This document shows positions 1 to 64,000 of a stretch of DNA of 64,000 nt, piece by piece. The position numbers were made by a program, and so were the translations under genes. Each line of letters opens with the position of its first letter. Position 1 is the stretch's first letter. This stretch comes from Lachnospiraceae bacterium (GTDB lineage: Bacteria > Bacillota > Clostridia > Lachnospirales > Lachnospiraceae), in the NCBI GenBank assembly GCA_021770755.1, contig JAETQI010000019.1, forward strand, positions 1 through 64,000, in the 5' to 3' direction. The notes beneath the pieces were generated by a model. The model had not been told where the DNA came from, ran no database searches, and saw nothing but the letters and a program-made list of their open reading frames with translations.

Positions 1-150
1 CAAAAATATTTTGGCAATCTGAAAAAATATCTGCCAAAGAGAGCTGGTTATGTGTTATCATATAAGTACATCTCCTTACTGGTGGATTGGTTAATGGTGG
101 TTGCAACTCTATTTTATCATAAATTAGTGAGGAGGTGTTTTATTTTGTAG
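1..150 (+). CDS. C-terminal end of an unidentified protein (5' truncated by window)
   Basis: An open frame enters from the left edge in frame 1 and ends at the TAG at 148-150, leaving 49 residues. The visible tail is basic and hydrophobic in alternation, with a possible membrane-associated stretch near LVDWLMVVATLFYH and a final arginine-rich end. The codon pattern looks coding and no other frame competes. The position directly upstream of a polysaccharide glycosyltransferase suggests a surface-polysaccharide or membrane enzyme, but that is inference from context only. The family cannot be named from this fragment. Confidence 0.55.
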   Translation, partial: QKYFGNLKKYLPKRAGYVLSYKYISLLVDWLMVVATLFYHKLVRRCFIL

Positions 151-232
151 AAAAAAGATTACTGTATTTATGCGGAGTTTAACGTTTTGCAAATACCTAT
201 ATAAGATATAATGGATGAAAGGATTCGATCAA

Positions 233-1222
233 GTGGATAACAGTAGACAAAAAGGTGTACTCTATATTGTGGTTCCCTGCTATAATGAGGAGGAAGCTTT
301 GGAAACATCGGCGGGGAGGCTTCTGGATAAGCTCCGCGACCTGAGAGCGCGCGGGATCGTGTCGGATGCGAGCAGGATCGTGTTTGTGGATGACGGATCG
401 AAGGACAGCACATGGGAACTCATCAAAGGTCTGTATGACAGCCATGAGGAGATCCTGGGACTTCGCTTTGCACACAACAGGGGGCATCAGAATGCGATCC
501 TTGCCGGAATGATGTATGCGAGGAAATATTGCGATTACACGATCACCATCGATGCGGATCTGCAGCAGGATATCGATGCCATGGAGGATTTTATCAGCGC
601 GTATGTGGAGGGCAGCGAGATCGTGTTTGGCGTGCGCAACTCCAGAAATACGGACGGATTGTTCAAGAAGCTCTCAGCGACATTGTTTTATAAGACCATG
701 AAGGGCATGGGATGCGATATCTACGAGAATTCGGCGGACTACAGGCTCATGAGCGCCAAGGCGCTCGCGGCGCTGTCCGAGTACGGGGAGGTCAACCTGT
801 TTCTTAGGGGCATCATACCGGATATCGGGCTAAAGTCCTCGGTGGTTCATTTTGATGTGTTTGCGCGCATGCAGGGGACGTCGAAATATTCGCTGACAAA
901 GATGTTTACGCTCGCGGCGGACGGCATCACCTCGTTTAGCATCAAGCCGATCCGGATGGTCTTTACGATGGGGATCCTGGCGCTGCTGGTGGGCTTTGGC
1001 ATGGTCATACACATTATATACGAGCATTATTTTGGCTATACGGTCGGCGGCTGGTCGTCGATCCTGATGTCGATCTGGGTGCTGGGGGGCGCGGTCCTTC
1101 TGTCGCTTGGCATCATAGGGGAGTATGTGGGCAGGAACTATATGGAGACAAAGCAGCGGCCGAGATATTATTTCTGGGAGATCCTGTCGAGGGATGAGGG
1201 GCGAGATGACCATGAATCATGA
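233..1222 (+). CDS. GtrB/DPM1-like membrane glycosyltransferase, family GT2
   Basis: This enzyme probably moves a sugar from a nucleotide donor onto undecaprenyl phosphate at the inner face of the membrane. The GT-A domain fills about residues 10-220, with the opening motif VVPCYNEEE, a VDDGS motif near residue 54 and a DAD motif near 108. Two C-terminal membrane segments follow, and the protein closes with IGEYVGRNYMETKQRPRYYF, the tail typical of GtrB/ArnC proteins. Length (329 aa) fits that family. An ATG at 215 is in frame but has no ribosome binding site, while the GTG at 233 sits 10 bases after AAAGGA, so 233 is preferred. The gene overlaps the next one by 11 bases and starts a tight six-gene run. 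The sugar is unknown. Confidence 0.85.
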   Translation: MDNSRQKGVLYIVVPCYNEEEALETSAGRLLDKLRDLRARGIVSDASRIVFVDDGSKDSTWELIKGLYDSHEEILGLRFAHNRGHQNAILAGMMYARKYCDYTITIDADLQQDIDAMEDFISAYVEGSEIVFGVRNSRNTDGLFKKLSATLFYKTMKGMGCDIYENSADYRLMSAKALAALSEYGEVNLFLRGIIPDIGLKSSVVHFDVFARMQGTSKYSLTKMFTLAADGITSFSIKPIRMVFTMGILALLVGFGMVIHIIYEHYFGYTVGGWSSILMSIWVLGGAVLLSLGIIGEYVGRNYMETKQRPRYYFWEILSRDEGRDDHES

Positions 1223-2366
1223 AGAGCGATACGATAAAATCATCATCGGCGCAGGGCTGTACGGGCTTTATTCCGCGTATTTCTGCGCAAAGCGCGGACA
1301 GCGTGTGCTGGTGCTTGAGTGCGACGGCGCGCCGTTTCAGCGGGCGACCTACATCAACCAGGCGCGGGTGCATCAGGGCTACCACTATCCGCGGTCGCTG
1401 TCGACGGCGATGAAGTCTGCGGGGTATTTTGCGCGCTTCAACAAAGACTACGGCTTTTGCGTCAACAGGGAATTTCAGAAGGTGTACGCTACCTCCAGCG
1501 CGTATTCGTGGTCTGACGGCACACAGTTTCGCAGGTTCTGCGAGGCGGCGGACATTCCCTGCGAGGAACTGCCCGCGGGCAGGTTCTTTAAGGAGGGCAT
1601 GTGCGACGGTGTGTTCCTGACGCGGGAGTACACGTACGATGCCATGATCCTGCGGGATCATTTTGTGGAGAAGCTCGAAGCGCTGGGGCGTCTGGTGACG
1701 ATGCGTTTTAGTGCCTTTACCGAAAGGATCGAGCGGATGCAGGATGAGTATGTGCTGTATGTCCGGGAAGCGGGCGAGGACCATCTGCAAAGATACCGGT
1801 CAGGATTCGTGCTCAACGCCACGTATGCCTCCACCAACCAGATCCTTGAGCTTTTGGGATATGAGCAGTTTGGCATCAAATACGAACTGTGCGAGATCAT
1901 ACTCTGCGAGGTCAATGACCGGCTGCGGGAATACGGATTTACGGTGATGGACGGTCCGTTTTTTTCCATCATGCCGTTTGGAAAGACGGGGCTGCACTCG
2001 CTGACGTCCGTCACGTTCACGCCGCACGCGACCAGCTACGACGCCGTTCCGCAGTTTGCCTGCCAGGCGGACAGCGACGGGTACTGCAGCGGCAGGCACC
2101 TTGGCAACTGCAACGACTGCAAGGCTAAGCCAGAGACGGCATTTCCTTATATGGCAAACCTTGCGCGCAAGTATCTGCGGGATGAGTATGCGTTTGCGTA
2201 CAGGGATTCCCTGTTCTCGATGAAGCCGATCCTGATGAGCTCGGAGATCGACGACTCGCGGCCGACGGTGGTGAGGACTTACTCGCAAAATCCCACATTT
2301 GTCGGTGTTTTGTCGGGAAAGATCAACACAGTCTATGATCTGGACGATATATTAGAAGGAGCGTAA
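1212..2366 (+). CDS. FAD-dependent oxidoreductase (DAO-type) in glycan cluster
   Basis: A 384-residue protein beginning almost at once with a dinucleotide-binding fold: IIIGAGLYGLYSAYFCAKRG near residues 8-27, followed by an acidic residue at the end of the second strand (VLVLE). This is the FAD-binding pattern of the DAO/amino-acid-oxidase superfamily. No membrane segment is seen, so it should act in the cytoplasm. It carries a cysteine cluster around residues 282-300 (CQADSDGYC, GNCNDCKAK) that could bind a metal. Overlap with the upstream glycosyltransferase and a 3-base gap to the next imply a single transcript. A role in oxidising or isomerising a sugar is inferred from neighbours; the substrate is not known. 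ATG 1206 is an alternative start. Confidence 0.8.
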   Translation: MNHEERYDKIIIGAGLYGLYSAYFCAKRGQRVLVLECDGAPFQRATYINQARVHQGYHYPRSLSTAMKSAGYFARFNKDYGFCVNREFQKVYATSSAYSWSDGTQFRRFCEAADIPCEELPAGRFFKEGMCDGVFLTREYTYDAMILRDHFVEKLEALGRLVTMRFSAFTERIERMQDEYVLYVREAGEDHLQRYRSGFVLNATYASTNQILELLGYEQFGIKYELCEIILCEVNDRLREYGFTVMDGPFFSIMPFGKTGLHSLTSVTFTPHATSYDAVPQFACQADSDGYCSGRHLGNCNDCKAKPETAFPYMANLARKYLRDEYAFAYRDSLFSMKPILMSSEIDDSRPTVVRTYSQNPTFVGVLSGKINTVYDLDDILEGA

Positions 2367-2369
2367 TAC

Positions 2370-3311
2370 ATGACAAACAAAGAAAAAAATTTCATGTCTG
2401 CGGTGCTCTATGTGCACAATGATGAGGCGCTGATCGCTGAATTTCTGCGGAATGTGATAGGAGTGCTGGAGGAGCACTTCGAGCACTCTGAGATCATCTG
2501 CGTGAACGATTACTCCCAGGACGGCAGTGTGGACATCGTGCGCAGGATCAGCGGCGAGGTAAAGAGTACCACGGTCACGGTCCTGAACATGAGTTATTTC
2601 CACGGGATCGAGGCGGCGATGAACGCCGGGATGGATCTGGCGATCGGCGATTTCGTACTGGAGTTCGACGCGTGTATTCCTGATTTTGAGGTGTCGCAGA
2701 TCATGTGTGTCTATCACCGGTCCCTGGAAGGGTATGATATCGTGAGCGCCTCTCCCGACAGGAAGCAGCGGTTCACGTCCGGTCTGTTTTACAGGGTGTT
2801 CAACAGGTACACGGGCTATTCATATCAACTGGGCACAGAGCGGTTCAGGGTGCTCAGCCGCAGGGTGATCAACCGCATCAGCAGTATGAACAAGACTGTT
2901 CCGTACCGCAAGGCAGTGTATGCGAACTGCGGGCTTAAGACGGCGAATATCCGGTATCCGGTCACGGGGGGGCAGGTGATCAGGGAGGATGCGGCAGAGC
3001 GGAAATACAGGACGGATCTTGCGGTGAACAGCATGATCCTGTTCACGGGGCTTGGATATCGTTTTTCTGTGACGATGACGATACTCATGATGGTGGTGGC
3101 GGTCGCTGTGGCGGTATACTCCGCTGTGGTGTATCTGTTCAGCACACCGGTCGCAGGCTGGACGACGACGATCTTTTTCATGTCCTTTGCCTTTTTTGGC
3201 TTGTTTGGCATACTCACGATCATCATCAAGTATCTGCAGATACTGGTCGATCTGGTGTTCCGGCGCAGGAAATACAGTTTTGAGAGCATTGAAAAAATGG
3301 GAGGGAAGTAA
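2370..3311 (+). CDS. Second GtrB-like membrane glycosyltransferase, family GT2
   Basis: A 313-residue GT2 protein with an N-terminal GT-A domain (LYVHNDEAL at the start, VNDYSQDGS near residue 48, EFDACIPD near 95) and two C-terminal membrane helices around residues 230-290, ending in a basic tail (FRRRKYSFESIEK). The acceptor is probably polyprenyl phosphate, as for GtrB/ArnC enzymes. The GT-A motifs are less canonical than in the first gene: the usual DxD reads EFDAC. It starts 3 bases after the FAD enzyme with an AGGAG site. Having two membrane GT2 enzymes around one FAD oxidoreductase suggests two different lipid-linked sugars or a divided function. Confidence 0.8.
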   Translation: MTNKEKNFMSAVLYVHNDEALIAEFLRNVIGVLEEHFEHSEIICVNDYSQDGSVDIVRRISGEVKSTTVTVLNMSYFHGIEAAMNAGMDLAIGDFVLEFDACIPDFEVSQIMCVYHRSLEGYDIVSASPDRKQRFTSGLFYRVFNRYTGYSYQLGTERFRVLSRRVINRISSMNKTVPYRKAVYANCGLKTANIRYPVTGGQVIREDAAERKYRTDLAVNSMILFTGLGYRFSVTMTILMMVVAVAVAVYSAVVYLFSTPVAGWTTTIFFMSFAFFGLFGILTIIIKYLQILVDLVFRRRKYSFESIEKMGGK

Positions 3312-3312
3312 C

Positions 3313-4287
3313 ATGGTAGCATTGGTAGGTTATACAGGATTTGTAGGAAGCAATCTCTATGCGCGGGCGAGAAACCGCATCAAGGGCGTGTATAATTCGC
3401 AGAATGTTGAGAAAGCATATGGATTGGAGCCGGAGGTGCTGATCTATGCGGGCGTGCGCGCTGAGAAGTATCTCGCAAACAGCGCGCCGGACCAGGACAT
3501 GGAGCTGATCCTGGAGGCGGAAAAAAATATCAGGGCGATCAATCCGCAGCGGCTTGTGCTGATCTCCACGATCGACGTGTACCAGAATCCTGTCGGGGTG
3601 GATGAGACGGATTCCGTGCTGTCGGGCGGAAAGGGCGGCAACGGCATTCAGCCGTACGGACTCAACCGCTACTATCTCGAGTCGTGGGTGAGGAAAAATT
3701 ATCCGGATGCCCTGATCGTGAGACTGCCGGGGCTTTATGGATACAATATCAAGAAAAATTTCATATACGACTATATCAATGTCATACCATATATGCTGAA
3801 AAAAGAAAAATTGCAGGAGCTCAAGGTGCTTGAGAAGGCGGATGACGCCATCATGCTCGACAACTGCTATGAGGCGGCAGGCAATGGTTTTTACAGGTGC
3901 GTGAAGCTGGATCAGGAGCGCAGGGAGCTTTTGCAGAAAAAATTCAGAAAGCTCGGGTTTACGGCGCTCAACTTTACAGACAGCCGCAGCACGTTTCAGT
4001 TCTATTCGCTCGGGCGGCTGTGGGAGGATATCCAGATCGCATTGAACGAGGACATCACGCTGCTCAACATCGCGACAGAGCCGGTCACGGCGGCGGAGCT
4101 GTACAAGGCGCTGACAGGCGATGTCTTTAAGAATGAGCTGAAAGGGACGCCGGCAAAATATGATTTCAGGACTACATATGCGTCTAAGTTTGGCGGAAAG
4201 GGCGGATATATCTGCAGCAAGGAGGATGTGCTGGCGGATATCAGGCTGTTTGTGAAGCATATGATCACGGAGGGGGTGCGGGGCTAG
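3313..4287 (+). CDS. NAD(P)-dependent epimerase/dehydratase-like protein
   Basis: A 324-residue extended-SDR-like protein. The Rossmann glycine motif GYTGFVGSN lies at residues 5-13 and a serine-bearing strand (LISTIDVY) follows near 80. Where SDR enzymes normally have Tyr-x-x-x-Lys, this protein reads YGLNR, so the lysine is replaced by arginine. That may alter or remove redox catalysis. It could act on a nucleotide sugar or a lipid-linked sugar. It is not RmlD: the length and the motif after the Rossmann fold differ. The start at 3313 follows a GGGAGG site and leaves one base after the previous stop; an in-frame start further upstream would overlap the glycosyltransferase and is not supported. 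Confidence 0.75.
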   Translation: MVALVGYTGFVGSNLYARARNRIKGVYNSQNVEKAYGLEPEVLIYAGVRAEKYLANSAPDQDMELILEAEKNIRAINPQRLVLISTIDVYQNPVGVDETDSVLSGGKGGNGIQPYGLNRYYLESWVRKNYPDALIVRLPGLYGYNIKKNFIYDYINVIPYMLKKEKLQELKVLEKADDAIMLDNCYEAAGNGFYRCVKLDQERRELLQKKFRKLGFTALNFTDSRSTFQFYSLGRLWEDIQIALNEDITLLNIATEPVTAAELYKALTGDVFKNELKGTPAKYDFRTTYASKFGGKGGYICSKEDVLADIRLFVKHMITEGVRG

Positions 4288-4327
4288 TTTCGCGTTCTTT
4301 CGTGGAAAACAGGCAGGAGGTGCATGT

Positions 4328-5149
4328 ATGAAACTGGCGATATCGAATATTGCGTGGTCTGCCGGGGAGGACGGGCAGGTGTATGGTCTGATGCGCAGAT
4401 ATGGCTATACGGGGCTGGAGATCGCGCCCACGCGCATTTTTGCGGAGGATCCCTATGGCGATCTGGAAGCCGTGCGGCGGTGGCGCGGGGCGTTTGCGGC
4501 AGGGGAGGGCTTTGCCATCCCTTCGATGCAGTCTATCTGGTTTGGGCGGACGGAAAAGATGTTCGCGGATGAGGCGCAGAGACAGGCGCTGCTGGATCAC
4601 ACGAAAAAAGCCGTGGACTTTGCCAGGGCAGCCGGATGCGCGAACCTGGTGTTTGGCAGCCCGAAAAACAGGGCGCTTCCGGAAGGCTCCGGCAAGGAGG
4701 CATGGCAGCAGGGGATCCGCTTTTTCCGGGATATCGGCGCCTATGCGTCCGCAAGGGAGACGGCAGTCGGCATGGAGGCGAACCCTTCTATATACAATAC
4801 GAACTATATCAACACGACGCGGGAGGCATGCGAACTGATCAGGGAGGTCGCGTCGGAGGGATTTTTGCTCAACCTCGACATCGGTACGATGATCGAGAAC
4901 AGGGAGCCGGTGGAGACGCTCGAGGGGAATGCGGCGCTGATCCGCCATGTACATATCAGCGAGCCGTTCTTAAGACCGATCGTCATGGATCCTGACAGGA
5001 GGCAGTTCCACGGGGAGCTGGCGGCTTTCCTGCGGGAGAACGGCTATCAGGGGTATGTGTCGGTGGAGATGGCAAGGACAAAGGACGAATCGGGGAGGCT
5101 GTCTTTGCTGGATGAGATCCTGGCGTATGGAAGGGAGATGTTTGGATGA
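4328..5149 (+). CDS. TIM-barrel sugar-phosphate isomerase/epimerase family protein
   Basis: A 273-residue protein of the xylose-isomerase-like TIM-barrel (AP endonuclease 2) superfamily. Metal-ligand candidates are spaced as expected: a glutamate in GLEIAPTR, GMEANPS in the middle, NLDIGTM and HVHISEP further on, and SVEMART near the end. Such enzymes isomerise or epimerise sugars or cyclitols using a divalent metal. The start follows AGGAGGTGC at good spacing. The stop overlaps the next start (ATGA), so the two are likely translationally coupled. Together with the FAD enzyme and the SDR it suggests a three-step sugar modification; the substrate is unknown. Confidence 0.8.
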   Translation: MKLAISNIAWSAGEDGQVYGLMRRYGYTGLEIAPTRIFAEDPYGDLEAVRRWRGAFAAGEGFAIPSMQSIWFGRTEKMFADEAQRQALLDHTKKAVDFARAAGCANLVFGSPKNRALPEGSGKEAWQQGIRFFRDIGAYASARETAVGMEANPSIYNTNYINTTREACELIREVASEGFLLNLDIGTMIENREPVETLEGNAALIRHVHISEPFLRPIVMDPDRRQFHGELAAFLRENGYQGYVSVEMARTKDESGRLSLLDEILAYGREMFG

Positions 5150-5946
5150 TCTACGGAGGGGGAAAAGGAGTTCCTGCATTTGAGTGCGAGGAGTATGAGC
5201 AGCGGACGAAGGACTATGTCGTGCTGATACCAGTCATCAATGAGGGGGAACGCATCTTAAAGGAGCTTTACCGCGCGTATAAGCATCAGATCGCGGATCA
5301 TGCGGATCTGGTGATCTGTGACGGCGGTTCGACGGACGGCAGTTTGGAGGAGCGGAGGCTGAGAAAGCTCCGGGTGAACACCCTGCTGGTCAAGAGAGAC
5401 AAGGGAAAGCAAGGCGCGCAACTGCGCATGGGGATCTACTGGGCGCTCCGGAGAGGATACAGGGGCGTGATCACCATAGACGGCAACTACAAGGACAGCA
5501 TCGAGGATATCCCGCGCTTTATCCAGAAGCTCGAGGAAGGATATGATCTGGTGCAGGGCTCCCGCTTTATCAAGGGCGGAAGGGCGATCAACACGCCGCT
5601 TGTCAGAAATCTGGCGGTGCGTCTGATCCATGCGCCGGTGATCTCGCTGACAGCCGGTCAGCGATTTACCGATACGACCAACGCCTACAGGGCGTATTCT
5701 GCGCGGTATCTGTCTGACGAGCGCGTCGCGCCGCTGCGCGATGTCTTTATGACGTATGAGCTTCTTGCATACCTGTCTGTCCGGGCGACGCAGCTTGGCT
5801 ACAGGGCGTGTGAGATCCCGGTCACGCGGGCGTATCCTAGGAAGGGAAAGACACCCACAAAGATCAGTTTTTTCAAGGGAAACGGCGAGCTGATGAAGAT
5901 ACTGCTGCGCAATCTTAAGGGGGATTATAATCCCAGGTCGTCATAA
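5146..5946 (+). CDS. Soluble GT2 glycosyltransferase (DPM1-like, no membrane helix)
   Basis: A 266-residue GT2 enzyme with LIPVINEGERIL at residues 28-39, an ICDGGSTDGS motif near 65 and TIDGNYKD near 113. The aspartates and the later GSRFIKGG and TDTTNAYRAY motifs fit a polyprenol-phosphate mannosyl/glucosyl transferase fold. Unlike the first and third genes it has no membrane segments. It overlaps the preceding isomerase by four bases. After its stop comes a strong promoter, so it is the last gene of the six-gene module. Donor and acceptor are unknown. Confidence 0.8.
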   Translation: MIYGGGKGVPAFECEEYEQRTKDYVVLIPVINEGERILKELYRAYKHQIADHADLVICDGGSTDGSLEERRLRKLRVNTLLVKRDKGKQGAQLRMGIYWALRRGYRGVITIDGNYKDSIEDIPRFIQKLEEGYDLVQGSRFIKGGRAINTPLVRNLAVRLIHAPVISLTAGQRFTDTTNAYRAYSARYLSDERVAPLRDVFMTYELLAYLSVRATQLGYRACEIPVTRAYPRKGKTPTKISFFKGNGELMKILLRNLKGDYNPRSS

Positions 5947-5963
5947 ATTGCCCGTGATACAGC

Positions 5964-5993
5964 TTTACATCACGGCGCAGGGCGTGTTATAAT
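5964..5993 (+). promoter_or_regulatory. Sigma-A type promoter for the 6034 operon
   Basis: TTTACA (5964-5969) and TATAAT (5988-5993) are separated by 18 bases, close to the vegetative consensus. The start codon at 6034 is 40 bases downstream with a GGGAG site between. This separates the module at 0.2-5.9 kb from the sugar-phosphotransferase operon. Confidence 0.7.
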
Positions 5994-6033
5994 GGCGTGG
6001 ATATGATAGGATATCAGTATTTGAGGGAGCAGG

Positions 6034-7458
6034 ATGGAAAATATCAGACGGAAAAACAAAATGATCGAGACCTACAGTGTCCTCATGATCGATCTTGTGT
6101 GCGCTGTCGTCTCCTATGCGATTTCACTGTTCATTCGGTTTAACATCATTCATTACGAGAATTACCCCAAACAGTTTCATCTCATGGTCGGGGCATACAT
6201 TGTGATCTTATGTCTGCTCTACAACATGTTTCTGGATGCGAACAGGAATTATTTTATACGGGGCTATTATCAGGAATTTTATTATACAGTGCGCTACACG
6301 CTGATCCTTGTCGTGGGGCTGGTCGTGATCCTCTACCTCATGCAGCAGTCGTATGCGTTTTCCCGCTCGGTGTATGGGATCTTTGCGGTTTTGAACACGT
6401 TTGTCACCTACGCGGCGCACATGGCATTTAAAAAGGCGATCTGGAAATACTATAGGAAGAGTGCGAGCGCCGAGAAGATGCTTGTCATCACTAAGGATAT
6501 TCTGGCGGAGGAGGTGCTTGGCAACCTCGGCAAAGGAAAAGAGTGGTACTATGACGTCACGGCGGCAGTGATCTATGACGCGGACCGGAAGGGGGAGGTC
6601 GTCAGGGATGTGCCGGTCGTGGCTTCGCGGGAGGATCTGTACGAGACGGTGATCCAGATGATGGTGGACGAAGTGTTCATCTGTCTTCCCGGTGAGCCGC
6701 TGATCGAGGTGCGCGATATGGTACAGCGCTTTGAGGAGATGGGGCTTACCTGCCACTACAATGTCGACCTGTTCAGCCATGCCAACCCCAACACGTATGT
6801 GCAGCAGATGGCAGGCTACAGTGTGATCTCGTTCTCGCTAAAGACGATGGACTCAAGGCGCCTGCTCATCAAGCGGCTGATCGATATCGTGGGAGCGGTC
6901 GTGGGACTGGTGCTGACAGCCCTCATCACGCCGTTTGTGGCGCTGGCGATCAGGATCGACTCGCCGGGACCGGTATTCTTCTCGCAGACACGCATCGGGA
7001 AGAACGGGCGGCGCTTTAAGATCTGGAAGTTCCGCTCCATGTACACGGACGCGGAGGCGCGCAAGAAAGAGCTCGAGGCGCACAATGAGGTGAAAGGCCT
7101 GATGTTCAAGATGGACGATGACCCGCGCGTCACCAGGGTCGGCAGGTTCCTAAGGCGGACGAGCATCGACGAGACGCCGCAGTTTCTCAATATCCTGGTG
7201 GGGGATATGAGTCTGGTCGGCACGCGGCCGCCGACGGAGGATGAGTTTGAACATTACAACGGTTATTACAGACGGCGCATGAGCATCACCCCGGGCCTGA
7301 CAGGGCTGTGGCAGGTGAGCGGCAGAAGCGATATACAGGATTTTGAGGAGATCGTAAAACTTGACCTGGAGTACATAGACAACTGGTCTCTGGGGCTTGA
7401 TGTCAAGATCCTGGTCATGACGGTGTTTGCGGTTCTGGGAGGGAAAGGCTCAAAATGA
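6034..7458 (+). CDS. Polyprenyl glycosylphosphotransferase (WcaJ/WbaP family), first copy
   Basis: A 474-residue initiating enzyme that transfers a sugar-1-phosphate from a nucleotide sugar to undecaprenyl phosphate. Four N-terminal membrane helices fall within residues 12-130, then a Rossmann-like CoA-binding-type domain, then a membrane re-entrant helix (near 286-310) and the catalytic domain. Catalytic-domain hallmarks are visible: KRLIDIVGAVVG, RIDSPGPVFFSQTRIGKNGR, KFRSMYTDAE, LRRTSIDETPQF and DMSLVGTRPP. The start has a GGGAG site. It overlaps the next gene by four bases, so initiation and the next transfer are coupled. A second enzyme of this type lies at 36.5 kb. Confidence 0.93.
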   Translation: MENIRRKNKMIETYSVLMIDLVCAVVSYAISLFIRFNIIHYENYPKQFHLMVGAYIVILCLLYNMFLDANRNYFIRGYYQEFYYTVRYTLILVVGLVVILYLMQQSYAFSRSVYGIFAVLNTFVTYAAHMAFKKAIWKYYRKSASAEKMLVITKDILAEEVLGNLGKGKEWYYDVTAAVIYDADRKGEVVRDVPVVASREDLYETVIQMMVDEVFICLPGEPLIEVRDMVQRFEEMGLTCHYNVDLFSHANPNTYVQQMAGYSVISFSLKTMDSRRLLIKRLIDIVGAVVGLVLTALITPFVALAIRIDSPGPVFFSQTRIGKNGRRFKIWKFRSMYTDAEARKKELEAHNEVKGLMFKMDDDPRVTRVGRFLRRTSIDETPQFLNILVGDMSLVGTRPPTEDEFEHYNGYYRRRMSITPGLTGLWQVSGRSDIQDFEEIVKLDLEYIDNWSLGLDVKILVMTVFAVLGGKGSK

Positions 7459-8231
7459 AAGGATTACGATACTGTACGATATTGAGGACGAATATCAATG
7501 TGACCAACATGCAGGATACGCTTGCCTACATCGATGCACATCTCGATATGCTCCGCGGCAGGTACATCTGTATCTCCAACGTGCACACGACAGTGATGTC
7601 CTACGAGGACAGGCATTACCGCAGGATCCAGAACTGCGCGGCGATGGCGCTGCCGGACGGGGCGCCGCTGTCCATGTACAGCAGGGTATTAGGGTTTCGG
7701 GATGCGAAGCGCGTGACGGGGCCGGATCTGATGGTACAGTTGTTCCGGATCTCGGGACAGAAAGGGTACAGGCATTTTTTCTACGGCTCCACACAGCAGA
7801 CGCTGGATGCCATGAAAAGAGCGCTCCTGCGGGAGTATCCCGATCTGGTGGTCGCAGGCATGTACGCGCCGCCGTTTCGGGCACTCACACCCGAGGAGGA
7901 CAGCAGGATCACGGCGCAGATCAATGATGCCAGACCTGATTTTATCTGGGTCGGGCTGGGGGCGCCAAAGCAGGAGGAGTGGATGTACGACCACCGGGGA
8001 AAGTTCGGCGCGGTGGCAGTCGGTGTCGGCGCAGGGTTTGACTACCTGGCGGGAAATATCAAAAGGGCGCCGCGGCTGATGCAGGCGCTGTGCCTGGAGT
8101 GGCTCTACAGGCTGATGCAGGATCCGCGGCGCCTGTGGAAGCGGTATGTGACGACGAACGCGAAGTTTATAAGATATATTATAAAAGGATATATTAAAAG
8201 AAAAAAGGATTATAACAGAAAGAAATTGTAA
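7455..8231 (+). CDS. WecG/TagA/CpsF family glycosyltransferase (GT26)
   Basis: A 258-residue GT26 enzyme. Characteristic blocks are SNVHTTVMSYED near residue 35, ALPDGAPLSMYS near 65, FFYGSTQQTLDAM near 107, and WVGLGAPKQEEWM near 165, followed by GVGAGFDYLAGN. Family members add a ManNAc-type or similar sugar to a lipid-linked intermediate, for example in teichoic acid linkage units (TagA) or enterobacterial common antigen (WecG). Its four-base overlap with the phosphotransferase supports action as the second step. Which sugar it adds here cannot be read from the sequence. The C-terminus is lysine-rich. Confidence 0.92.
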   Translation: MKGLRYCTILRTNINVTNMQDTLAYIDAHLDMLRGRYICISNVHTTVMSYEDRHYRRIQNCAAMALPDGAPLSMYSRVLGFRDAKRVTGPDLMVQLFRISGQKGYRHFFYGSTQQTLDAMKRALLREYPDLVVAGMYAPPFRALTPEEDSRITAQINDARPDFIWVGLGAPKQEEWMYDHRGKFGAVAVGVGAGFDYLAGNIKRAPRLMQALCLEWLYRLMQDPRRLWKRYVTTNAKFIRYIIKGYIKRKKDYNRKKL

Positions 8232-8322
8232 AAAAAATTGTAAAAAGAAATTGTAGAAATAATCAAAAATAAGTGTATAATAAATGACAGAAATAAAAAA
8301 AGAGAGAGAAAGAATAGCAGTC

Positions 8323-9228
8323 ATGGAGAATAAGATTTGGTTTCACGCAGATGATTTTGGAGTGACAAAAGAACAGTCAGAACGGATTGTGGGCTGCTAT
8401 CAGAACGGGGCGCTGAACAGTATCAGCGTGATCCCCAACACACCTGCATTGAGAGAATCCTTGGAGATCCTGGACCGGACAGATCCGGACGCGGCGGATA
8501 TCCGGCGCGTGCTCCATCTGAATTTTGTGGAAGGAAAGCCGCTTGCAGGGGCGGAGAATGTGCCGGAGCTTGTAGATGATACCGGCTGTTTTGATAAATC
8601 GTTTATTCGTTTTTTTCAGTGGAATTATACCAAAAGAGGAGCCGGCAGGCGCAGGATCGTCCGTCAGATCAAGGCGGAGATCACGGCGCAGCTTAGGGCT
8701 GTGACGAGTCAGTGCGACTATCGGATCACAGCGATCGATTCCCATCAGCACTATCATATGATACCGATTGTATTTGACGCGCTGATGGACGTATTGTCAG
8801 AGAATGAATTTGAACACCTTAGGATCCGCCAGATTCGGATACCGGTCGATCCGGCAGCTCCCCTGATGCACAGTGCACAGATGCTCAGGGGAGTGCCGGT
8901 GATGAACTGGGTGAAGTGGTGCATCCTTAAAATATATGCAGGAAGGAACAAGAAAGTACTGCAGAACAAGGGAATAGAAACACCTGTATTTTTTGGCATG
9001 TTCTATACCTGTGAGATGAAAAAGGAAGTAGTTGAGGCGCTGCTTCCGGCGTACAAAGCTTATGCGGTCAAGAGGGATCAGGATCTGGAACTGATGTTTC
9101 ATCCGGGAAACCTTACTGCCCGCTATGAGCTTCTGGATGCGAGAAGTAATGAGCTTGCAGATTTTTATATGTCCGACAACAGATATTATGAAGCCGAATG
9201 TTTAAAGCTGCTGAGACGTGATCGCTAG
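8323..9228 (+). CDS. YdjC/ChbG-like carbohydrate deacetylase
   Basis: A 301-residue protein of the YdjC (ChbG) family, which removes acetyl groups from N-acetylated sugars using a divalent metal. The metal-binding and catalytic motifs are visible: HADDFG near residues 7-12 and SHQHYH near 142-147, plus a late HPG motif. An in-frame ATG at 8284 has no ribosome binding site and would add only a lysine-rich stretch, so 8323 is chosen. The DNA upstream is very A-rich with three copies of an ATTGTA element, and a TATAAT lies at 8276-8281. A role in deacetylating a lipid-linked or polymer sugar is inferred from context. Confidence 0.85.
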   Translation: MENKIWFHADDFGVTKEQSERIVGCYQNGALNSISVIPNTPALRESLEILDRTDPDAADIRRVLHLNFVEGKPLAGAENVPELVDDTGCFDKSFIRFFQWNYTKRGAGRRRIVRQIKAEITAQLRAVTSQCDYRITAIDSHQHYHMIPIVFDALMDVLSENEFEHLRIRQIRIPVDPAAPLMHSAQMLRGVPVMNWVKWCILKIYAGRNKKVLQNKGIETPVFFGMFYTCEMKKEVVEALLPAYKAYAVKRDQDLELMFHPGNLTARYELLDARSNELADFYMSDNRYYEAECLKLLRRDR

Positions 9229-9302
9229 TACGGCACTGACGATATCGCGCAGTGGTGTGCTGGTTCTGCCTTGAAAATCAAGGATTGGAGAAGGGAAAGC
9301 AG

Positions 9303-10493
9303 ATGAAAAGAAAAACAATGGTAGCTATTTTAATGGCGATGGCGGCAATGGCGCTGTCGCTCACAGGCTGCGGGGAGCGCACCGACATCGAGAAGGAACC
9401 GCTCATCGTGCGGAATGATGAGAATGCAGCAGGGTGTCCTTACGGCTGCACCTGTCCCGGCTGCGTATGCTACGGGACGGTTCCGGCGGAGAGTGAAACA
9501 CCGGAAGAGCCAGTCACGGTGCAGGAGACGCAGACGCAGAGCGCTGCGCAGACACAGCCCGCAGAGACGCAGACAACATCGGAAGTGCAGACATCGGCAG
9601 AGAGCCCGGAGGAGAGCGGGACGCCGGCAGAGACAGAGCCGGAAGCGTATGTGAATGAGATCGCCCAGCTCACGGACGGGGAGAAGAAGGCGAGGAGGGA
9701 ACAGCAGGAGAATTTTGCGGAGGCGAGGGCGCTTCTGTACGATCTGCCCAATTCCAAGGATAAGACGTCCAAGATCAATCAGATGGACCGTCAGATCCTC
9801 GCCAACAATGCGTATGATTTCAGCCAGAAGAACATCGTGTTCATCGGGGACAGCATCACGGAAGGGATCACGAGCGCAGTCGATACCCAGGGAAACTTTA
9901 TCAGCTATGTCAACTATACGGCGTCCTACCTTCATTTTAACCGGATGCTCAACCACGGTATCGGCGGCAGGATGTTCTCCGTCTACGGCGGTGAGGAGCT
10001 GTCGCTCACGATGAATTTTGACTCGGTGACGAACATCGATTCGGATATCATCGTGGTGTTCGCCGGGGTGAACGATTATCTCAGCGCCCCGCCTAACAAG
10101 CGCTTTGGGGACGTCAACAACAAGATGAGCACGGCGGGCTACTGCGGTTCTGTGCGTCAGTTCATGAAGCAGCTTCAGGAGTACTTCGGGGATCGGGATA
10201 TCTTCTTTGTGACGATGTATGACAACACGAAAAAATCGACGTGCACGTACTCGGATATCCAGGGGCAGCCGACGCTGAACGACTACATGGAGGTGCAGCG
10301 GAAGCTTGCCGATGAGTTTGGCTTCAACGTGATCGAGCTTTACGATATCGGATTTATGGATTGTTCGAACAAAGAGTCGTCAGACTTTTATCTGAGAGAC
10401 GGGCTGCATCCGAAGGACAACGGCAATATCGTGCTGGGCGAACATATCGCGGCAGAGTTGTCCCTCTATTTCGGTGAGAAGGAAGTGGATTAG
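9303..10493 (+). CDS. SGNH/GDSL hydrolase lipoprotein
   Basis: A 396-residue secreted lipoprotein. A signal peptide ends in a lipobox (SLTGC), so the mature protein should be lipid-anchored outside the cell. A Thr/Glu/Gln-rich linker occupies about residues 60-130. The SGNH domain follows, with block I IVFIGDSIT near 180, block III AGVNDYL near 257 and block V DGLHPKDNG near 375. Such enzymes often remove or add O-acetyl groups on glycans. Cysteines just after the lipobox (CPYGCTCPGCVC) form a small cluster of unknown role. The start at 9303 follows GGAGAAGGG; an earlier in-frame start at 9252 would spoil the signal peptide. It fits with the deacetylase upstream as a glycan-modifying pair. 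Confidence 0.88.
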   Translation: MKRKTMVAILMAMAAMALSLTGCGERTDIEKEPLIVRNDENAAGCPYGCTCPGCVCYGTVPAESETPEEPVTVQETQTQSAAQTQPAETQTTSEVQTSAESPEESGTPAETEPEAYVNEIAQLTDGEKKARREQQENFAEARALLYDLPNSKDKTSKINQMDRQILANNAYDFSQKNIVFIGDSITEGITSAVDTQGNFISYVNYTASYLHFNRMLNHGIGGRMFSVYGGEELSLTMNFDSVTNIDSDIIVVFAGVNDYLSAPPNKRFGDVNNKMSTAGYCGSVRQFMKQLQEYFGDRDIFFVTMYDNTKKSTCTYSDIQGQPTLNDYMEVQRKLADEFGFNVIELYDIGFMDCSNKESSDFYLRDGLHPKDNGNIVLGEHIAAELSLYFGEKEVD

Positions 10494-10510
10494 ATAGGAG
10501 AACGGATCTG

Positions 10511-11554
10511 GTGAAGATAATAAGATGGGGAATACTGCTGGCATTGGTTCTGCCGGTACCATTTTTTCTGGGATTTATACCAGTAAAACATATGAATCGC
10601 TTGCAAAGGACACCCGCAATGACTTACGTCTGCGGGTGGTTTGTGAGCTTTTTTCTGTTTGAGCTGACAGCGGTCCCGTTCATTCTGCTGGAACAGAGTT
10701 TCACGGCGCTGGTGGCGGTGTACACCGGCATCGTCGCGGCGGTGCTGGCGGTGTCTTTGTGGAGCGGGCGGCATCTCTGGGCGGTGTACCTTGACGAGAT
10801 AAAGCGTATATGGGACATGCCGGGAAGAGTAAAGCTCTGCTGGGCAGTGTTCTTCCTGCTCGTGGCGTTTCAGATGGCTTACGCGGTCCTGTACGAGTAC
10901 TATGACGGGGATGATGCCTACTATATCGCGGTGTCCGTGCTGACGGACACGTTCGATACCATGTATCTGCGGGATGCGTACTCGGGTTATATCTATCCGC
11001 TGGACACAAGGCATGCCCTCTCGCCGATGCCGATCTACCAGGCATGGCTCTCCAGGCTGAGCGGCGTTGCGCCGGCGGCCGTGGCGCACAGTGTGCTGGC
11101 ACCGGTGTGGCTGATGTTCATGTACTGCATCTACGGGCAGATCGGCAGCCGTCTGCTGTGGAACAAAAAAGCATATAAGCCGGTGTTCATGATCCTGATC
11201 GCGGTGTGGTTCATGTATGGGAACATCTCGCTGTACACGACGGAGACGTTTGCCATGACGAGAACCTGGCAGGGCAAGGGACTGATGGCGGGGATGGTGA
11301 TCCCGGCGCTGTTTTTGGCGCTGATCTATCTGGCGCAGGAGAGCACAAGCCAGGGGATGTGGCTGCTGTTCATCTGTGTGTGCGTGTCGTCGGTACTTGC
11401 CACGAGCGTGTCCTTCATGGTCATACCAACGATCACAGGCGTGTCGTCCGTGATGATCGGCATCCGAAAAAAGAGCGTGAAGTTTGCGGCGGAGCTGTTC
11501 CTGTGCTGCGCGCCGTGCCTGCTGCTGGCAGTGTGCTATATGATCATAAAATAG
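10511..11554 (+). CDS. Polytopic membrane protein, glycan cluster (function unknown)
   Basis: A 347-residue protein with about nine hydrophobic helices and a GTG start 10 bases after GGAG. Between helices lies a loop with YDGDDAYYIAVS and a conserved-looking region LDTRHALSPMPIYQAWLSRLSG, which suggests an extracytoplasmic active loop like those of GT-C type transferases; that assignment is an inference. It may belong to a Lachnospiraceae membrane family such as DUF6077, but this was not checked. It ends 20 bases before a second membrane protein that has its own strong ribosome binding site, so the two are probably subunits or halves of one machine. Confidence 0.7.
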   Translation: MKIIRWGILLALVLPVPFFLGFIPVKHMNRLQRTPAMTYVCGWFVSFFLFELTAVPFILLEQSFTALVAVYTGIVAAVLAVSLWSGRHLWAVYLDEIKRIWDMPGRVKLCWAVFFLLVAFQMAYAVLYEYYDGDDAYYIAVSVLTDTFDTMYLRDAYSGYIYPLDTRHALSPMPIYQAWLSRLSGVAPAAVAHSVLAPVWLMFMYCIYGQIGSRLLWNKKAYKPVFMILIAVWFMYGNISLYTTETFAMTRTWQGKGLMAGMVIPALFLALIYLAQESTSQGMWLLFICVCVSSVLATSVSFMVIPTITGVSSVMIGIRKKSVKFAAELFLCCAPCLLLAVCYMIIK

Positions 11555-11574
11555 ATGCGGGGAGGGGGAGAGCC

Positions 11575-12396
11575 ATGAAGGAAGTCATGCAGGCTGTTGC
11601 GGAGGACGTGATCCTGTACAATAACAGGAGTTTTCTGATCCCTCTTTTCCTGATCGCACTGCTGTTTTTGTGGGTGACGGAGAAGGACAGGAAACTGCGC
11701 GTCGTGCTGCTGTATGTCGTCGCGGCGGTCGCGGCGGTGTTTTTGTGCCCGCTCTATGCGTGGGTGGGGATGAAGATCGACGCGGATGTCTATTACCGTG
11801 TGCTGTGGTCGCTCCCGATCGGGATCCTCGTGTGCTACAGCGCGGTGAAGCTCATGGCTTATTTCAGGGCAGCGGTGTCGAAGGCGCTGGTGTTCGTGCT
11901 GGCAGTGCTGGTGATCGTGATGAACGGCGACCTGGTATATACCAACTCGTTTCATATCAGGGCAACCAACGCGTATCATATCCCGCAGCAGGTGATCGAC
12001 GTGGCGGACGCGCTCAGGCTGGACAATTACAAGCCGATCGCGGTGCTCCCTGCGGAGCTTCTGACGCATTTCCACCAGTATACTGCGGATGTGTTCACGC
12101 CGTACGGAAGGAATGTCGTGGAGCCGTCGTGGTCGTTCCAGGATGAGCTCTACGATGCCATGGAGGCGGACAAGACGGCATACGATGTGGCGGAGGTGGC
12201 AAGATGTGCGCGCAACCACAACTGTGCGTTTGTCGTGCTCTCCTGCGCAAAGCAGATGAACGGGAGCATGGAGGAGCAGGGGTACTTTCTGTTCCGGTTC
12301 GTGCAGGGGTATTTTATCTATATGGATTACAATTATTACTGGGTGTTCAAGGAGCAGGGGCTTCTTGACGCGGACGTGATCGAGGCAGGGGGATGA
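11575..12396 (+). CDS. Membrane protein with C-terminal extracellular domain, partner of the preceding gene
   Basis: A 273-residue protein with four helices within residues 20-120 and a soluble domain from about 125 to the end. The soluble part is rich in aromatic and basic residues and ends in a YFIYMDYNYYWVFKEQG stretch. The start at 11575 has a very strong GGGGAGGGGGAG site. Read together with the preceding gene, the pair resembles a GT-C type glycosyltransferase split in two: membrane part plus C-terminal periplasmic-type domain. This is inference; no family name is certain. The next gene starts 7 bases after the stop. Confidence 0.7.
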   Translation: MKEVMQAVAEDVILYNNRSFLIPLFLIALLFLWVTEKDRKLRVVLLYVVAAVAAVFLCPLYAWVGMKIDADVYYRVLWSLPIGILVCYSAVKLMAYFRAAVSKALVFVLAVLVIVMNGDLVYTNSFHIRATNAYHIPQQVIDVADALRLDNYKPIAVLPAELLTHFHQYTADVFTPYGRNVVEPSWSFQDELYDAMEADKTAYDVAEVARCARNHNCAFVVLSCAKQMNGSMEEQGYFLFRFVQGYFIYMDYNYYWVFKEQGLLDADVIEAGG

Positions 12397-12403
12397 GAGG
12401 GAT

Positions 12404-12751
12404 ATGGTCAGGATAAAAAATATTGTCATGCTCCAGGCAGTCATCATCATCTACACGATCTCGAGCGTGATGTCCAAGCAGGCGTCCGCAAGCGGCGGGA
12501 ATCTGCTGCGTTTCGGGTTCTTTTTCGGGATGGAGTTTGTGGTGCTGGGGGTGTATGCGGTCCTCTGGCAGCAGATGATCAAGCGCTTTGAGCTTTCTGT
12601 CGCGTACGCAAACCGCTCGATGGCAGTCGTGTGGTCCATGGTGTGGGCGGTCCTCTTCTTTCATGACACCATCACGGTTCAGAATATTGCCGGTGTCGCG
12701 CTGGTGCTGGCGGGGACATGGATCATCAATACAGAGACGGAGGCAGGGTAA
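12404..12751 (+). CDS. Small EamA/SMR-type transporter, subunit 1 (ArnE-like)
   Basis: A 115-residue protein with four predicted helices of the small multidrug resistance fold. Features are an SKQASASGG loop near residues 23-31, a WQQMIKRFELSVAYANRS segment in the middle and a C-terminal glycine-rich helix (IAGVALVLAGTWII). Paired subunits of this size flip undecaprenyl-phosphate-linked sugars in the ArnE/ArnF system. The second subunit starts one base after this stop. Position in a lipid-linked sugar cluster supports a flippase role, but general drug or metabolite export cannot be excluded. Confidence 0.75.
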   Translation: MVRIKNIVMLQAVIIIYTISSVMSKQASASGGNLLRFGFFFGMEFVVLGVYAVLWQQMIKRFELSVAYANRSMAVVWSMVWAVLFFHDTITVQNIAGVALVLAGTWIINTETEAG

Positions 12752-12752
12752 A

Positions 12753-13091
12753 ATGATCAGTCGGTTTGTGTGTGCGATGTTTATGTCGGTAGTGATCGCA
12801 TCGGTGTCGCAGGTTCTGTTAAAAAAAAGTGCACTCAACAAGTATGACACGGTAGTGAGGGAGTATCTGAACCCGTATGTGGTCAGCGGATACGGACTTC
12901 TGTTCCTGTCCATGCTCCTGACGATCTACGCCTACAGCGGTATGGATTACAAGAATGGACCGGTCATCGAATCCTTTGGGAATGTCATGGTGCTGATCCT
13001 GGGGTATTTTGTTTTTGGGGAGCGCATCAGCGCCCGCAAGATCGCGGGGATCGCGTGTATCATCGCGGGGATCGCGGTGTTTCACGCATAG
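12753..13091 (+). CDS. Small EamA/SMR-type transporter, subunit 2 (ArnF-like)
   Basis: A 112-residue four-helix protein starting one base after its partner. It carries the typical SQVLLKKSAL motif at the end of helix 1, a YSGMDYKNGPVIESFGNV loop and the helix-4 motif FGERISARKIAGIACIIAGI. Heterodimeric four-helix pairs of this kind form antiparallel dimers; ArnE/ArnF transport aminoarabinose-phosphoundecaprenol. Here it most likely moves the lipid-linked sugars made by the GtrB-like enzymes upstream. That substrate is inferred from gene order only. Confidence 0.75.
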   Translation: MISRFVCAMFMSVVIASVSQVLLKKSALNKYDTVVREYLNPYVVSGYGLLFLSMLLTIYAYSGMDYKNGPVIESFGNVMVLILGYFVFGERISARKIAGIACIIAGIAVFHA

Positions 13092-13144
13092 GGAGCTGTT
13101 ATTTCCGGTACCAGAAATTGCATGACCTATTTTTGAAAAAAATG

Positions 13145-13173
13145 TTGAGCGGCAGTACAGGCTTTGCTATAAT
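13145..13173 (+). promoter_or_regulatory. Sigma-A type promoter for the large GH25 gene
   Basis: TTGAGC (13145-13150) and TATAAT (13168-13173) are spaced by exactly 17 bases. About 105 bases of leader separate it from the chosen start at 13279. No repressor site was recognised. Confidence 0.72.
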
Positions 13174-13278
13174 TGTTAAGGAACTGTTCAGAAATAGACA
13201 AGTCAGGATGTACAGGTTATTTTGGAATATTTCCTAAGAATGCTGATCATGAAACAGAAGGAGGAAGGCAAAGGCAGG

Positions 13279-16200
13279 ATGAAGAAAAAGAAAACGGCGG
13301 GAACGCACGGCAGAGGCAGAAATAAGAACAGGAATAAGAGCGGATACACGGATGAATATATAGATGAGTACTATGAGGAGGAGGACGAACTGGCGGCACA
13401 GGATGATGTGGATCGTGCAGATGAGGGCGCTGACAGTGATCCGGACGACGAGGAGGAATATATAGTCGCGTATTCGAGCGAGCATACGGTGTTTGGCGCG
13501 TTCACCCCGGAGGAGATGCGGGAATACGAGCAGGAGTATGAGGCAGAGGAATACGGCGAATCGGAAGAATACGAGACGGAAGAATACGAGTCAGAAGAGT
13601 ACGACGAATCGGAAGAATATGAGTCAGAGGAGTACGACGAATCGGAAGAATATGAGTCAGAGGAGTACGACGAGACGGAAGAATACGATTCAGCGGAAGA
13701 ATATGATTCAGAGGAGTACGACGAATCGGAGGAATATGAGTCGGAGGAGTACGACGAATCGGAAAAATACGATTCAGAGGAGTACGACGAATCGGAAGAA
13801 TACGAGTCAGAGGAGTACGATGAGTCGCTGTACAGCACCAAGGAGATCAACATCGAGATCTATGAGCCGGATGACTACGCGGAAGATACCGAGAGCTATT
13901 ATGAGGATGAGAGCGGGGACGAGGCGGATTACGAGGACAGCGAAACGGCGTACTATGCGTCTGATGAGTATTACGATGACGAGTACGACGACGAAGCGTA
14001 TTTTGAGGAAGCTTATGAGGAACCGTACAATGAGGACTCTTTTGACATTGCATACGGCGAGTTTGACGATACCCATGAGCGTGATGCCCTGTTTGATGCG
14101 GATGGGACAGAGGAGCCGGCCGGTTTCTGGCAGAGGACGAAATACCGTCTCCGCCACCTGACTGCCTTTGATGCAGTGCTTGCCTCCACGGGTGTGGTGG
14201 TGCTGGTGGCGGCGCTTGTGATCCTTAGCATGTTTGTCCAGTCCAATCATATAAATGAGCAGCTCGCGGCGCTCGCGCCGCTGGGAAGCGAGCTAAAGGA
14301 TGTGGGAATCGTGGGCGACGACGGGCTGCTTGCCATGGCGGATGCAGCGCTGTCAGGCAATTTTGCGCAGGAAGGAACGCAGGAGCCCGACACGGAGGAG
14401 ATCTCGTCGGTCGAGGTGGTCGACCCGCCCGAGTCGACGAAGGTGAATGTCAATTTCGTGTCTGTGGAGAAGGATCTAAAGATCCGTTTTACGGATGTCA
14501 ACACCGGAGAGCTGATCACGGGCACGGTATTTGAGGTAAAGCTCACGAACGCGAAGGGAAAGCAGCTTGTCCTTACAGACGACGACATGGACGGGATCAT
14601 CTACGCGCAGAATGTGAATGCGGGTGTGTTTGATGCGGTCGTGACCTCGACAGACAAGTACAAGTTCCCGACCGTGGCGCAGCAGGTCACTGTCAAGGAC
14701 AAGGTCGAGTACGTTGTGATCAATAATGTGCAGGACGAGGTCAAGACGGAGAAACAGGTCGACGTGGCAGTCGAGGATACAGAGAAAAATGCGGCGCCGG
14801 TGGAGGAGGAGGTGCTCAAGGACACGGTCGAGTGGGTCGAGGCGTCCAAGACACCCGTAAGCGGCTCGGAGAGCTATCTGCTGGTGGACAAGAGCACGAT
14901 CGCGGACCCGTCGCAGGTCTCGAGGGCGGCGGCGAGAATGCTGTTTGACGCGCTGAACGTGTCGCTGGACCGGACGAGTGCGACACTGAGTGTCGGATCG
15001 AGCATCGACTTAAAGGGAACGGAATTTACAAACAAGACGGAGACGGGGGCTGACGGAGGCAGCGTCGAGTATCAGTACACGGCGGAGTGGAAGAGCTCGA
15101 ACGAGGGGGTCGCGTCCGTAAACGGCGGCAAAGTGACGGCAAAATCGGTGGGAACCGCGGATATCACCTACACGGTCACCAGAAAGACGATCACGACGAC
15201 TGTGGCGGCGAAAGAGCCTGTCAGGGAGACGCTGGAGATCTCCGTGGAGGAATATAAGAACTTATCGGAAGAGGAACAGAAGAAGTGTACGGAGGTCAAA
15301 AAACAGGATGAAAATGGCGAGGAGCAGATCACAGGCTACACATACGAGAAAGTGACAGAGCAGGATCCGGTCAAGAGCACGACCGAGGCGACCGACACCG
15401 CGAGCGTGACGTGTGCGGTCACGGTCGAGGCGGCAAAGATCAAGTCCGGCAGTCTTGAACTCTCCAAGAGCGCCGACAGTTGTGCGGTCGGGGCGACGCT
15501 GACAGTGAAGCCGTCAAAGCTCGTGTACACCAAGGAGGATGGGAGCACGGAGACGCTCACGTCCGGCTTCCCGTCCATCGCGTGGGAGAGCAGTGACAAG
15601 GCCGTCGCGACGGTCGCAGCGGACGGCGTCGTGACCGGCGTGAAGGCGGGCAAGGTACATATCACAGGCAGGGTCACAGGCATCAAGGGAGCTGACGGAA
15701 ACGAGCTGGATATCAAATGCAGCGTGGAGATCAGCGTCACGGGAAGCGCGGAGCTTTCACTCGCGCTTGACCGCACAGCCGACGTGTATCTCGCGGTCGG
15801 CGGCACCACGACGCTTGTGGCGACTGTTTCGAACTACAAGACGGATGCGGGCGTGACGTGGGAGACTTCCGACAAGAAAGTCGCGACAGTCGACGAGAAG
15901 GGTGTCGTGACCGGCGTGGCAGCGGGAAGTGTCAAGATCACGGCGACGACGAAGGAGAAGGACGCGCAGGGCAAGCAGAAGCAGGCGACCTGTGTCGTGA
16001 CAGTCAACTCCAATGCGACCTCCGACACGACGACGAAGCTCAAGGACAAGAACGGGAACCAGATCTATGTCAAGAATACGGACGGAAGCTACAGGGAGGC
16101 AGTCTATGCAGACTACTACACCAGCACCGAGTTTTATATATCGGCGCAGGCAAACTACACCTACACAGGCTGGCAGACGATCGACGGGAAGACGTATTAT

Positions 16201-16893
16201 TATGACAAAAACGGGAACGTTGTGACCGGCACGCAGATCATCCAGGGTGTCACTTACAATTTCGGTTCGGACGGGGCGATCGCGACGACCGTCAACGGTT
16301 CGACGTTTGGCATCGACGTGTCGAGGCATAACGGTAAGATCGACTGGAACGCGGTCAAGGCGTCAGGCGTCGACTATGTCATCATCCGCTGCGGTTACAG
16401 AGGCTCCGCGACGGGCGCGCTGATCGAGGATCAGAATTTCAGGACAAATATCAAGGGCGCCACGGCTGCCGGGCTGAAGGTCGGCGTGTATGTGTTCTCG
16501 CAGGCGGTCAACGAGGTCGAGGCAGTCAAGGAGGCGTCGCTTGCAGTGAGCCTTGTGAAAGGGTACAATCTCACCTATCCGATCTTTATCGATACGGAGC
16601 AGAGCGGCGGCAGGGCGGACAAGATCGACAAGGCGACGCGCACGGCGGTGGTGAACGCGTTCTGCCAGACTGTCGCGAGCGCAGGCTATAAGCCGGGGAT
16701 CTATGCATCAAAAACGTGGTTTGAGGACAAACTGAATATGGGTGCGGTCGCTAGCTGTAAGATCTGGCTTGCCCAGTACGCGTCGTCACCCACTTACAAG
16801 GGAAAATATGATATGTGGCAGTATTCTGATAAAGGAAAGATCAGCGGCATCAGCACCAATGTCGACCTGAACTACAGTTACTTGGGGTATTAG
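13279..16893 (+). CDS. Large membrane-anchored GH25 muramidase with acidic cytoplasmic repeats and Ig-like domains
   Basis: A 1204-residue protein. Residues 1-20 are lysine-rich; about 20-280 are very acidic and tyrosine-rich, with tandem SEEYESEEYDE units. One membrane helix (near 296-318, VVVLVAALVILSMFV) follows with no signal peptide, so the acidic part should stay in the cytoplasm. Outside come an SpaA/Ig-like segment (near 390-485), three or so BIG2-type Ig domains (560-910), a cell-wall-binding repeat (TGWQTIDGKTYYYDKNG, near 960) and a C-terminal GH25 domain (1008-1204) with FGIDVSRHNG and the acidic catalytic motif FIDTEQ. It should cleave the MurNAc-GlcNAc bond of peptidoglycan. Start 13279 follows GGAGGAAGG; TTG 13222 and ATG 13249 are less likely. 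Confidence 0.9.
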   Translation: MKKKKTAGTHGRGRNKNRNKSGYTDEYIDEYYEEEDELAAQDDVDRADEGADSDPDDEEEYIVAYSSEHTVFGAFTPEEMREYEQEYEAEEYGESEEYETEEYESEEYDESEEYESEEYDESEEYESEEYDETEEYDSAEEYDSEEYDESEEYESEEYDESEKYDSEEYDESEEYESEEYDESLYSTKEINIEIYEPDDYAEDTESYYEDESGDEADYEDSETAYYASDEYYDDEYDDEAYFEEAYEEPYNEDSFDIAYGEFDDTHERDALFDADGTEEPAGFWQRTKYRLRHLTAFDAVLASTGVVVLVAALVILSMFVQSNHINEQLAALAPLGSELKDVGIVGDDGLLAMADAALSGNFAQEGTQEPDTEEISSVEVVDPPESTKVNVNFVSVEKDLKIRFTDVNTGELITGTVFEVKLTNAKGKQLVLTDDDMDGIIYAQNVNAGVFDAVVTSTDKYKFPTVAQQVTVKDKVEYVVINNVQDEVKTEKQVDVAVEDTEKNAAPVEEEVLKDTVEWVEASKTPVSGSESYLLVDKSTIADPSQVSRAAARMLFDALNVSLDRTSATLSVGSSIDLKGTEFTNKTETGADGGSVEYQYTAEWKSSNEGVASVNGGKVTAKSVGTADITYTVTRKTITTTVAAKEPVRETLEISVEEYKNLSEEEQKKCTEVKKQDENGEEQITGYTYEKVTEQDPVKSTTEATDTASVTCAVTVEAAKIKSGSLELSKSADSCAVGATLTVKPSKLVYTKEDGSTETLTSGFPSIAWESSDKAVATVAADGVVTGVKAGKVHITGRVTGIKGADGNELDIKCSVEISVTGSAELSLALDRTADVYLAVGGTTTLVATVSNYKTDAGVTWETSDKKVATVDEKGVVTGVAAGSVKITATTKEKDAQGKQKQATCVVTVNSNATSDTTTKLKDKNGNQIYVKNTDGSYREAVYADYYTSTEFYISAQANYTYTGWQTIDGKTYYYDKNGNVVTGTQIIQGVTYNFGSDGAIATTVNGSTFGIDVSRHNGKIDWNAVKASGVDYVIIRCGYRGSATGALIEDQNFRTNIKGATAAGLKVGVYVFSQAVNEVEAVKEASLAVSLVKGYNLTYPIFIDTEQSGGRADKIDKATRTAVVNAFCQTVASAGYKPGIYASKTWFEDKLNMGAVASCKIWLAQYASSPTYKGKYDMWQYSDKGKISGISTNVDLNYSYLGY
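13551..13828 (+). repeat. 33-base tandem repeat coding acidic Tyr/Ser/Glu units
   Basis: About eight imperfect copies of a 33-base unit encode SEEYESEEYDE, itself a doubled EEYxS motif. Copies differ by synonymous changes and by ES/DS/ET variants, as expected from slippage or unequal recombination. The repeat lies inside the cytoplasmic part of the GH25 protein and is in frame throughout. The repeat number is likely to vary between strains. Confidence 0.85.
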
Positions 16894-16895
16894 GG

Positions 16896-16924
16896 TTGCA
16901 TTATTACCGGATTTAGGATAAAAT
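16896..16924 (+). promoter_or_regulatory. Sigma-A type promoter for rmlB
   Basis: TTGCAT (16896-16901) and TAAAAT (16919-16924) with a 17-base spacer, directly after the stop of the GH25 gene. The rmlB start is 50 bases downstream behind a GGAGG site. Confidence 0.68.
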
Positions 16925-16973
16925 GAGATGTATGATTTGTGAACAATAAATTTTTTGTGGAGGAATATATTTG

Positions 16974-18050
16974 ATGAGAACTTATTTGGTGACTGGCGGT
17001 GCAGGTTTTATCGGGTCGAACTACATTCATTATATGTTTCGGAAATATGATAACGGGATCAGGATCATCAATGTGGATGCGCTGACCTATGCCGGAAATC
17101 TCGAGAATCTCAAAGAGATCGAGAAGAGGGACAACTACACGTTCATCAAGGCGGACATCACGGACAAGGAAGCGATCACAAAGATCTTTGCGGAGAATGA
17201 CATCGACAGGGTGGTGCATTTCGCGGCGGAGAGCCATGTGGACAGGAGCATCAGGGATCCGGAGGTCTTTGTGCGGACCAACGTGCTTGGCACGGCGGTG
17301 ATGCTCAACTGTGCCAAGGCGGCATGGGAGCTTTCGGACGGCAGCTTTCAGCCGGACAAGAAGTTCCTCCATGTTTCCACGGACGAGGTGTACGGCTCTC
17401 TCGAGGAGGACGGCGGATATTTCTATGAGACGACGCCGTATGCGCCGCACAGCCCGTACTCTGCGAGCAAGGCGTCATCGGACATGCTTGTGAGGTCGTA
17501 CATGGATACCTACCAGTTTCCGGCGAACATCACCAACTGTTCCAACAATTACGGCCCTTACCAGTTCCCGGAGAAATTTATCCCGCTGGTCATCAACAAT
17601 GCGCTGCAGGGAAAGAATCTCCCGGTGTACGGCGACGGTAAGAATGTGCGCGACTGGCTCTATGTCGAGGATCACGCAAAAGCGATCGACATGGTGCAGG
17701 AGAAGGGCAGGCTGTTTGAGACCTACAACATCGGCGGACACAATGAGAAGCAGAACATCGAGATCATCCATATCATACTCGAGACACTCCGGCAGCAGCT
17801 TGCGGACGATGATCCGAGGAAGAAACTGGTGTCGAAGGATCTGATCACGTATGTCGAGGACAGAAAAGGTCATGACAGGCGTTATGCGATCGCGCCGGAT
17901 AAGATCAAGGCGGAGATCGGCTGGGAGCCGGAGACGATGTTTCAGGAAGGGATCAGGCGGACGATCCGGTGGTACTTTGAGCATGAGGACTGGATGAAGA
18001 ATGCGACAAGCGGCGATTACCAGAAGTATTATGCGGAGATGTATCAGTGA
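16974..18050 (+). CDS. rmlB: dTDP-glucose 4,6-dehydratase
   Basis: A 358-residue extended SDR that converts dTDP-glucose to dTDP-4-keto-6-deoxyglucose, step two of dTDP-L-rhamnose synthesis. The NAD motif TGGAGFIGSNYIHY is at residues 7-20. HFAAESHVDRS near 83, STDEVYGSL near 128 with the catalytic Asp-Glu pair, and the YSASKASSD motif near 162 carrying the Tyr-x-x-x-Lys pair are all present. Length is normal for RmlB. The ATG at 16974 lies 10 bases after GGAGG. rmlA and rmlC follow, with a muramidase gene between them. Confidence 0.96.
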   Translation: MRTYLVTGGAGFIGSNYIHYMFRKYDNGIRIINVDALTYAGNLENLKEIEKRDNYTFIKADITDKEAITKIFAENDIDRVVHFAAESHVDRSIRDPEVFVRTNVLGTAVMLNCAKAAWELSDGSFQPDKKFLHVSTDEVYGSLEEDGGYFYETTPYAPHSPYSASKASSDMLVRSYMDTYQFPANITNCSNNYGPYQFPEKFIPLVINNALQGKNLPVYGDGKNVRDWLYVEDHAKAIDMVQEKGRLFETYNIGGHNEKQNIEIIHIILETLRQQLADDDPRKKLVSKDLITYVEDRKGHDRRYAIAPDKIKAEIGWEPETMFQEGIRRTIRWYFEHEDWMKNATSGDYQKYYAEMYQ

Positions 18051-18079
18051 TATCAACAATATGAAATGATCATAAAACA

Positions 18080-18112
18080 GGGAACGTCAGTACCGCAAGG
18101 TAGGGCGTTCCC
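18080..18112 (+). promoter_or_regulatory. Structured hairpin with GCAA tetraloop before rmlA
   Basis: GGGAACG (18080-18086) pairs with CGTTCCC (18106-18112). Inside, TACC and GGTA pair around a GCAA loop, a GNRA-type tetraloop. No T-run follows, so it is not a standard terminator. It could slow RNA decay or limit readthrough between rmlB and rmlA. Confidence 0.4.
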
Positions 18113-18174
18113 ACTTTGACATAATGTGCAGGGGACAGAACCTGCGTGGAATGATGAAAAGGAGCAGACGATCA

Positions 18175-19044
18175 ATGAAAGGTATTATATTAGCAGGCGG
18201 CAGCGGCACAAGACTCTATCCACTGACAAAGGCGATCTCCAAGCAGATCATGCCTGTCTACGACAAGCCGATGATCTATTACCCGCTGTCGACACTGATG
18301 CTTGCGGGGATCAGGGATATCCTGATCATCTCGACGCCGCGCGATCTGCCGGTGTTTGAGGAATTGTTCGGCACGGGAGAACAGCTTGGACTGCGCATGG
18401 AATATGCAGTGCAGGAGCAGCCAAGGGGACTTGCGGATGCGTTCATCATCGGCGCTGATTTCATCGGAACGGATTCGGTGGCGCTGGTGCTTGGCGACAA
18501 CATTTTTTACGGACAGAGCTTTTCAAAGCTTCTGCAGCGTGTCGCGGCAAAAGAGAACGGCGCTACCATATTCGGATATTATGTGCGCGATCCGCGGGAG
18601 TACGGCGTAGTCGAGTTTGACAAGGACGGAAGGGCGATCTCCATCGAGGAGAAGCCGCAGAAGCCAAAGAGCAATTATGCAGTGCCGGGACTGTATTTTT
18701 ATGACAACGATGTCGTGGAGATCGCAAGGAACGTCAAGCCCTCCGCGAGAGGCGAGATCGAGATCACGAGCATCAACAACGAGTACCTCCGGCGCGGGAC
18801 GCTGGCAGTGGAGACGATGGGGCGCGGTTTTGCGTGGCTTGACACCGGAAACCATGATTCGCTGCTCGATGCCGCTGACTTTGTCTGCGCGTTTCAGAAG
18901 CGGCAGGGACTATACATCTCCTGCATCGAGGAGATCGCATATAAGAGAGGGTTCATCACAAGAGACCAGTTGCTCGAGCTTGCGGAGCCTTTGATGAAGA
19001 CGGATTACGGAAAGTATCTTGTAGAGGTTGCCAATGGACTCTAA
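18175..19044 (+). CDS. rmlA: Glucose-1-phosphate thymidylyltransferase
   Basis: A 289-residue nucleotidyltransferase making dTDP-glucose from glucose-1-phosphate and dTTP, the first step of dTDP-rhamnose synthesis. The signature [18 protein letters not shown] occupies residues 3-20, with [15 protein letters not shown] after it, LGDNIFYG near 108 and [13 protein letters not shown] near 159. Length matches the short RmlA class. The start at 18175 follows AAAAGGAG; an in-frame ATG further upstream would add a basic tail unlike RmlA. Its end overlaps the start of the next muramidase gene by 11 bases. Glucose-1-phosphate could come from the phosphoglucomutase at 31.8 kb. Confidence 0.96.
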
Positions 19045-20338
19045 GGGAAAGAAGATCGGAATACTGTTTTTGCTGTGCGCACTGCTCGCGGTCATGGCTG
19101 CGGTCGTGCTGGTGAATTACAACCGTTTCCAGGGAAAGGGCGCAAGCCCCGCCGCCAGCAGTACGGACAGCGGCCCTGAGATCATCGAAGCGGACGGAAA
19201 GGTGCACGGCGCGGATTTGTCGGCATTTCTAAAGGACAGTGATTTCTTTGACGCCGATGTGCCAAACAGCTCTAACCAGAATACATATGATGAGGTGGAT
19301 GAAAACGGGGATCCGGTGCGCAGTCTCACGATCTCGGCAAGCTCCGTGGAGCGCGACATCAGAGTGAAGGTCATGGATGACAAGGGATATGTGGTATCGG
19401 GACAGGAGTTTGCAGTCAAAGTGGCGGATACGGGCGTGTACGTCGACGAGGACAGGGACGGTGTCATACTGATCTCCGATATCAAGCCCGGGGAGTACAA
19501 GGTTTCGCTGGAGGAGCAGCAGGGCTTCAAGGTGCCGGCTTCCCCGGTCAGCGTCAGGGTGAAGTCGATCGTGTCCTACACGGTCATCGATGATATCGAT
19601 TTCTTTGTCCATGCGGAATCCGAGGTCGATATCTTAAAGGAGGACACCAAGGACAAGAAACTCGACAGCGAGGACGAGGATGATTCCCAGTACACGGCAC
19701 TGCTTGACATGGAGGATGACGAGCGCGCAAACGCGGTCAAGCTTGGCATTGACGTGTCGAAGTGGAACGGCGAGATCGACTGGGAGGTTGTGAAGGCGGA
19801 GGGCGTTGACTTTGCGATCATACGGTGCGGTTACAGGGGTTCCTCCTCGGGATGGCTGCTCGAGGATCCGTATTTTTATAAGAATCTGACGGGCGCGAAG
19901 AAGGCGGGCATCAAGGTGGGCCTGTATTTCTTCACGCAGGCGACGACTCTCGTGGAGGCGGTCGAGGAGGCGAGTATGGTGGTATCCCTGCTTGGCGATA
20001 CCAAGATCGAGTATCCGGTCTTTATCGACACGGAGGGCGCCGGCGGAAACGGAAGGGCGGACAACCTGGATCCGGGAACGAGGACGGCGGTGGTCAACGC
20101 GTTCTGCCAGACGATCCAGAACGCGGGGCTTGAGGCAGGCGTATATTCCGGCCGCAACTGGTTTTATAACAACCTTATCGTGGATGAGATGGAGGCACCG
20201 AATGTGTGGCTCGCAGAGTACAGGCAGACACCTCTGTATGAAGGACGGTACGACATGTGGCAGTACACGTCAAGCGGCAGTGTCGCCGGTATCGAGGGAA
20301 GAGTGGACTTAAATATCAGCTATCTGGGAATCGAGTGA
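19034..20338 (+). CDS. Second membrane-anchored GH25 muramidase
   Basis: A 434-residue protein with an N-terminal membrane anchor ([20 protein letters not shown] near residues 7-26), an SpaA/Ig-like domain near 100-190 ([18 protein letters not shown]), an acidic linker near 200-230 and a GH25 domain from about 237 to the end. GH25 motifs are [24 protein letters not shown] and the acidic FIDTEG. It resembles the C-terminal third of the protein at 13.3 kb and shares its Ig-like module, so the two look like paralogues. It overlaps rmlA, which implies that wall cleavage is made together with rhamnose supply. A TTG at 19028 is an alternative start. Confidence 0.9.
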
Positions 20339-20433
20339 CCGGATATCCTGCAATGGAAATGAAGGGCTCAGGATAGTACTGGTATAGTGAACAAAATGAA
20401 ATCAACTGAAACAGGGAAAGGAATCTTGAAAAT

Positions 20434-21000
20434 ATGGGAAAGATTACAGTGGAGGAATGCACGGCGGATGGGGTGGTCATAGAGGGACTTAAGGTGATCA
20501 CGCCGCAGGTGTTTGGGGATAACAGAGGTTATTTTATGGAGACCTACAACTATAACGATTTTAAGGAAGCGGGCATCGACCATGTATTCGTGCAGGACAA
20601 CCAGTCGGCGTCGAAGAGGGGGGTCCTTCGGGGACTGCATTTTCAAAAACAGTATCCGCAGGATAAGCTCGTCCGCGCCGTGCGGGGAGAAGTGTATGAT
20701 GTGGCGGTGGATCTGCGGGAGGGATCGAGAACCTATGGAAAATGGTTTGGTGTTCTCCTGTCAGAAGAGAACAAGAAACAGTTTTTTGTTCCCAAGAATT
20801 TTGCCCATGGATTTCTTGTGCTGTCAGAGTATGCGGAGTTTTGTTACAAATGTACGGATTTCTATCATCCGAATGATGAGGGCGGGCTGCTGTGGAGCGA
20901 TCCTGATATCGGCATCGAGTGGCCGATCCCGGAAGGGATGGAGCTGATCTTTTCCGAGAAGGATCAGAAGTGGGGCGGAATAAAGGATTTTAGGCGATGA
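20434..21000 (+). CDS. rmlC: dTDP-4-dehydrorhamnose 3,5-epimerase
   Basis: A 188-residue cupin-type epimerase, third enzyme of dTDP-L-rhamnose synthesis. Visible motifs are FGDNRGYFMETYN near residues 27-39, QDNQSASKRGVLRGLHFQ near 56-73 with the catalytic histidine, VDLREGSRTYGKW near 93-105 and PKNFAHGFLVLSE near 119. Length matches the family. Its stop overlaps the start of the ABC permease (ATGA), tying rhamnose supply to polysaccharide export. No rmlD (final reductase) is found in the window. Confidence 0.95.
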   Translation: MGKITVEECTADGVVIEGLKVITPQVFGDNRGYFMETYNYNDFKEAGIDHVFVQDNQSASKRGVLRGLHFQKQYPQDKLVRAVRGEVYDVAVDLREGSRTYGKWFGVLLSEENKKQFFVPKNFAHGFLVLSEYAEFCYKCTDFYHPNDEGGLLWSDPDIGIEWPIPEGMELIFSEKDQKWGGIKDFRR

Positions 21001-21818
21001 GGAATAGTTTAGCAGGGTTGTGGCAGTCGAGACAGTTGATCTGGAAGCTGGCAAAAAATGACTTTAAAAACCGATTTGCAGGCTCATATCTCGGGCGCGT
21101 CTGGGCTTTTGCGCAGCCTGTCGTGACGGTGCTGCTGTACTGGTTTGTGTTTGGATATATCATGATGCCGGACAAGAAGGAGCTGCTCACGGCAGGGACG
21201 GAGGCACCCTATGTGCTGTGGCTGACGGCGGGGCTCGTGCCGTGGTTTTATTTCAGCGAGGCGGTCAGCAACGGGACGACATCCCTGCTCGAATACAGCT
21301 ATCTGGTGAAAAAGGTCGTATTTCAGATCCGCATTATTCCGGTGGTGAAGCTGATCGCGGCGTCTTTCATCCATATCTTCTTTGTGGCGTTTATGCTCGT
21401 ATTGTATGTGTGCTATGGTTATACGCCGGATCTGTATCTGCTGCAGCTACCCTATTTCAGTTTCTGCATGTTTATGTTTGTGCTGGCGCTGAGCTACACG
21501 ACCTGCGCGATCGCTGTCTTTTTCAGGGATCTGATGCAGATCGTCAATATCTTTCTGCAGGTAGGCATGTGGGCGACACCGATCCTGTGGAACATCAGAT
21601 TTCTGGACGGGAAGCCGCTGCTCCAGGGGATCATCAGGTGCAACCCGGTCTTTTACATTGTCAATGGTTACAGGGACGCCATGTTTGCCGATAGCTGGTT
21701 CTGGCAGGGATCCATGGGGGGCATGACGGTGTATTTCTGGATCGTCACCGCTGTCCTGTTCGCGGTGGGGACATTGATCTTTAAAAGGCTTAAAGTACAC
21801 TTTGCCGATGTGCTGTAG
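20997..21818 (+). CDS. Polysaccharide ABC exporter, membrane subunit (Wzm/TagG/RfbA-like)
   Basis: A 273-residue ABC-2 type permease with six predicted helices. The N-terminal amphipathic segment (LAKNDFKNRFAGSYLGRVWAF) and the later IPVVKLIAASFIHIFF and NPVFYIVNGYRDAMF motifs are typical of polysaccharide exporters such as Wzm and TagG. It starts inside the rmlC stop codon and is followed after 35 bases by the ATPase. Together they should move a finished lipid-linked polymer across the membrane. Confidence 0.93.
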   Translation: MRNSLAGLWQSRQLIWKLAKNDFKNRFAGSYLGRVWAFAQPVVTVLLYWFVFGYIMMPDKKELLTAGTEAPYVLWLTAGLVPWFYFSEAVSNGTTSLLEYSYLVKKVVFQIRIIPVVKLIAASFIHIFFVAFMLVLYVCYGYTPDLYLLQLPYFSFCMFMFVLALSYTTCAIAVFFRDLMQIVNIFLQVGMWATPILWNIRFLDGKPLLQGIIRCNPVFYIVNGYRDAMFADSWFWQGSMGGMTVYFWIVTAVLFAVGTLIFKRLKVHFADVL

Positions 21819-21853
21819 AGACGGCAAAGGATACTCAGGATACAGGGGGAACT

Positions 21854-23203
21854 ATGGAAGACAAACATCTGCAAACAGAACGAAGCGCTGCGTCTGCCGG
21901 GATCGCGATCGCGGTGGAGCATGTCAGCAAGGTATACAAACTCTATGACAGGCCGATGGACAGGCTCAAGGAAGCCCTGAAGCTGACCAGACAGCAGAAG
22001 TACCGCGAGGCGCATGCGCTGTCTGACATTTCTTTTGACGTGGGGCAGGGGGAGTGTGTCGGGATCATCGGGACAAACGGTTCCGGCAAATCGACGATCT
22101 TAAAGATCATAACAGGTGTTCTTAATCCCACGAGCGGAAACGTTGCTGTCAACGGGCGGATTTCTGCGCTGCTGGAGCTGGGCGCCGGTTTTAACATGGA
22201 ATACACGGGGATCGAGAACATCTATCTCAACGGCACGATGAACGGCTTTTCCAACGAGGAGATCGACGCGAGGATGCAGGATATCCTGGACTTTGCAGAT
22301 ATCGGGGATTATGTCCGTCAGCCGGTGAAGACGTACTCGAGCGGTATGTTTGTGCGTCTTGCCTTCTCGGTGGCGATCAACATCGATCCGGAGATCCTGA
22401 TCGTCGACGAGGCGCTTTCCGTCGGAGATGTGTTCTTCCAGGCAAAGTGCTACCACAAGTTTGAGGAATTCAAAAAAATGGGCAAGACGATCATGATCGT
22501 GAGTCACGATCTGAGCAGTATCGCGAAATACTGCGACAGGGTGATCCTGCTCAATCAGGGCGTGAAGCTCGGCGAGGGCTCCCCCAAAGCGATGATCGAT
22601 GACTATAAGCGCGTTCTGGTGGGTCAGTACGAGCTTCCGGCGTCAAAGAAGGAGCAGAATCTTCTAAACGATGCGCAGATACAGGAGGCGGTTCAGACGC
22701 GTGCCGCCGCACAGAGGCGGGCGAGAGAGCGGACAGACGGGAGCGGGCAGGAGTCAAAGACGCTGGAGTACGGGACACAGGAGGCAGTGATCGAGGAGAT
22801 CTATCTGACAGACGACCGCGGGACGAGGACGAACTCGATCTTAAAGGGGCTTCCGTTCAATATATATATGAAGGTCAGGTTTTACCAGGATCTGCCGGCG
22901 CCGATCTTTGCCTTTTCGTTCAAGACGGCAAAGGGCACGGAGATCACAGGAACCAATACGATGTTTGAGAAGGCGTTTTTGGAGCCGGTGCAGTCCGGTG
23001 ACACGAAAGAGGTCTGTTTTACACAGAAGATGTCGCTGCAGGGCGGCGAGTATCTGCTCTCGTTTGGTGTGACAGGGTACGAGGGCGATGATTTCAAGGT
23101 GTATCACCGGCTCTATGACGCGCTCGATGTGACAGTCGTGTCTGACAAGAATACGGTGGGATATTACGACATGGATTCGGCCATATCTGTCAGAAGTGTG
23201 TAG
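21854..23203 (+). CDS. Polysaccharide ABC exporter, ATPase with Wzt-like C-terminal domain
   Basis: A 449-residue ATPase. The nucleotide-binding domain (residues 15-260) has Walker A GTNGSGKST near 75, the signature YSSGMFVRLAFSVAI near 159 and Walker B ILIVDEALSVGD near 180. A linker with charged and alanine-rich sequence follows, then a domain of about 150 residues from 295 onward that begins AVIEEIYLTDD. It resembles the Wzt C-terminal domain that recognises the capped end of the polymer in O9a-type O-antigen export. Simple TagH-type ATPases lack a Wzt-type domain. Its presence next to the methyltransferase-kinase protein supports export of a capped polymer. Confidence 0.92.
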   Translation: MEDKHLQTERSAASAGIAIAVEHVSKVYKLYDRPMDRLKEALKLTRQQKYREAHALSDISFDVGQGECVGIIGTNGSGKSTILKIITGVLNPTSGNVAVNGRISALLELGAGFNMEYTGIENIYLNGTMNGFSNEEIDARMQDILDFADIGDYVRQPVKTYSSGMFVRLAFSVAINIDPEILIVDEALSVGDVFFQAKCYHKFEEFKKMGKTIMIVSHDLSSIAKYCDRVILLNQGVKLGEGSPKAMIDDYKRVLVGQYELPASKKEQNLLNDAQIQEAVQTRAAAQRRARERTDGSGQESKTLEYGTQEAVIEEIYLTDDRGTRTNSILKGLPFNIYMKVRFYQDLPAPIFAFSFKTAKGTEITGTNTMFEKAFLEPVQSGDTKEVCFTQKMSLQGGEYLLSFGVTGYEGDDFKVYHRLYDALDVTVVSDKNTVGYYDMDSAISVRSV

Positions 23204-23248
23204 GCGGTTGATAAAAAGAAATAGAAGAATAGCGGGGTGAAGATCAGC

Positions 23249-25348
23249 ATGGCGGAAGAGACACAGGTGAAGCAGGAGAAGATCGGCAGTGTCACGATGG
23301 ATTACACATATTATACAGGGAAGGATCTGTACACGGATGGCGATATAGAGAACAAGATGCTCGACATAGCCATGTACAATCCACCGGAGGATTTTCCAAA
23401 GATCATTGAGGCGGAGAGGAGCTGGCCGGTCTTTTATCATTTCTCGCCGCTTCGGACGAATATCATAGACTGGATTCCGTTCAAGAAAACAGACAAGGTG
23501 CTTGAGATCGGATCAGGGTGCGGCGCGATCTCGGGTGCGCTCGCAAGGCGGGCGGGCAGTGTCACCTGCATCGACCTGTCAAAGAAGCGCAGTATGGTCA
23601 ATGCATACCGCAACCGCAATGAGGACAACATCACGATCATGGTCGGCAACTTCAAGGATATCGAGCCGCATCTCGACGAGGATTATGATTATGTGCTGCT
23701 GATCGGCGTCTTTGAGTACGGGCAGGCATATATCGGCGGCGAGAATCCCTACGAGGATTTTCTGCGGATCTGCGACCGCCACAGAAAGCTGGACGGGCGT
23801 CTGGTCATTGCGATCGAAAATAAGTTTGGATTAAAATACTGGGCAGGCTGCCGCGAGGATCATCTGGGAACGTATTTTTCCGGGCTGGAGGGTTATCATG
23901 AGGGCGGCACTGCGCGGACCTTTACGCGTCATGGTCTGGAAAAGCTGCTTGATAAGGCGGGGATCCACGAATATTCCTTTTACTATCCATATCCTGATTA
24001 CAAATTTGTGACGACGATCTATTCTGACCAATATCTTCCGAAAAAAGGTGAACTTAGCAACAATTTGAGAAATTTTGACCGGGAGAGGGTTCTGCTGTTC
24101 GACGAGAAGCAGGTGTTTGACGAGATCATAGAGGAGAAGGAGTTTCCGCTCTTCTCCAATTCTTATCTGCTGGTGGTCGGCGGTGCGCCGAACGTGATCT
24201 ATACGAAGTTTTCCAATGACAGGGTCGCCAAGTGGGCGATCCGCACGGCGATCGTCAGGGAGGCTCCCGGGCATGTGCATGTGGAGAAGCTGCCGGACAC
24301 TGAGGCGGCGTGCAGGCATCTTGCGAACACGAAGCAGGCATGCGAGCAGCTCTCTGCGCGGTACGAGAATACGAAGATCAACATCAACCAGTGCAGCGTC
24401 ATCGGCGATGATATCAAAAACGGCCTGTCCTTTGAATACTGCCGGGGGGAGACGCTGGAGAATCTGCTCGACGAGTGCCTGATGCGGACGGATGTGGCGG
24501 GCTTCAAGGCGCTGATCCAGGAATACATGCACTGGATCCACTACAACGAGGACACTTATACAGTCAGCAATTTTGACTTTATCTTTCCCAATATCCTTGT
24601 TGACGGGAAGCGGTGGCACGTCATCGACTATGAGTGGACCTTTGACAGACACATCGCGGCGAGAGATATCGCATTCCGTGCTTTTTACAACTACACGCTG
24701 GGCGGTGAGATGCGAAAAGCGTGCGAGGATCTTCTGATGAAGGACATCCTGGGATTTACGGACGATGAGATCAGGGCCGCGATCGCGGAGGAAAAAGAAT
24801 TTCAGTTGCGCATAACGGGAAGCCGCGCCTCGGCGGGACGCATGCGGGAGCTGATCGGAAACAGGGCGTACGGGCTTGAGGGAATGTTAAAGTACTGTCA
24901 TCACGCGGATATCAAGTATATCACGCAGATCTTTGTGGATTATGGCGAGGGCTTCACCGAGGAAAATTCCGTGAGGCTGCGGGACTGTTTTTCGGTCGGC
25001 AGGTATCTGAAACTTGAGTATGATATCCCGGATCAGGCTGTCAGGATCCGGATCGATCCGTGTACGTATCCGTGCCTGGTGGATATCCGCGAGATCAGGG
25101 CGGGGGAGCGGATCTACACGCCGGATGTCATCGAGGTGAACGGAAAATGGCAGGAGTGCGGCTCCATCGTGTTTGACAATGAGGATCCCAATATGGCGAT
25201 CGATGTCGTTGGCGGGAGTCATCTCACAGTGGATCTGGATGTGCTGGAGCTGACGCCGGCGTTTGCCAGCCAGATCGTGCAGAGCGCGGTGAAAGAGAGT
25301 TTTGTCACAAAGACAAAGGGGTTTCTTAAGACAAAGTTGAGAGGGTAG
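23249..25348 (+). CDS. Fused methyltransferase and kinase-like protein (WbdD-like)
   Basis: A 699-residue protein. Residues about 60-260 form a class I SAM methyltransferase with motif I VLEIGSGCGAISGALARR near 85-102 and DYDYVLLIGVFEYG near 145-158. Residues about 310-490 look like a protein-kinase fold: a lysine in HVEKLP, a catalytic-loop equivalent SNFDFIFPNILV (Asp, four residues, Asn) near 438-449 and a metal-loop equivalent VIDYEWTFD near 458. A further beta-rich region fills 570-690. The order methyltransferase-kinase matches WbdD, which caps the O9a polymer with methyl phosphate and sets chain length. The function here is inferred from that and from the exporter upstream. ATG 23249 follows GGGGTGA; GTG 23237 is an alternative. 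Confidence 0.8.
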   Translation: MAEETQVKQEKIGSVTMDYTYYTGKDLYTDGDIENKMLDIAMYNPPEDFPKIIEAERSWPVFYHFSPLRTNIIDWIPFKKTDKVLEIGSGCGAISGALARRAGSVTCIDLSKKRSMVNAYRNRNEDNITIMVGNFKDIEPHLDEDYDYVLLIGVFEYGQAYIGGENPYEDFLRICDRHRKLDGRLVIAIENKFGLKYWAGCREDHLGTYFSGLEGYHEGGTARTFTRHGLEKLLDKAGIHEYSFYYPYPDYKFVTTIYSDQYLPKKGELSNNLRNFDRERVLLFDEKQVFDEIIEEKEFPLFSNSYLLVVGGAPNVIYTKFSNDRVAKWAIRTAIVREAPGHVHVEKLPDTEAACRHLANTKQACEQLSARYENTKININQCSVIGDDIKNGLSFEYCRGETLENLLDECLMRTDVAGFKALIQEYMHWIHYNEDTYTVSNFDFIFPNILVDGKRWHVIDYEWTFDRHIAARDIAFRAFYNYTLGGEMRKACEDLLMKDILGFTDDEIRAAIAEEKEFQLRITGSRASAGRMRELIGNRAYGLEGMLKYCHHADIKYITQIFVDYGEGFTEENSVRLRDCFSVGRYLKLEYDIPDQAVRIRIDPCTYPCLVDIREIRAGERIYTPDVIEVNGKWQECGSIVFDNEDPNMAIDVVGGSHLTVDLDVLELTPAFASQIVQSAVKESFVTKTKGFLKTKLRG

Positions 25349-25384
25349 TGTGGGAAGGGATTCCCGAGTGGGGGATTTGCTGGT

Positions 25385-27472
25385 ATGTTAGGAAAGATAA
25401 AGGATGCCATACAGGGCAGATTATATAAAAAATGTATAGAGGAGTACGAGAGGGCGCTGCGCTGCCAGACAGACCCGTATCTGCTGTGGATCAGGGAGAA
25501 CGAGCAGACGGATGGGGCGGAGCCGCCGGAGGGGCAGCGGGTGCTGTTTGATATCGTGTACATGCAGGATTGCGGCAGGGATTTCTCCCTGGCAGGCTTT
25601 GACAAGGAGTACATCCTGTTCGTGTCCGAGGAGGGCAGGATCGCCGCGGATGTATATCATGAGATCCCGCAGTATTTTGAGAAGCATAAGGATGTGAATA
25701 TCATCTATGCAGATGAGGACGCGTGGATGCTCGGGGCGAAAAAGGAGATGGATAAGGATCTGGTCAACGATGAGAGCGCGCACCGCATTTTTCCGTGGAC
25801 CAAACCGATGTGGTCGCCGGACACGCTGTTTTCCTTTCTGTATTTTGGCAATATTTTTGCAGTCCGCAGGGAGGCATATCTGGGGCTGGAATGGCTTGGA
25901 GATGCCGATTACCGCAAGAATATATATGATTTCGTGCTCAAGGCGACAGAGCATGGCAAGCGGCCGGGTCATATAGAGAAGATCCTGTTTCACGCCTATG
26001 AGAAGGGCAACAGCAGGGCGGAGATCGAGGACAGGCTCATGCACAGGACGGATCTGATCGGTGTGGGAAAAGCGTATGATTTCATCCGAGAGCGCGCACT
26101 TGCAAGGCGCGGCCTGAGAGGGCAGATGGTCGTGGATCCGCGGACAGGGATCTCCTATCCGGTGTATGAACTGACAGGCAAGCCGCTTGTCAGCATCATC
26201 ATCCCGTCAAAGGACAACCCGGATGTGCTCAAGCAGTGCATCCGCTCGGTGTATGCGCATACGGACTACCCGAATCTTGAGATCATTGTCGTCGATAACG
26301 GGAGCACGGCGAGGGTGCGTGTCGGGCTGGAGAATTTCAGGCAGGAATGCCCGTTCACATACCTGTATGTGCCGATGGAATTCAATTTTTCCAGCATGTG
26401 CAACATCGGCGTGCAGGAGTCAAAGGGTGCGTATATCGTGCTGCTGAACGATGACATGGAAGTGATCGAGGATACGTGGCTGACCAGGATGGTCGGTCAG
26501 GCTTCCCTAAAACATGTCGGAGCGGTCGGCGCAAAGCTTCTGTACCCGGACTCGACGAAGATACAGCATGCCGGGATCAATAATACGCTCTACGGGCCCG
26601 GGCATAAGCTCAAGAAGATGGATGACAGCGAGTCCTATTATTATGGAAGAAACCGCTTTGTGTACGATTTGATCGGTGTCACCGCGGCGTGTCTGGTGAT
26701 GCGCAGGAGCTATTATCTGGCGATCGGCGGACTGTTTGAGGGGCTGGCGGTGGCATACAACGATGTGGATCTGTGTTTCCGGCTGTGCAGCAAGGGGCTG
26801 TACAATGTCCAGAGGAACGATGTCGTGCTGTATCACCATGAATCGCTCAGCCGCGGGGACGACCTCCAGGATGAGGCGAAGCTAAAGCGCCTGCTGGCGG
26901 AGAAGGATATCCTGTATAAGCGGCATCCGAAGTTTTACAGGAAGGATCCGTTTATCGGGACGCTCCTAAACAGCGGGGAGCCGGAGTATAGCTGCCGCTG
27001 GCTCGAGCGGTATGAGCTTGTTAACATATTTGACTCTGACGACATGCTTGCCGAATCCAAGAAACTGCCCTCGCTGGAAAGCATGAATCAGGCGATCATG
27101 GTCACAGTGGAGGACTGCGGCAGGGAGAACTTTGCAAAGGCTGTGACCAGAAACGGTCAGAAGAAAAAGACATACTATCTCATCAAGGGCTGGGCGTACG
27201 TGCCGGGTGTGGACAATGCGCGCTACCGGTTTAAGATCCTTCTCGTAAACAGCAGCGGCAAAGTGTGGGAGCTGCCGGTTCAGAGACGCTATCGCAAGGA
27301 TGTGGCGGCGATCCTGCCGGATGAGACGAATGTGGAGCTGACAGGCTTCTGCAACTGGATCTTTGAGGGGGCGCTGCCGGCAGACACGTATGAGCTGTGG
27401 ATGACCGCAAAGGACGGCTGTTCCAGACAACGGCTGTACCGGAGCATGGAGAAGACGTTGACGATTGAATAA
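25385..27472 (+). CDS. Large GT2 glycosyltransferase, paralogue 1
   Basis: A 695-residue cytoplasmic protein. Residues 1-250 form an N-terminal domain with IIYADEDAWML and SPDTLFSFLYFGNIFAVRRE that resembles a partial GT-A fold. A full GT2 domain follows from about 268 to 480, with VSIIIPSKDNPDVLKQCI, IIVVDNGST, LLNDDMEV and GAKLLYPDSTKIQHAG. The donor-site region contains YNDVDLCFRL and HHESLSRGDD. A C-terminal domain of about 130 residues ends the protein. It is a paralogue of the next two genes. RgpF/Rfb-type rhamnosyltransferases are plausible relatives, since dTDP-rhamnose genes lie close by, but the sugar is unproven. Confidence 0.88.
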   Translation: MLGKIKDAIQGRLYKKCIEEYERALRCQTDPYLLWIRENEQTDGAEPPEGQRVLFDIVYMQDCGRDFSLAGFDKEYILFVSEEGRIAADVYHEIPQYFEKHKDVNIIYADEDAWMLGAKKEMDKDLVNDESAHRIFPWTKPMWSPDTLFSFLYFGNIFAVRREAYLGLEWLGDADYRKNIYDFVLKATEHGKRPGHIEKILFHAYEKGNSRAEIEDRLMHRTDLIGVGKAYDFIRERALARRGLRGQMVVDPRTGISYPVYELTGKPLVSIIIPSKDNPDVLKQCIRSVYAHTDYPNLEIIVVDNGSTARVRVGLENFRQECPFTYLYVPMEFNFSSMCNIGVQESKGAYIVLLNDDMEVIEDTWLTRMVGQASLKHVGAVGAKLLYPDSTKIQHAGINNTLYGPGHKLKKMDDSESYYYGRNRFVYDLIGVTAACLVMRRSYYLAIGGLFEGLAVAYNDVDLCFRLCSKGLYNVQRNDVVLYHHESLSRGDDLQDEAKLKRLLAEKDILYKRHPKFYRKDPFIGTLLNSGEPEYSCRWLERYELVNIFDSDDMLAESKKLPSLESMNQAIMVTVEDCGRENFAKAVTRNGQKKKTYYLIKGWAYVPGVDNARYRFKILLVNSSGKVWELPVQRRYRKDVAAILPDETNVELTGFCNWIFEGALPADTYELWMTAKDGCSRQRLYRSMEKTLTIE

Positions 27473-29618
27473 AAAGATAATGAAAATGAACGGATATGAA
27501 CAGGAACTTTTTGCACAAAGGACACCATACCTGCAGTGGCTGAAACGACAGGATGCAGCGCTGGACATGCGGTATGGGCAGCATCTGAAGCAGGGCGCTT
27601 TAGGGAAGCAGATACACACGCTTCCCTTTTCTTCGTGTATGGACAATATACAGATCCCCGGGGAGCTGCGTGACGACGGGATCGGCCTGTTTGTAAGGGA
27701 AGGCGGCGCACTGTCCCGATACGCGCAGGCGGTGTTTTCGGATACATTTCTGGCGTCCCCGGATGTAGTCCTGGCATATGCGGATGAGGATTACAGGGGG
27801 AGCCTTGGGGAACTGTACGGGATCGGAGGAGCAACAGGCGCGGAAGAAACCGTGGGAGCGCCCTGGTTTAAACCTGATTTCTCGCCGGATACGCTTGCGT
27901 CCTTTTTCTATATCGGCAGCGTGTTCGCCGTCAGGGGCAGTCAGATCCTGGAAACGGCAGAAAGGTATGGGAGCGATATCAGCATTTACGAGATGGTCTG
28001 CAGGATCTTTATGGAAGCGATCGGGACAGACGGGATCGTCCATATACCGAAGGTATTGTACACGAATGACCGTCTGGCAGATACGGAAAAGATCGAAAGC
28101 TCGGATAAGATCCGGTCCTTGTATGAGGCAGGCTGCGGGAGGCAGGCTGCGGGCGCGGGGTGCGATAAGGTATCGATTGTTATTCCGAGTAAGGATCACG
28201 CGGAGGTATTGTGCAAGTGCCTGGAAACGCTGGTGCTGTACACGGATTACAGTTGTTATGAAATCATTGTTGTGGACAATGGCAGCAGCCCGGAACAGAA
28301 GATGTGCATAACACGCATGATCGAGGCGCTGCGGCGTGATAAGCCCGGTCTGTCAGTGCGGTATCTGTATCGGGAGAGCGCGTTTAATTTCTCTGCAATG
28401 TGCAATGCGGGCGCGCGGCTGGCAGAGGGGGAGCATCTGCTGTTTCTGAACGATGATATCGAGATCATGGACACCACAGACGGCAGGCAGTGGCTTGACA
28501 GGATGCTGGTCTATGGCAGGAAGTCTCATGTGGGCGCGGTCGGTGCAAAGCTGTATTATCCTGCCGGAGAAGAAAAAAACGCGTGTTATAAGATCCAGCA
28601 TGCAGGGATCACCAACATGGGGATCGGTCCGGCGCACAAGCTGTGCGGCATGGCGGACGAGGGGTGCCTGTACCATGGACACAACACGCAAAACTATGAT
28701 ATGATCGCGGTCACTGCGGCGTGTATGCTGATCCGCAAGCACCTGTTTGACAGCGCGGGCGGTTTTGACGAAAATTTTCCGGTAGCGTACAATGATGTGG
28801 AGCTATGCTTTCGGCTGTATCAGCAGGGATATTTCAATGTGCAGGTCAATGAGGCGGTGCTGATTCACCATGAATCCCTCAGCAGGGGACAGGACACTTC
28901 CCCGGAAAAGAGGCGGCGCCTGTCGGCGGAGCGGGAGAAGCTCTACCGGAAATATCCGTCACTGAATGCGAGGGATCCCTTTTACAGCCCCAATCTCGTA
29001 CAGTGGAAGCGGGATGCGCAATATAACACAGGATATTTATATGCCTTTGACCGACAGGCGCAACCCGTGCCGCCTGAAAACAGCCGGGTATTGTTCAGAA
29101 AGGCGGATATCAGGAACCTGCTGCATGCAAAATGCGCACCGGCGGCAAAGCTGTACGACTGCCTGACCGGGTATCATGACCTGATGCTGCATATTGATAA
29201 CATTTGTTATGGCGATGGCATACCCGAGGAAGAAAAAGCCGATAATAACGATAATAAAAGGATCGGCGGCAATATTATGATCGAGGGCTGGTGCGCGGTC
29301 AGGAATGCCGACAACGCGGGGCTGTCCCGGAAACTATGGCTCATTGACGGGGGGCAGGATCACAAAAACGTATATGCGTTTGATATCGCGCCGAAGCTGA
29401 GGGAGGACGTCGCGGCGCTGCTGGAACAGGACAGCAGGAGCAGAACGAGAAATACGGCGCTCTCAGGCATACAGGTGAACATTGCAGGGTGCGTTTTAAA
29501 GCCGGGAACATACAGCGTCGGCGTGGTCTGCGGGAATAAACTGATCTGTGATCCGCAAAAGTATGTCGTCGTACCGGATGAGGAGACCGGTCAGGGTACT
29601 AAAGAAAAGGGACTGTGA
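27465..29618 (+). CDS. Large GT2 glycosyltransferase, paralogue 2
   Basis: A 717-residue protein with the same layout as the preceding gene: an N-terminal region with YADEDYRGS and SPDTLASFFYIGSVFAVRG, a GT2 domain from about 230 to 460 (VSIVIPSKDHAEVLCKCL, IIVVDNGSS, FLNDDIEI, GAKLYYPAG, YNDVELCFRL, HHESLSRGQD), and a C-terminal region with an INNER-type beta domain from about 560 on. The TTG at 27465 lies 12 bases after GGAGA and overlaps the previous stop by eight bases; ATG at 27480 or 27486 are alternatives. Tandem duplication followed by divergence is likely. The two enzymes probably add different linkages in one repeat unit. Confidence 0.86.
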   Translation: MNKKIMKMNGYEQELFAQRTPYLQWLKRQDAALDMRYGQHLKQGALGKQIHTLPFSSCMDNIQIPGELRDDGIGLFVREGGALSRYAQAVFSDTFLASPDVVLAYADEDYRGSLGELYGIGGATGAEETVGAPWFKPDFSPDTLASFFYIGSVFAVRGSQILETAERYGSDISIYEMVCRIFMEAIGTDGIVHIPKVLYTNDRLADTEKIESSDKIRSLYEAGCGRQAAGAGCDKVSIVIPSKDHAEVLCKCLETLVLYTDYSCYEIIVVDNGSSPEQKMCITRMIEALRRDKPGLSVRYLYRESAFNFSAMCNAGARLAEGEHLLFLNDDIEIMDTTDGRQWLDRMLVYGRKSHVGAVGAKLYYPAGEEKNACYKIQHAGITNMGIGPAHKLCGMADEGCLYHGHNTQNYDMIAVTAACMLIRKHLFDSAGGFDENFPVAYNDVELCFRLYQQGYFNVQVNEAVLIHHESLSRGQDTSPEKRRRLSAEREKLYRKYPSLNARDPFYSPNLVQWKRDAQYNTGYLYAFDRQAQPVPPENSRVLFRKADIRNLLHAKCAPAAKLYDCLTGYHDLMLHIDNICYGDGIPEEEKADNNDNKRIGGNIMIEGWCAVRNADNAGLSRKLWLIDGGQDHKNVYAFDIAPKLREDVAALLEQDSRSRTRNTALSGIQVNIAGCVLKPGTYSVGVVCGNKLICDPQKYVVVPDEETGQGTKEKGL

Positions 29619-29636
29619 GATGGAAAGGTGTGAAGC

Positions 29637-31661
29637 ATGATGGCAAATGATAATAACCAGAATCAGAATAAAGAAGAGCGGGATGCGCAATTCTATAGAC
29701 AGGCGTACGAGAAGGAGAAGGCGCGCGCAGCTTCCCTTGCGGGCAGGCTTGCGGATGCCAGGAACGAGGCGGACAGCCTGCAGTTCCAACTGGACCGCAT
29801 CAAGAACAATCCGCTGTGGAAGGCGTCAAAGCCCCTGCGCCAGACAATGCACTGGGGGATCAGAAACTACAGGCGCCTCAGGAATCTGGGCGGGCCAAAG
29901 GGGATCGTCCGGAAACTGCAGCAGAAGAGGATCGAGGCGGAGGCAAAAAAGCTCCACGGCACAGCGAGCTTTCCCACGCCGGAGGAGGCACAGCGGCAGC
30001 GGGACGCGAAGTTTGACCGCATGGTGAAGATCAGCATCCTGGTGCCCTTGTGGAACAATCAGCGGGAATTCCAGATCCAGATGATCGAGTCCGTGATGAA
30101 CCAGACCTATCAGAACTGGGAGCTGTGTCTGGCGGACGGTTCCGACGAGGAGCATGGTTATATCGGAGAGATCTGCAGGGAGTACGCCGCGCGCGCGGAG
30201 GGCAGGATCGTCTACCGCAAGCTCGACAGGAACGGAGGAATCTCCGGAAATACCAACGAGTGCCTGAAACTCGCGACGGGCGAGTACATCGGTCTGTTTG
30301 ACCAGGATGATATCCTGCATCCGGGTGCCTTGTATGAGTATGTGAAAGTGATCAACGAGGAGGGCGCGGATTATATATACTGTGACGAGACGACGTTCAA
30401 GGGGGACAGCATCGACAATATGATCACGCTGCACTTCAAACCGGACTTTGCGCCAGACAATCTCAGGGCAAACAATTACATCTGTCATTTCAGCGTGTTC
30501 TCGCGGAAACTGCTGGAGGGGACAGAACTGTTCCGCAGCGGTTTTGACGGCAGCCAGGATCACGATATGATCCTGCGGCTGACCGCCAGGGCAAAGAAGG
30601 TCGTACATGTGCCGAAGCTTCTGTACTACTGGCGTTCCCACAAGGCGAGCACGGCGAGCGATATCAGCGCCAAACCCTACGCGATCGCCGCGGCGAAGGG
30701 TGCCGTGGCGGATCACCTGACCAGGTGCGGCTTCAAGAACTTTGAGATCAAGAGCACCAGGGCGTTTGACACGATCTTTGAGATCAAATACGAGATCAAG
30801 AGCGAGGACAGGATCTCGATCCTGATCCCGAATAAGGATCATGCGGAGGATCTGCGGCGCTGTATCGATTCGATCAGGGAGCGCAGCACGTACGGGAATT
30901 ACGAGATCATCGTCATCGAGAATAACAGCGCGGACAGGGAGATCTTTGCCTATTATGACACGCTGAAAAAGCAAAAAAATATAACAGTAGTTACTTATCC
31001 GGGCGAGGCAGAGGGAGACTTTAATTATGCGAAGATCAACAACTTTGGTGCGCGCTATGCGACAGGGAAATATCTGCTGTTATTGAATAACGATACGCAG
31101 GTGATCTCCATGAACTGGCTGGAGGCGATGCTGATGTATGCGCAGCGCCCCGACGTGGGAGCAGTCGGCGCAAAGCTCTACTACGGCGACCGCACGATAC
31201 AGCACGCCGGCGTGGTGATCGGGCTTGGGGCGCACCGGACAGCGGGACATACGCACTACAAGATCAACTATGACAACCTCGGATACATGGGGAGGCTCTG
31301 TTATGCGCAGAACGTCTCGGCGGTGACGGGCGCCTGCCTGATGGTCAGAAAGAGCATCTACGACGCGCTCGGCGGGCTGGACGAGATGTTTGCGGTGGCG
31401 CTCAACGACGTGGATTTCTGTCTGCGCATCCGGAAGAACGGCTATCTGAACGTGTTCACGCCGTTTGCCGAGCTGTATCATTTCGAGTCGGCGTCGCGCG
31501 GCAGCGATGTCAGGGACGAGAAGAAGGCGGAGCGCTACGAGGCGGAGTCCGAGCTGTTCCGCGAGCGCTGGAAAGCGCTGCTGGCAAAAGGGGATCCCTA
31601 CTACAACCCGAATTTTTCACTCGACCGCAGCGATTATTCGCTGAAAACGGATCGAGATTAA
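29637..31661 (+). CDS. Two-domain GT2 glycosyltransferase with N-terminal coiled coil, paralogue 3
   Basis: A 674-residue protein. Residues 15-65 are a charged heptad-like helix likely to form a coiled coil. Two GT2 domains follow: the first near 130-330 (ISILVPLWNNQREFQIQMI, LADGSDEE, LFDQDDILHPGAL), the second near 390-620 (ISILIPNKDHAEDLRRCI, VIENNSAD, LLNNDTQVI, GAKLYYGDRTIQHAG, LNDVDFCLRI). Both domains keep their acidic metal motif, so the enzyme may be bifunctional and add two sugars in turn. It completes a run of three related enzymes after the exporter. A tail of NPNFSLDRSDYS ends the protein, as in other Rgp-like transferases. Confidence 0.88.
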   Translation: MMANDNNQNQNKEERDAQFYRQAYEKEKARAASLAGRLADARNEADSLQFQLDRIKNNPLWKASKPLRQTMHWGIRNYRRLRNLGGPKGIVRKLQQKRIEAEAKKLHGTASFPTPEEAQRQRDAKFDRMVKISILVPLWNNQREFQIQMIESVMNQTYQNWELCLADGSDEEHGYIGEICREYAARAEGRIVYRKLDRNGGISGNTNECLKLATGEYIGLFDQDDILHPGALYEYVKVINEEGADYIYCDETTFKGDSIDNMITLHFKPDFAPDNLRANNYICHFSVFSRKLLEGTELFRSGFDGSQDHDMILRLTARAKKVVHVPKLLYYWRSHKASTASDISAKPYAIAAAKGAVADHLTRCGFKNFEIKSTRAFDTIFEIKYEIKSEDRISILIPNKDHAEDLRRCIDSIRERSTYGNYEIIVIENNSADREIFAYYDTLKKQKNITVVTYPGEAEGDFNYAKINNFGARYATGKYLLLLNNDTQVISMNWLEAMLMYAQRPDVGAVGAKLYYGDRTIQHAGVVIGLGAHRTAGHTHYKINYDNLGYMGRLCYAQNVSAVTGACLMVRKSIYDALGGLDEMFAVALNDVDFCLRIRKNGYLNVFTPFAELYHFESASRGSDVRDEKKAERYEAESELFRERWKALLAKGDPYYNPNFSLDRSDYSLKTDRD

Positions 31662-31685
31662 ATTTGGCTAAATGTGCGTATAAAC

Positions 31686-31714
31686 TTGAAAAATTTCCAA
31701 ATTTTTGGTTTAAT
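31686..31714 (+). promoter_or_regulatory. Sigma-A type promoter for phosphoglucomutase
   Basis: TTGAAA (31686-31691) and TTTAAT (31709-31714) with a 17-base spacer. The start codon is at 31778 behind GGAGG. It shows that the mutase can be expressed apart from the glycosyltransferase operon. Confidence 0.6.
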
Positions 31715-31777
31715 AGAAGAGGAATATAGTGCAAATTGATGGCGCACTGATTTTAAAAAGAATGTGGAGGTAGCAGT

Positions 31778-33505
31778 ATGGGTTTTATGGATGAATTTAA
31801 TTTCTGGCTGAGTGATGATTACTTTGACCAGGCAACAAAGGATGAGCTCTTAAAGATCAAGGATAATGAGAGCGAGATCGAGGAGCGCTTTTACAAGGAG
31901 CTTGAGTTTGGTACTGGCGGACTTCGGGGTGTGATCGGTGCCGGCACGAACCGCATGAACATCTACACTGTGAGAAAGGCATCGCAGGGACTGGCAAACT
32001 ATATCATCAAGGCAGGCGGACAGGAGAAAGGGATCGCGATCGCTTACGATTCGCGTTTCATGTCGCCGGAGTTTGCCGATGAGGCGGCGCTGTGCATGGC
32101 GGCAAACGGGATCAAGGCGTATGTGTTCGAGTCGCTCAGACCGACACCGGAGCTTTCCTTTGCGCTGAGAACGCTTGGCTGCATCTCCGGTATCGTGATC
32201 ACGGCAAGCCATAATCCGCCGGAGTACAACGGCTATAAAGTATACTGGGAGGACGGTGCACAGATCACGGCGCCCAAGGACAAGGACATCATCGGCGAGG
32301 TAAAGGCTGTGACAGACTACCACACGGTGAAGACGATGGACAAGCAGGAAGCCATCAATGCAGGGCTGTATCAGGTGATCGGCGAGGAGATCGACGATGC
32401 GTACATGGCAGAGCTCAAGAAACAGATCATCCATCCGGACGTCATCAAGGCGGTTGCGGACGATATCCGGATCGTGTACACACCGCTGTGCGGGACAGGT
32501 AACAAGCCGGTGAGAAGGATCCTCTCCGAGCTTGGATTTAAGAATGTATATGTCGTTCCCGAGCAGGAGAATCCCGATCCGAAGTTCACGACACTGGATT
32601 ATCCGAATCCCGAGGATCCCAAGGCGTTTACATATGCCTTGAAGCTCGCAAAGGAAAAGAACGCGGATATCGTGCTCGCGACGGATCCGGATGCGGACAG
32701 ACTTGGCATCTACGCGCTGGATACGAAGAGCGGGGAGTACAAGGCGTTCACAGGCAATATGTCCGGTATGCTGATCGCAGAGTATATCTTGAGGGAGCGC
32801 AAGGCGACAGGCACGATGCCGGAGAATCCTGCGCTTGTCACAACGATCGTGACGACAAACATGACGGCTCCGATCACGCAGGCATACGGCGTGAAACTGA
32901 TCGAGGTGCTCACAGGATTCAAGTTTATCGGCGAGCAGATCAAGCTGTTTGAGCAGACCGGCTCCAACAACTATGTATTTGGCCTTGAGGAGAGCTATGG
33001 CTGCCTTGCGGGAACACACGCGAGGGACAAGGACGCTGTCGTGGCTGTGATGTGTCTGTGCGAGGTTGCCGCATGGTGCAAGAAGAACGGCATGACACTG
33101 TACGACATGATGCTCGAGCTCTATGAGAAGTACGGCTACTACAAGGAGACACAGTATGCGATCACGATGAAGGGCATCGACGGCTCGAAGCAGATCGCGG
33201 CGCTGATGGATAAGTTCAGGAACAATCCGCCAAGGAAGTTTGGCGAGCTTGATGTGGTGCGCGTGAGAGATTATGAGAACGACGTCGTCACAGAACTGGA
33301 GTCCGGCAAGACCTATCCGACAGGGCTGCCGAAGTCAAACGTGCTCTACTTTGACCTGACGAACGATTCATGGTGCTGTGCAAGACCTTCCGGCACAGAG
33401 CCCAAGATCAAGTTCTACATGGGTGTCAAGGGAACGAGCCTTGAGGATGCGCAGAAGAAGGTAGAAGACCTGACAAACGAAGTCAAGGCTGTTATAGAAG
33501 AATAG
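31778..33505 (+). CDS. Alpha-phosphoglucomutase/phosphomannomutase
   Basis: A 575-residue phosphohexomutase that interconverts glucose-6-phosphate and glucose-1-phosphate (or the mannose forms). The phosphoserine loop TASHNPPEYNGYK lies near residues 143-155, the metal loop DPDADRLG near 304-311, the sugar-binding GLEESYG near 407 and the phosphate-binding RPSGTEPKIKFY near 533. Length is that of the Bacillus PgcA type rather than the shorter GlmM. Its product feeds RmlA and other nucleotide-sugar enzymes of this locus. It is followed by a clear terminator. Confidence 0.95.
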   Translation: MGFMDEFNFWLSDDYFDQATKDELLKIKDNESEIEERFYKELEFGTGGLRGVIGAGTNRMNIYTVRKASQGLANYIIKAGGQEKGIAIAYDSRFMSPEFADEAALCMAANGIKAYVFESLRPTPELSFALRTLGCISGIVITASHNPPEYNGYKVYWEDGAQITAPKDKDIIGEVKAVTDYHTVKTMDKQEAINAGLYQVIGEEIDDAYMAELKKQIIHPDVIKAVADDIRIVYTPLCGTGNKPVRRILSELGFKNVYVVPEQENPDPKFTTLDYPNPEDPKAFTYALKLAKEKNADIVLATDPDADRLGIYALDTKSGEYKAFTGNMSGMLIAEYILRERKATGTMPENPALVTTIVTTNMTAPITQAYGVKLIEVLTGFKFIGEQIKLFEQTGSNNYVFGLEESYGCLAGTHARDKDAVVAVMCLCEVAAWCKKNGMTLYDMMLELYEKYGYYKETQYAITMKGIDGSKQIAALMDKFRNNPPRKFGELDVVRVRDYENDVVTELESGKTYPTGLPKSNVLYFDLTNDSWCCARPSGTEPKIKFYMGVKGTSLEDAQKKVEDLTNEVKAVIEE

Positions 33506-33519
33506 GGATAACAGGCGGA

Positions 33520-33560
33520 AACCGGACGGCACAGACACGCCGTCTGGTTTCGTTTCTTTA
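33520..33560 (+). terminator. Rho-independent terminator after phosphoglucomutase
   Basis: An 11-base stem (33520-33530 with 33539-33549, one G-T pair) closes an eight-base loop and is followed by a T-rich run (TTTCGTTTCTTT). It ends 66 bases before the gtrA-like gene. Confidence 0.82.
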
Positions 33561-33625
33561 CGGAATCTTAATTCACAAAATCTTAATCTTAGGAGATCAA
33601 AAGTTTGCGATAGGAGTATGTATTT

Positions 33626-34081
33626 ATGAAAAGATTATTTGCGCAGATCATGAAATTCGGCATGGTGGGTGTGGTCTGCTTTGGCATTGACTATGTGATC
33701 GGTTATTCAGTGATGAAAATTATTGTGAAGCTGGGCGGCGAATCCGTGTTCGAATTTGCCTCGATGGCAGGTTCGGCGCTGGGATTTACAGTTTCCGTGA
33801 TCATAAATTATATCCTGAGCTTCAAGTTTGTCTTTGAGCGGAAGGAAGAACTCGACCGCAGGAAAGAGTTTGTCGCATTTATCATATTGAGCGTGATCGG
33901 CCTTGGCCTGAATCAACTGATCATCTGGATCTGTGTGGGACCGGTCTACGGCAATATCGCGTTTCTGCGGGAATTGTTAAATTATGATCTTGCGTACACG
34001 GGCGCGAAAGTGATCGCGACCGCGATCGTGATGGTCTACAACTTTGTCACCAGAAAGATCTTTCTGGAAAAGAAATCATAA
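33626..34081 (+). CDS. GtrA family membrane protein
   Basis: A 151-residue protein with four membrane helices. It opens with FGMVGVVCFGIDYVIGYSVM and has the family block GFTVSVIINYILSFKFVF near residues 54-71 and NFVTRKIFL at the end. GtrA-type proteins are thought to help move or position polyprenyl-linked sugars. It lies between phosphoglucomutase and two GT2 genes. The GtrB partner may be one of the enzymes at the left end of the window. Confidence 0.9.
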   Translation: MKRLFAQIMKFGMVGVVCFGIDYVIGYSVMKIIVKLGGESVFEFASMAGSALGFTVSVIINYILSFKFVFERKEELDRRKEFVAFIILSVIGLGLNQLIIWICVGPVYGNIAFLRELLNYDLAYTGAKVIATAIVMVYNFVTRKIFLEKKS

Positions 34082-34108
34082 CAAGAAACGTAAAAAGAGG
34101 AAGTTATT

Positions 34109-35464
34109 ATGTCACTGACACAAAATATCAAAAAGACGATCAACTACAGTAAGAAAAACGGCTACGGCGAGGCAGTCGTTGCGGCGTGGGAGCGGGTGAC
34201 GGCAAAGTACTATGCGGATTATGACTACCGTGCGCCGGATCAGGACACGCTAGAGCGCCAGCGAGCGGATCAGGGTGTGTCAGATGTGAAATTCTCGATA
34301 CTCGTACCGGCGTATGAGACGCAGGAGGTCTATATGGGCGCGCTGATCGATAGCTGTATCGGGCAGACTTATGCGAACTGGGAGCTTGTCATCGCGGACG
34401 GGAGCACGACCGATATCGTCCAGCGGACAGTGGAGAGGTATCAGGATGCGCGCATCCGGTACGCAAGGCTTGCGGGAAATGACGGCATTGCCGAGAACAC
34501 AAACCGGGCGATCGAGATCGCCACAGGAGATTATTATGGCCTGCTGGACCATGACGATCTGCTGACGGCGGACGCCCTGTACGAGATGGCGCTTGCCGTG
34601 CAGGAGCGCAGGCCGGTCCTTGCGTATTCCGACGAGGACAAATGCGACGAATCCGGGAAGCGTTTCTATGATCCGCACATCAAGCTTGACTTTAATCTGG
34701 ATCTGCTCCTGACGAACAATTACGTGTGTCATTTTATGGTCGTCCGTGCCGATATCCTCAAAAAACTACAGGTCAGAAGAGAGTATGACGGATCGCAGGA
34801 CTATGATATCATTCTCCGGGTAGTCGCCAGCCGGCTGATGAAGGAGAAGGAAAATAAGGAGACAGAACCGATCGAGCATGCCATCGTGCATGTGCCAAAA
34901 GTGCTGTACCACTGGCGCTGTCATGAAAATTCCACGGCGGACAACCCGCAGAGCAAGATGTACGCCTATGAGGCGGGCAAAAAGGCGTTGATCGACTTCG
35001 CGTCGCGCATGGGATGGAAGGTGCATGTCCGTCACAATAAGCATCTGGGCTTTTACCGCATCGAGTACGGGGAGAGTGTGCTGACACACAGGCCGGATCT
35101 GGCGGCAGTGGGCGGTTTTGTCGCCAGACACGGCAGGGTGGCGTCAGGCATCTACAAAGGGCAGCCGCTGCTGTATGCCGGCTATATGAACCGGATGGAT
35201 CTGTATCAGAATGTGAGGCAGCTCGATATCCGCAATATGGCTGTCAACAAGGCATATCAGGGCGTTTATGAGGAGATCACGGGACATCCTTATGTGAGTA
35301 CGCTCTGTACGGAGAACAGGGAGCTGCCGCAGTGGATGCAGGAGCTGGAGCGGACGGCAGGAGGGGAAGAGAGGCTTGCGCAGCTTGGCGAGGCGCTCTG
35401 CGCGAGACTGACTGCGGAGGGCGAAAGGCTCCTGCTCGATCCGGTGTGTGTGAGGAAGATATAG
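34109..35464 (+). CDS. GT2 glycosyltransferase
   Basis: A 451-residue GT2 protein. After a basic N-terminus of about 55 residues comes a GT-A domain with FSILVPAYETQEVYMGALI, VIADGSTTDI near 93 and GLLDHDDLLTADALYEM near 149. An AYSDEDKCDE stretch and a GSQDYDIILRV motif follow, close in pattern to the first domain of the protein at 29.6 kb. A C-terminal region of about 160 residues has no recognised domain. It probably builds the same surface polymer; the sugar is unknown. Confidence 0.87.
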   Translation: MSLTQNIKKTINYSKKNGYGEAVVAAWERVTAKYYADYDYRAPDQDTLERQRADQGVSDVKFSILVPAYETQEVYMGALIDSCIGQTYANWELVIADGSTTDIVQRTVERYQDARIRYARLAGNDGIAENTNRAIEIATGDYYGLLDHDDLLTADALYEMALAVQERRPVLAYSDEDKCDESGKRFYDPHIKLDFNLDLLLTNNYVCHFMVVRADILKKLQVRREYDGSQDYDIILRVVASRLMKEKENKETEPIEHAIVHVPKVLYHWRCHENSTADNPQSKMYAYEAGKKALIDFASRMGWKVHVRHNKHLGFYRIEYGESVLTHRPDLAAVGGFVARHGRVASGIYKGQPLLYAGYMNRMDLYQNVRQLDIRNMAVNKAYQGVYEEITGHPYVSTLCTENRELPQWMQELERTAGGEERLAQLGEALCARLTAEGERLLLDPVCVRKI

Positions 35465-35467
35465 ATT

Positions 35468-36445
35468 ATGATAAGATCAACGATTGTGATACCAAACTAC
35501 AACGGTATCAGGTATATCCAGGCGTGTCTGGAGAGCCTGTACGGCGGGACGACAAAGGAGATTGCTGTCATCGTGGTGGACAACGCCTCGACGGACGGCA
35601 GCATGGAGCTTGTGCGGGATCGTTTTCCCGAGGTCCGGCTGATCGTCAACCGGCAGAACACGGGGTTTTGCCATGCGGTGAACCAGGGGATCCGGGCGAG
35701 CACGACGCCGTATGTCATCCTGCTCAACAACGACACGCAGGCGGAGCTGTCCTTTGTGCATGAGCTTGAGAAGGTGATGGATAACGACAGGGACAAGAAG
35801 ATCTTCTCGGCGTCGGCAAAGATGATATCCCTGTACGACAAAGATAAGACGGACGATGCGGGAGACTACTACTGCGCGCTGGGCTGGGCATTTGCCATGG
35901 GGAAAGGGAAAGCGCCGGAGAGATATACCAGAGACCGCGACATCTTTGCCGCCTGTGCGGGCGCGGCGATCTACCGCAGGGAATTGCTGGAAGAGGATCA
36001 GGTGGGACTCTTTGACGAGGAACATTTTGCCTATCTCGAGGACGTCGATATCGGTTACCGGGCAAAAATTTTTGGATATAGAAACAGATTTGCGGCAAAC
36101 TCTATAGTATACCATGCCGGGAGCGCGGCGAGCGGTTCGAGGTACAACGCCTTTAAGACCGGACTGGCGTCGAGAAACAGTATCTATCTGATCTGCAAAA
36201 ATATGCCGGCAGCACAGATCGTGCTGAACCTGCCGTTTCTGATCATGGGATTTTTGATAAAAACATTGTTTTTTGTCAGAAAAGGAATGGGAAAGGAGTA
36301 TGTGTCGGGACTGGTCAAAGGATGGAAGCTTTCGATGAGTCCGGCCGGAAGGAGACACAGGATTCGGTCTGACAGGCGCAGATTTGGCAATTACGTGTCG
36401 ATACAGGTAGAACTTTGGAGAAATTTAGCCAGACTTCGTGACTGA
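35468..36445 (+). CDS. GT2 glycosyltransferase (WbbL/rhamnosyltransferase-like)
   Basis: A 325-residue GT2 enzyme that starts three bases after the preceding stop. Motifs are IVIPNYNGIRYIQACLESL, VVDNASTDGSMELV, NTGFCHAVNQGI, ILLNNDTQAE and DEEHFAYLEDVDIGYRAKI. The pattern fits WbbL-like and other dTDP-rhamnosyltransferases. One hydrophobic stretch near residues 250-270 may act as a membrane-associated segment. Donor specificity is inferred from the nearby rml genes. Confidence 0.88.
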   Translation: MIRSTIVIPNYNGIRYIQACLESLYGGTTKEIAVIVVDNASTDGSMELVRDRFPEVRLIVNRQNTGFCHAVNQGIRASTTPYVILLNNDTQAELSFVHELEKVMDNDRDKKIFSASAKMISLYDKDKTDDAGDYYCALGWAFAMGKGKAPERYTRDRDIFAACAGAAIYRRELLEEDQVGLFDEEHFAYLEDVDIGYRAKIFGYRNRFAANSIVYHAGSAASGSRYNAFKTGLASRNSIYLICKNMPAAQIVLNLPFLIMGFLIKTLFFVRKGMGKEYVSGLVKGWKLSMSPAGRRHRIRSDRRRFGNYVSIQVELWRNLARLRD

Positions 36446-36457
36446 ATAAAAAAAAAG

Positions 36458-36486
36458 TTGTACTTTTGGCTCAAATATTGTAGAAT
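36458..36486 (+). promoter_or_regulatory. Sigma-A type promoter for the second sugar-phosphotransferase
   Basis: TTGTAC (36458-36463) and TAGAAT (36481-36486) with a 17-base spacer, just downstream of an A-run after the previous stop. Confidence 0.6.
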
Positions 36487-36519
36487 GAAATGAGCTAAAT
36501 TCTTTCCATTGGAATAAGG

Positions 36520-37938
36520 GTGAGAAAATTGATAAGAGATAATCAGAAGTATTTTAACACACTGCTGGTTCTGCTCGATGCACTGGTTATAACAGCCGCT
36601 TACTGGCTTTCATGGTTTTTGTGGCTCAGCGGATTGGTGAAGGAGAACGATCCCGGTACAGGTATCCTGTCGGTGCAGGTCTATCTGATCGCTTTTCTGG
36701 CGATCGTACCGGAATATCTGATCCTATACAATTCGTTTGACCTGTATTCATCAAAACGTACTGCGAAGACGGTCTATGAGATCTTCAATATCATAAAGGC
36801 AAATACGATCGGCCTGCTGGCAGTCATGGTAGTGCTCTTTGCCATCAATATACCAGATTTCTCACGCGGGATGGTGGGTGTGTTCTATGGGATCAACATT
36901 GTGGCGGAATCCCTGATGCGCAAAACGGTCCGGTACGGACTGCGCAGGATGCGCAAAAAAGGCTACAATGTCAAGCATATTCTGTTAGTGGGGTACTCGC
37001 GCGCAGGCGAGGAGTACATCAGCAAGATCAAGGCAAATCCCGAATGGGGGTATGAAGTCTGCGGTATCCTTGACGACCATGTTCCGATCGGAGCCGTATA
37101 TAAGGGGGTTAAAGTGACAGGGGAGATCGATTCCCTGCGCGCGATCCTGGCGGAGAATCATCTGGATGAGATCGGCATCACACTTTCCCTGTCAGACTAT
37201 GACAGACTGGAAAACATCGTGAATACCTGTGAGAAAACAGGTGTGCACACAAAGTTCATACCGGACTATAACAGCGTGATACCGAGCAGGCCGTATCTTG
37301 AGGATCTGGACGGGCTTGCAGTGGTCAATATCAGGAGAGTGCCGTTAAATAACATGGCAAATATGCTGCTTAAGCGGATCGTGGATATCGTCGGGGCACT
37401 GATCGCGATCGTGCTGGCGTCCCCGTTCATGCTGGCGGCAGCGATCGGGGTGAAGGTGACGAGCAGGGGGCCGCTGATCTTCAAACAGGAGCGGGTAGGG
37501 CTTCACAACAAGCCCTTTCAGATGTATAAATTCCGGAGCATGGAGGTCCAGAACGATGCCGATGAGAAAAAGGGCTGGACGACCAAGAATGATCCGAGAG
37601 TCACAAAAGTGGGAAGGATACTTCGAAGTACGAGTATTGATGAGCTCCCACAGCTTTTTAATGTGTTAAAAGGGGACATGAGCCTGATCGGGCCGCGTCC
37701 GGAGCGACCTCTTTTCGTTGAGAAATTTAAAGAGGAAATACCAAGGTATATGATAAAGCACCAGGTCCGGCCGGGCATCACCGGCTGGGCGCAGGTAAAC
37801 GGATACAGGGGCGACACCTCGATCAAAAAGCGGATCGAGTACGATCTCTACTATATTGAAAACTGGTCGATGGGATTTGACTTCAAGATCTTATTCCTAA
37901 CCTTTTTCAAGGGCTTTATCAACAAAAATGCCTATTAG
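36520..37938 (+). CDS. Polyprenyl glycosylphosphotransferase (WcaJ-like), second copy
   Basis: A 472-residue initiating transferase. It has four N-terminal helices (residues 15-130), a CoA-binding-like domain (145-265), a helix near 290-310 and the catalytic domain with [52 protein letters not shown] and [12 protein letters not shown]. It transfers a sugar-1-phosphate to undecaprenyl phosphate. The likely start is GTG 36520; TTG 36529, six bases after AAGGGTG, is a serious alternative. It sits upstream of the LCP gene. The two WcaJ-like enzymes in the window are divergent from each other, so they probably start two different polymers. Confidence 0.92.
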
Positions 37939-37992
37939 AAAATTTGTGCTGACGCCTACGGTTCGGGCTGAGGGCAGCATGGAGGTTAAAAA

Positions 37993-39564
37993 ATGCAGGA
38001 TCATGATAACAACAGTAAAAACAGCAACAGCAGGAAGACGCCGGGACAGGCGGCAAGATCAGGCGGTCAGACAAGACCGACCGGGGCGCCAAGGCAGAGC
38101 AGTCAGCCGGGAAGAAAGGCGCCAGACGGTCAGTCAAGACCGGCGGGTCAGCCGCGCAGACAGGCGCCGGATGGCCAGCCAAGACCGGCAGGGGCGCCAA
38201 GACAGGGCGGCCAGCCAAGGAGACCGGCACCGGACGGCCAGGTGAGAAGACCGGCGGCGGACGGTCAGGTAAGGCAGGGCGGCGAACCGAGGAAACAGGC
38301 TCCCGCTGCACAGGCAAGACCCGGCAGTCAGCCAAGGAAAGCGGATCCCGCAGCCGCAGGAAGACCCAAAAGACCGGCACCGGGCAGCCAGCCGCCGCAG
38401 GATACGGCGAAGGGCAAAAAGCCAGCCCCTCCCAGGAATCCGAAAAGCAAAGCGCCCAAGCAGCCTGCCAAGAAGAAGCGCATAAAGATCTTACTGTTCG
38501 TGGCGGAGATCTTCCTGCTGCTGATCCTGGTGGCTGCGCTGTGGCTTGCGAGCAAGGCGAACCAGATCCAGTATGTGGAGTTTGAACCGGAGGATGTGCA
38601 TATCAACGAGCCGGTGCGGGAGGAGATCGCGCAGGGTACCACGATGATGAAGGGGTACAGGAATATCGCGCTGTTTGGTGTGGACTCGCGGAACAAGGAG
38701 CTGGATAAGAACACGCGTACTGATGTCATCATGGTGGCGTCCATCAATCTGGATACCAAGGAAGTGCGGCTTGTGTCCGTCTATCGTGACACATGGCTCA
38801 ATATGACAAATGACAAGTATAGCAAGGCGAATGCCGCTTACGCGAAGGGCGGGGCAAAGCAGGCGATCGGGATGCTCAACATGAACCTTGATCTCGATAT
38901 CACGGACTTTGTCACGGTGGGCTTTGATGCGGTGATCGATGTTATCGATGAACTTGGCGGTGTCGAGATCGACGTGAAGGAGGACGAAATCGTACATCTC
39001 AACAGCTATCAGGTATCGATGGTAGGACGTGTTGTAGGTAAGAACGAGAAGGGCGAGGATATGTTTGATGCGATTGCGGGGGTGGAGTACACGCCTGTCG
39101 AGCATGCGGGTCTGCAGAAGCTCAACGGACTGCAGGCGACGGCTTATTCCAGGATCCGCTACACCAGCGGCGGTGATCTGGCGAGGGCGGAGCGGCAGAG
39201 GACGGTGCTCACCAAGATCGCCCAGAAAGCGATGAGCACGAATCCGGCGACGCTCAATAAGATCGCGGACACCGTGTTCAGCGAGATCGCGACGTCGCTG
39301 AGTCTGACGGAGATCTTGTCACTGCTCTCCGATATCACCAGTTATCAGATCGGTGAGACGGCAGGCTTCCCGTTCAATGATTATGTCAAACCGAACGGAG
39401 TTGTAGGGAGCGCCAGCGTTGTCGTTCCGGTCGATCTCACGAAAAACGTGGAGCTGTTGCATGAATTTTTGTTTGGCGAGGAGAACTATACGCCGACAGA
39501 TACCGTGAAAAAGTGCAGTCAGAAGATTGCATCGGATACGGGAGTAAGTTATAATGGAGAATAG
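37993..39564 (+). CDS. LytR-CpsA-Psr (LCP) family glycopolymer ligase with long basic N-terminal tail
   Basis: A 523-residue LCP protein, expected to transfer lipid-linked polysaccharide onto peptidoglycan outside the cell. Residues 1-160 are disordered and rich in Arg, Lys, Pro, Gly and Gln, with repeats such as RPAPDGQ. One helix follows (near 163-186, LFVAEIFLLLILVAALWLA), then the LCP domain (near 225-440) with RNIALFGVDSR, TDVIMVASINLDTKEVRLVS and the conserved arginine in VYRDTW. The tail should be cytoplasmic. LCP proteins usually have short tails, so this one is unusual. The ATG at 37993 follows GGAGG. Family identity is firm; the ligase role is inferred. Confidence 0.93.
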   Translation: MQDHDNNSKNSNSRKTPGQAARSGGQTRPTGAPRQSSQPGRKAPDGQSRPAGQPRRQAPDGQPRPAGAPRQGGQPRRPAPDGQVRRPAADGQVRQGGEPRKQAPAAQARPGSQPRKADPAAAGRPKRPAPGSQPPQDTAKGKKPAPPRNPKSKAPKQPAKKKRIKILLFVAEIFLLLILVAALWLASKANQIQYVEFEPEDVHINEPVREEIAQGTTMMKGYRNIALFGVDSRNKELDKNTRTDVIMVASINLDTKEVRLVSVYRDTWLNMTNDKYSKANAAYAKGGAKQAIGMLNMNLDLDITDFVTVGFDAVIDVIDELGGVEIDVKEDEIVHLNSYQVSMVGRVVGKNEKGEDMFDAIAGVEYTPVEHAGLQKLNGLQATAYSRIRYTSGGDLARAERQRTVLTKIAQKAMSTNPATLNKIADTVFSEIATSLSLTEILSLLSDITSYQIGETAGFPFNDYVKPNGVVGSASVVVPVDLTKNVELLHEFLFGEENYTPTDTVKKCSQKIASDTGVSYNGE

Positions 39565-39620
39565 AGGAGCCGATGAGGAACCGAACCCGGTTCCTTTTTG
39601 GCATACGGGGAGCGATAAAT

Positions 39621-40553
39621 ATGCAGTACAGTGTAGATGTCATATTGCTGACCTACAAACCGCAGAGACAGGTCATGGATCTGATCCGGGCTCTGGAGGA
39701 GCAGACGTATCCGATACGGAAACTGATCATCATGAACACAGAAGAGCGGTATTTCGACAACCTTTTTTACGGGACAGGGTTTCTGGAGCAGTATAAGAAT
39801 ATCGAGATCCATCATCTCTCAGAAAGGGAGTTTGATCACGGAAGGACGAGGGCGAAGGCAGTGCAGTACTCCAAATCCGATATCTTTGTGTGCATGACAC
39901 AGGATGCGGTGCCGGTGGATGACTGGCTGATCCATCATCTCGTGGAGGCACTGACGAGACAGGGGAAGACTGCCGCCGCGTATGCGCGCCAGCTTCCGCT
40001 TCCGGACTGCCGTGAGATCGAGCGGTATACCAGAAGCTTTAACTATCCCGAACAGTCGGCGGTAAGATCGTCGGCGGACGTGGACAGGCTGGGGATCAAG
40101 ACCTTTTTCTGCTCGAATGTGTGTGCGGCGTATGACAGGGAGATCTATGAGACGATCGGCGGCTTTGTCAAGCGGGCGATCTTCAATGAGGATATGGTGT
40201 ATGCAGGCCACGCGGTCACTGCGGGGTACTGTATCGCTTACGCGGCGGAGGCGCAGGTCCGCCACTCCCACAATTACACCTGTATGCAGCAGTTCCGCAG
40301 AAATTTTGATCTGGGTGTGTCGCAGGCAGAGCATCCGGAGGTGTTTGATGTGGTGTCGTCGGAGAGCGAGGGGATCAAGCTTGTCAAAAGTACGATCAGG
40401 CATCTGGAAAAGACAAAAAAATGGCTGCAGATACCGTATCTGATCGTGTCGAGCGGGTGCAAGCTGATCGGATACCAGCTCGGAAAGCATTATCAGAGCC
40501 TGCCTAGGGGCGTGGTGAAGTGGTGCAGCGCGAGCAGGACATATTGGAATTAG
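39621..40553 (+). CDS. GT2 glycosyltransferase (rhamnosyltransferase-like)
   Basis: A 310-residue GT2 protein with VDVILLTYKPQRQVMDLI at the start, IIMNTEERYF, a DHGRTRAKAVQYS motif near 75, TQDAVPVDDWLI near 95 and FNEDMVYAGHAV near 190. The HxRxRN-like and TQDA motifs are typical of rhamnosyltransferases. The chosen ATG lies eight bases after GGGGAG. An in-frame ATG at 39573 with a GAGGAG site would add 16 mostly basic residues and cannot be excluded. It ends 61 bases before glmS. Confidence 0.87.
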   Translation: MQYSVDVILLTYKPQRQVMDLIRALEEQTYPIRKLIIMNTEERYFDNLFYGTGFLEQYKNIEIHHLSEREFDHGRTRAKAVQYSKSDIFVCMTQDAVPVDDWLIHHLVEALTRQGKTAAAYARQLPLPDCREIERYTRSFNYPEQSAVRSSADVDRLGIKTFFCSNVCAAYDREIYETIGGFVKRAIFNEDMVYAGHAVTAGYCIAYAAEAQVRHSHNYTCMQQFRRNFDLGVSQAEHPEVFDVVSSESEGIKLVKSTIRHLEKTKKWLQIPYLIVSSGCKLIGYQLGKHYQSLPRGVVKWCSASRTYWN

Positions 40554-40614
40554 CAATAGGAATATAAATATAAATGAAACATGGATATCAATGTGAATAC
40601 GGAGGACAGGAATC

Positions 40615-42441
40615 ATGTGTGGAATTGTGGGATATATCGGAAAGCATGCGGCGGCGCCAGTGATACTCGAAGGACTTTCCAGGCTGGAATACAGAGGATA
40701 TGATTCGGCAGGGATGGCAGTGTTTGACGGGGAGCGGATCCAGATCAAAAAGTCGGTCGGGCGTCTTAAGGTGCTTGAAGAGCTGACGCACGGCGGGGCG
40801 ACGATGCCGGGCAATATCGGGATCGGACACACGCGGTGGGCGACACATGGCGCGCCCAGCGATGCCAACTCGCATCCGCATTACAATGCCGAGGAGACGA
40901 TCGCAGTCGTTCACAACGGGATCATCGAGAATTACCTGCCCTTAAAAGAAAAAATGATCTCAAAGGGATATAAGTTTGTCTCGGACACCGACACGGAAGT
41001 GCTGGCGCACCTGATCGACTATTATTACAAGGGAAATCCGCTGGAAGCCATCACGAAGGTCATGCACCGCGTACAGGGTTCTTACGCGCTTGGGATCATG
41101 TTTGCGGAACACCCTGACCAGATCTTTGCAGTCAGAAAGGACAGTCCCCTGATCGTAGGGCAGAACGAGGATGGCTGTTTTATCGCGTCGGATGTGCCCG
41201 CGATACTGAAATATACCAGAAAAGTCTATTTTATCGAGAATCAGGAGGTTGTCCGTCTCCGCGCCGACCATATGCATTTCTACACGGTCGACGAGGAGGA
41301 GATCACCAAGGAGCCTGTCACGATCGAGTGGGATGCCAACGCGGCGGAAAAGGGCGGCTACGAGCATTTTATGCTGAAAGAGATGTATGAGCAGCCAAAG
41401 ACCGTGACGGACACGCTGGGACCAAGGATCAAGGACCGCGATATCGTGATCGAGGAGCTGGGCATGTCCGACGAGGAGATCCGGGCGGTCACAAAGATCT
41501 TTATCGTGGCGTGCGGTTCCGCTTACCACGCGGGTGTGACAGGAAAATATGTCATGGAGGGGATCGCGAGGATACCGGTGGAAGTGGATGTGGCAAGTGA
41601 GTTCAGATACCGCGATCCGATCCTGGAAGAAGGGACGATGGTGATCGTGATCAGCCAGTCCGGCGAGACTGCCGACACGCTCGCAGCGCTCAGGGAGTCC
41701 CAGGCGCTTGGCCATAAGGTGCTTGGCATCGTGAACGTGGTGGGAAGCTCGATCGCGCGGGAGGCGGACAATGTTATATACACATGGGCGGGACCTGAGA
41801 TCGCGGTGGCGACCACCAAGGCGTACAGTGCGCAGTTGATCGCATTGTACCTGCTTGCGATGAAGTTCGGAAGGGTGCGCGGAAAGCTGGATGACACTGT
41901 CTTTCACAGCATGCTCGAGGATCTAAAGCGCCTTCCGGCACAGATCGAGATGCTTCTATCCAACAAGCAGCGGATACAGCGCTTTGCCAACCGCTATATC
42001 GGCGCCAAGGACGTGTTCTTTATCGGCAGGGGCATCGACTATGCGATCTCCATGGAAGGCTCGCTGAAACTGAAAGAGATCTCTTACATTCACTCCGAAG
42101 CGTACGCGGCAGGGGAGCTGAAACACGGAACGATATCGCTGATCGAGGAGGGTACGCTGGTCGCGGCGGTCGCGACACAGGACTGCCTCTTTAAAAAGGT
42201 ACTCAGCAACATGGTCGAGGTGAAGGCGAGGGGCGCGTTTGTGCTTGCTGTCACCAATGAGGGGAATACCGAGATCGAGAAGGCGGCGGACTACGTGATC
42301 TATATACCAAGGACGAACCAGTATTTTACCAATTCCCTGGCGATCATACCGCTGCAGTTGTTTGGCTATTATGTGGCGGTCGGAAAGGGCTGCGATGTCG
42401 ACAAGCCGAGGAATCTGGCGAAGTCTGTCACAGTGGAGTAG
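40615..42441 (+). CDS. glmS: Glutamine-fructose-6-phosphate aminotransferase (isomerizing)
   Basis: A 608-residue enzyme that makes glucosamine-6-phosphate from fructose-6-phosphate and glutamine. The glutaminase domain begins with the nucleophile Cys-2 (MCGIVGYIG) and has HTRWATHG near 84. Two SIS domains follow, with ACGSAYHAG near 300, SQSGETADT near 346, a second SIS site (FIGRGIDYAIS) near 463 and the terminal DKPRNLAKSVTVE. Length and ends match GlmS exactly. The short gap upstream is too small for a glmS ribozyme. A GGAGG site precedes the start. Confidence 0.98.
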   Translation: MCGIVGYIGKHAAAPVILEGLSRLEYRGYDSAGMAVFDGERIQIKKSVGRLKVLEELTHGGATMPGNIGIGHTRWATHGAPSDANSHPHYNAEETIAVVHNGIIENYLPLKEKMISKGYKFVSDTDTEVLAHLIDYYYKGNPLEAITKVMHRVQGSYALGIMFAEHPDQIFAVRKDSPLIVGQNEDGCFIASDVPAILKYTRKVYFIENQEVVRLRADHMHFYTVDEEEITKEPVTIEWDANAAEKGGYEHFMLKEMYEQPKTVTDTLGPRIKDRDIVIEELGMSDEEIRAVTKIFIVACGSAYHAGVTGKYVMEGIARIPVEVDVASEFRYRDPILEEGTMVIVISQSGETADTLAALRESQALGHKVLGIVNVVGSSIAREADNVIYTWAGPEIAVATTKAYSAQLIALYLLAMKFGRVRGKLDDTVFHSMLEDLKRLPAQIEMLLSNKQRIQRFANRYIGAKDVFFIGRGIDYAISMEGSLKLKEISYIHSEAYAAGELKHGTISLIEEGTLVAAVATQDCLFKKVLSNMVEVKARGAFVLAVTNEGNTEIEKAADYVIYIPRTNQYFTNSLAIIPLQLFGYYVAVGKGCDVDKPRNLAKSVTVE

Positions 42442-42459
42442 TGAAGGAGGCATAAGGAT

Positions 42460-44142
42460 ATGGGAAAGAAGAAATCAACATTTAAGAATATTGCAGTGAC
42501 TCTCGGGTGCGCTGCGTTTGCCAGCGTGTATGCGTTCGGCGGCAGATATGTGGTCACCACTGTTCTGGACGGGGAGAACGGCACGAAGCCGGCGTGGCTT
42601 GAGCGGGTGGAGATCCATGTCGATGAGCGCGCCTCGGACAATACGCTTGTGGAAGGTTCGGTTACGGGCAGTGTGATCGCCGGGACAGCCGGTTCGGGAA
42701 GTGCGCCCGCAGGACAGAATCTGGACAGCAGTGTGAATAACAGCGGGAATCATGACAACCCGAATACCGGGGATACGCTCCAGAAGCCCCGGTTTGAGGA
42801 GAAAGAGAAGGAGACAGAGACGGCGCAGGACGATGAAACCGAATCCGTGACAGAGACAGGATCGGAACCGGAGTCTGAATCAGAAGCAGAAACAGAGACG
42901 GAAATAGAAACGGAAACAGAAACAGAAATAGAGACGGAAACGGAGACAGAGACCGAATCCGGTACAGAGGCAGAGCGCGCTCCATCCGGAAAAAACAGCG
43001 GCAAAGCAGACAGTAAGACAGACAAAAAGTCAGACAGCGGATCAGATCAGGAAAAGTCGGACAAAAAGTCAGATAAAGAGGATAAGAAGAAAACCGACAC
43101 CGTCGAAGTGAATCATGTACAGGTCATCGAGCAGGATGATCAGGCACTGGCGGTCATGTCGGATGTGACCGCCGTGGTGAAAGCCGCGATGCCCTGCGTG
43201 GTGTCCATCACAAATGAATATACAGCGTATGATTACTGGTATGATGAGGAGTACGACGAGCAGGCAAACGGTTCGGGGATCATAGTCGCCCAGAGTGACG
43301 AGGAGCTTCTGATCGTCACAAACTATCATGTAGTGGAGGATAACAACAATCTGTATGTGCAGTTTACGGACGACGAGGAGGCGAACGCATATGTGAAGGG
43401 AACCTCTCCGGAAAATGATCTTGCCATCGTCTCCGTGTTCCTCGAGGACATGTCGGACGAGACGCTCAAGAGTATCGCGATCGCCGCGCTTGGGGACTCG
43501 GACAGCCTTCAGGTCGGGGAACCTGCGATTGCGATCGGCGATTCGCTCGGATACGGGCAGTCTGTCACGACAGGTGTCATAAGTGCCCTGAACAGAAATG
43601 TGTTCACCGACGATCCGGATGAGATCCCGGGATATCTGATCCAGACAGATGCGGCAATCAATCCCGGCAACTCGGGAGGTGCGCTGCTGAACGTGAAGGG
43701 GGAAGTGGTCGGCATCAATTCCAGCAAGATCGCCGATTATGTGATCGAGGGCATGGGGTATGCCATTCCGATCTCAATCGCAAAACCGATCATCGAAGAC
43801 CTGATGCTCAAGGAGACGAGGCGAAAGGTGCCGGAGGAAGAGCGCGCTTTCCTCGGGATCGCAGGTACGGACGTCTCAGAGGAGGCGATCGCACGCTACG
43901 ATATGCCGGAGGGAGTCTTTGTGAGCAGCGTGCTGGATGATACGGCAGCTCATGAGGCGGGCATCCTAAAGGGTGATATCATCGTGTACATAGACGGCGA
44001 GATGATCACACGCATGGAGGAGCTGCAGGGACTGCTGGAGTACTATGCTGCCGGCACGGAGGTCGAGGTCGTATTGATGCGGCAGAATAACGGCGAATAT
44101 AAGGAGCGGACCGTCAAAGTCGTGCTCGGATATCAAGAATAA
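42460..44142 (+). CDS. HtrA/DegP-like membrane-anchored serine protease with PDZ domain
   Basis: A 560-residue S1C protease. One N-terminal helix (near residues 8-28) anchors it. Residues 35-220 are a long, low-complexity linker rich in Glu, Thr, Ser and Lys, with a run of ETE/IET units near 130-165. The protease domain has the catalytic His in TNYHVVED near 290, Asp in ENDLAIV near 322 and Ser in NPGNSGGALLN near 405. A single PDZ domain follows (near 455-550). It acts in quality control of proteins outside the membrane. The start follows GGAGG, 18 bases after glmS, so it is probably co-transcribed. Confidence 0.94.
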   Translation: MGKKKSTFKNIAVTLGCAAFASVYAFGGRYVVTTVLDGENGTKPAWLERVEIHVDERASDNTLVEGSVTGSVIAGTAGSGSAPAGQNLDSSVNNSGNHDNPNTGDTLQKPRFEEKEKETETAQDDETESVTETGSEPESESEAETETEIETETETEIETETETETESGTEAERAPSGKNSGKADSKTDKKSDSGSDQEKSDKKSDKEDKKKTDTVEVNHVQVIEQDDQALAVMSDVTAVVKAAMPCVVSITNEYTAYDYWYDEEYDEQANGSGIIVAQSDEELLIVTNYHVVEDNNNLYVQFTDDEEANAYVKGTSPENDLAIVSVFLEDMSDETLKSIAIAALGDSDSLQVGEPAIAIGDSLGYGQSVTTGVISALNRNVFTDDPDEIPGYLIQTDAAINPGNSGGALLNVKGEVVGINSSKIADYVIEGMGYAIPISIAKPIIEDLMLKETRRKVPEEERAFLGIAGTDVSEEAIARYDMPEGVFVSSVLDDTAAHEAGILKGDIIVYIDGEMITRMEELQGLLEYYAAGTEVEVVLMRQNNGEYKERTVKVVLGYQE

Positions 44143-44165
44143 ATTGTGAGAAAACGGAGGGCATC

Positions 44166-45770
44166 ATGTTAGATAACAACTTTGACAACCACGAGGAGAC
44201 CGAGATCGTGAATGCGACAGAGGATCCATCCAATACAGACGACGAGAAAGCAGAGGACAAAAAAGTGTCCGACGACGAGTACGAGGAGAAAGAAAGCGAG
44301 TATGAGGACGTATGTTTTATCTGCAGGCGTCCGGAGAGCAAGACAGGGAGGATGTTCAAGCTTCCCAATCATATCTCCGTGTGTTCGGACTGTATGCACA
44401 AGACGATGGACACTGTCAGCCAGTTCGATTACCAGGGAATGCTGAACAACACAAACCTCAATTTTGACAAGGACAGCAGCAAGGATGGCAAGAAGCGTTT
44501 CCCGAATATCAGTTTTGTCAATATCGCGGATCTGCAGGGCGACGGCGGCATACCTAACAGGCAGAAGCTCAAGAAGAAAAAGCCAAAGGAAAAGAAGGAG
44601 CAGGCAGTATTTAACATCAATGACCTTCCGGCGCCGCACAGGATCAAGGCGCAGCTTGACGATTTTGTCGTCGGGCAGGATCATGCCAAGAAAGTAATAT
44701 CCGTGGCGGTGTACAATCACTATAAGCGTGTGACCACCGGCACGATGGATGAGATCGAGATCGAGAAATCCAATATCTTATTGTTAGGACCGACAGGATG
44801 CGGCAAGACGTATCTGGTAAAGACGCTTGCGCGGCTGCTCGATGTGCCGCTTGCCATCGCGGACGCGACTTCGCTGACAGAGGCAGGGTATATCGGGGAT
44901 GACATCGAATCCGTGGTCTCTAAGCTGCTGACCGCGGCGGAGAATGATGTGGAGAAGGCGGAGCAGGGGATCGTGTTTATCGACGAGATCGACAAGATCG
45001 CCAAGAAGAAGAACACGACCTCGCGCGATGTGAGCGGCGAATCTGTCCAGCAGGGCATGTTAAAGCTCTTAGAAGGCTCCGATGTGGAAGTTCCAGTGGG
45101 GGCAAACAGCAAAAATGCCATGGTGCCGCTGACGACGATCAACACCAGGAATATCCTTTTCATCTGCGGCGGGGCGTTCCCGGATCTCGAGGAGATCATC
45201 AAGCAGAGGCTCACAAAGCAGTCCTCGATCGGATTCAATGCAGAGTTGAAGGACGCTTTCGACAAGGAGAAAAATATCTTAAAGAAGGTGACGGTCGAGG
45301 ATATCAAAAAGTTTGGCATGATCCCGGAGTTTATCGGACGTCTTCCGATCATCTGTCCGATGGACAGCCTTACGCAGGAGAGTTATATCAAGATCTTAAA
45401 GGAGCCCAAGAATGCGATCCTAAAGCAGTACCAGAAGCTTCTCGAGCTTGACGAGGTGCGTCTTAATTTTGACGACAGCGCGCTCGAGGCGATCGCGAAG
45501 AAAGCGATGGAGCGGGATACCGGTGCGCGTGCCCTCCGCGCGATCATAGAAGATTTTATGCTCGATATCATGTATGAGATCCCCAAGGACGACAATATCG
45601 GCGAAGTGACGATCACCGGCGATTATATCAATGGGACAGGCGGTCCGGTGATCGATATACGCACGGACAATGCGCACGCGAGACAGGCAGTCAATGCAGG
45701 CGCGGCACCGCAGGAACAGGTGGCACCGAAGGAGGATCCGGTAAAGGAGCACAATTTTTATGAGTTCTGA
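44166..45770 (+). CDS. Divergent ClpX-like AAA+ unfoldase
   Basis: A 534-residue ATPase, longer than standard ClpX (about 420). An acidic N-terminal extension (1-48) precedes a C4 zinc finger (CFIC at 50-53 and CSDC at 73-76). A lysine-rich linker follows. The AAA+ core has Walker A GPTGCGKT near 209, Walker B IVFIDEID near 268 and a pore loop GYIG near 242 in place of the usual GYVG. The RKH loop of ClpX is not recognisable. An IGF motif that docks ClpP is kept (SSIGFNAE). It may unfold a special set of substrates for ClpP. Whether the genome has a second, standard ClpX cannot be seen. Confidence 0.86.
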   Translation: MLDNNFDNHEETEIVNATEDPSNTDDEKAEDKKVSDDEYEEKESEYEDVCFICRRPESKTGRMFKLPNHISVCSDCMHKTMDTVSQFDYQGMLNNTNLNFDKDSSKDGKKRFPNISFVNIADLQGDGGIPNRQKLKKKKPKEKKEQAVFNINDLPAPHRIKAQLDDFVVGQDHAKKVISVAVYNHYKRVTTGTMDEIEIEKSNILLLGPTGCGKTYLVKTLARLLDVPLAIADATSLTEAGYIGDDIESVVSKLLTAAENDVEKAEQGIVFIDEIDKIAKKKNTTSRDVSGESVQQGMLKLLEGSDVEVPVGANSKNAMVPLTTINTRNILFICGGAFPDLEEIIKQRLTKQSSIGFNAELKDAFDKEKNILKKVTVEDIKKFGMIPEFIGRLPIICPMDSLTQESYIKILKEPKNAILKQYQKLLELDEVRLNFDDSALEAIAKKAMERDTGARALRAIIEDFMLDIMYEIPKDDNIGEVTITGDYINGTGGPVIDIRTDNAHARQAVNAGAAPQEQVAPKEDPVKEHNFYEF

Positions 45771-46413
45771 TAAAAGATCGAATGGAAAATGTTTTGCGCG
45801 CCCGCCGAAGTTTCGAAACCGGATGATCATGATGCTGTGCGGCGTGACGGCGCAGGGGATGGGGCTGTCGCTTTTGCGGGCGATCAATCTGGGCACGGAT
45901 CCCTGCTCCTGTCTGACGCAGGGCGTCACCAATTTCGTGCCGCTCAGTTTCGGGACATGCCAGCTTCTGTGCCATCTGGTGACATTCCTGTTTGTGATCC
46001 GGTATGATCTTGGCATGATCGGATTTGGAACGATCGGAAATATGTGTTTTCTGGGATATATCTCCGACTTTTTCCGGTGGATCTGGTCTTTGCTTCTGCC
46101 AGTGGGATTTTTTGAGAGTGTCGCAAACAGATACATACTGCTGATACCGTCGCTTGCCGTCTTTTTGCTGGGCGCGGCTGCCTACATGTGTGCAGGTCTT
46201 GGTTCTTCGCCGTATGACGCGCTGCCATTCATCATATCGGGGCGCGTGAAAAAGGTTTCGTTTAAGGTTGTGCGCATGATGTGGGATATCGGCTTTATGG
46301 CGGCGGGGTTTCTCCTTGGCGGTGATGTCGGCATCGTCACGATCCTGGTGGCGTTCTTCCTGGGACCGATCATCACGTGGGTACAGCGGAAGTTGGAGGT
46401 ACTGATCGTATAA
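45760..46413 (+). CDS. YczE/YitT-type membrane protein
   Basis: A 217-residue protein with five hydrophobic helices. The opening region GMGLSLLRAINLGTDPCSCLTQG and the second half GAAAYMCAGLGSSPYDALPFII form an internal pair of similar hairpins (LGTDP and LGSSPYD), typical of YczE/YyaS-type membrane proteins. Function is unknown. It overlaps clpX-like by 11 bases and abuts the methyltransferase with no gap, so they share a transcript. Confidence 0.8.
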   Translation: MSSDKRSNGKCFARPPKFRNRMIMMLCGVTAQGMGLSLLRAINLGTDPCSCLTQGVTNFVPLSFGTCQLLCHLVTFLFVIRYDLGMIGFGTIGNMCFLGYISDFFRWIWSLLLPVGFFESVANRYILLIPSLAVFLLGAAAYMCAGLGSSPYDALPFIISGRVKKVSFKVVRMMWDIGFMAAGFLLGGDVGIVTILVAFFLGPIITWVQRKLEVLIV

Positions 46414-47253
46414 ATGACGCAGCTTGAGGCATATTATAATAAGTTCAATGAGGAAAAGCGTTTCGATTCGCGGCATGGACAGGTGGAATACCGCGTTTCC
46501 ATGAAGTATATCCATCGATATCTCGAGGAGGCGGTGTCAAGGATCACCGGGGTGGACGGCGCCGCACCGGAGACGGACGTGCGCGCGGCAAGAAGCCGGG
46601 TCAGGCTGCTCGACATCGGGGCAGGGACGGGGCGCTACAGCGTGGCGCTTGCAGAGGAGGGCTACGATGTCACGGCAGTGGAGCTTGTGCGGTACAATCT
46701 CGGGGTTTTGAAGAAAAAGGGCAGCAGTGTGAAGGCGATGCAGGGAAATGCGATGAACCTAAAGAAACTGCAGGATGACAGCTTTGACGTGACGCTCCTG
46801 TTCGGACCGATGTATCATCTGTTCGGATTTGAGGACAAGAGAAAGGCGCTGCATGAGGCAAAGCGTGTCACGAAGTCCGGTGGGGTGATCCTTGTCGCAT
46901 ACTGCATGAACGAGTACGGTGTCATCACGTACGGCTTTAAGGAGCGCCATGTGCTCGAGTGCGTGGAACAGCAGCGCTTCACGGAGGATTTCAAGACGAT
47001 ATCGACGCCGGATACGCTCTATGACTATATGCGCATGGAGGATATCGACGCCTTGAACGAGGCGGAGGGACTAGAGCGGATCAGCATCATCTCGCCGGAC
47101 GGGCCGGCGAACTATATCAGACCGTTTCTAAACCAGCTTGACGAGGAAGAATTTGAGATGTTTGTCCGCTATCAGATGGCAGTCTGTGAGCGGGCTGACC
47201 TGATCGGGGCGGGCGCGCATACGACAGATATATTGAGAAAAGTGCAGGAATGA
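46414..47253 (+). CDS. Class I SAM-dependent methyltransferase
   Basis: A 279-residue methyltransferase. The SAM-binding motif LLDIGAGTGRYSVALAEEG is near residues 64-82, the acidic end of strand 2 in VTAVELV near 87-93, and LLFGPMYHLF near 128. A GGVILVAYCMNEYG block completes the fold. An N-terminal helical region of about 60 residues may recognise the substrate. The substrate is unknown. It starts immediately after the previous stop and is 16 bases from the next gene. Confidence 0.88.
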   Translation: MTQLEAYYNKFNEEKRFDSRHGQVEYRVSMKYIHRYLEEAVSRITGVDGAAPETDVRAARSRVRLLDIGAGTGRYSVALAEEGYDVTAVELVRYNLGVLKKKGSSVKAMQGNAMNLKKLQDDSFDVTLLFGPMYHLFGFEDKRKALHEAKRVTKSGGVILVAYCMNEYGVITYGFKERHVLECVEQQRFTEDFKTISTPDTLYDYMRMEDIDALNEAEGLERISIISPDGPANYIRPFLNQLDEEEFEMFVRYQMAVCERADLIGAGAHTTDILRKVQE

Positions 47254-47269
47254 AAGTGAGGAGGACAAT

Positions 47270-50185
47270 ATGGACATAAATCAGGTAACACAGGAGCTTG
47301 ACGCGCTCTTTGCACAGGAAAAGATTGACGAGATACCACAGTTTTTGGAGTCACATATTGTGCAGGCCATCGAGGAAGATGCAAAGGATGTACTGTTGAC
47401 TCTTTACAACGAGATCATTGGATTTTACAGGGAGACGGGGCAGTATGACCGCTCGATCGAGAACTGCCACAAGGCAGTCGCGCTCATGGATGAGATGGGG
47501 ATACAGGACACGATCCCCTATGCGACCACGCTGCTGAATGCCGCAAACGCCTACCGTGCGGCTGGAAAGCTGCAGGAGTCGCTCGAGCTGTACAATAAGG
47601 TGCGGCCGATCTATGTGGCACAGCTTGACGAGAATGACATGTATTTTGCCAATTTTTACAACAATCTCAGTCTGTTGTACCAGGAGATGAACGATTTTGC
47701 GTCGGCGAAGGAGCAGCTTGTGAACGCGCTGTACATCGTGACGCACACGCCGGACAAGCAGTTTGAGGTGGCGGTCACACAGGCAAATCTCGCAAACACC
47801 TGTATCGAGCTTGAGCAGGATGAGGAGGCGAAGGCGCGGGCGGAGGAAGCGATCCGCATCTTTGAGGAGATCGGTGTGGATGATGCGCACTACAGCGCTG
47901 CGCTGTCGGCGCTCGGAAGCCTGTACTATATGGACAAGGACTATCCGAACGCGCTGAGCGTCATGGAGAAGAGCAGGGACTGTGTGGCAAAATATCTGGG
48001 GACGGACAATATCCAGTACCGGAGGCTCAGCGACAATATCGGAATCATCAAAAATAAAATGAATGAGGTTGCCATGGCGGAAGAGCTGCCGCTGGATGAA
48101 GCGCCGGAAGAGACAGCCGGAATAGACGGCGAGACCGAGGAATCACAGGAGTCAGCGCAGGTGGAAGATCTGTTCGGAGAACCGCAGGAGGAAGCCGGGA
48201 CAGAGGAGCCGCTGGAAGAATCACAGGAGCCGGCTGGGATAGAAGATCTGTCCGGGGAACCGCAGGAGAGCACTGTGGAAGAAGCGCCGCAGGAGCCGGA
48301 GCCGGAAGCGGAAATGGATGAACTGTTTGGAGAACTGCAGGAAACCGTCGCGGATGAAATGCCGCAGGAGCAGGAAGCGGAGACGGTTTCCGGTGGGGAG
48401 AATACGACCAGCGGATTTTCGTTTGAGGAGTTTATCAACAGTGCATTTGCCGACGAGGATTCTGAAGAAAATACCATCTCCGCGGAGGAGCTGATAGAAG
48501 ATGCGGCTGACGGGGAACCGATAGCGGAAGATGCGGCAGAGGAAGAAGCTGTGCCGGAGGAGGCGCCCCGGATCCCGGGGCTGGAGCTGTGCCGCCAGTA
48601 TTATGAGGAGTACGGCAGACCGATGATCGCAGAGCGTTTCCGCGCGTACGAGTCTGTCATCGCAGTAGGACTGGTGGGAAAAGGTTCAGACTGTTTTGGA
48701 TTTGATGACGCGCTGTCGCAGGATCATGATTACGGACCACGCTTTGTGATGTGGGTTACGAAGAAGGTCTACGAGGAGATCGGAGAGGAGCTCCAGGAGG
48801 CTTATGAAAGCCTGCCCAGGAGTTTTATGGGGGTGGAGCGCAATGAGACATTCCACGGCAGGGACCGCTGCGGTGTCATGGTCATAGAAGATTTCTACAA
48901 GAATCTGTTAGGGTATAACCTGGTGGGACTGCTCGACCACAACAGCGGGGGCGGTGCGTCCGGCAAGGAATCGATGGAGACAGTCAAGAGCTGGCTTGCG
49001 GTGCATGACTACGCGCTCGCGGCGGCGGTAAACGGCGAGGTGTTCCGCGATGATGAGGGCATCTTTACAAAGTACCGCAACATGCTGACGGCGTATTATC
49101 CCAAGGCAGTCTGGTATCGCAAGATTGCGCAGACATGTGCGCTCTTTTCCCAGAACGGGCAGTACAATCTCCCGCGCATGCGCATGCGCGGACAGCTTGT
49201 CGCGGCAGAGCTTGCGAAGGCGGAGTGCGCCAAGCAGGCGATGAAGCTCTATTATCTGCTGAACAGAAAATACGCGCCGCACGACAAATGGCTCTTTAAG
49301 GGCATGCCTGAGAATCCGCAGATGGTGATCTGTGAGGACGGCATGGAGCAGGCAGGCGTGGCGCAGCTTGTCGAGCGGATCAGTCTGCTCCCCGTGGATG
49401 AGGCGCATGAGACGGAGCTTGCGACAGCGGTCGAGTCGCTCGCCGTGATCTTTGCGAATGAGCTGGAGAAAAAGGATATGGTCGGAAAGTGCGACCTGTA
49501 TCTCGATGCCTGCACAAAGGAGCTCACCGCAAAGAGCGATGCGCTGCTGACGGCGATCGTCGCGAACACGCCTGTCATAACGGCACTTTCGCTCTCCATC
49601 GCCAAGGCGGAGTTTGAGGCGTTTGACAAGGTGCAGAACGAGGGCGGCAGGGCGAGCTGCCAGAACAACTGGCCGACGTTCAAGATCATGCGCATGAGCC
49701 AGTATATGACGTGGACAGAGGATATGCTGCTGCAGTATCTGTATGAGTTCAAGACAAATTTTGCGGACGGCAGGAATATGATAGAGGAGAAGTATGCCCG
49801 CATGATGGAGTCTACGGCACCGCTTGAGTATGCCGGTTTTGCAGACCAGCTTCCGCCAGTCTCAGAGGAGAAGCGGGCGATCATGGAGCAGGTGATCGGA
49901 TTGCAGGTAAAGTGGATGGAAGAGTTTGCGGCGGCGTATCCCAATCTGGCAGATGATGCCCGCAGGATACACACGTCGGAGGATCTGCCCTATGAGACGT
50001 CCTACGAGACGTATCTGAGGGGGGAGCTTGGAACCTACTCGGACAGGATGCTCGAGATGTACGGGCGCTATATCGTGGCGCACGCGCAGGAGGGCAGAAA
50101 TGTAGCGCGTGAGATCATGGATAACACAGTCCATTTCTACGGATATCAGGATCTGGATACGGCGAATGCCGCCAAGGCAAAATAG
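47270..50185 (+). CDS. TPR protein with C-terminal DUF4037 (nucleotidyltransferase-like) domain
   Basis: A 971-residue protein. Residues 1-265 contain about five TPR-like helix pairs, including a [20 protein letters not shown] unit. Residues 270-430 are a Glu/Pro-rich linker with three short units of the form DLFGEPQE. The rest is a DUF4037-type region with a nucleotidyltransferase-like start: [19 protein letters not shown] then QDHDYG, which supplies the paired acidic residues. No membrane segment is present. Known DUF4037 proteins have no firm function; nucleotide transfer to a protein or RNA partner is a guess from fold. The TPR part suggests protein binding. Confidence 0.85.
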
Positions 50186-50214
50186 ATACGGGCAAAATAG
50201 GAGGACATGGAACA

Positions 50215-51309
50215 ATGAGCAAGATTATATTAACGGGCGACAGACCTACAGGGAGGCTTCACATCGGTCATTATGTAGGGTCGCTCCGGCGGAGGGTGGA
50301 GCTGCAGAACTCCGGCGAGTACGACAAGATCTATATCATGATCGCGGACGCGCAGGCGCTGACGGACAATATGGAGAACCCGGAGAAGGTGCGGCAGAAT
50401 ATCATCGAGGTCGCGCTGGATTACCTGTCGGCGGGGCTGGATCCTGCAAGATCCACGCTCTTCATACAATCGCAGATATCGGAGCTTACGGAGCTTACAT
50501 TTTACTATATGAACCTTGTCACGGTTTCCAGGCTGCAGAGAAACCCGACCGTGAAGAGCGAGATCCAGCTTCGGAATTTCGAGACGAGCATCCCGGTCGG
50601 TTTCTTTACATATCCGATCAGCCAGGCTGCGGATATCACGTTCTGCAAGGCAAACGTCGTTCCGGTGGGGGAGGATCAGCTTCCCATGATCGAGCAGACG
50701 AAAGAGATCGTGCACAAGTTCAACGCGGTGTATGCACCCGAAGATCCAGTGCTCGTGGAGCCAAAGGCGCTGATACCGGAGGCGGAGGCGTGCAAGAGAC
50801 TGCCTGGGACAGACGGCAAGGCAAAGATGAGCAAGTCGCTTGGCAACTGTATCTATCTTGCCGACAGCGCGGACGAGGTGCGCGCCAAGATCATGAGCAT
50901 GTACACTGACCCGCTGCACCTGCAGGTCAGCGATCCCGGCCATCTGGAGGGTAACACGGTGTTCACGTATCTGGATGCATTTGCGCGCGACGAGCATTTT
51001 GAGCGTTACTGCCCGGATTATGCCAACCTCGACGAGATGAAAGCACACTATACCAAAGGCGGCCTGGGCGATGTGAAGGTCAAGAAGCTGCTGAACAATA
51101 TTGTGCAGGAGGAGCTTGAACCGATCCGCAAACGGCGCGCGGAGTACGAGAAGGATATCCCGGAGATCTATGATATCCTTAGGAAAGGCTCCGACGCGGC
51201 GCGCGAAGTGGCAGCGCAGACGCTCTTTGAGGTGAAGCGCGCCATGAAGATCGATTACTTTGACGACGCGGAGCTCATCATGGCACAGAGTGAGAAATAT
51301 AAAGGATAA
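50215..51309 (+). CDS. trpS: Tryptophan-tRNA ligase
   Basis: A 364-residue class I tRNA synthetase. The HIGH-like motif is [12 protein letters not shown] near residues 13-24 and the KMSKS-like motif is [10 protein letters not shown] near 200-209. The [15 protein letters not shown] and [19 protein letters not shown] blocks belong to TrpRS. Length is slightly above the usual 330-340, due to a longer C-terminal part. The start follows AGGAGG. No T-box leader is visible because only 29 bases separate it from the previous stop. A strong terminator follows. Confidence 0.97.
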
Positions 51310-51333
51310 GGTAAAGAATCATGTATTAAGAAA

Positions 51334-51360
51334 GGCATCTCATAGGAGATGTCTTTTTTA
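51334..51360 (+). terminator. Rho-independent terminator after trpS
   Basis: GGCATCTC (51334-51341) pairs with GAGATGTC (51346-51353) around an ATAG loop with one G-T pair, followed by six T bases. It separates trpS from the sporulation genes. Confidence 0.85.
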
Positions 51361-51487
51361 ATACATAATTTCGGGTGCTTTAAGAAAAACTAAAGTAATA
51401 AATGCAATCAAAACTAGGATCATCATAAAATAACATCTGTAACAGTGTGCACAGCCGCTGTTATGGGGACAAACAGGAGGCGATCAG

Positions 51488-52585
51488 GTGGAAAACAGCA
51501 CATCAAACAACAAGGCGCTCGGCACATCGAGCATAGCATACGGCAGTCCGGTATTGATCATGGGAAGCGGATCGATCGTGGGACAGATGGAGGATGAGGG
51601 ACCGCTCGCGGGAAGCTTTGACAAGGTAAGTGACGACAAGAATGACATGTTTGGCGAGGACTCGTGGGAGAAGGCGGAGAGCGCGCTCCAGAAGGAGGCG
51701 GTGGCGCTCACACTGTCAAAAACGTGCGCGGAGACAGGGGATATCCGTTTTTTGTACGCCGGCGATCTGCTGGGGCAGAACATAGCCAGCTCGTTTGGAC
51801 TGGTGGATTACAACATTCCGCTGTTCGGACTCTACGGGGCATGTTCTACCTGCGGGGAATCCCTGAGCCTTGGCAGTATGAGCGTGGCGGCAGGCTATGC
51901 AGACCGTGTCATGAGCCTGACATCAAGCCACTTTGCAAGCGCGCAGAAGGAATTCCGCTATCCGCTGGAATACGGCGGACAGCGCCCGCTGTACGCATCG
52001 TGGACCGTGACCGGAAGCGCCGCCTTCCTGCTGCAGAACGTCAATGCACCGGGAAGCTCGGTGTCCGGCAAGACGATCAAGAATGAGTATGAGGGCAGAT
52101 ACAAAAATAAGGTTGGAATAACAGGTGTAACGATCGGACGGATCGAAGATTTCGGCATCAAGGATTCCTTTAATATGGGCTGCGCAATGGCACCGGCAGC
52201 CGCGTGGACGATCGCGGGCAACCTGAAAGATTTTGGCAGGAAGCCGCAGGATTACGACGCGATCTTCACCGGGGATCTGGGAAGTGTCGGACAACAGGCG
52301 TTATTTGAACTGCTGTCGCAGGATGGGATCGATATCAGCGACAGGCATTACGACTGCGGCCTGCTGATCTATGACACGGAGAAGCAGGATGTGCACGCAG
52401 GCGGAAGCGGATGCGGCTGTTCGGCAGTCGTCCTGTCAGCTCATATACTGCCTAAGATCGCCAAAGGAGAATGGAAACGGGTGTTATTTGTCCCTACAGG
52501 AGCGCTGCTCAACAAGACGTCCTTCAATGAAGGACAGAATGTGCCGGGGATCGCGCATGGCGTGGTAATTGAAGCGCTTGATTAG
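51488..52585 (+). CDS. spoVAD: Stage V sporulation protein AD
   Basis: A 365-residue thiolase-fold protein, part of the SpoVA complex that moves dipicolinic acid in spores. Typical blocks are ACSTCGESLSLGSMSVAAGYADRVMSL and the later GDLGSVGQQALFELL and GSGCGCSAVVLSAHILPKI. It is somewhat longer than the usual 338 residues, with extra N-terminal residues. The GTG at 51488 lies seven bases after AGGAGG. SpoVAC, which normally precedes it, is absent; the upstream neighbour is trpS. A sporulation sigma promoter was not firmly recognised. Confidence 0.95.
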   Translation: MENSTSNNKALGTSSIAYGSPVLIMGSGSIVGQMEDEGPLAGSFDKVSDDKNDMFGEDSWEKAESALQKEAVALTLSKTCAETGDIRFLYAGDLLGQNIASSFGLVDYNIPLFGLYGACSTCGESLSLGSMSVAAGYADRVMSLTSSHFASAQKEFRYPLEYGGQRPLYASWTVTGSAAFLLQNVNAPGSSVSGKTIKNEYEGRYKNKVGITGVTIGRIEDFGIKDSFNMGCAMAPAAAWTIAGNLKDFGRKPQDYDAIFTGDLGSVGQQALFELLSQDGIDISDRHYDCGLLIYDTEKQDVHAGGSGCGCSAVVLSAHILPKIAKGEWKRVLFVPTGALLNKTSFNEGQNVPGIAHGVVIEALD

Positions 52586-52597
52586 ACAAAATACAAA

Positions 52598-52619
52598 ATT
52601 TTCAGAAAATTCTGAAAAT
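52598..52619. promoter_or_regulatory. Perfect 10-base inverted repeat after spoVAD
   Basis: ATTTTCAGAA (52598-52607) and TTCTGAAAAT (52610-52619) are perfect complements with a 2-base centre. A T-run (TTAATTTTTT) follows nine bases later. It may be an operator or a weak terminator between spoVAD and the next gene. Confidence 0.4.
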
Positions 52620-52781
52620 GGTCTTAATTTTTTGACAAATGGTTCGATATAATATATGAAGAAGTTGACATAGTTTCGTGTCATAAAGAAATACCATAAT
52701 TGATAAACGCAATGATTATCTTAGCGTGATCGTGCGGGGAAGGGGAGCCGCGCACATCATATATAAGGGAAAGGAGCATAT

Positions 52782-53354
52782 ATGGAGGTAAGAAGTGCGA
52801 ACATTGCCCTGACAAACAGGGCAGCGGCGGCGATCGACAACTCCGGTTCGAACGGAAAGGAACAGCATCAGGCGATGAAGGTGAGCAGTGCTGTTTCGGA
52901 GGAGAATCAGGATCTGGATGAACAGTCGGTTATGATTTCCATATCGGCAGCCGGTCTCAGGAGAAGCCTGTTGTTGGAGAAGCAGGCAGAAAAGGACGAG
53001 AGTGAGAAAAAGGACGACGATGAGGATAGCTTTTCGGGTGAGGCCGAGATCGGGGACATGGTGAAAAAGATGGAAGGACTTTCCAGCCAGGTCATCAACG
53101 GACACTTTTCAATCTCGGACAGACTCAATTTCAACGTCGAGATCGAGAAGCTTACCAATGAGCTGAACCGGTTGAGCGGTGATATCGCGGCTGCGTCAAA
53201 GAATGACTGCGTGCAGCTTGCACAGCGCATCTCGGATCTGACGCGCATCATAAGCGAGGCGGCTGTTTACCGTAACAGTGCGCGCACCGTGTTTATGGTC
53301 AACTCAAAGCAGCCAGTCCAGTCAATGAATACGAGACTTGATATTGTCTTATGA
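52782..53354 (+). CDS. Unidentified 190-residue helical protein
   Basis: No family was recognised. It begins with a Ser/Asn-rich, polar stretch (1-60), has a charged run of Asp/Glu/Lys near 65-85 and then long helices (90-175) with IEKLTNELNRLSGDIAAAS, which could form a coiled coil. No membrane segment or signal peptide is visible. The start has a strong AAGGAG site. A hairpin with six T bases follows. The helical part faintly recalls flagellin-type N-terminal helices, but that is too weak to name it. Confidence 0.75.
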   Translation: MEVRSANIALTNRAAAAIDNSGSNGKEQHQAMKVSSAVSEENQDLDEQSVMISISAAGLRRSLLLEKQAEKDESEKKDDDEDSFSGEAEIGDMVKKMEGLSSQVINGHFSISDRLNFNVEIEKLTNELNRLSGDIAAASKNDCVQLAQRISDLTRIISEAAVYRNSARTVFMVNSKQPVQSMNTRLDIVL

Positions 53355-53385
53355 TCGATGCACACGACCGGATTATACACAAAAG

Positions 53386-53411
53386 TCGTCACCGCGTGGT
53401 GGCGATTTTTT
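53386..53411 (+). terminator. Rho-independent terminator after the 52.8 kb gene
   Basis: TCGTCACC (53386-53393) pairs with GGTGGCGA (53398-53405) around GCGT, followed by six T bases. Confidence 0.8.
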
Positions 53412-53495
53412 CTTGATGTGCAGATCCGTGCAGATGACAGGAATGATTTTTCAAACATGCTCTAGCACAAGATGATACAGAAAGAGGGGATGTGC

Positions 53496-53735
53496 ATGCG
53501 CAGGATAGATTTTAAGATGGAGCGCCCGGGACAGGTGAAGGAAGGCGATCAGGTCACCGTCACCGAGGGGGTTCTGCCAAGCAATTATTATTACACGATC
53601 AACCCGGCAGTGGCGATGTCAGGGAATATTCCGTTCCGGGACAGGCTAAAGTCAAAGAGCGGTACAGTCGTATCGGTTGAGGAGAACACGAGAGGCTACT
53701 ATGTCACGGTGGAGTTTGACGAGGCAGAAGTATAG
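53496..53735 (+). CDS. Small unidentified protein, 79 residues
   Basis: A small basic-to-neutral protein with a beta-rich look (GDQVTVTEGVLPSNYYYTI, then GTVVSVEENTRGYYVTVEFD), perhaps one small beta barrel or SH3-like domain. The ATG at 53496 lies six bases after AGAGGGG; in-frame ATGs at 53472 and 53490 are less good. It is 23 bases upstream of the RidA gene and probably co-transcribed. No function can be given. Confidence 0.65.
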   Translation: MRRIDFKMERPGQVKEGDQVTVTEGVLPSNYYYTINPAVAMSGNIPFRDRLKSKSGTVVSVEENTRGYYVTVEFDEAEV

Positions 53736-53758
53736 AAAATGATTAGGAGGAGATTCAC

Positions 53759-54139
53759 ATGAAAAAGATCAGTACAGACAAGGCACCGGCAGCGATCGGG
53801 CCATACTCACAGGCGGTAGTGGCGGGAGATTTCCTGTATGCTTCCGGACAGATCCCGATCGATCCAAAGACGGGGAATGTGGAGGCTGAGGGGATCACGG
53901 CACAGGCGGAACAGTCCATGATCAATGTGGGCGAGATCTTAAAGGCGGCGGGTGCTACTTACGACAGTGTGGTCAAAACGACCTGCTTCCTGGCGGATAT
54001 CGCTGATTTTGCGGCATTTAATGAGGTGTACGCAAAGTATTTCACCCAGAAGCCAGCCAGAAGCTGTGTGGCGGTGAAGGATCTGCCAAAGGGCGTGCTC
54101 TGTGAGGTGGAAGTGACCGCTTATTTAGGAACTTCTTAG
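53759..54139 (+). CDS. ridA: RidA family reactive enamine/imine deaminase
   Basis: A 126-residue RidA (YjgF/YER057c/UK114) protein. It starts with APAAIGPYSQAVVAGDFLYASGQ, the family signature, and ends with PARSCVAVKDLPKGVLCEVEVTA, with the substrate-binding arginine in PARSC. It hydrolyses reactive 2-aminoacrylate-type enamines formed by PLP enzymes. Length is normal. The start follows AGGAGG. Confidence 0.96.
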   Translation: MKKISTDKAPAAIGPYSQAVVAGDFLYASGQIPIDPKTGNVEAEGITAQAEQSMINVGEILKAAGATYDSVVKTTCFLADIADFAAFNEVYAKYFTQKPARSCVAVKDLPKGVLCEVEVTAYLGTS

Positions 54140-54199
54140 GATGATAAGGAGCTGTAGGAAGATAACCGATGCAAACACGGGGAGTTGAGAGCCTTGAGA

Positions 54200-54694
54200 A
54201 TGAAGAATATCGTATTGATCGGCATGCCTGGCGCCGGCAAGAGTACGATCGGCGTCGTCCTCGCAAAAAACAGGGGCATGTCCTTTGTGGATTCGGATCT
54301 GGTGATCCAGGAGCAGGAAGGCAAAAGGCTTCATGAGCTGATCGAGGAGCACGGGCTGAATGGTTTTCTGGAGATCGAGGAGCGTGTGAACGCATCGCTG
54401 AATCCAAAGACAGCGGTGATCGCGACAGGCGGGAGCGCTGTCTACAGCGCGCATGCCATGGAGCATCTGCGCAGCATCGCGATGGTCTGCTATCTGAGAC
54501 TGTCCTATGAGAGCATCAGAGAACGGCTGGGAGATCTCGAAGAGCGGGGCGTGGTGCTCCGGGAAGGCACAACCCTGCGGCAGCTTTATGAGGAGCGCGT
54601 TCCCTTATACGAGAAATACGCAAATATCACTGTCGACTGTGAGAACAAAAATATCCGCGAGATCGTGACAGAGTTGGCAAAACGACTGAAATAA
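54200..54694 (+). CDS. aroK: Shikimate kinase
   Basis: A 164-residue P-loop kinase that phosphorylates shikimate in aromatic amino-acid synthesis. The Walker A site GMPGAGKST lies near residues 8-16. SFVDSDLVIQE near 28-38 holds the shikimate-binding aspartate, and ATGGSAVYS near 76-84 follows with the substrate GG motif. An LREGTTLRQLYEERVPLYEKYA region carries the lid arginines. Length fits. ATG 54200 is preferred over TTG 54185, which lacks good spacing. It stands alone among unrelated genes. Confidence 0.9.
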   Translation: MKNIVLIGMPGAGKSTIGVVLAKNRGMSFVDSDLVIQEQEGKRLHELIEEHGLNGFLEIEERVNASLNPKTAVIATGGSAVYSAHAMEHLRSIAMVCYLRLSYESIRERLGDLEERGVVLREGTTLRQLYEERVPLYEKYANITVDCENKNIREIVTELAKRLK

Positions 54695-54714
54695 GGCATA
54701 AAAATCAAAATAAG

Positions 54715-54752
54715 CCACATACTAATCCAAAAAGGAAAGGTATGTGGTTTTT
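54715..54752 (+). terminator. Hairpin with T-run overlapping the spoVAE leader
   Basis: CCACATAC (54715-54722) pairs with GTATGTGG (54740-54747), followed by five T bases and then the spoVAE ATG at 54753. The loop contains the AAAAGGAAAG ribosome binding site. It is placed and built like a terminator for aroK, but it also could hide or expose the spoVAE ribosome binding site. Confidence 0.65.
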
Positions 54753-55115
54753 ATGATGGATTATATCAATGCATTCTGGGTGGGAGGTGTGATCTGTGCC
54801 CTCGCACAGATCTTTCTGGACAGGACGAAGATGCTGCCGGGGCGCGTGATGGTGCTTTTAGTCTGCACCGGTGCGGTGATCAGCTTTTTTGGGTGGTATG
54901 AGCCTTTTGCGGAGTATGCGGGGGCAGGGGCGAACGTGCCGCTTCTCGGGTATGGGAATATTCTGATGAAGGGTGTAAAAGAAGCCGTGGACAAGGATGG
55001 GTTCATCGGGCTGTTCAAGGGCGGCTTTACAAACGGCGCGGTGGGATGCAGCGCGGCACTGATCTTTGGATATCTTGCAAGTCTTGTGTTTCACTCGAAA
55101 GTGACAAAGGCGTAG
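54753..55115 (+). CDS. spoVAE: Stage V sporulation protein AE (SpoVAEb-like)
   Basis: A 120-residue membrane protein of the SpoVA channel for dipicolinic acid. It has three or four helices. Motifs include NAFWVGGVICALAQIFLDRT, LPGRVMVLLVCTGAVIS, and AGAGANVPLLGYGNILMKGV. They match the SpoVAEb pattern. An ATG at 54756 is equally close; a GTG at 54744 is less likely. It is separated from spoVAD by four other genes. It converges with the next gene, leaving only 10 bases between stops. Confidence 0.92.
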   Translation: MMDYINAFWVGGVICALAQIFLDRTKMLPGRVMVLLVCTGAVISFFGWYEPFAEYAGAGANVPLLGYGNILMKGVKEAVDKDGFIGLFKGGFTNGAVGCSAALIFGYLASLVFHSKVTKA

Positions 55116-55125
55116 GGGACATATC

Positions 55126-55635
55126 CTACACTTCCTCGAAATCAATCCCGAAACCGGTCAGGAGCCTGCGCACATAAGCGTCCCAGAGCTTTTCTGCGCT
55201 CTTGTCCATGATAAAGGTTGTGAATCCGCTTCCGGTCACACAGGTCACTTTGCCGTTTTCATAGCGGATATTGAGTGCGAGGGAACGGATGAGATTGGCT
55301 GCAATTCCGCATTCCGGATTTGCAGCTATTTTTTCGATCAACGGCGGTGCTGCGTGGAGAACGACCCTGAAAGAAACGGGTGTTTTTTTTCCTTTGATCA
55401 GTTGGAAACAGAATGGACGGATATCTTTCCAACAGGAAAATGCGGCAGGCTTACCGTTGTCCGCCAACGCTTCCAGTTCCTCGCCGCTGTAAAATTCTTT
55501 GACGAGATGCCCGTCAATATGAAAGGTGTTAAAAGTCGTGATGACAGCTTCTTCCACCAGAAATGAATCGAACTGCCCGGAAGCGAGCAGGGCGTTCATG
55601 ATATTTTTGGTTCCTTTTATCTCCAGTGCGATCAT
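55126..55635 (-). CDS. DUF5721 family protein
   Basis: A 169-residue protein of unknown function, recognised as DUF5721 by its opening (IALEIKGTKNIMNALLASGQFDSFL) broken up as alternating strands and by FNTFHIDGHLVKEFYS. No membrane segment or signal peptide is present. The family is found mainly in Lachnospiraceae and relatives, which supports the organism call. The start has AAAGGAGA and a very good promoter behind it. It may respond to DNA or nucleotide stress, but there is no direct evidence. Confidence 0.75.
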   Translation of the reverse strand: MIALEIKGTKNIMNALLASGQFDSFLVEEAVITTFNTFHIDGHLVKEFYSGEELEALADNGKPAAFSCWKDIRPFCFQLIKGKKTPVSFRVVLHAAPPLIEKIAANPECGIAANLIRSLALNIRYENGKVTCVTGSGFTTFIMDKSAEKLWDAYVRRLLTGFGIDFEEV

Positions 55636-55668
55636 ATGATTCTCCTTTGACAGTTTCTGATTATGGAC

Positions 55669-55697
55669 ATTATAAGGGTATTTGGCGGAAACTGCAA
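55669..55697 (-). promoter_or_regulatory. Sigma-A type promoter for the DUF5721 gene
   Basis: On the minus strand TTGCAG (55692-55697) and TATAAT (55669-55674) are 17 bases apart, 34 bases before the start codon. It is one of the best promoter matches in the window. Confidence 0.72.
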
Positions 55698-55802
55698 GTA
55701 TTTGTAAAAACTTCTTTTCAAATAACGCGATATATGATAAGATGATACATAGTTATCGAAACTATATTAAATAGTGCGGAGAAAAATGAGAGGTAGAGAC
55801 TG

Positions 55803-56642
55803 ATGGGATATAAAATAGTTGTAGACAGTTGCTGTGAACTTCCGGAGCGCCTTAAGAAAGATGCACGGTTTGAGATCGTACCGCTCACCCTGATCGTGGG
55901 CGACGTATACGAGAAGGAAGACGATATGGATTTTGACCAGCGGGAATTTCTCGATGCAGTGGCGGCGTGCGCGGAGTGCCCGAAGTCGGCCTGTCCGTCC
56001 CCAGAGCGGTACCGGAAAGCATACGAGACCGACGCGGAGCGCGTGTATGTGGTCACCCTGTCGTCAAAGCTCAGCGGAAGCCATAACAGCGCCGAGCTTG
56101 GGAAGAACCTGTATCATGAGAAATATGGTGAAAAGGATATTTACGTGATCGACTCTAAATCCGCTTCCTGCGGTGAGACGCAGATCGTCTATAAGATCAT
56201 GGAGCTTGAGGAACAGGGAGGATCCTTTGCGGAGATCACAGGGCAGATCGAACAGTTTGTCCGCGGGATGAACACTTATTTTGTCCTCGAGAACCTCGAT
56301 ACACTCCGCAAGAACGGCCGGCTTTCCGGTGTCAAGGCACTTGTGGCGTCCACACTCAACATCAAGCCCGTGATGGGCGCAGACGATGGCAGCATCATAC
56401 AGCTAGGGCAGGGGATCGGCATGAAAAAGGCGCTGACGAAGATGGCGGACACCGCAGTCGAGGAGGCATCTGACCCGGAAAACAGGCGGCTGATGATCAC
56501 GCACTGCAGCAATCCCAGGGCAGCCGAGTGCGTGCGCAGGCATATTGAGGAAAAGCTTCATTTCAAGGAGACGCTGGTACTTGACACAGCGGGCGTGAGC
56601 AGTATGTATGCCAATGAAGGCGGTGTGATCGTGACGATCTAG
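55803..56642 (+). CDS. DegV family fatty-acid-binding protein
   Basis: A 279-residue DegV (FakB-type) protein. It begins YKIVVDSCCELPERL, has the lipid-binding region CPKSACPSPERY near 61-72, TLSSKLSGSHNSAELG near 85-100, and a C-terminal THCSNP block with a later SSMYANEGG. Members bind fatty acids for phosphorylation by FakA. It lies alone, facing the LytTR gene, with the shared inverted repeat after its stop. The start lies at 55803 behind a weak site (AGAGGTAGAG). Confidence 0.92.
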   Translation: MGYKIVVDSCCELPERLKKDARFEIVPLTLIVGDVYEKEDDMDFDQREFLDAVAACAECPKSACPSPERYRKAYETDAERVYVVTLSSKLSGSHNSAELGKNLYHEKYGEKDIYVIDSKSASCGETQIVYKIMELEEQGGSFAEITGQIEQFVRGMNTYFVLENLDTLRKNGRLSGVKALVASTLNIKPVMGADDGSIIQLGQGIGMKKALTKMADTAVEEASDPENRRLMITHCSNPRAAECVRRHIEEKLHFKETLVLDTAGVSSMYANEGGVIVTI

Positions 56643-56655
56643 AGCACGCTCTGGA

Positions 56656-56701
56656 AAACAGAAAATGGATGAACTCAGTCGAGTTCATCCATTTTCTGTT
56701 T
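56656..56701. terminator. 21-base perfect inverted repeat, bidirectional terminator
   Basis: Left arm 56656-56676 and right arm 56681-56701 are perfect complements over 21 bases with an AGTC loop. The right arm is the last codons of the minus-strand LytTR gene and its stop overlaps the loop. TTTT follows on the minus strand (via GGAAAA on plus), so it ends that gene; on the plus strand a TTT after the stem follows degV. Confidence 0.8.
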
Positions 56702-57388
56702 GAGCAATTTGTACTCCCGGTAGCGCAGGATCGGTGTCCTTAATTCCTGCTCGTCCTGCATGATCAGCGCGGCGGGGATTACGGTAGACACATATTTAAA
56801 GTTGGCGATGCTTTTGGGATTCACACGTGCAAATTCCTCGTAAGGCTCAAAGAGCTGGCGGAGTTCATCGATCCGCTCATCGACGCTGACAGTCTTTCCC
56901 CCCGTCAGATACAGCCGGCATGTGCTGTCATCCTCGATGGCGTACATGATCGTATACTTGGGGATATGGACCAGTACGGCGTTGGTGTGCACGGACAATG
57001 AGACGACATGTCCGGTGACGTTTGCGTCGCCCAGCGCCAGAAAACCGGGGAGGGGATCCGGTATGTACGGTTTTTTTGCGTGCACAACATAGTCCGGCAG
57101 ATCGGGGATCTGGGTGTAGTCGATCTTGTCCGAGTAGAGGACCAGCGGGGCGCGATAACCCATCTCATTGAGATGCTCGATGATAAACTCCACAATGCCG
57201 GGCTCGGAGCTCATGTCCATGAAGATCAGGTTATATTTCAAAGGATTGGCGAGAAAGTGCATCTTTTCGCCGTAGGAGTCCACGTACAGGATATTCGGCG
57301 TCCCGGCGCGCTTGTCGGACTCCCTTGAGAGCAGCCGCTCCAGATGTTTGCGGTCCGCCACATTGTCGTCACAAATTGCGATATGCAT
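56675..57388 (-). CDS. LytTR response regulator, orphan
   Basis: A 237-residue transcription regulator. The receiver domain (1-115) has the acidic pair in IAICDDN and the phospho-acceptor aspartate in NLIFMDMSS. The LytTR DNA-binding domain (about 140-230) has the family block FARVNPKSIANFKYVSTV. ATG 57388 follows AGGTG and begins with MHIAICDDN; a longer reading would add 13 unrelated residues. No histidine kinase gene is adjacent, so the signal input is unknown. LytTR regulators bind direct repeats upstream of targets; none was confirmed here. Confidence 0.9.
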   Translation of the reverse strand: MHIAICDDNVADRKHLERLLSRESDKRAGTPNILYVDSYGEKMHFLANPLKYNLIFMDMSSEPGIVEFIIEHLNEMGYRAPLVLYSDKIDYTQIPDLPDYVVHAKKPYIPDPLPGFLALGDANVTGHVVSLSVHTNAVLVHIPKYTIMYAIEDDSTCRLYLTGGKTVSVDERIDELRQLFEPYEEFARVNPKSIANFKYVSTVIPAALIMQDEQELRTPILRYREYKLLKQKMDELD

Positions 57389-57547
57389 GGTCTGTATACA
57401 CCTCTTTTTATCATAATTTTCAAACACGATTTCCTCACCGTTTCTCCGCTGTCATAGAAAAATCATGAGGACTACCGATAAGTTATCTGTCACTATTTCT
57501 ATGATAGCACAATCATGATAGTGGAAACAAGGGGTATTTGTATTTGA

Positions 57548-57721
57548 GTGGTGATTTCAAACTTTTTCGAAATTTTTGAAGGACTTCAGATTACAGGATA
57601 TAAGGAATTATGTCGAGGCAGAGATGTTGTGAGACTGTTTCAGGACACGATAGATAACAGTGCCCGGGAATCGATGATGGATCTGCTGTTACGGGATAGC
57701 CTTTTTTCAGAAACAGGCTAA
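57548..57721 (+). CDS. Possible small ORF of 57 residues or gene remnant
   Basis: The frame opens at a GTG (57548) and runs to TAA at 57721. It has no strong start site (AAGGGG is 14 bases upstream). The predicted product ends ARESMMDLLLRDSLFSETG and looks helical, with codon use that fits the neighbours. It may be the tail of a lost gene or a short real protein. It is not long enough for a firm call. Confidence 0.3.
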   Translation: MVISNFFEIFEGLQITGYKELCRGRDVVRLFQDTIDNSARESMMDLLLRDSLFSETG

Positions 57722-57732
57722 GGTGAAACGCT

Positions 57733-57755
57733 AAAAGGGACTCACAATGAGTCCC
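57733..57755 (-). terminator. Terminator of the argG-DUF1294 operon
   Basis: On the minus strand GGGACTCA and TGAGTCCC (57737-57744 and 57748-57755 on plus) form an eight-base stem with a TTG loop, followed by TTTT. It lies just after the DUF1294 stop. Confidence 0.8.
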
Positions 57756-57758
57756 CGA

Positions 57759-58046
57759 TCAAAAACGAATAATTCCCGTTTTCAATATATATGCCGCAAG
57801 CAGGATCTGCAGAACCAGGATCGCAGGCATTCCATACACGAAATACCAGTGTCTGGTCTTGTGACGGAATACCTGCATGCCAAGGATCGAACCGGCGCTT
57901 CCGCCGATGAGGGCGATGAGAAAGAGCGTGGACTCCCGGACGCGCCAGCGGTGCCGGACTGCCTTTTTCTTGTCAATGCCCATCACGGCGAAGCCGGCCA
58001 GGTTGACCGCGGTGAGATATAGTACGATCATACTGATGACGTTCAT
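57759..58046 (-). CDS. DUF1294 family membrane protein
   Basis: A 95-residue protein with three hydrophobic helices. The signature region is GIDKKKAVRHRWRVRESTL then LIGGSAGSILGMQVFRHKT, which matches DUF1294. Function is unknown. It lies 39 bases downstream of argG on the same strand and shares its terminator, so it is probably co-transcribed. No functional link to arginine is known. Confidence 0.9.
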   Translation of the reverse strand: MNVISMIVLYLTAVNLAGFAVMGIDKKKAVRHRWRVRESTLFLIALIGGSAGSILGMQVFRHKTRHWYFVYGMPAILVLQILLAAYILKTGIIRF

Positions 58047-58085
58047 AATATTTCCATTTGTCTAAAATCATGTTTGAAAAACGGT

Positions 58086-59303
58086 TTATTTGTTTTCATT
58101 TTCCTGCATCTTCATGGCGCGCACCTTGCAGGACAGTCCGAAGAGGTTGATAAAGCCCTCCGCGTCATGGTGGTCGTACAGGTCGCCGGTCGTGAAGGAA
58201 GCAATACTTTCATTATATAATGAGTACGGACTTGTCTCTCCTGCCTTGATGATGTTGCCCTTGTAGAGCTTGAACTTCACTTCGCCTGTCACATATTCCT
58301 GTGTCTTCTCGATAAATGCCTGGATCGCCTCGCGCTTGGGTGTGAACCATTTTCCCTCATACACCGTGTCGGCAAGCTTGTTGCCCATCTCTTTCTTTAA
58401 GGTGTATGTATCGCGGTCGAGGATCAGCTCCTCAAGCTGCTGGTGTGCTTCCATCAGGATCGTTCCGCCAGGGGTCTCGTACACGCCGCGCGATTTCATG
58501 CCGACAACGCGGTTCTCCACGATGTCAACGATGCCGATACCGTGCTTGCCGCCGAGTCTGTTTAATTCTTTGATGATATCGGAGACTTTCATCTCTTTGC
58601 CGTTCACGGACTTTGGAACACCCTTCTCGAAAGTCAGTGTCACATATTCGCCCTCGTCCGGCGCCTTCTCCGGCGTGGTGCCAAGCACGAGCAGGTGGTC
58701 GTAGTTTGGCTCGTTTGCAGGATTCTCAAGCTCGAGTCCCTCATGGCTGATGTGCCAGATATTCCGGTCGCGACTGTAGGAGCTGTCTGCGGAGAACGGG
58801 AGGTGGATGCCGTGTGCCTTGCAGTACTCGATCTCGGACTCGCGGGAATCCATCGTCCACTTGTCATTGCGCCATGCGGCGATGATCTTGATGTCCGGCG
58901 CCAGCGCCTTGATGCCAAGCTCAAAGCGGATCTGGTCATTGCCCTTTCCGGTCGCGCCGTGGCAGATGGCGGTTGCGCCTTCTTTCCGTGCGATCTCCAC
59001 GAGCTTCTTCGCGATGAGCGGCCTTGCCATGGAAGTGCCCAGCAGATATTTGTTCTCATAGACAGCGTTTGCCTGCACGCAGGGAACGATGTACTCGTCG
59101 CAGAATTCGTCGATCACATTTTCAATGTAAAGCTTCTCGGCGCCGCAGGATTTTGCGCGTTCCTCGAGCCCGTCGAGTTCCTCCTCCTGTCCGCAGTCGA
59201 CGCAGACACAGATGACCTCATAGTCAAAATTTTCTTTTAACCAGGGAATGATCGCGGTGGTGTCCAGCCCACCGGAATAGGCAAGTACTACTTTTTCTTT
59301 CAT
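58086..59303 (-). CDS. argG: Argininosuccinate synthase
   Basis: A 405-residue enzyme that joins citrulline and aspartate to form argininosuccinate using ATP. The ATP-binding P-loop AYSGGLDT lies near residues 8-15. [14 protein letters not shown] near 117-130 and [14 protein letters not shown] near 170-183 hold substrate residues. Length is normal for ArgG. The ATG at 59303 follows AAAAGGAG; a longer reading lacks support. A promoter and ARG-box-like sites lie directly upstream on the same strand. Confidence 0.97.
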
Positions 59304-59357
59304 AATATGGATTCTCCTTTTTGTATAAATATTTATTTCAATGAATGCCCTATTGCT

Positions 59358-59386
59358 ACTATACATCATTGGAATGTATAAATCAA
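59358..59386 (-). promoter_or_regulatory. Sigma-A type promoter for argG
   Basis: On the minus strand TTGATT (59381-59386) and TATAGT (59358-59363) are 17 bases apart. The 5' leader is about 50 bases. The ARG-box-like sequence at 59388-59401 touches the -35 region, so a repressor bound there could block polymerase. Confidence 0.7.
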
Positions 59387-59449
59387 GTGTAAATTTATAC
59401 ATTTTTTAATTGACAAACTCAAATAAAAGTGTAGAATATAGAAAAAGAG

Positions 59450-59484
59450 TGAATAATATTCAGTAATATATGAATAAAAATTCA
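59450..59484. promoter_or_regulatory. Pair of ARG boxes (ArgR/AhrC operators)
   Basis: TGAATAATATTCA (59450-59462) and TGAATAAAAATTCA (59471-59484) are near-perfect copies of the ARG box. Their centres are 21 bases apart, the spacing seen in known double ARG boxes for an ArgR hexamer. They lie upstream of both the argG promoter and the acetyltransferase gene. Confidence 0.75.
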
Positions 59485-59652
59485 AAATGCTTACGGCAGG
59501 ATCCTGATTGGATCAAACGGTGCGGTCAGATATACTTGCGGTGTGGCGTGAGAGGTACATGATTTTTGAATATTTTGGTGAAAATAGTTGTATTTCTTCC
59601 TATAATAAATTATTATGGTAAGAGGTCTTTTAGGAGAGGATGGCATTTCGAA

Positions 59653-60096
59653 ATGGTGAGATTGATGACGATTGAGGACTATGACCAGGTGCGGGCGCTG
59701 TGGATGACGATCAAAGGATTTGCCATCAGGAGCATTGACGATTCGCGGGAAGGTGTCGCGCGTTTTCTGCGGCGAAACCCGACGACGAGCGTGGTCGCGG
59801 TGGAGGACGGAAAGGTTGTGGGCGCGATCCTGTGCGGGCATGACGGCAGGCGCGGCTGTCTGTACCATGTGTGCGTGAACCCGGAATACCGCAGGCGCGG
59901 CATCGGCAAGGCGATGGTCGTCTTCTGCATGGACGCGCTCATAGCGGAGAAGATCAACAAAGTGAGCCTGATCGCATTTACCAAAAATGATATCGGGAAC
60001 GCGTTCTGGCACAGTGTCGGCTGGAAACAGCGCGAGGATCTGAACTATTATGATTTTGTGCTCAACAGTGAAAATATAGAGGCGTTTAACAAGTGA
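59653..60096 (+). CDS. GNAT family N-acetyltransferase
   Basis: A 147-residue GNAT enzyme. It has VRLMTIEDYDQVRALWM at the start, VVAVEDGKVVGAILCGHDG near 52-70 and the acetyl-CoA loop VNPEYRRRGIGKAMV near 77-91. The final GNAFWHSVGWKQRED motif completes the fold. A GGAGAGG site lies 16 bases upstream of ATG 59653, wider than normal; an ATG at 59665 is closer to a usable site. The substrate is unknown. ARG boxes upstream raise the chance of a link to arginine control, but that is not shown. Confidence 0.88.
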   Translation: MVRLMTIEDYDQVRALWMTIKGFAIRSIDDSREGVARFLRRNPTTSVVAVEDGKVVGAILCGHDGRRGCLYHVCVNPEYRRRGIGKAMVVFCMDALIAEKINKVSLIAFTKNDIGNAFWHSVGWKQREDLNYYDFVLNSENIEAFNK

Positions 60097-60126
60097 GGAC
60101 TGCAGGCAGATGTGGAGGTGCAAAAG

Positions 60127-60603
60127 TTGGATATTTCCTATCAATATGGAGATCAGAAGTTTAATTACAGAGTGTGTGCGATGATGATCTCGGACGATCA
60201 GATCCTGGCAATGCACGATGAGCGTTCCCCGTTTTTTTATCTGCCTGGTGGAAGAGTCGCAATGGGAGAAACGGCAGAACAGGCAGTGGTCAGGGAAGTG
60301 CAGGAAGAACTTGGCGTTACTCCGGGGATCGTCCGCCCGCTGTGGCTGAATCAGGCATTTTTTACGGAAGATGTAGATAAACTGGCTTATCACGAGCTTT
60401 GCATCTACTTTTTGATGGATATTACAGGGACGGACCTGCGCACGAGGGGAAGTGTATTTACCACAAAGGAAGGTCAGCGGACGAATACCTTTGAGTGGCT
60501 GGCGTTTCAACGATTAAAGGACGAGTACTTTTATCCGCTCTTTTTGAAGAAGGATATTTTTAACCTTCCCGATCGGTTTACGATCCGAACCGAGATTCAG
60601 TAG
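60127..60603 (+). CDS. NUDIX hydrolase
   Basis: A 158-residue protein with a complete Nudix box: GGRVAMGETAEQAVVREV then QEELGV, near residues 40-63, giving the G-x5-E-x7-R-E-x-x-E-E-x-G pattern. It should hydrolyse a nucleoside diphosphate derivative. The TTG at 60127 lies six bases after GGAGGTG and is preferred; a GTG at 60112 is in frame but would place that ribosome site inside the gene. The gene follows the acetyltransferase by 30 bases and may be co-transcribed. Confidence 0.9.
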   Translation: MDISYQYGDQKFNYRVCAMMISDDQILAMHDERSPFFYLPGGRVAMGETAEQAVVREVQEELGVTPGIVRPLWLNQAFFTEDVDKLAYHELCIYFLMDITGTDLRTRGSVFTTKEGQRTNTFEWLAFQRLKDEYFYPLFLKKDIFNLPDRFTIRTEIQ

Positions 60604-60714
60604 ATTTTCAGGGCGGTGGAATGGTGTACCCACTGAAAACGAGCCTATAAAGGTATATTACAAATGGCAGATTGCTGATAAAAAGGATAAATCGGAATTC
60701 GGAGGATGAAACCC

Positions 60715-60774
60715 ATGCAGATCAGAAGGGCAGCAGAACATGAGTTGTTGGAATTGTCTTTTGTAACAGCATAA
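60715..60774 (+). pseudogene. Possible remnant of an acetyltransferase N-terminus (19 codons)
   Basis: A GGAGG site precedes ATG 60715. The frame encodes MQIRRAAEHELLELSFVTA and then stops. The opening resembles the start of many GNAT enzymes (IRxA then E-x-x-L-x-x-L). No rest of the gene is seen before argJ. It may be a deletion remnant, or a short leader peptide of argJ. Confidence 0.35.
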
Positions 60775-60789
60775 CAAGATAGATATAGA
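60761..60789 (+). promoter_or_regulatory. Sigma-A type promoter for argJ
   Basis: TTGTAA (60761-60766) and TATAGA (60784-60789) with a 17-base spacer. The argJ ATG is 54 bases after the -10. The -35 element overlaps the end of the short reading frame at 60715-60774. Confidence 0.65.
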
Positions 60790-60843
60790 CTCGTGATCAT
60801 TTTGGGAATTAAGTAGAAGTGAAAAAGAAAGGAAGAAAAGACA

Positions 60844-62067
60844 ATGAAACAGATACAGGGCGGCGTGACTGCCGCGAAGGGTTTTGAGGCAGCAGGCACA
60901 GCGGCAAACATAAAATATACGGGCAGGATGGACATGGCGCTGATCTACAGCAGTGAACCGTGCAGAGCCGCGGGGACGTTCACGACAAACGTGGTGAAAG
61001 CGGCGCCTGTCCTGTGGGATAAGGAGATCGTGGACAACAGCCCTTACGCGCAGGCGGTGGTCGTGAATGCCGGGATCGCGAATGCGTGTACGGGAAAGCA
61101 GGGCATGGATTACTGCCGCGAGGAGGCGCAGACGGTGTCCGGACTGCTGAACATTCCCGAAAATGCCGTGCTGGTAGGGTCTACGGGCGTGATCGGCATG
61201 CAGCTTCCGATGGACCGTATCAACGAGGGGATCCGAAAGCTCGCGGCGGTTAAGGACAGCTCGCTCGAGGCGGGGACGACGGCGTCAAAGGCGATCATGA
61301 CGACTGATACGGTCAATAAAGAGATCGCAGTCACCATCGAGCTTGACGGTAAGACAGTGACCGTCGGCGGCATGAGCAAAGGTTCGGGCATGATCCACCC
61401 GAATATGTGCACGATGCTTGCCTACATCACGACGGACGCGGCGATCAGCAAAACGCTCCTGCAGGAGGCGCTGAGCAGCAGTATTGTTGATTCCTTCAAT
61501 ATGATATCGGTCGATGGCGATACATCGACAAACGATACCTGTCTGGTGCTGGCAAACGGTCTGGCGGGCAACGCTGAGATCGCGGAAAAGGGCGAGGCAT
61601 ATGACAGATTCTGTGAGGCGCTTCATTTTGTCAATACCTGGCTTGCGAAAAAGATGGCAGGGGACGGCGAGGGTGCGACGGCTTTGTTTGAGACGACGGT
61701 CGTCAATGCCGCGACAAAGCAGGAGGCGAGGATCCTGGCAAAGTCGGTGATCGGTTCGAGTCTGTGCAAGGCGGCGATCTACGGTCATGATGCGAACTTC
61801 GGCAGGTTTTTGTGCGCGCTCGGGTATTCGGGTGTGCAGTTTGACCCGGAGAAGGTGGCGCTTTTCTTTGAGAGCAAGGCTGGAAAAATGCTGATCTACA
61901 AGGACGGCGCGGCGACGGACTACAGCGAGGACGAGGCGACGAAGATATTGTCGGAGCCGGAGGTAACGGTGCTCGTCGACATGAAGATGGGCACAGAGAC
62001 TGCGACGGCGTGGGGCTGTGATCTGACGTATGACTACGTGAAGATCAACGCGGATTATCGTTCGTAG
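60844..62067 (+). CDS. argJ: Bifunctional glutamate N-acetyltransferase/amino-acid acetyltransferase
   Basis: A 407-residue ArgJ that recycles the acetyl group from N-acetylornithine to glutamate and may also make N-acetylglutamate. The self-cleavage site is present: KGSGMIHPNMCTMLAYITTD near residues 180-199, with the nucleophile threonine in CTML. GIANACTGKQG and the terminal CDLTYDYVKINADYRS belong to the family. Length is normal. The ATG follows AAAGGAAG. It starts the argJ-argB-argD run. Confidence 0.96.
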   Translation: MKQIQGGVTAAKGFEAAGTAANIKYTGRMDMALIYSSEPCRAAGTFTTNVVKAAPVLWDKEIVDNSPYAQAVVVNAGIANACTGKQGMDYCREEAQTVSGLLNIPENAVLVGSTGVIGMQLPMDRINEGIRKLAAVKDSSLEAGTTASKAIMTTDTVNKEIAVTIELDGKTVTVGGMSKGSGMIHPNMCTMLAYITTDAAISKTLLQEALSSSIVDSFNMISVDGDTSTNDTCLVLANGLAGNAEIAEKGEAYDRFCEALHFVNTWLAKKMAGDGEGATALFETTVVNAATKQEARILAKSVIGSSLCKAAIYGHDANFGRFLCALGYSGVQFDPEKVALFFESKAGKMLIYKDGAATDYSEDEATKILSEPEVTVLVDMKMGTETATAWGCDLTYDYVKINADYRS

Positions 62068-62194
62068 GAACTGAGAAGGTATAACGCAGACAGAAGGCTG
62101 TTCAACGGTCTGAGCGACAGGTTTGGCAGTCTGGCATAGCAGGATAAAAGTATTATATAAAAACAGATCCTATAGAAAGGAATATGGAATAAAA

Positions 62195-63100
62195 ATGAAC
62201 GAACAGGATATGAACAAGGTTCTGTCAAAGGCGGAGGTCTTGATCGAGGCACTCCCCTACATACAGAAATTTAACAGGAAATATATCGTCGTGAAGTACG
62301 GCGGGAGCGCCATGAGCAACGAGGAGCTGCAGAAAAACGTCATCAAGGACGTGACGCTCCTGAAACTGGTTGGATTTAAGCCGATCATCGTGCACGGCGG
62401 CGGCAAGGAGATCAGCCGCTGGGTGGAGAAGGTCGGCATGGAGGCGAGGTTTGTGAACGGTCTGCGCGTCACGGACGATGCGACCATGGAGATCGCGGAG
62501 ATGGTGCTGAACAAGGTCAACAAAAGCCTTGTGACGATGGTGCAGGAGCTTGGCGTGAAGGCTGTGGGCGTCAGCGGGAAGGACGGCGGTCTGCTGAAAG
62601 TGGACAAAAAGTACGCGGACGGACAGGACATCGGTTTTGTGGGAGATATCCGGGAGGTCAACCCCAAGGTGCTGTTTGACCTGATCGAGAAGGATTTTCT
62701 GCCGATCGTCGCACCGATCGGGCTTGATGACAATTTTCAGACGTACAACATCAATGCGGACGATGCGGCGTGCGCCATCGCAAAGGCTGTGGGTGCGGAG
62801 AAGCTTGCATTTCTGACCGATATCGAAGGTTTGTATAAAGACATCAATGACAAGTCTTCCTTTATCTCGAGGATCTCGGCGTCGCAGGCGGAGCGGCTGA
62901 TTGAGGATGGCTTTATCGGCGGCGGCATGCTGCCAAAGCTCGGCAACTGCACCAGCGCGATTAAAAACGGCGTAAACCGCGTGCATATCCTTGACGGGCG
63001 GATCCCGCACTGCCTGCTGCTGGAGATCTTTACCAGAGACGGTATCGGAACGGCGATCGTCAAGGACGAGGATCTGGAGCACATGGATAAGGAAGTATAG
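62195..63100 (+). CDS. argB: Acetylglutamate kinase
   Basis: A 301-residue amino-acid kinase that phosphorylates N-acetylglutamate. Blocks are [11 protein letters not shown] near 29-39, [12 protein letters not shown] near 64-75, [11 protein letters not shown] near 125-135, [24 protein letters not shown] near 190-213 split over two strands, and [19 protein letters not shown] near 243-261. An N-terminal helix of about 25 residues, absent in short ArgB forms, is typical of arginine-sensitive enzymes, so feedback inhibition is likely. The AAAGG site is 14 bases away. Confidence 0.96.
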
Positions 63101-63119
63101 GATAAATGGAGATCAGACT

Positions 63120-64000
63120 ATGAATATGAAAGAATACATTGACGAGGCAGAGTCCGCGCTGCTTCACACGTACAATCGTTATCAGATCGTGTGGGATAAG
63201 GGCGACGGTATGTACCTGTACGATATCGAGGGGAAGAAATATCTTGATTTCGTGGCGGGGATCGCGGTGTTTGCGCTTGGATACAATAACAAGGCATACA
63301 ATGATGCGCTCAAAGCACAGATCGACAAGGTGATCCACACGTCAAACTATTATTATAATATTCCGGCGATCGAGGCGGCGAAGAAGCTCAAGAAGATCTC
63401 CGGCATGGATCGCGTTTTTTTCACGAACAGCGGTGCGGAGGCGGTCGAGGGTGCCTTGAAGGCTGCGAGGAAGTATGCATTTTTGCAGGACGGGCACACG
63501 GATCACGAGATCATTGCCATGAACCATTCTTTTCATGGCAGGACTTTCGGCGCGCTGTCCGTGACGGGCAATCCGCATTACAGGGAGGCGTTTGAGCCGA
63601 TGATCGGCAACGTTAAATTTGCGGATTTCAATGATTTTGAGAGTGTCAGGGCACAGGTGACGGACAAGACCTGCGCGGTCATCTTTGAGACGGTGCAGGG
63701 AGAGGGCGGCATCTATCCGACGGAGGAGGCGTTCATGCGGCAGGTGCGGGCGCTCTGCGACGAGAGGGATATCCTGCTCATTCTCGACGAGATCCAGTGC
63801 GGCATGGGGCGGACGGGAACGATGTACGCGTGGCAGCGCTACGGCGTAAAGCCGGATATCATGACGAGTGCCAAGGCGGTCGGCTGCGGCGTTCCTGTCG
63901 GAGCATTCATGATGACAGAGCGCGTGGCGCAGCACTCCCTGACGAGCGGCGATCACGGTACGACTTACGGCGGCAACCCGCTTGCGTGTGCGGCGGTCTC
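63120..64000 (+). CDS. argD: Acetylornithine aminotransferase (truncated at window end)
   Basis: The frame starts at ATG 63120 behind GGAG, 19 bases after argB, and remains open to the right edge (293 codons). It has FFTNSGAEAVEGALKAARKYA near 100-119, the aspartate motif ILDEIQCGMGRTG near 220-232 and a PLP lysine in SAKAVGCGVPVGAF near 251-264. The GTTYGGNPLACAAV block closes the visible part. It transfers the amino group from glutamate to N-acetylglutamate semialdehyde. About 100 residues should follow outside the window. Confidence 0.94.
   Translation, partial: MNMKEYIDEAESALLHTYNRYQIVWDKGDGMYLYDIEGKKYLDFVAGIAVFALGYNNKAYNDALKAQIDKVIHTSNYYYNIPAIEAAKKLKKISGMDRVFFTNSGAEAVEGALKAARKYAFLQDGHTDHEIIAMNHSFHGRTFGALSVTGNPHYREAFEPMIGNVKFADFNDFESVRAQVTDKTCAVIFETVQGEGGIYPTEEAFMRQVRALCDERDILLILDEIQCGMGRTGTMYAWQRYGVKPDIMTSAKAVGCGVPVGAFMMTERVAQHSLTSGDHGTTYGGNPLACAAV

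Follow-up and report, generated by a model that had tools for sequence, protein, structure and literature searches.

A gene cluster in a Lachnospiraceae genome probably makes a polysaccharide that is closed with methyl phosphate, exported by an ABC transporter, and likely linked to the cell wall. The candidate terminator is a 699-residue protein encoded beside the exporter, and its nearest characterised counterpart is the terminator ORF6-N of Klebsiella pneumoniae O7. The cluster lies in the window, a stretch of 64,000 nucleotides from a draft genome whose nearest named relatives are Lachnospiraceae.

Capping and cap reading are the best reading of this locus because of three features: a predicted kinase fold in the 699-residue protein; a true Wzt_C domain in the exporter ATPase; and tight genomic coupling between the two. 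The sequence-only reading had proposed that the locus caps and exports a wall polymer by the logic of WbdD from Escherichia coli O9a. The logic survives on these grounds; membership in the WbdD family does not.

The Locus

The exporter permease, the ATPase, and the 699-residue protein lie where they had first been placed (Table 1). Permease and ATPase pass as a Wzm/Wzt pair with Wzt_C, since PF01061, PF00005, and PF14524 all score above their Pfam cut-offs. The ATPase matches solved chains 8dku and 7k2t best, over residues 19-256. Its C-terminal domain, earlier suggested to be a Wzt-C domain, indeed matches PF14524 (E 4.3e-41; 140.7 bits against a cut-off of 30.4), and is the single match to that family in the source draft genome at E 0.001.

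Table 1. Features of the exporter locus, with coordinates in the window
Feature	Coordinates	Strand	Evidence
rfbB, dTDP-glucose 4,6-dehydratase	16971..18050	+	TIGR01181 482.7 bits, cut-off 365.1
rfbA, glucose-1-phosphate thymidylyltransferase	18124..19044	+	TIGR01207 495.8 bits, cut-off 360.65
rfbC, dTDP-4-dehydrorhamnose 3,5-epimerase	20434..21000	+	TIGR01221 252.6 bits, cut-off 155.75
Wzm, polysaccharide exporter permease (ABC-2)	20997..21818	+	PF01061 E 8.7e-18
Wzt, ATPase of the exporter, with a cap-binding-type domain at its C-terminus	21854..23203	+	ABC_tran aa 56-188; Wzt_C aa 304-440
Wzt_C domain, candidate cap reader	22763..23173	+	PF14524 E 1.7e-41
Methyltransferase-kinase-beta-domain protein, 699 aa, candidate glycan terminator	23249..25348	+	
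Methyltransferase part, aa 1-310	23249..24178	+	Methyltransf_11 aa 85-187, E 6e-9
Kinase domain, about aa 314-540	24188..24868	+	K347, D443, N448, D460
C-terminal beta domain, about aa 559-667	24923..25249	+	Strands in predicted models
Glycosyltransferase family 2	25385..27472	+	PF00535 E 1.6e-20
Glycosyltransferase family 2	27465..29618	+	PF00535 E 1.5e-11
Two-domain glycosyltransferase family 2	29637..31661	+	PF00535 E 1.3e-41, two stretches
Phosphoglucomutase/phosphomannomutase	31778..33505	+	PF02878 E 9.7e-43
Initiating sugar phosphotransferase	36520..37938	+	PF02397 E 1.4e-73
LytR-CpsA-Psr (LCP) protein, candidate wall ligase	37993..39564	+	PF03816 E 6.3e-32

Judged from its genes, the locus plausibly exports a polymer that contains rhamnose. 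The genes rmlB, rmlA, and rmlC (rfbB, rfbA, and rfbC in Table 1) all score above cut-off and lie within the same operon as the exporter; rmlD sits on a different contig of the source genome. The third glycosyltransferase has an N-terminal coiled-coil-like stretch at residues 22-56, flagged by a crude heptad scan.

These genes suggest the following scheme. In the cytoplasm, the family 2 glycosyltransferases would assemble the polymer, probably rhamnose-containing, on a lipid carrier. The 699-residue protein would act at the non-reducing end: its kinase domain would phosphorylate the terminal sugar, and its methyltransferase domain would methylate that phosphate, thereby stopping growth; the C-terminal beta domain probably grips the glycan. 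Wzt_C would then bind the methyl-phosphate end, such that Wzm/Wzt exports finished chains only. Finally, the LCP protein probably joins the exported chains to peptidoglycan.

Three Domains in One Protein

The first part of the 699-residue protein carries the anticipated SAM-methyltransferase match (Table 1). An alternative GTG start at 23237 would lengthen the protein to 703 residues. Beyond the methyltransferase part, no Pfam family matched at E values up to 0.1. A basic tail follows the beta domain and closes the protein.

AlphaFold2 models (pTM 0.70 and 0.56) combined with Foldseek searches support a kinase fold in the middle region, one of the outcomes on which the sequence-only reading depended. 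Confidence is low at residues 198-221, 539-554, and 682-699. With the whole model as query, WbdD crystal structures ranked 2, 3, 4, 5, and 8 over 537-602 aligned columns, at low whole-chain TM-scores (0.19-0.31). With the kinase half alone, RIO1, PRPK, Mph, and JAK kinases led (best E 8.5e-6), and WbdD was absent among the 50 matches listed. Sequence searches gave fainter signals: phmmer with the kinase part found no PDB sequence up to E 10, and profiles yielded weak matches to JAK1 and GCN2 (best kinase E 0.0017 and 0.0078).

The Asp-x4-Asn catalytic loop and the metal loop noticed at the outset are present as D443 with N448, and D460; K347 is present as well. These four residues, together with E462 and W463, are invariant in all 30 sequences of an alignment of the window protein and 29 hand-chosen relatives, of which six are kinase ORFs lacking a methyltransferase. 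The kinase motif is thus not a chance resemblance. The same conservation bears on whether the cap might be an O-methyl group only, with the kinase-like domain inactive or structural, as in a kinase-free methyl-capped system. A methyl-only cap is indeed described for a Gram-positive in the available text of PMC2943079, and methyltransferase-only versions exist in the present family; but loss of the catalytic residues would be expected in a dead domain, so K347, D443, N448, and D460, retained in 30 of 30 chosen sequences, argue for an active kinase and make the O-methyl cap improbable.

Coupling to Wzt_C across the Family

A survey of 149 other family genomes, with the source genome removed, located Wzt_C matches and candidate terminator genes. 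(The Wzt_C list was cut by the source genome and its six weakest matches, at E 2.4e-7 or worse; from the terminator list, the source genome and extra pieces in genomes already counted were dropped. E values entered the count as exponents.) About half of the sampled family members carry a candidate terminator gene beside a polysaccharide exporter. Strong Wzt_C places have such a gene within 8 kb on the same strand in 72 of 75 cases, 65 of them within 700 bases, whereas weaker places have one within 8 kb in only 3 of 31; the boundary between strong and weaker, E 1e-38, was chosen after the list was inspected. Chance pairing of the candidate terminator gene with the exporter is ruled out by this count.

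The three weaker places deserve comment. Two of them (G016 and G096) match through the beta domain only and encode methyltransferase-only proteins; the third (G023), a genuine relative, falls just under the boundary. Four methyltransferase-only proteins from beside weaker Wzt_C genes were tested (L098, L099, L105, and L106), and all share the beta domain, which is also common to L075, an O7-like protein. Kinase-bearing and methyltransferase-only proteins with one beta domain parallel the E. coli O8/O9a pair.

Five exceptions or weak cases were inspected: L100 has a short Wzt that lacks Wzt_C; L102 is normal; L103 runs out at a contig edge; and neither L101 nor L104 includes a complete Wzt_C gene within the part inspected. 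A Wzt too short for Wzt_C lies near the candidate terminator in one genome (G076). Such a pairing would suit an enzyme that phosphorylates and methylates along the chain or on a side branch, as decoration, instead of closing the chain end. This is unlikely, given that one type of Wzt_C is coupled so consistently, and that near the weaker type methyltransferase-only proteins with the same beta domain adjoin wzt.

Among relatives, methyltransferase, kinase, and glycosyltransferase occur fused or split, the methyltransferase being a separate ORF in some. Kinase and glycosyltransferase share one ORF in 7 of 17 chosen loci. This sharing, along with the near-constant pairing with Wzt_C, makes it very improbable that the kinase has a protein or small-molecule substrate and merely neighbours the exporter, even though the leading Foldseek matches are protein kinases and macrolide phosphotransferases. 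Closing of the chain end remains the preferred reading.

Implications

A broader reading is possible but falls short of probable: about half of the Lachnospiraceae may make a wall-linked glycan that is closed with methyl phosphate and whose export requires a matched Wzt_C to read this end. Within this reading, the presence or absence of a kinase between the methyltransferase and the shared, glycan-binding beta domain might swap cap chemistry, so that Gram-positive gut bacteria would comprise one branch with methyl-phosphate caps and another with methyl caps. In the branch found in the window, chain length might be set by something other than a ruler within the terminator, perhaps by the coiled coil that heads the third glycosyltransferase.

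Methyl phosphate as a stop-and-export signal has so far been shown in Gram-negative bacteria. If the proposal is true, cap-controlled export with a methyl-phosphate end extends from Gram-negative O antigens to a large family of gut bacteria; there, the chain ends of rhamnose polymers may influence immune recognition and phage binding. Moreover, the kinase and beta domain that escape Pfam provide a sequence handle for predicting cap chemistry from genomes, and the split and fused enzymes form a natural series for studying how termination, polymerisation, and export connect.

Comparison with Known Systems

WbdD of E. coli O9a is a methyltransferase plus kinase, according to the available portion of PMC3482155. 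The 699-residue protein has a methyltransferase followed by a protein-kinase-like domain, as in WbdD-type proteins. For sequence comparison, the WbdD used was the product of the gene between wzt and wbdA in E. coli HS. Both proteins adjoin wzm and wzt in the same gene order, and their folds match. By sequence, only the methyltransferase cores are alike, and weakly so (prob 38); a profile of the kinase and C-terminal regions finds nothing in the E. coli HS protein (hhalign prob 0.02 and 0.3), and kinase and beta domain have no detectable sequence relation. Family membership is ruled out by sequence, and WbdD stays a parallel in fold and logic.

A crude heptad scan flags a coiled-coil-like stretch in the E. 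coli HS protein (559-602) and coiled coils in four of seven other kinase-bearing family proteins, but none in the window protein. This silence is only suggestive, because the scan also passes over L024, L074, L075, and L106.

Methyl-capped Wzm/Wzt glycans are known from a Gram-positive. In Geobacillus stearothermophilus, WsaE, a methyltransferase domain fused to glycosyltransferases, caps a rhamnan from a Wzm/Wzt locus (PMC2943079, available text). There the cap is 2-O-methyl, the glycan goes to S-layer protein, and that text mentions no kinase. The initial suggestion of novelty in a Firmicute therefore narrows to methyl phosphate, for which no Firmicute case appeared among the literature matches listed. 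The Wzt C-terminal domain of Aquifex aeolicus reads the chain end, as Wzt_C may do here; its cap is 3-O-methyl, and the accessible part of PMC9445017 likewise mentions no kinase. Another Lachnospiraceae rhamnose polymer, the glucorhamnan of Ruminococcus gnavus, is apparently wall-linked by a phosphodiester, as far as the available text of PMC12413058 describes it.

ORF6-N of K. pneumoniae O7 comes closest. As described in the available text of PMC11231755, ORF6-O7 puts methylphosphate on rhamnose at the chain end of an ABC-exported polymer, and D441A abolishes activity. It has the domain order seen in the window protein: methyltransferase; a 223-residue unannotated kinase with catalytic Asp 441; and an immunoglobulin-like domain. 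The beta domain of the window protein occupies the position of the "CBM" reported for ORF6-O7.

The proposed link to ORF6-O7 draws on this architecture, on residue numbers, and on a bridging relative, L075, a wzm-wzt-linked protein of Pseudomonas asturiensis. L075 is homologous throughout to the window family: it matches the family profile at full length (prob 100, E 4.6e-46, 628 columns), and the match holds when restricted to kinase and beta domain (prob 96.5 with E 8.4e-10, or prob 82 with E 1.1e-5 for a narrower profile). Six of seven residues printed for ORF6-O7 (Y28, Y66, G91, G93, E112, and Y158) occur in L075 at exactly those numbers, and the seventh, the catalytic Asp, is off by two (443 against 441). 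A Citrobacter relative has a weak kinase match (prob 17 and 0.4) and Glu at the D460 position.

Two differences stand out. ORF6-O7 is longer, continuing with a coiled coil plus two glycosyltransferases where the window protein stops after its beta domain. The O7 polymer is destined for LPS, whereas the window locus encodes an LCP protein.

The operon and its surroundings

The candidate glycan terminator, a 699-residue protein comprising a methyltransferase, a kinase-like domain, and a C-terminal beta domain, is encoded in an operon that begins with rfbB and rfbA, a GH25 gene, rfbC, wzm, and wzt. The terminator gene comes next, ahead of genes for three family 2 glycosyltransferases, a phosphomutase, GtrA, and two more glycosyltransferases; genes for an initiating sugar phosphotransferase and for an LCP protein follow. 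The sequence-only reading had placed an exporter permease and a Wzt with an extra C-terminal domain beside the 699-residue protein. This arrangement was borne out, and the extra domain is Wzt_C (Pfam, E 4.3e-41), the single Wzt_C match in the draft genome at E 0.001. The last-step reductase for dTDP-rhamnose lies on a separate contig (TIGR01214, 284.2 bits; cut-off 224.05). In three other loci (L061, L070, and L073), the kinase gene is likewise accompanied by initiating transferase and LCP genes.

The two GH25 proteins possibly act in polymer attachment or release. The inner gene keeps its rfbA-rfbC position in 17 of the 19 loci that reach this area, these loci having been chosen by protein likeness. 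The upstream protein contains a tandem acidic repeat, noted by eye (window 13400-13850), followed by Ig-like and choline-binding-repeat domains.

Positions of the GH25 proteins and of the methyltransferase-only proteins that carry the beta domain
Feature	Position	Setting
GH25 (lysozyme-type) protein, inner	window 19028-20338	within rhamnose operon
GH25 (lysozyme-type) protein, upstream	window 13222-16893	5' of rhamnose operon
Methyltransferase-only, with beta domain	L098:5327-6640	near weaker Wzt_C gene
Methyltransferase-only, with beta domain	L099:4152-7631	near weaker Wzt_C gene
Methyltransferase-only, with beta domain	L105:1700-3100	near weaker Wzt_C gene
Methyltransferase-only, with beta domain	L106:2082-3368	near weaker Wzt_C gene

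Domains of the 699-residue protein

The closest named relatives, from uncultured Lachnospiraceae, are 86% identical. Pfam matches up to E 0.1 are to methyltransferase families alone, all in the first part; it is surprising that neither the kinase nor the beta domain matches any model at this threshold, and the modular swap described below is a surprise too. Alignment with relatives starts the second block near residue 314, and K347, D443-x4-N448, and D460-x-E462-W463 are invariant in all 30 chosen sequences, the window's included.

AlphaFold2 models of the whole chain (25 sequences; mean pLDDT 81.0, pTM 0.70) and of the C-terminal 373-residue piece (24 sequences; 82.4 and 0.56) are of good confidence over most of the protein, with low confidence in the basic C-terminal tail; the beta domain spans about residues 559-667. 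Fold searching with Foldseek supported the predicted kinase fold: RIO1, macrolide phosphotransferases, PRPK, and JAK kinases lead for the kinase half, with WbdD absent among the best 50 matches listed. For the whole chain, WbdD crystal structures rank 2, 3, 4, 5, and 8 (E 3e-9 to 3e-8), with low TM-scores. A crude heptad scan found no coiled coil in the C-terminal tail; it did find one at the N-terminal head of the third glycosyltransferase.

Coupling to Wzt_C

Among 149 other Lachnospiraceae genomes, 76 encode the protein (E <1e-11), 75 a strong Wzt_C (E <1e-38), and 74 both. It is surprising that the protein reaches about half of the family members sampled. A same-strand match to the protein lies within 8 kb of 72 of the 75 strong Wzt_C places (within 700 bases of 65; median gap 90), and of 3 of the 31 weaker ones. 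In all 25 loci picked by protein likeness, wzt or its end directly precedes the terminator gene. Of 398 genomes drawn from across the phylum, at least 98 match the protein at E 0.001, and at least 12 besides its own do so at E <=1e-11, three of them from Lachnospiraceae; these counts are lower bounds, because at most two candidates were scored per genome.

In one Lachnospiraceae genome, the Wzt lying some 4 kb from the methyltransferase-kinase is not long enough to contain Wzt_C (L100:3488-4288 and 8475-10427), which provides a natural test of the need for a cap reader.

Modularity of the candidate terminators

Modularity was counted in 17 loci, a non-random set chosen mostly for unusual reading frames. 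All 17 contain wzt with its C domain; methyltransferase and kinase occupy different reading frames in 8, kinase and glycosyltransferase share one in 7, and the kinase was undetected in 1 (L059). At L017:2428-5079, one frame fuses kinase and beta domain to glycosyltransferase family 2 domains.

Ten weaker-Wzt_C loci, chosen among the 28 that lie away from any match to the 699-residue protein, gave no phmmer match to its methyltransferase, kinase, or beta domain within the 12-13 kb covered. With one gene scanned per locus, four of them contain a different methyltransferase domain beside wzt. Profile comparison, covering two of these four (L098 and L099, leaving out L090 and L093) plus further methyltransferase proteins near weaker Wzt_C genes (L105 and L106), detected the beta domain C-terminal to each methyltransferase (E 1.1e-9, 1e-6, 6.2e-10, and 1.1e-8 for L098, L099, L105, and L106). 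The heptad scan flagged the tails of L098 and L105, and not that of L106; by eye, a similar STSWK-x-TKP-x-R motif closes each of these three proteins. Because it is present in methyltransferase-only proteins near weaker Wzt_C, the beta domain looks like a part common to terminators. The kinase looks like an optional module, whose presence would turn a methyl cap into a methyl-phosphate one.

Relation to known terminators

Capping in a Firmicute had been offered as new or little studied. This was overstated: the idea of cap-dependent export in Gram-positives is already known. A 2-O-methyl cap read by Wzt was proposed for Geobacillus (PMC2943079), and the WbdD paper notes Gram-positive parallels (PMC3482155). 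Ruminococcus gnavus, also of the Lachnospiraceae, makes a rhamnose polymer apparently phosphodiester-linked to muramic acid (PMC12413058). No report of a methyl-phosphate terminator in a Firmicute was found among the matches listed in searches of open-licence papers.

Pfam detects both methyltransferase and kinase in E. coli HS WbdD, encoded between wzt and wbdA. The family profiles match only its methyltransferase core and miss its kinase, ruling out WbdD as the sequence family of the 699-residue protein.

The full profile does match, over 628 columns, a Pseudomonas asturiensis plasmid protein (L075; 1457 residues) that adjoins wzm and wzt and has C-terminal glycosyltransferase domains. L075 has the published residues of ORF6-O7, the Klebsiella pneumoniae O7 terminator, at the same numbers (Y28, Y66, G91, G93, E112, and Y158), and its catalytic Asp is 443, versus 441. 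As described in the O7 paper (PMC11231755), ORF6-O7 comprises a methyltransferase, a 223-residue unannotated kinase, an immunoglobulin-like domain of a type not identified in other terminators, a coiled coil, and two glycosyltransferases; it adds methylphosphate to the terminal rhamnose at position 3, and the D441A variant is inactive.

On a Citrobacter braakii plasmid, rfbB, A, C, and D are followed by a transposase gene, wzm, wzt, the terminator gene, and glycosyltransferase genes. The terminator encoded there shares 42.7% identity with L075 (query residues 4-550); the 699-residue protein matches it well in the methyltransferase, at 35% identity over 244 positions, and weakly in the kinase. 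This cluster (L074:7222-20853) lies amid insertion sequences on a plasmid typed as conjugative, and is possibly a mobile surface-polysaccharide locus.

The WbdD-like interpretation stands in its logic and fails in the exact family. Judged by these profile and residue-number comparisons with WbdD, L075, and the Citrobacter terminator, the 699-residue protein is probably WbdD-like in its working and, as far as tested, an O7-type terminator by family.
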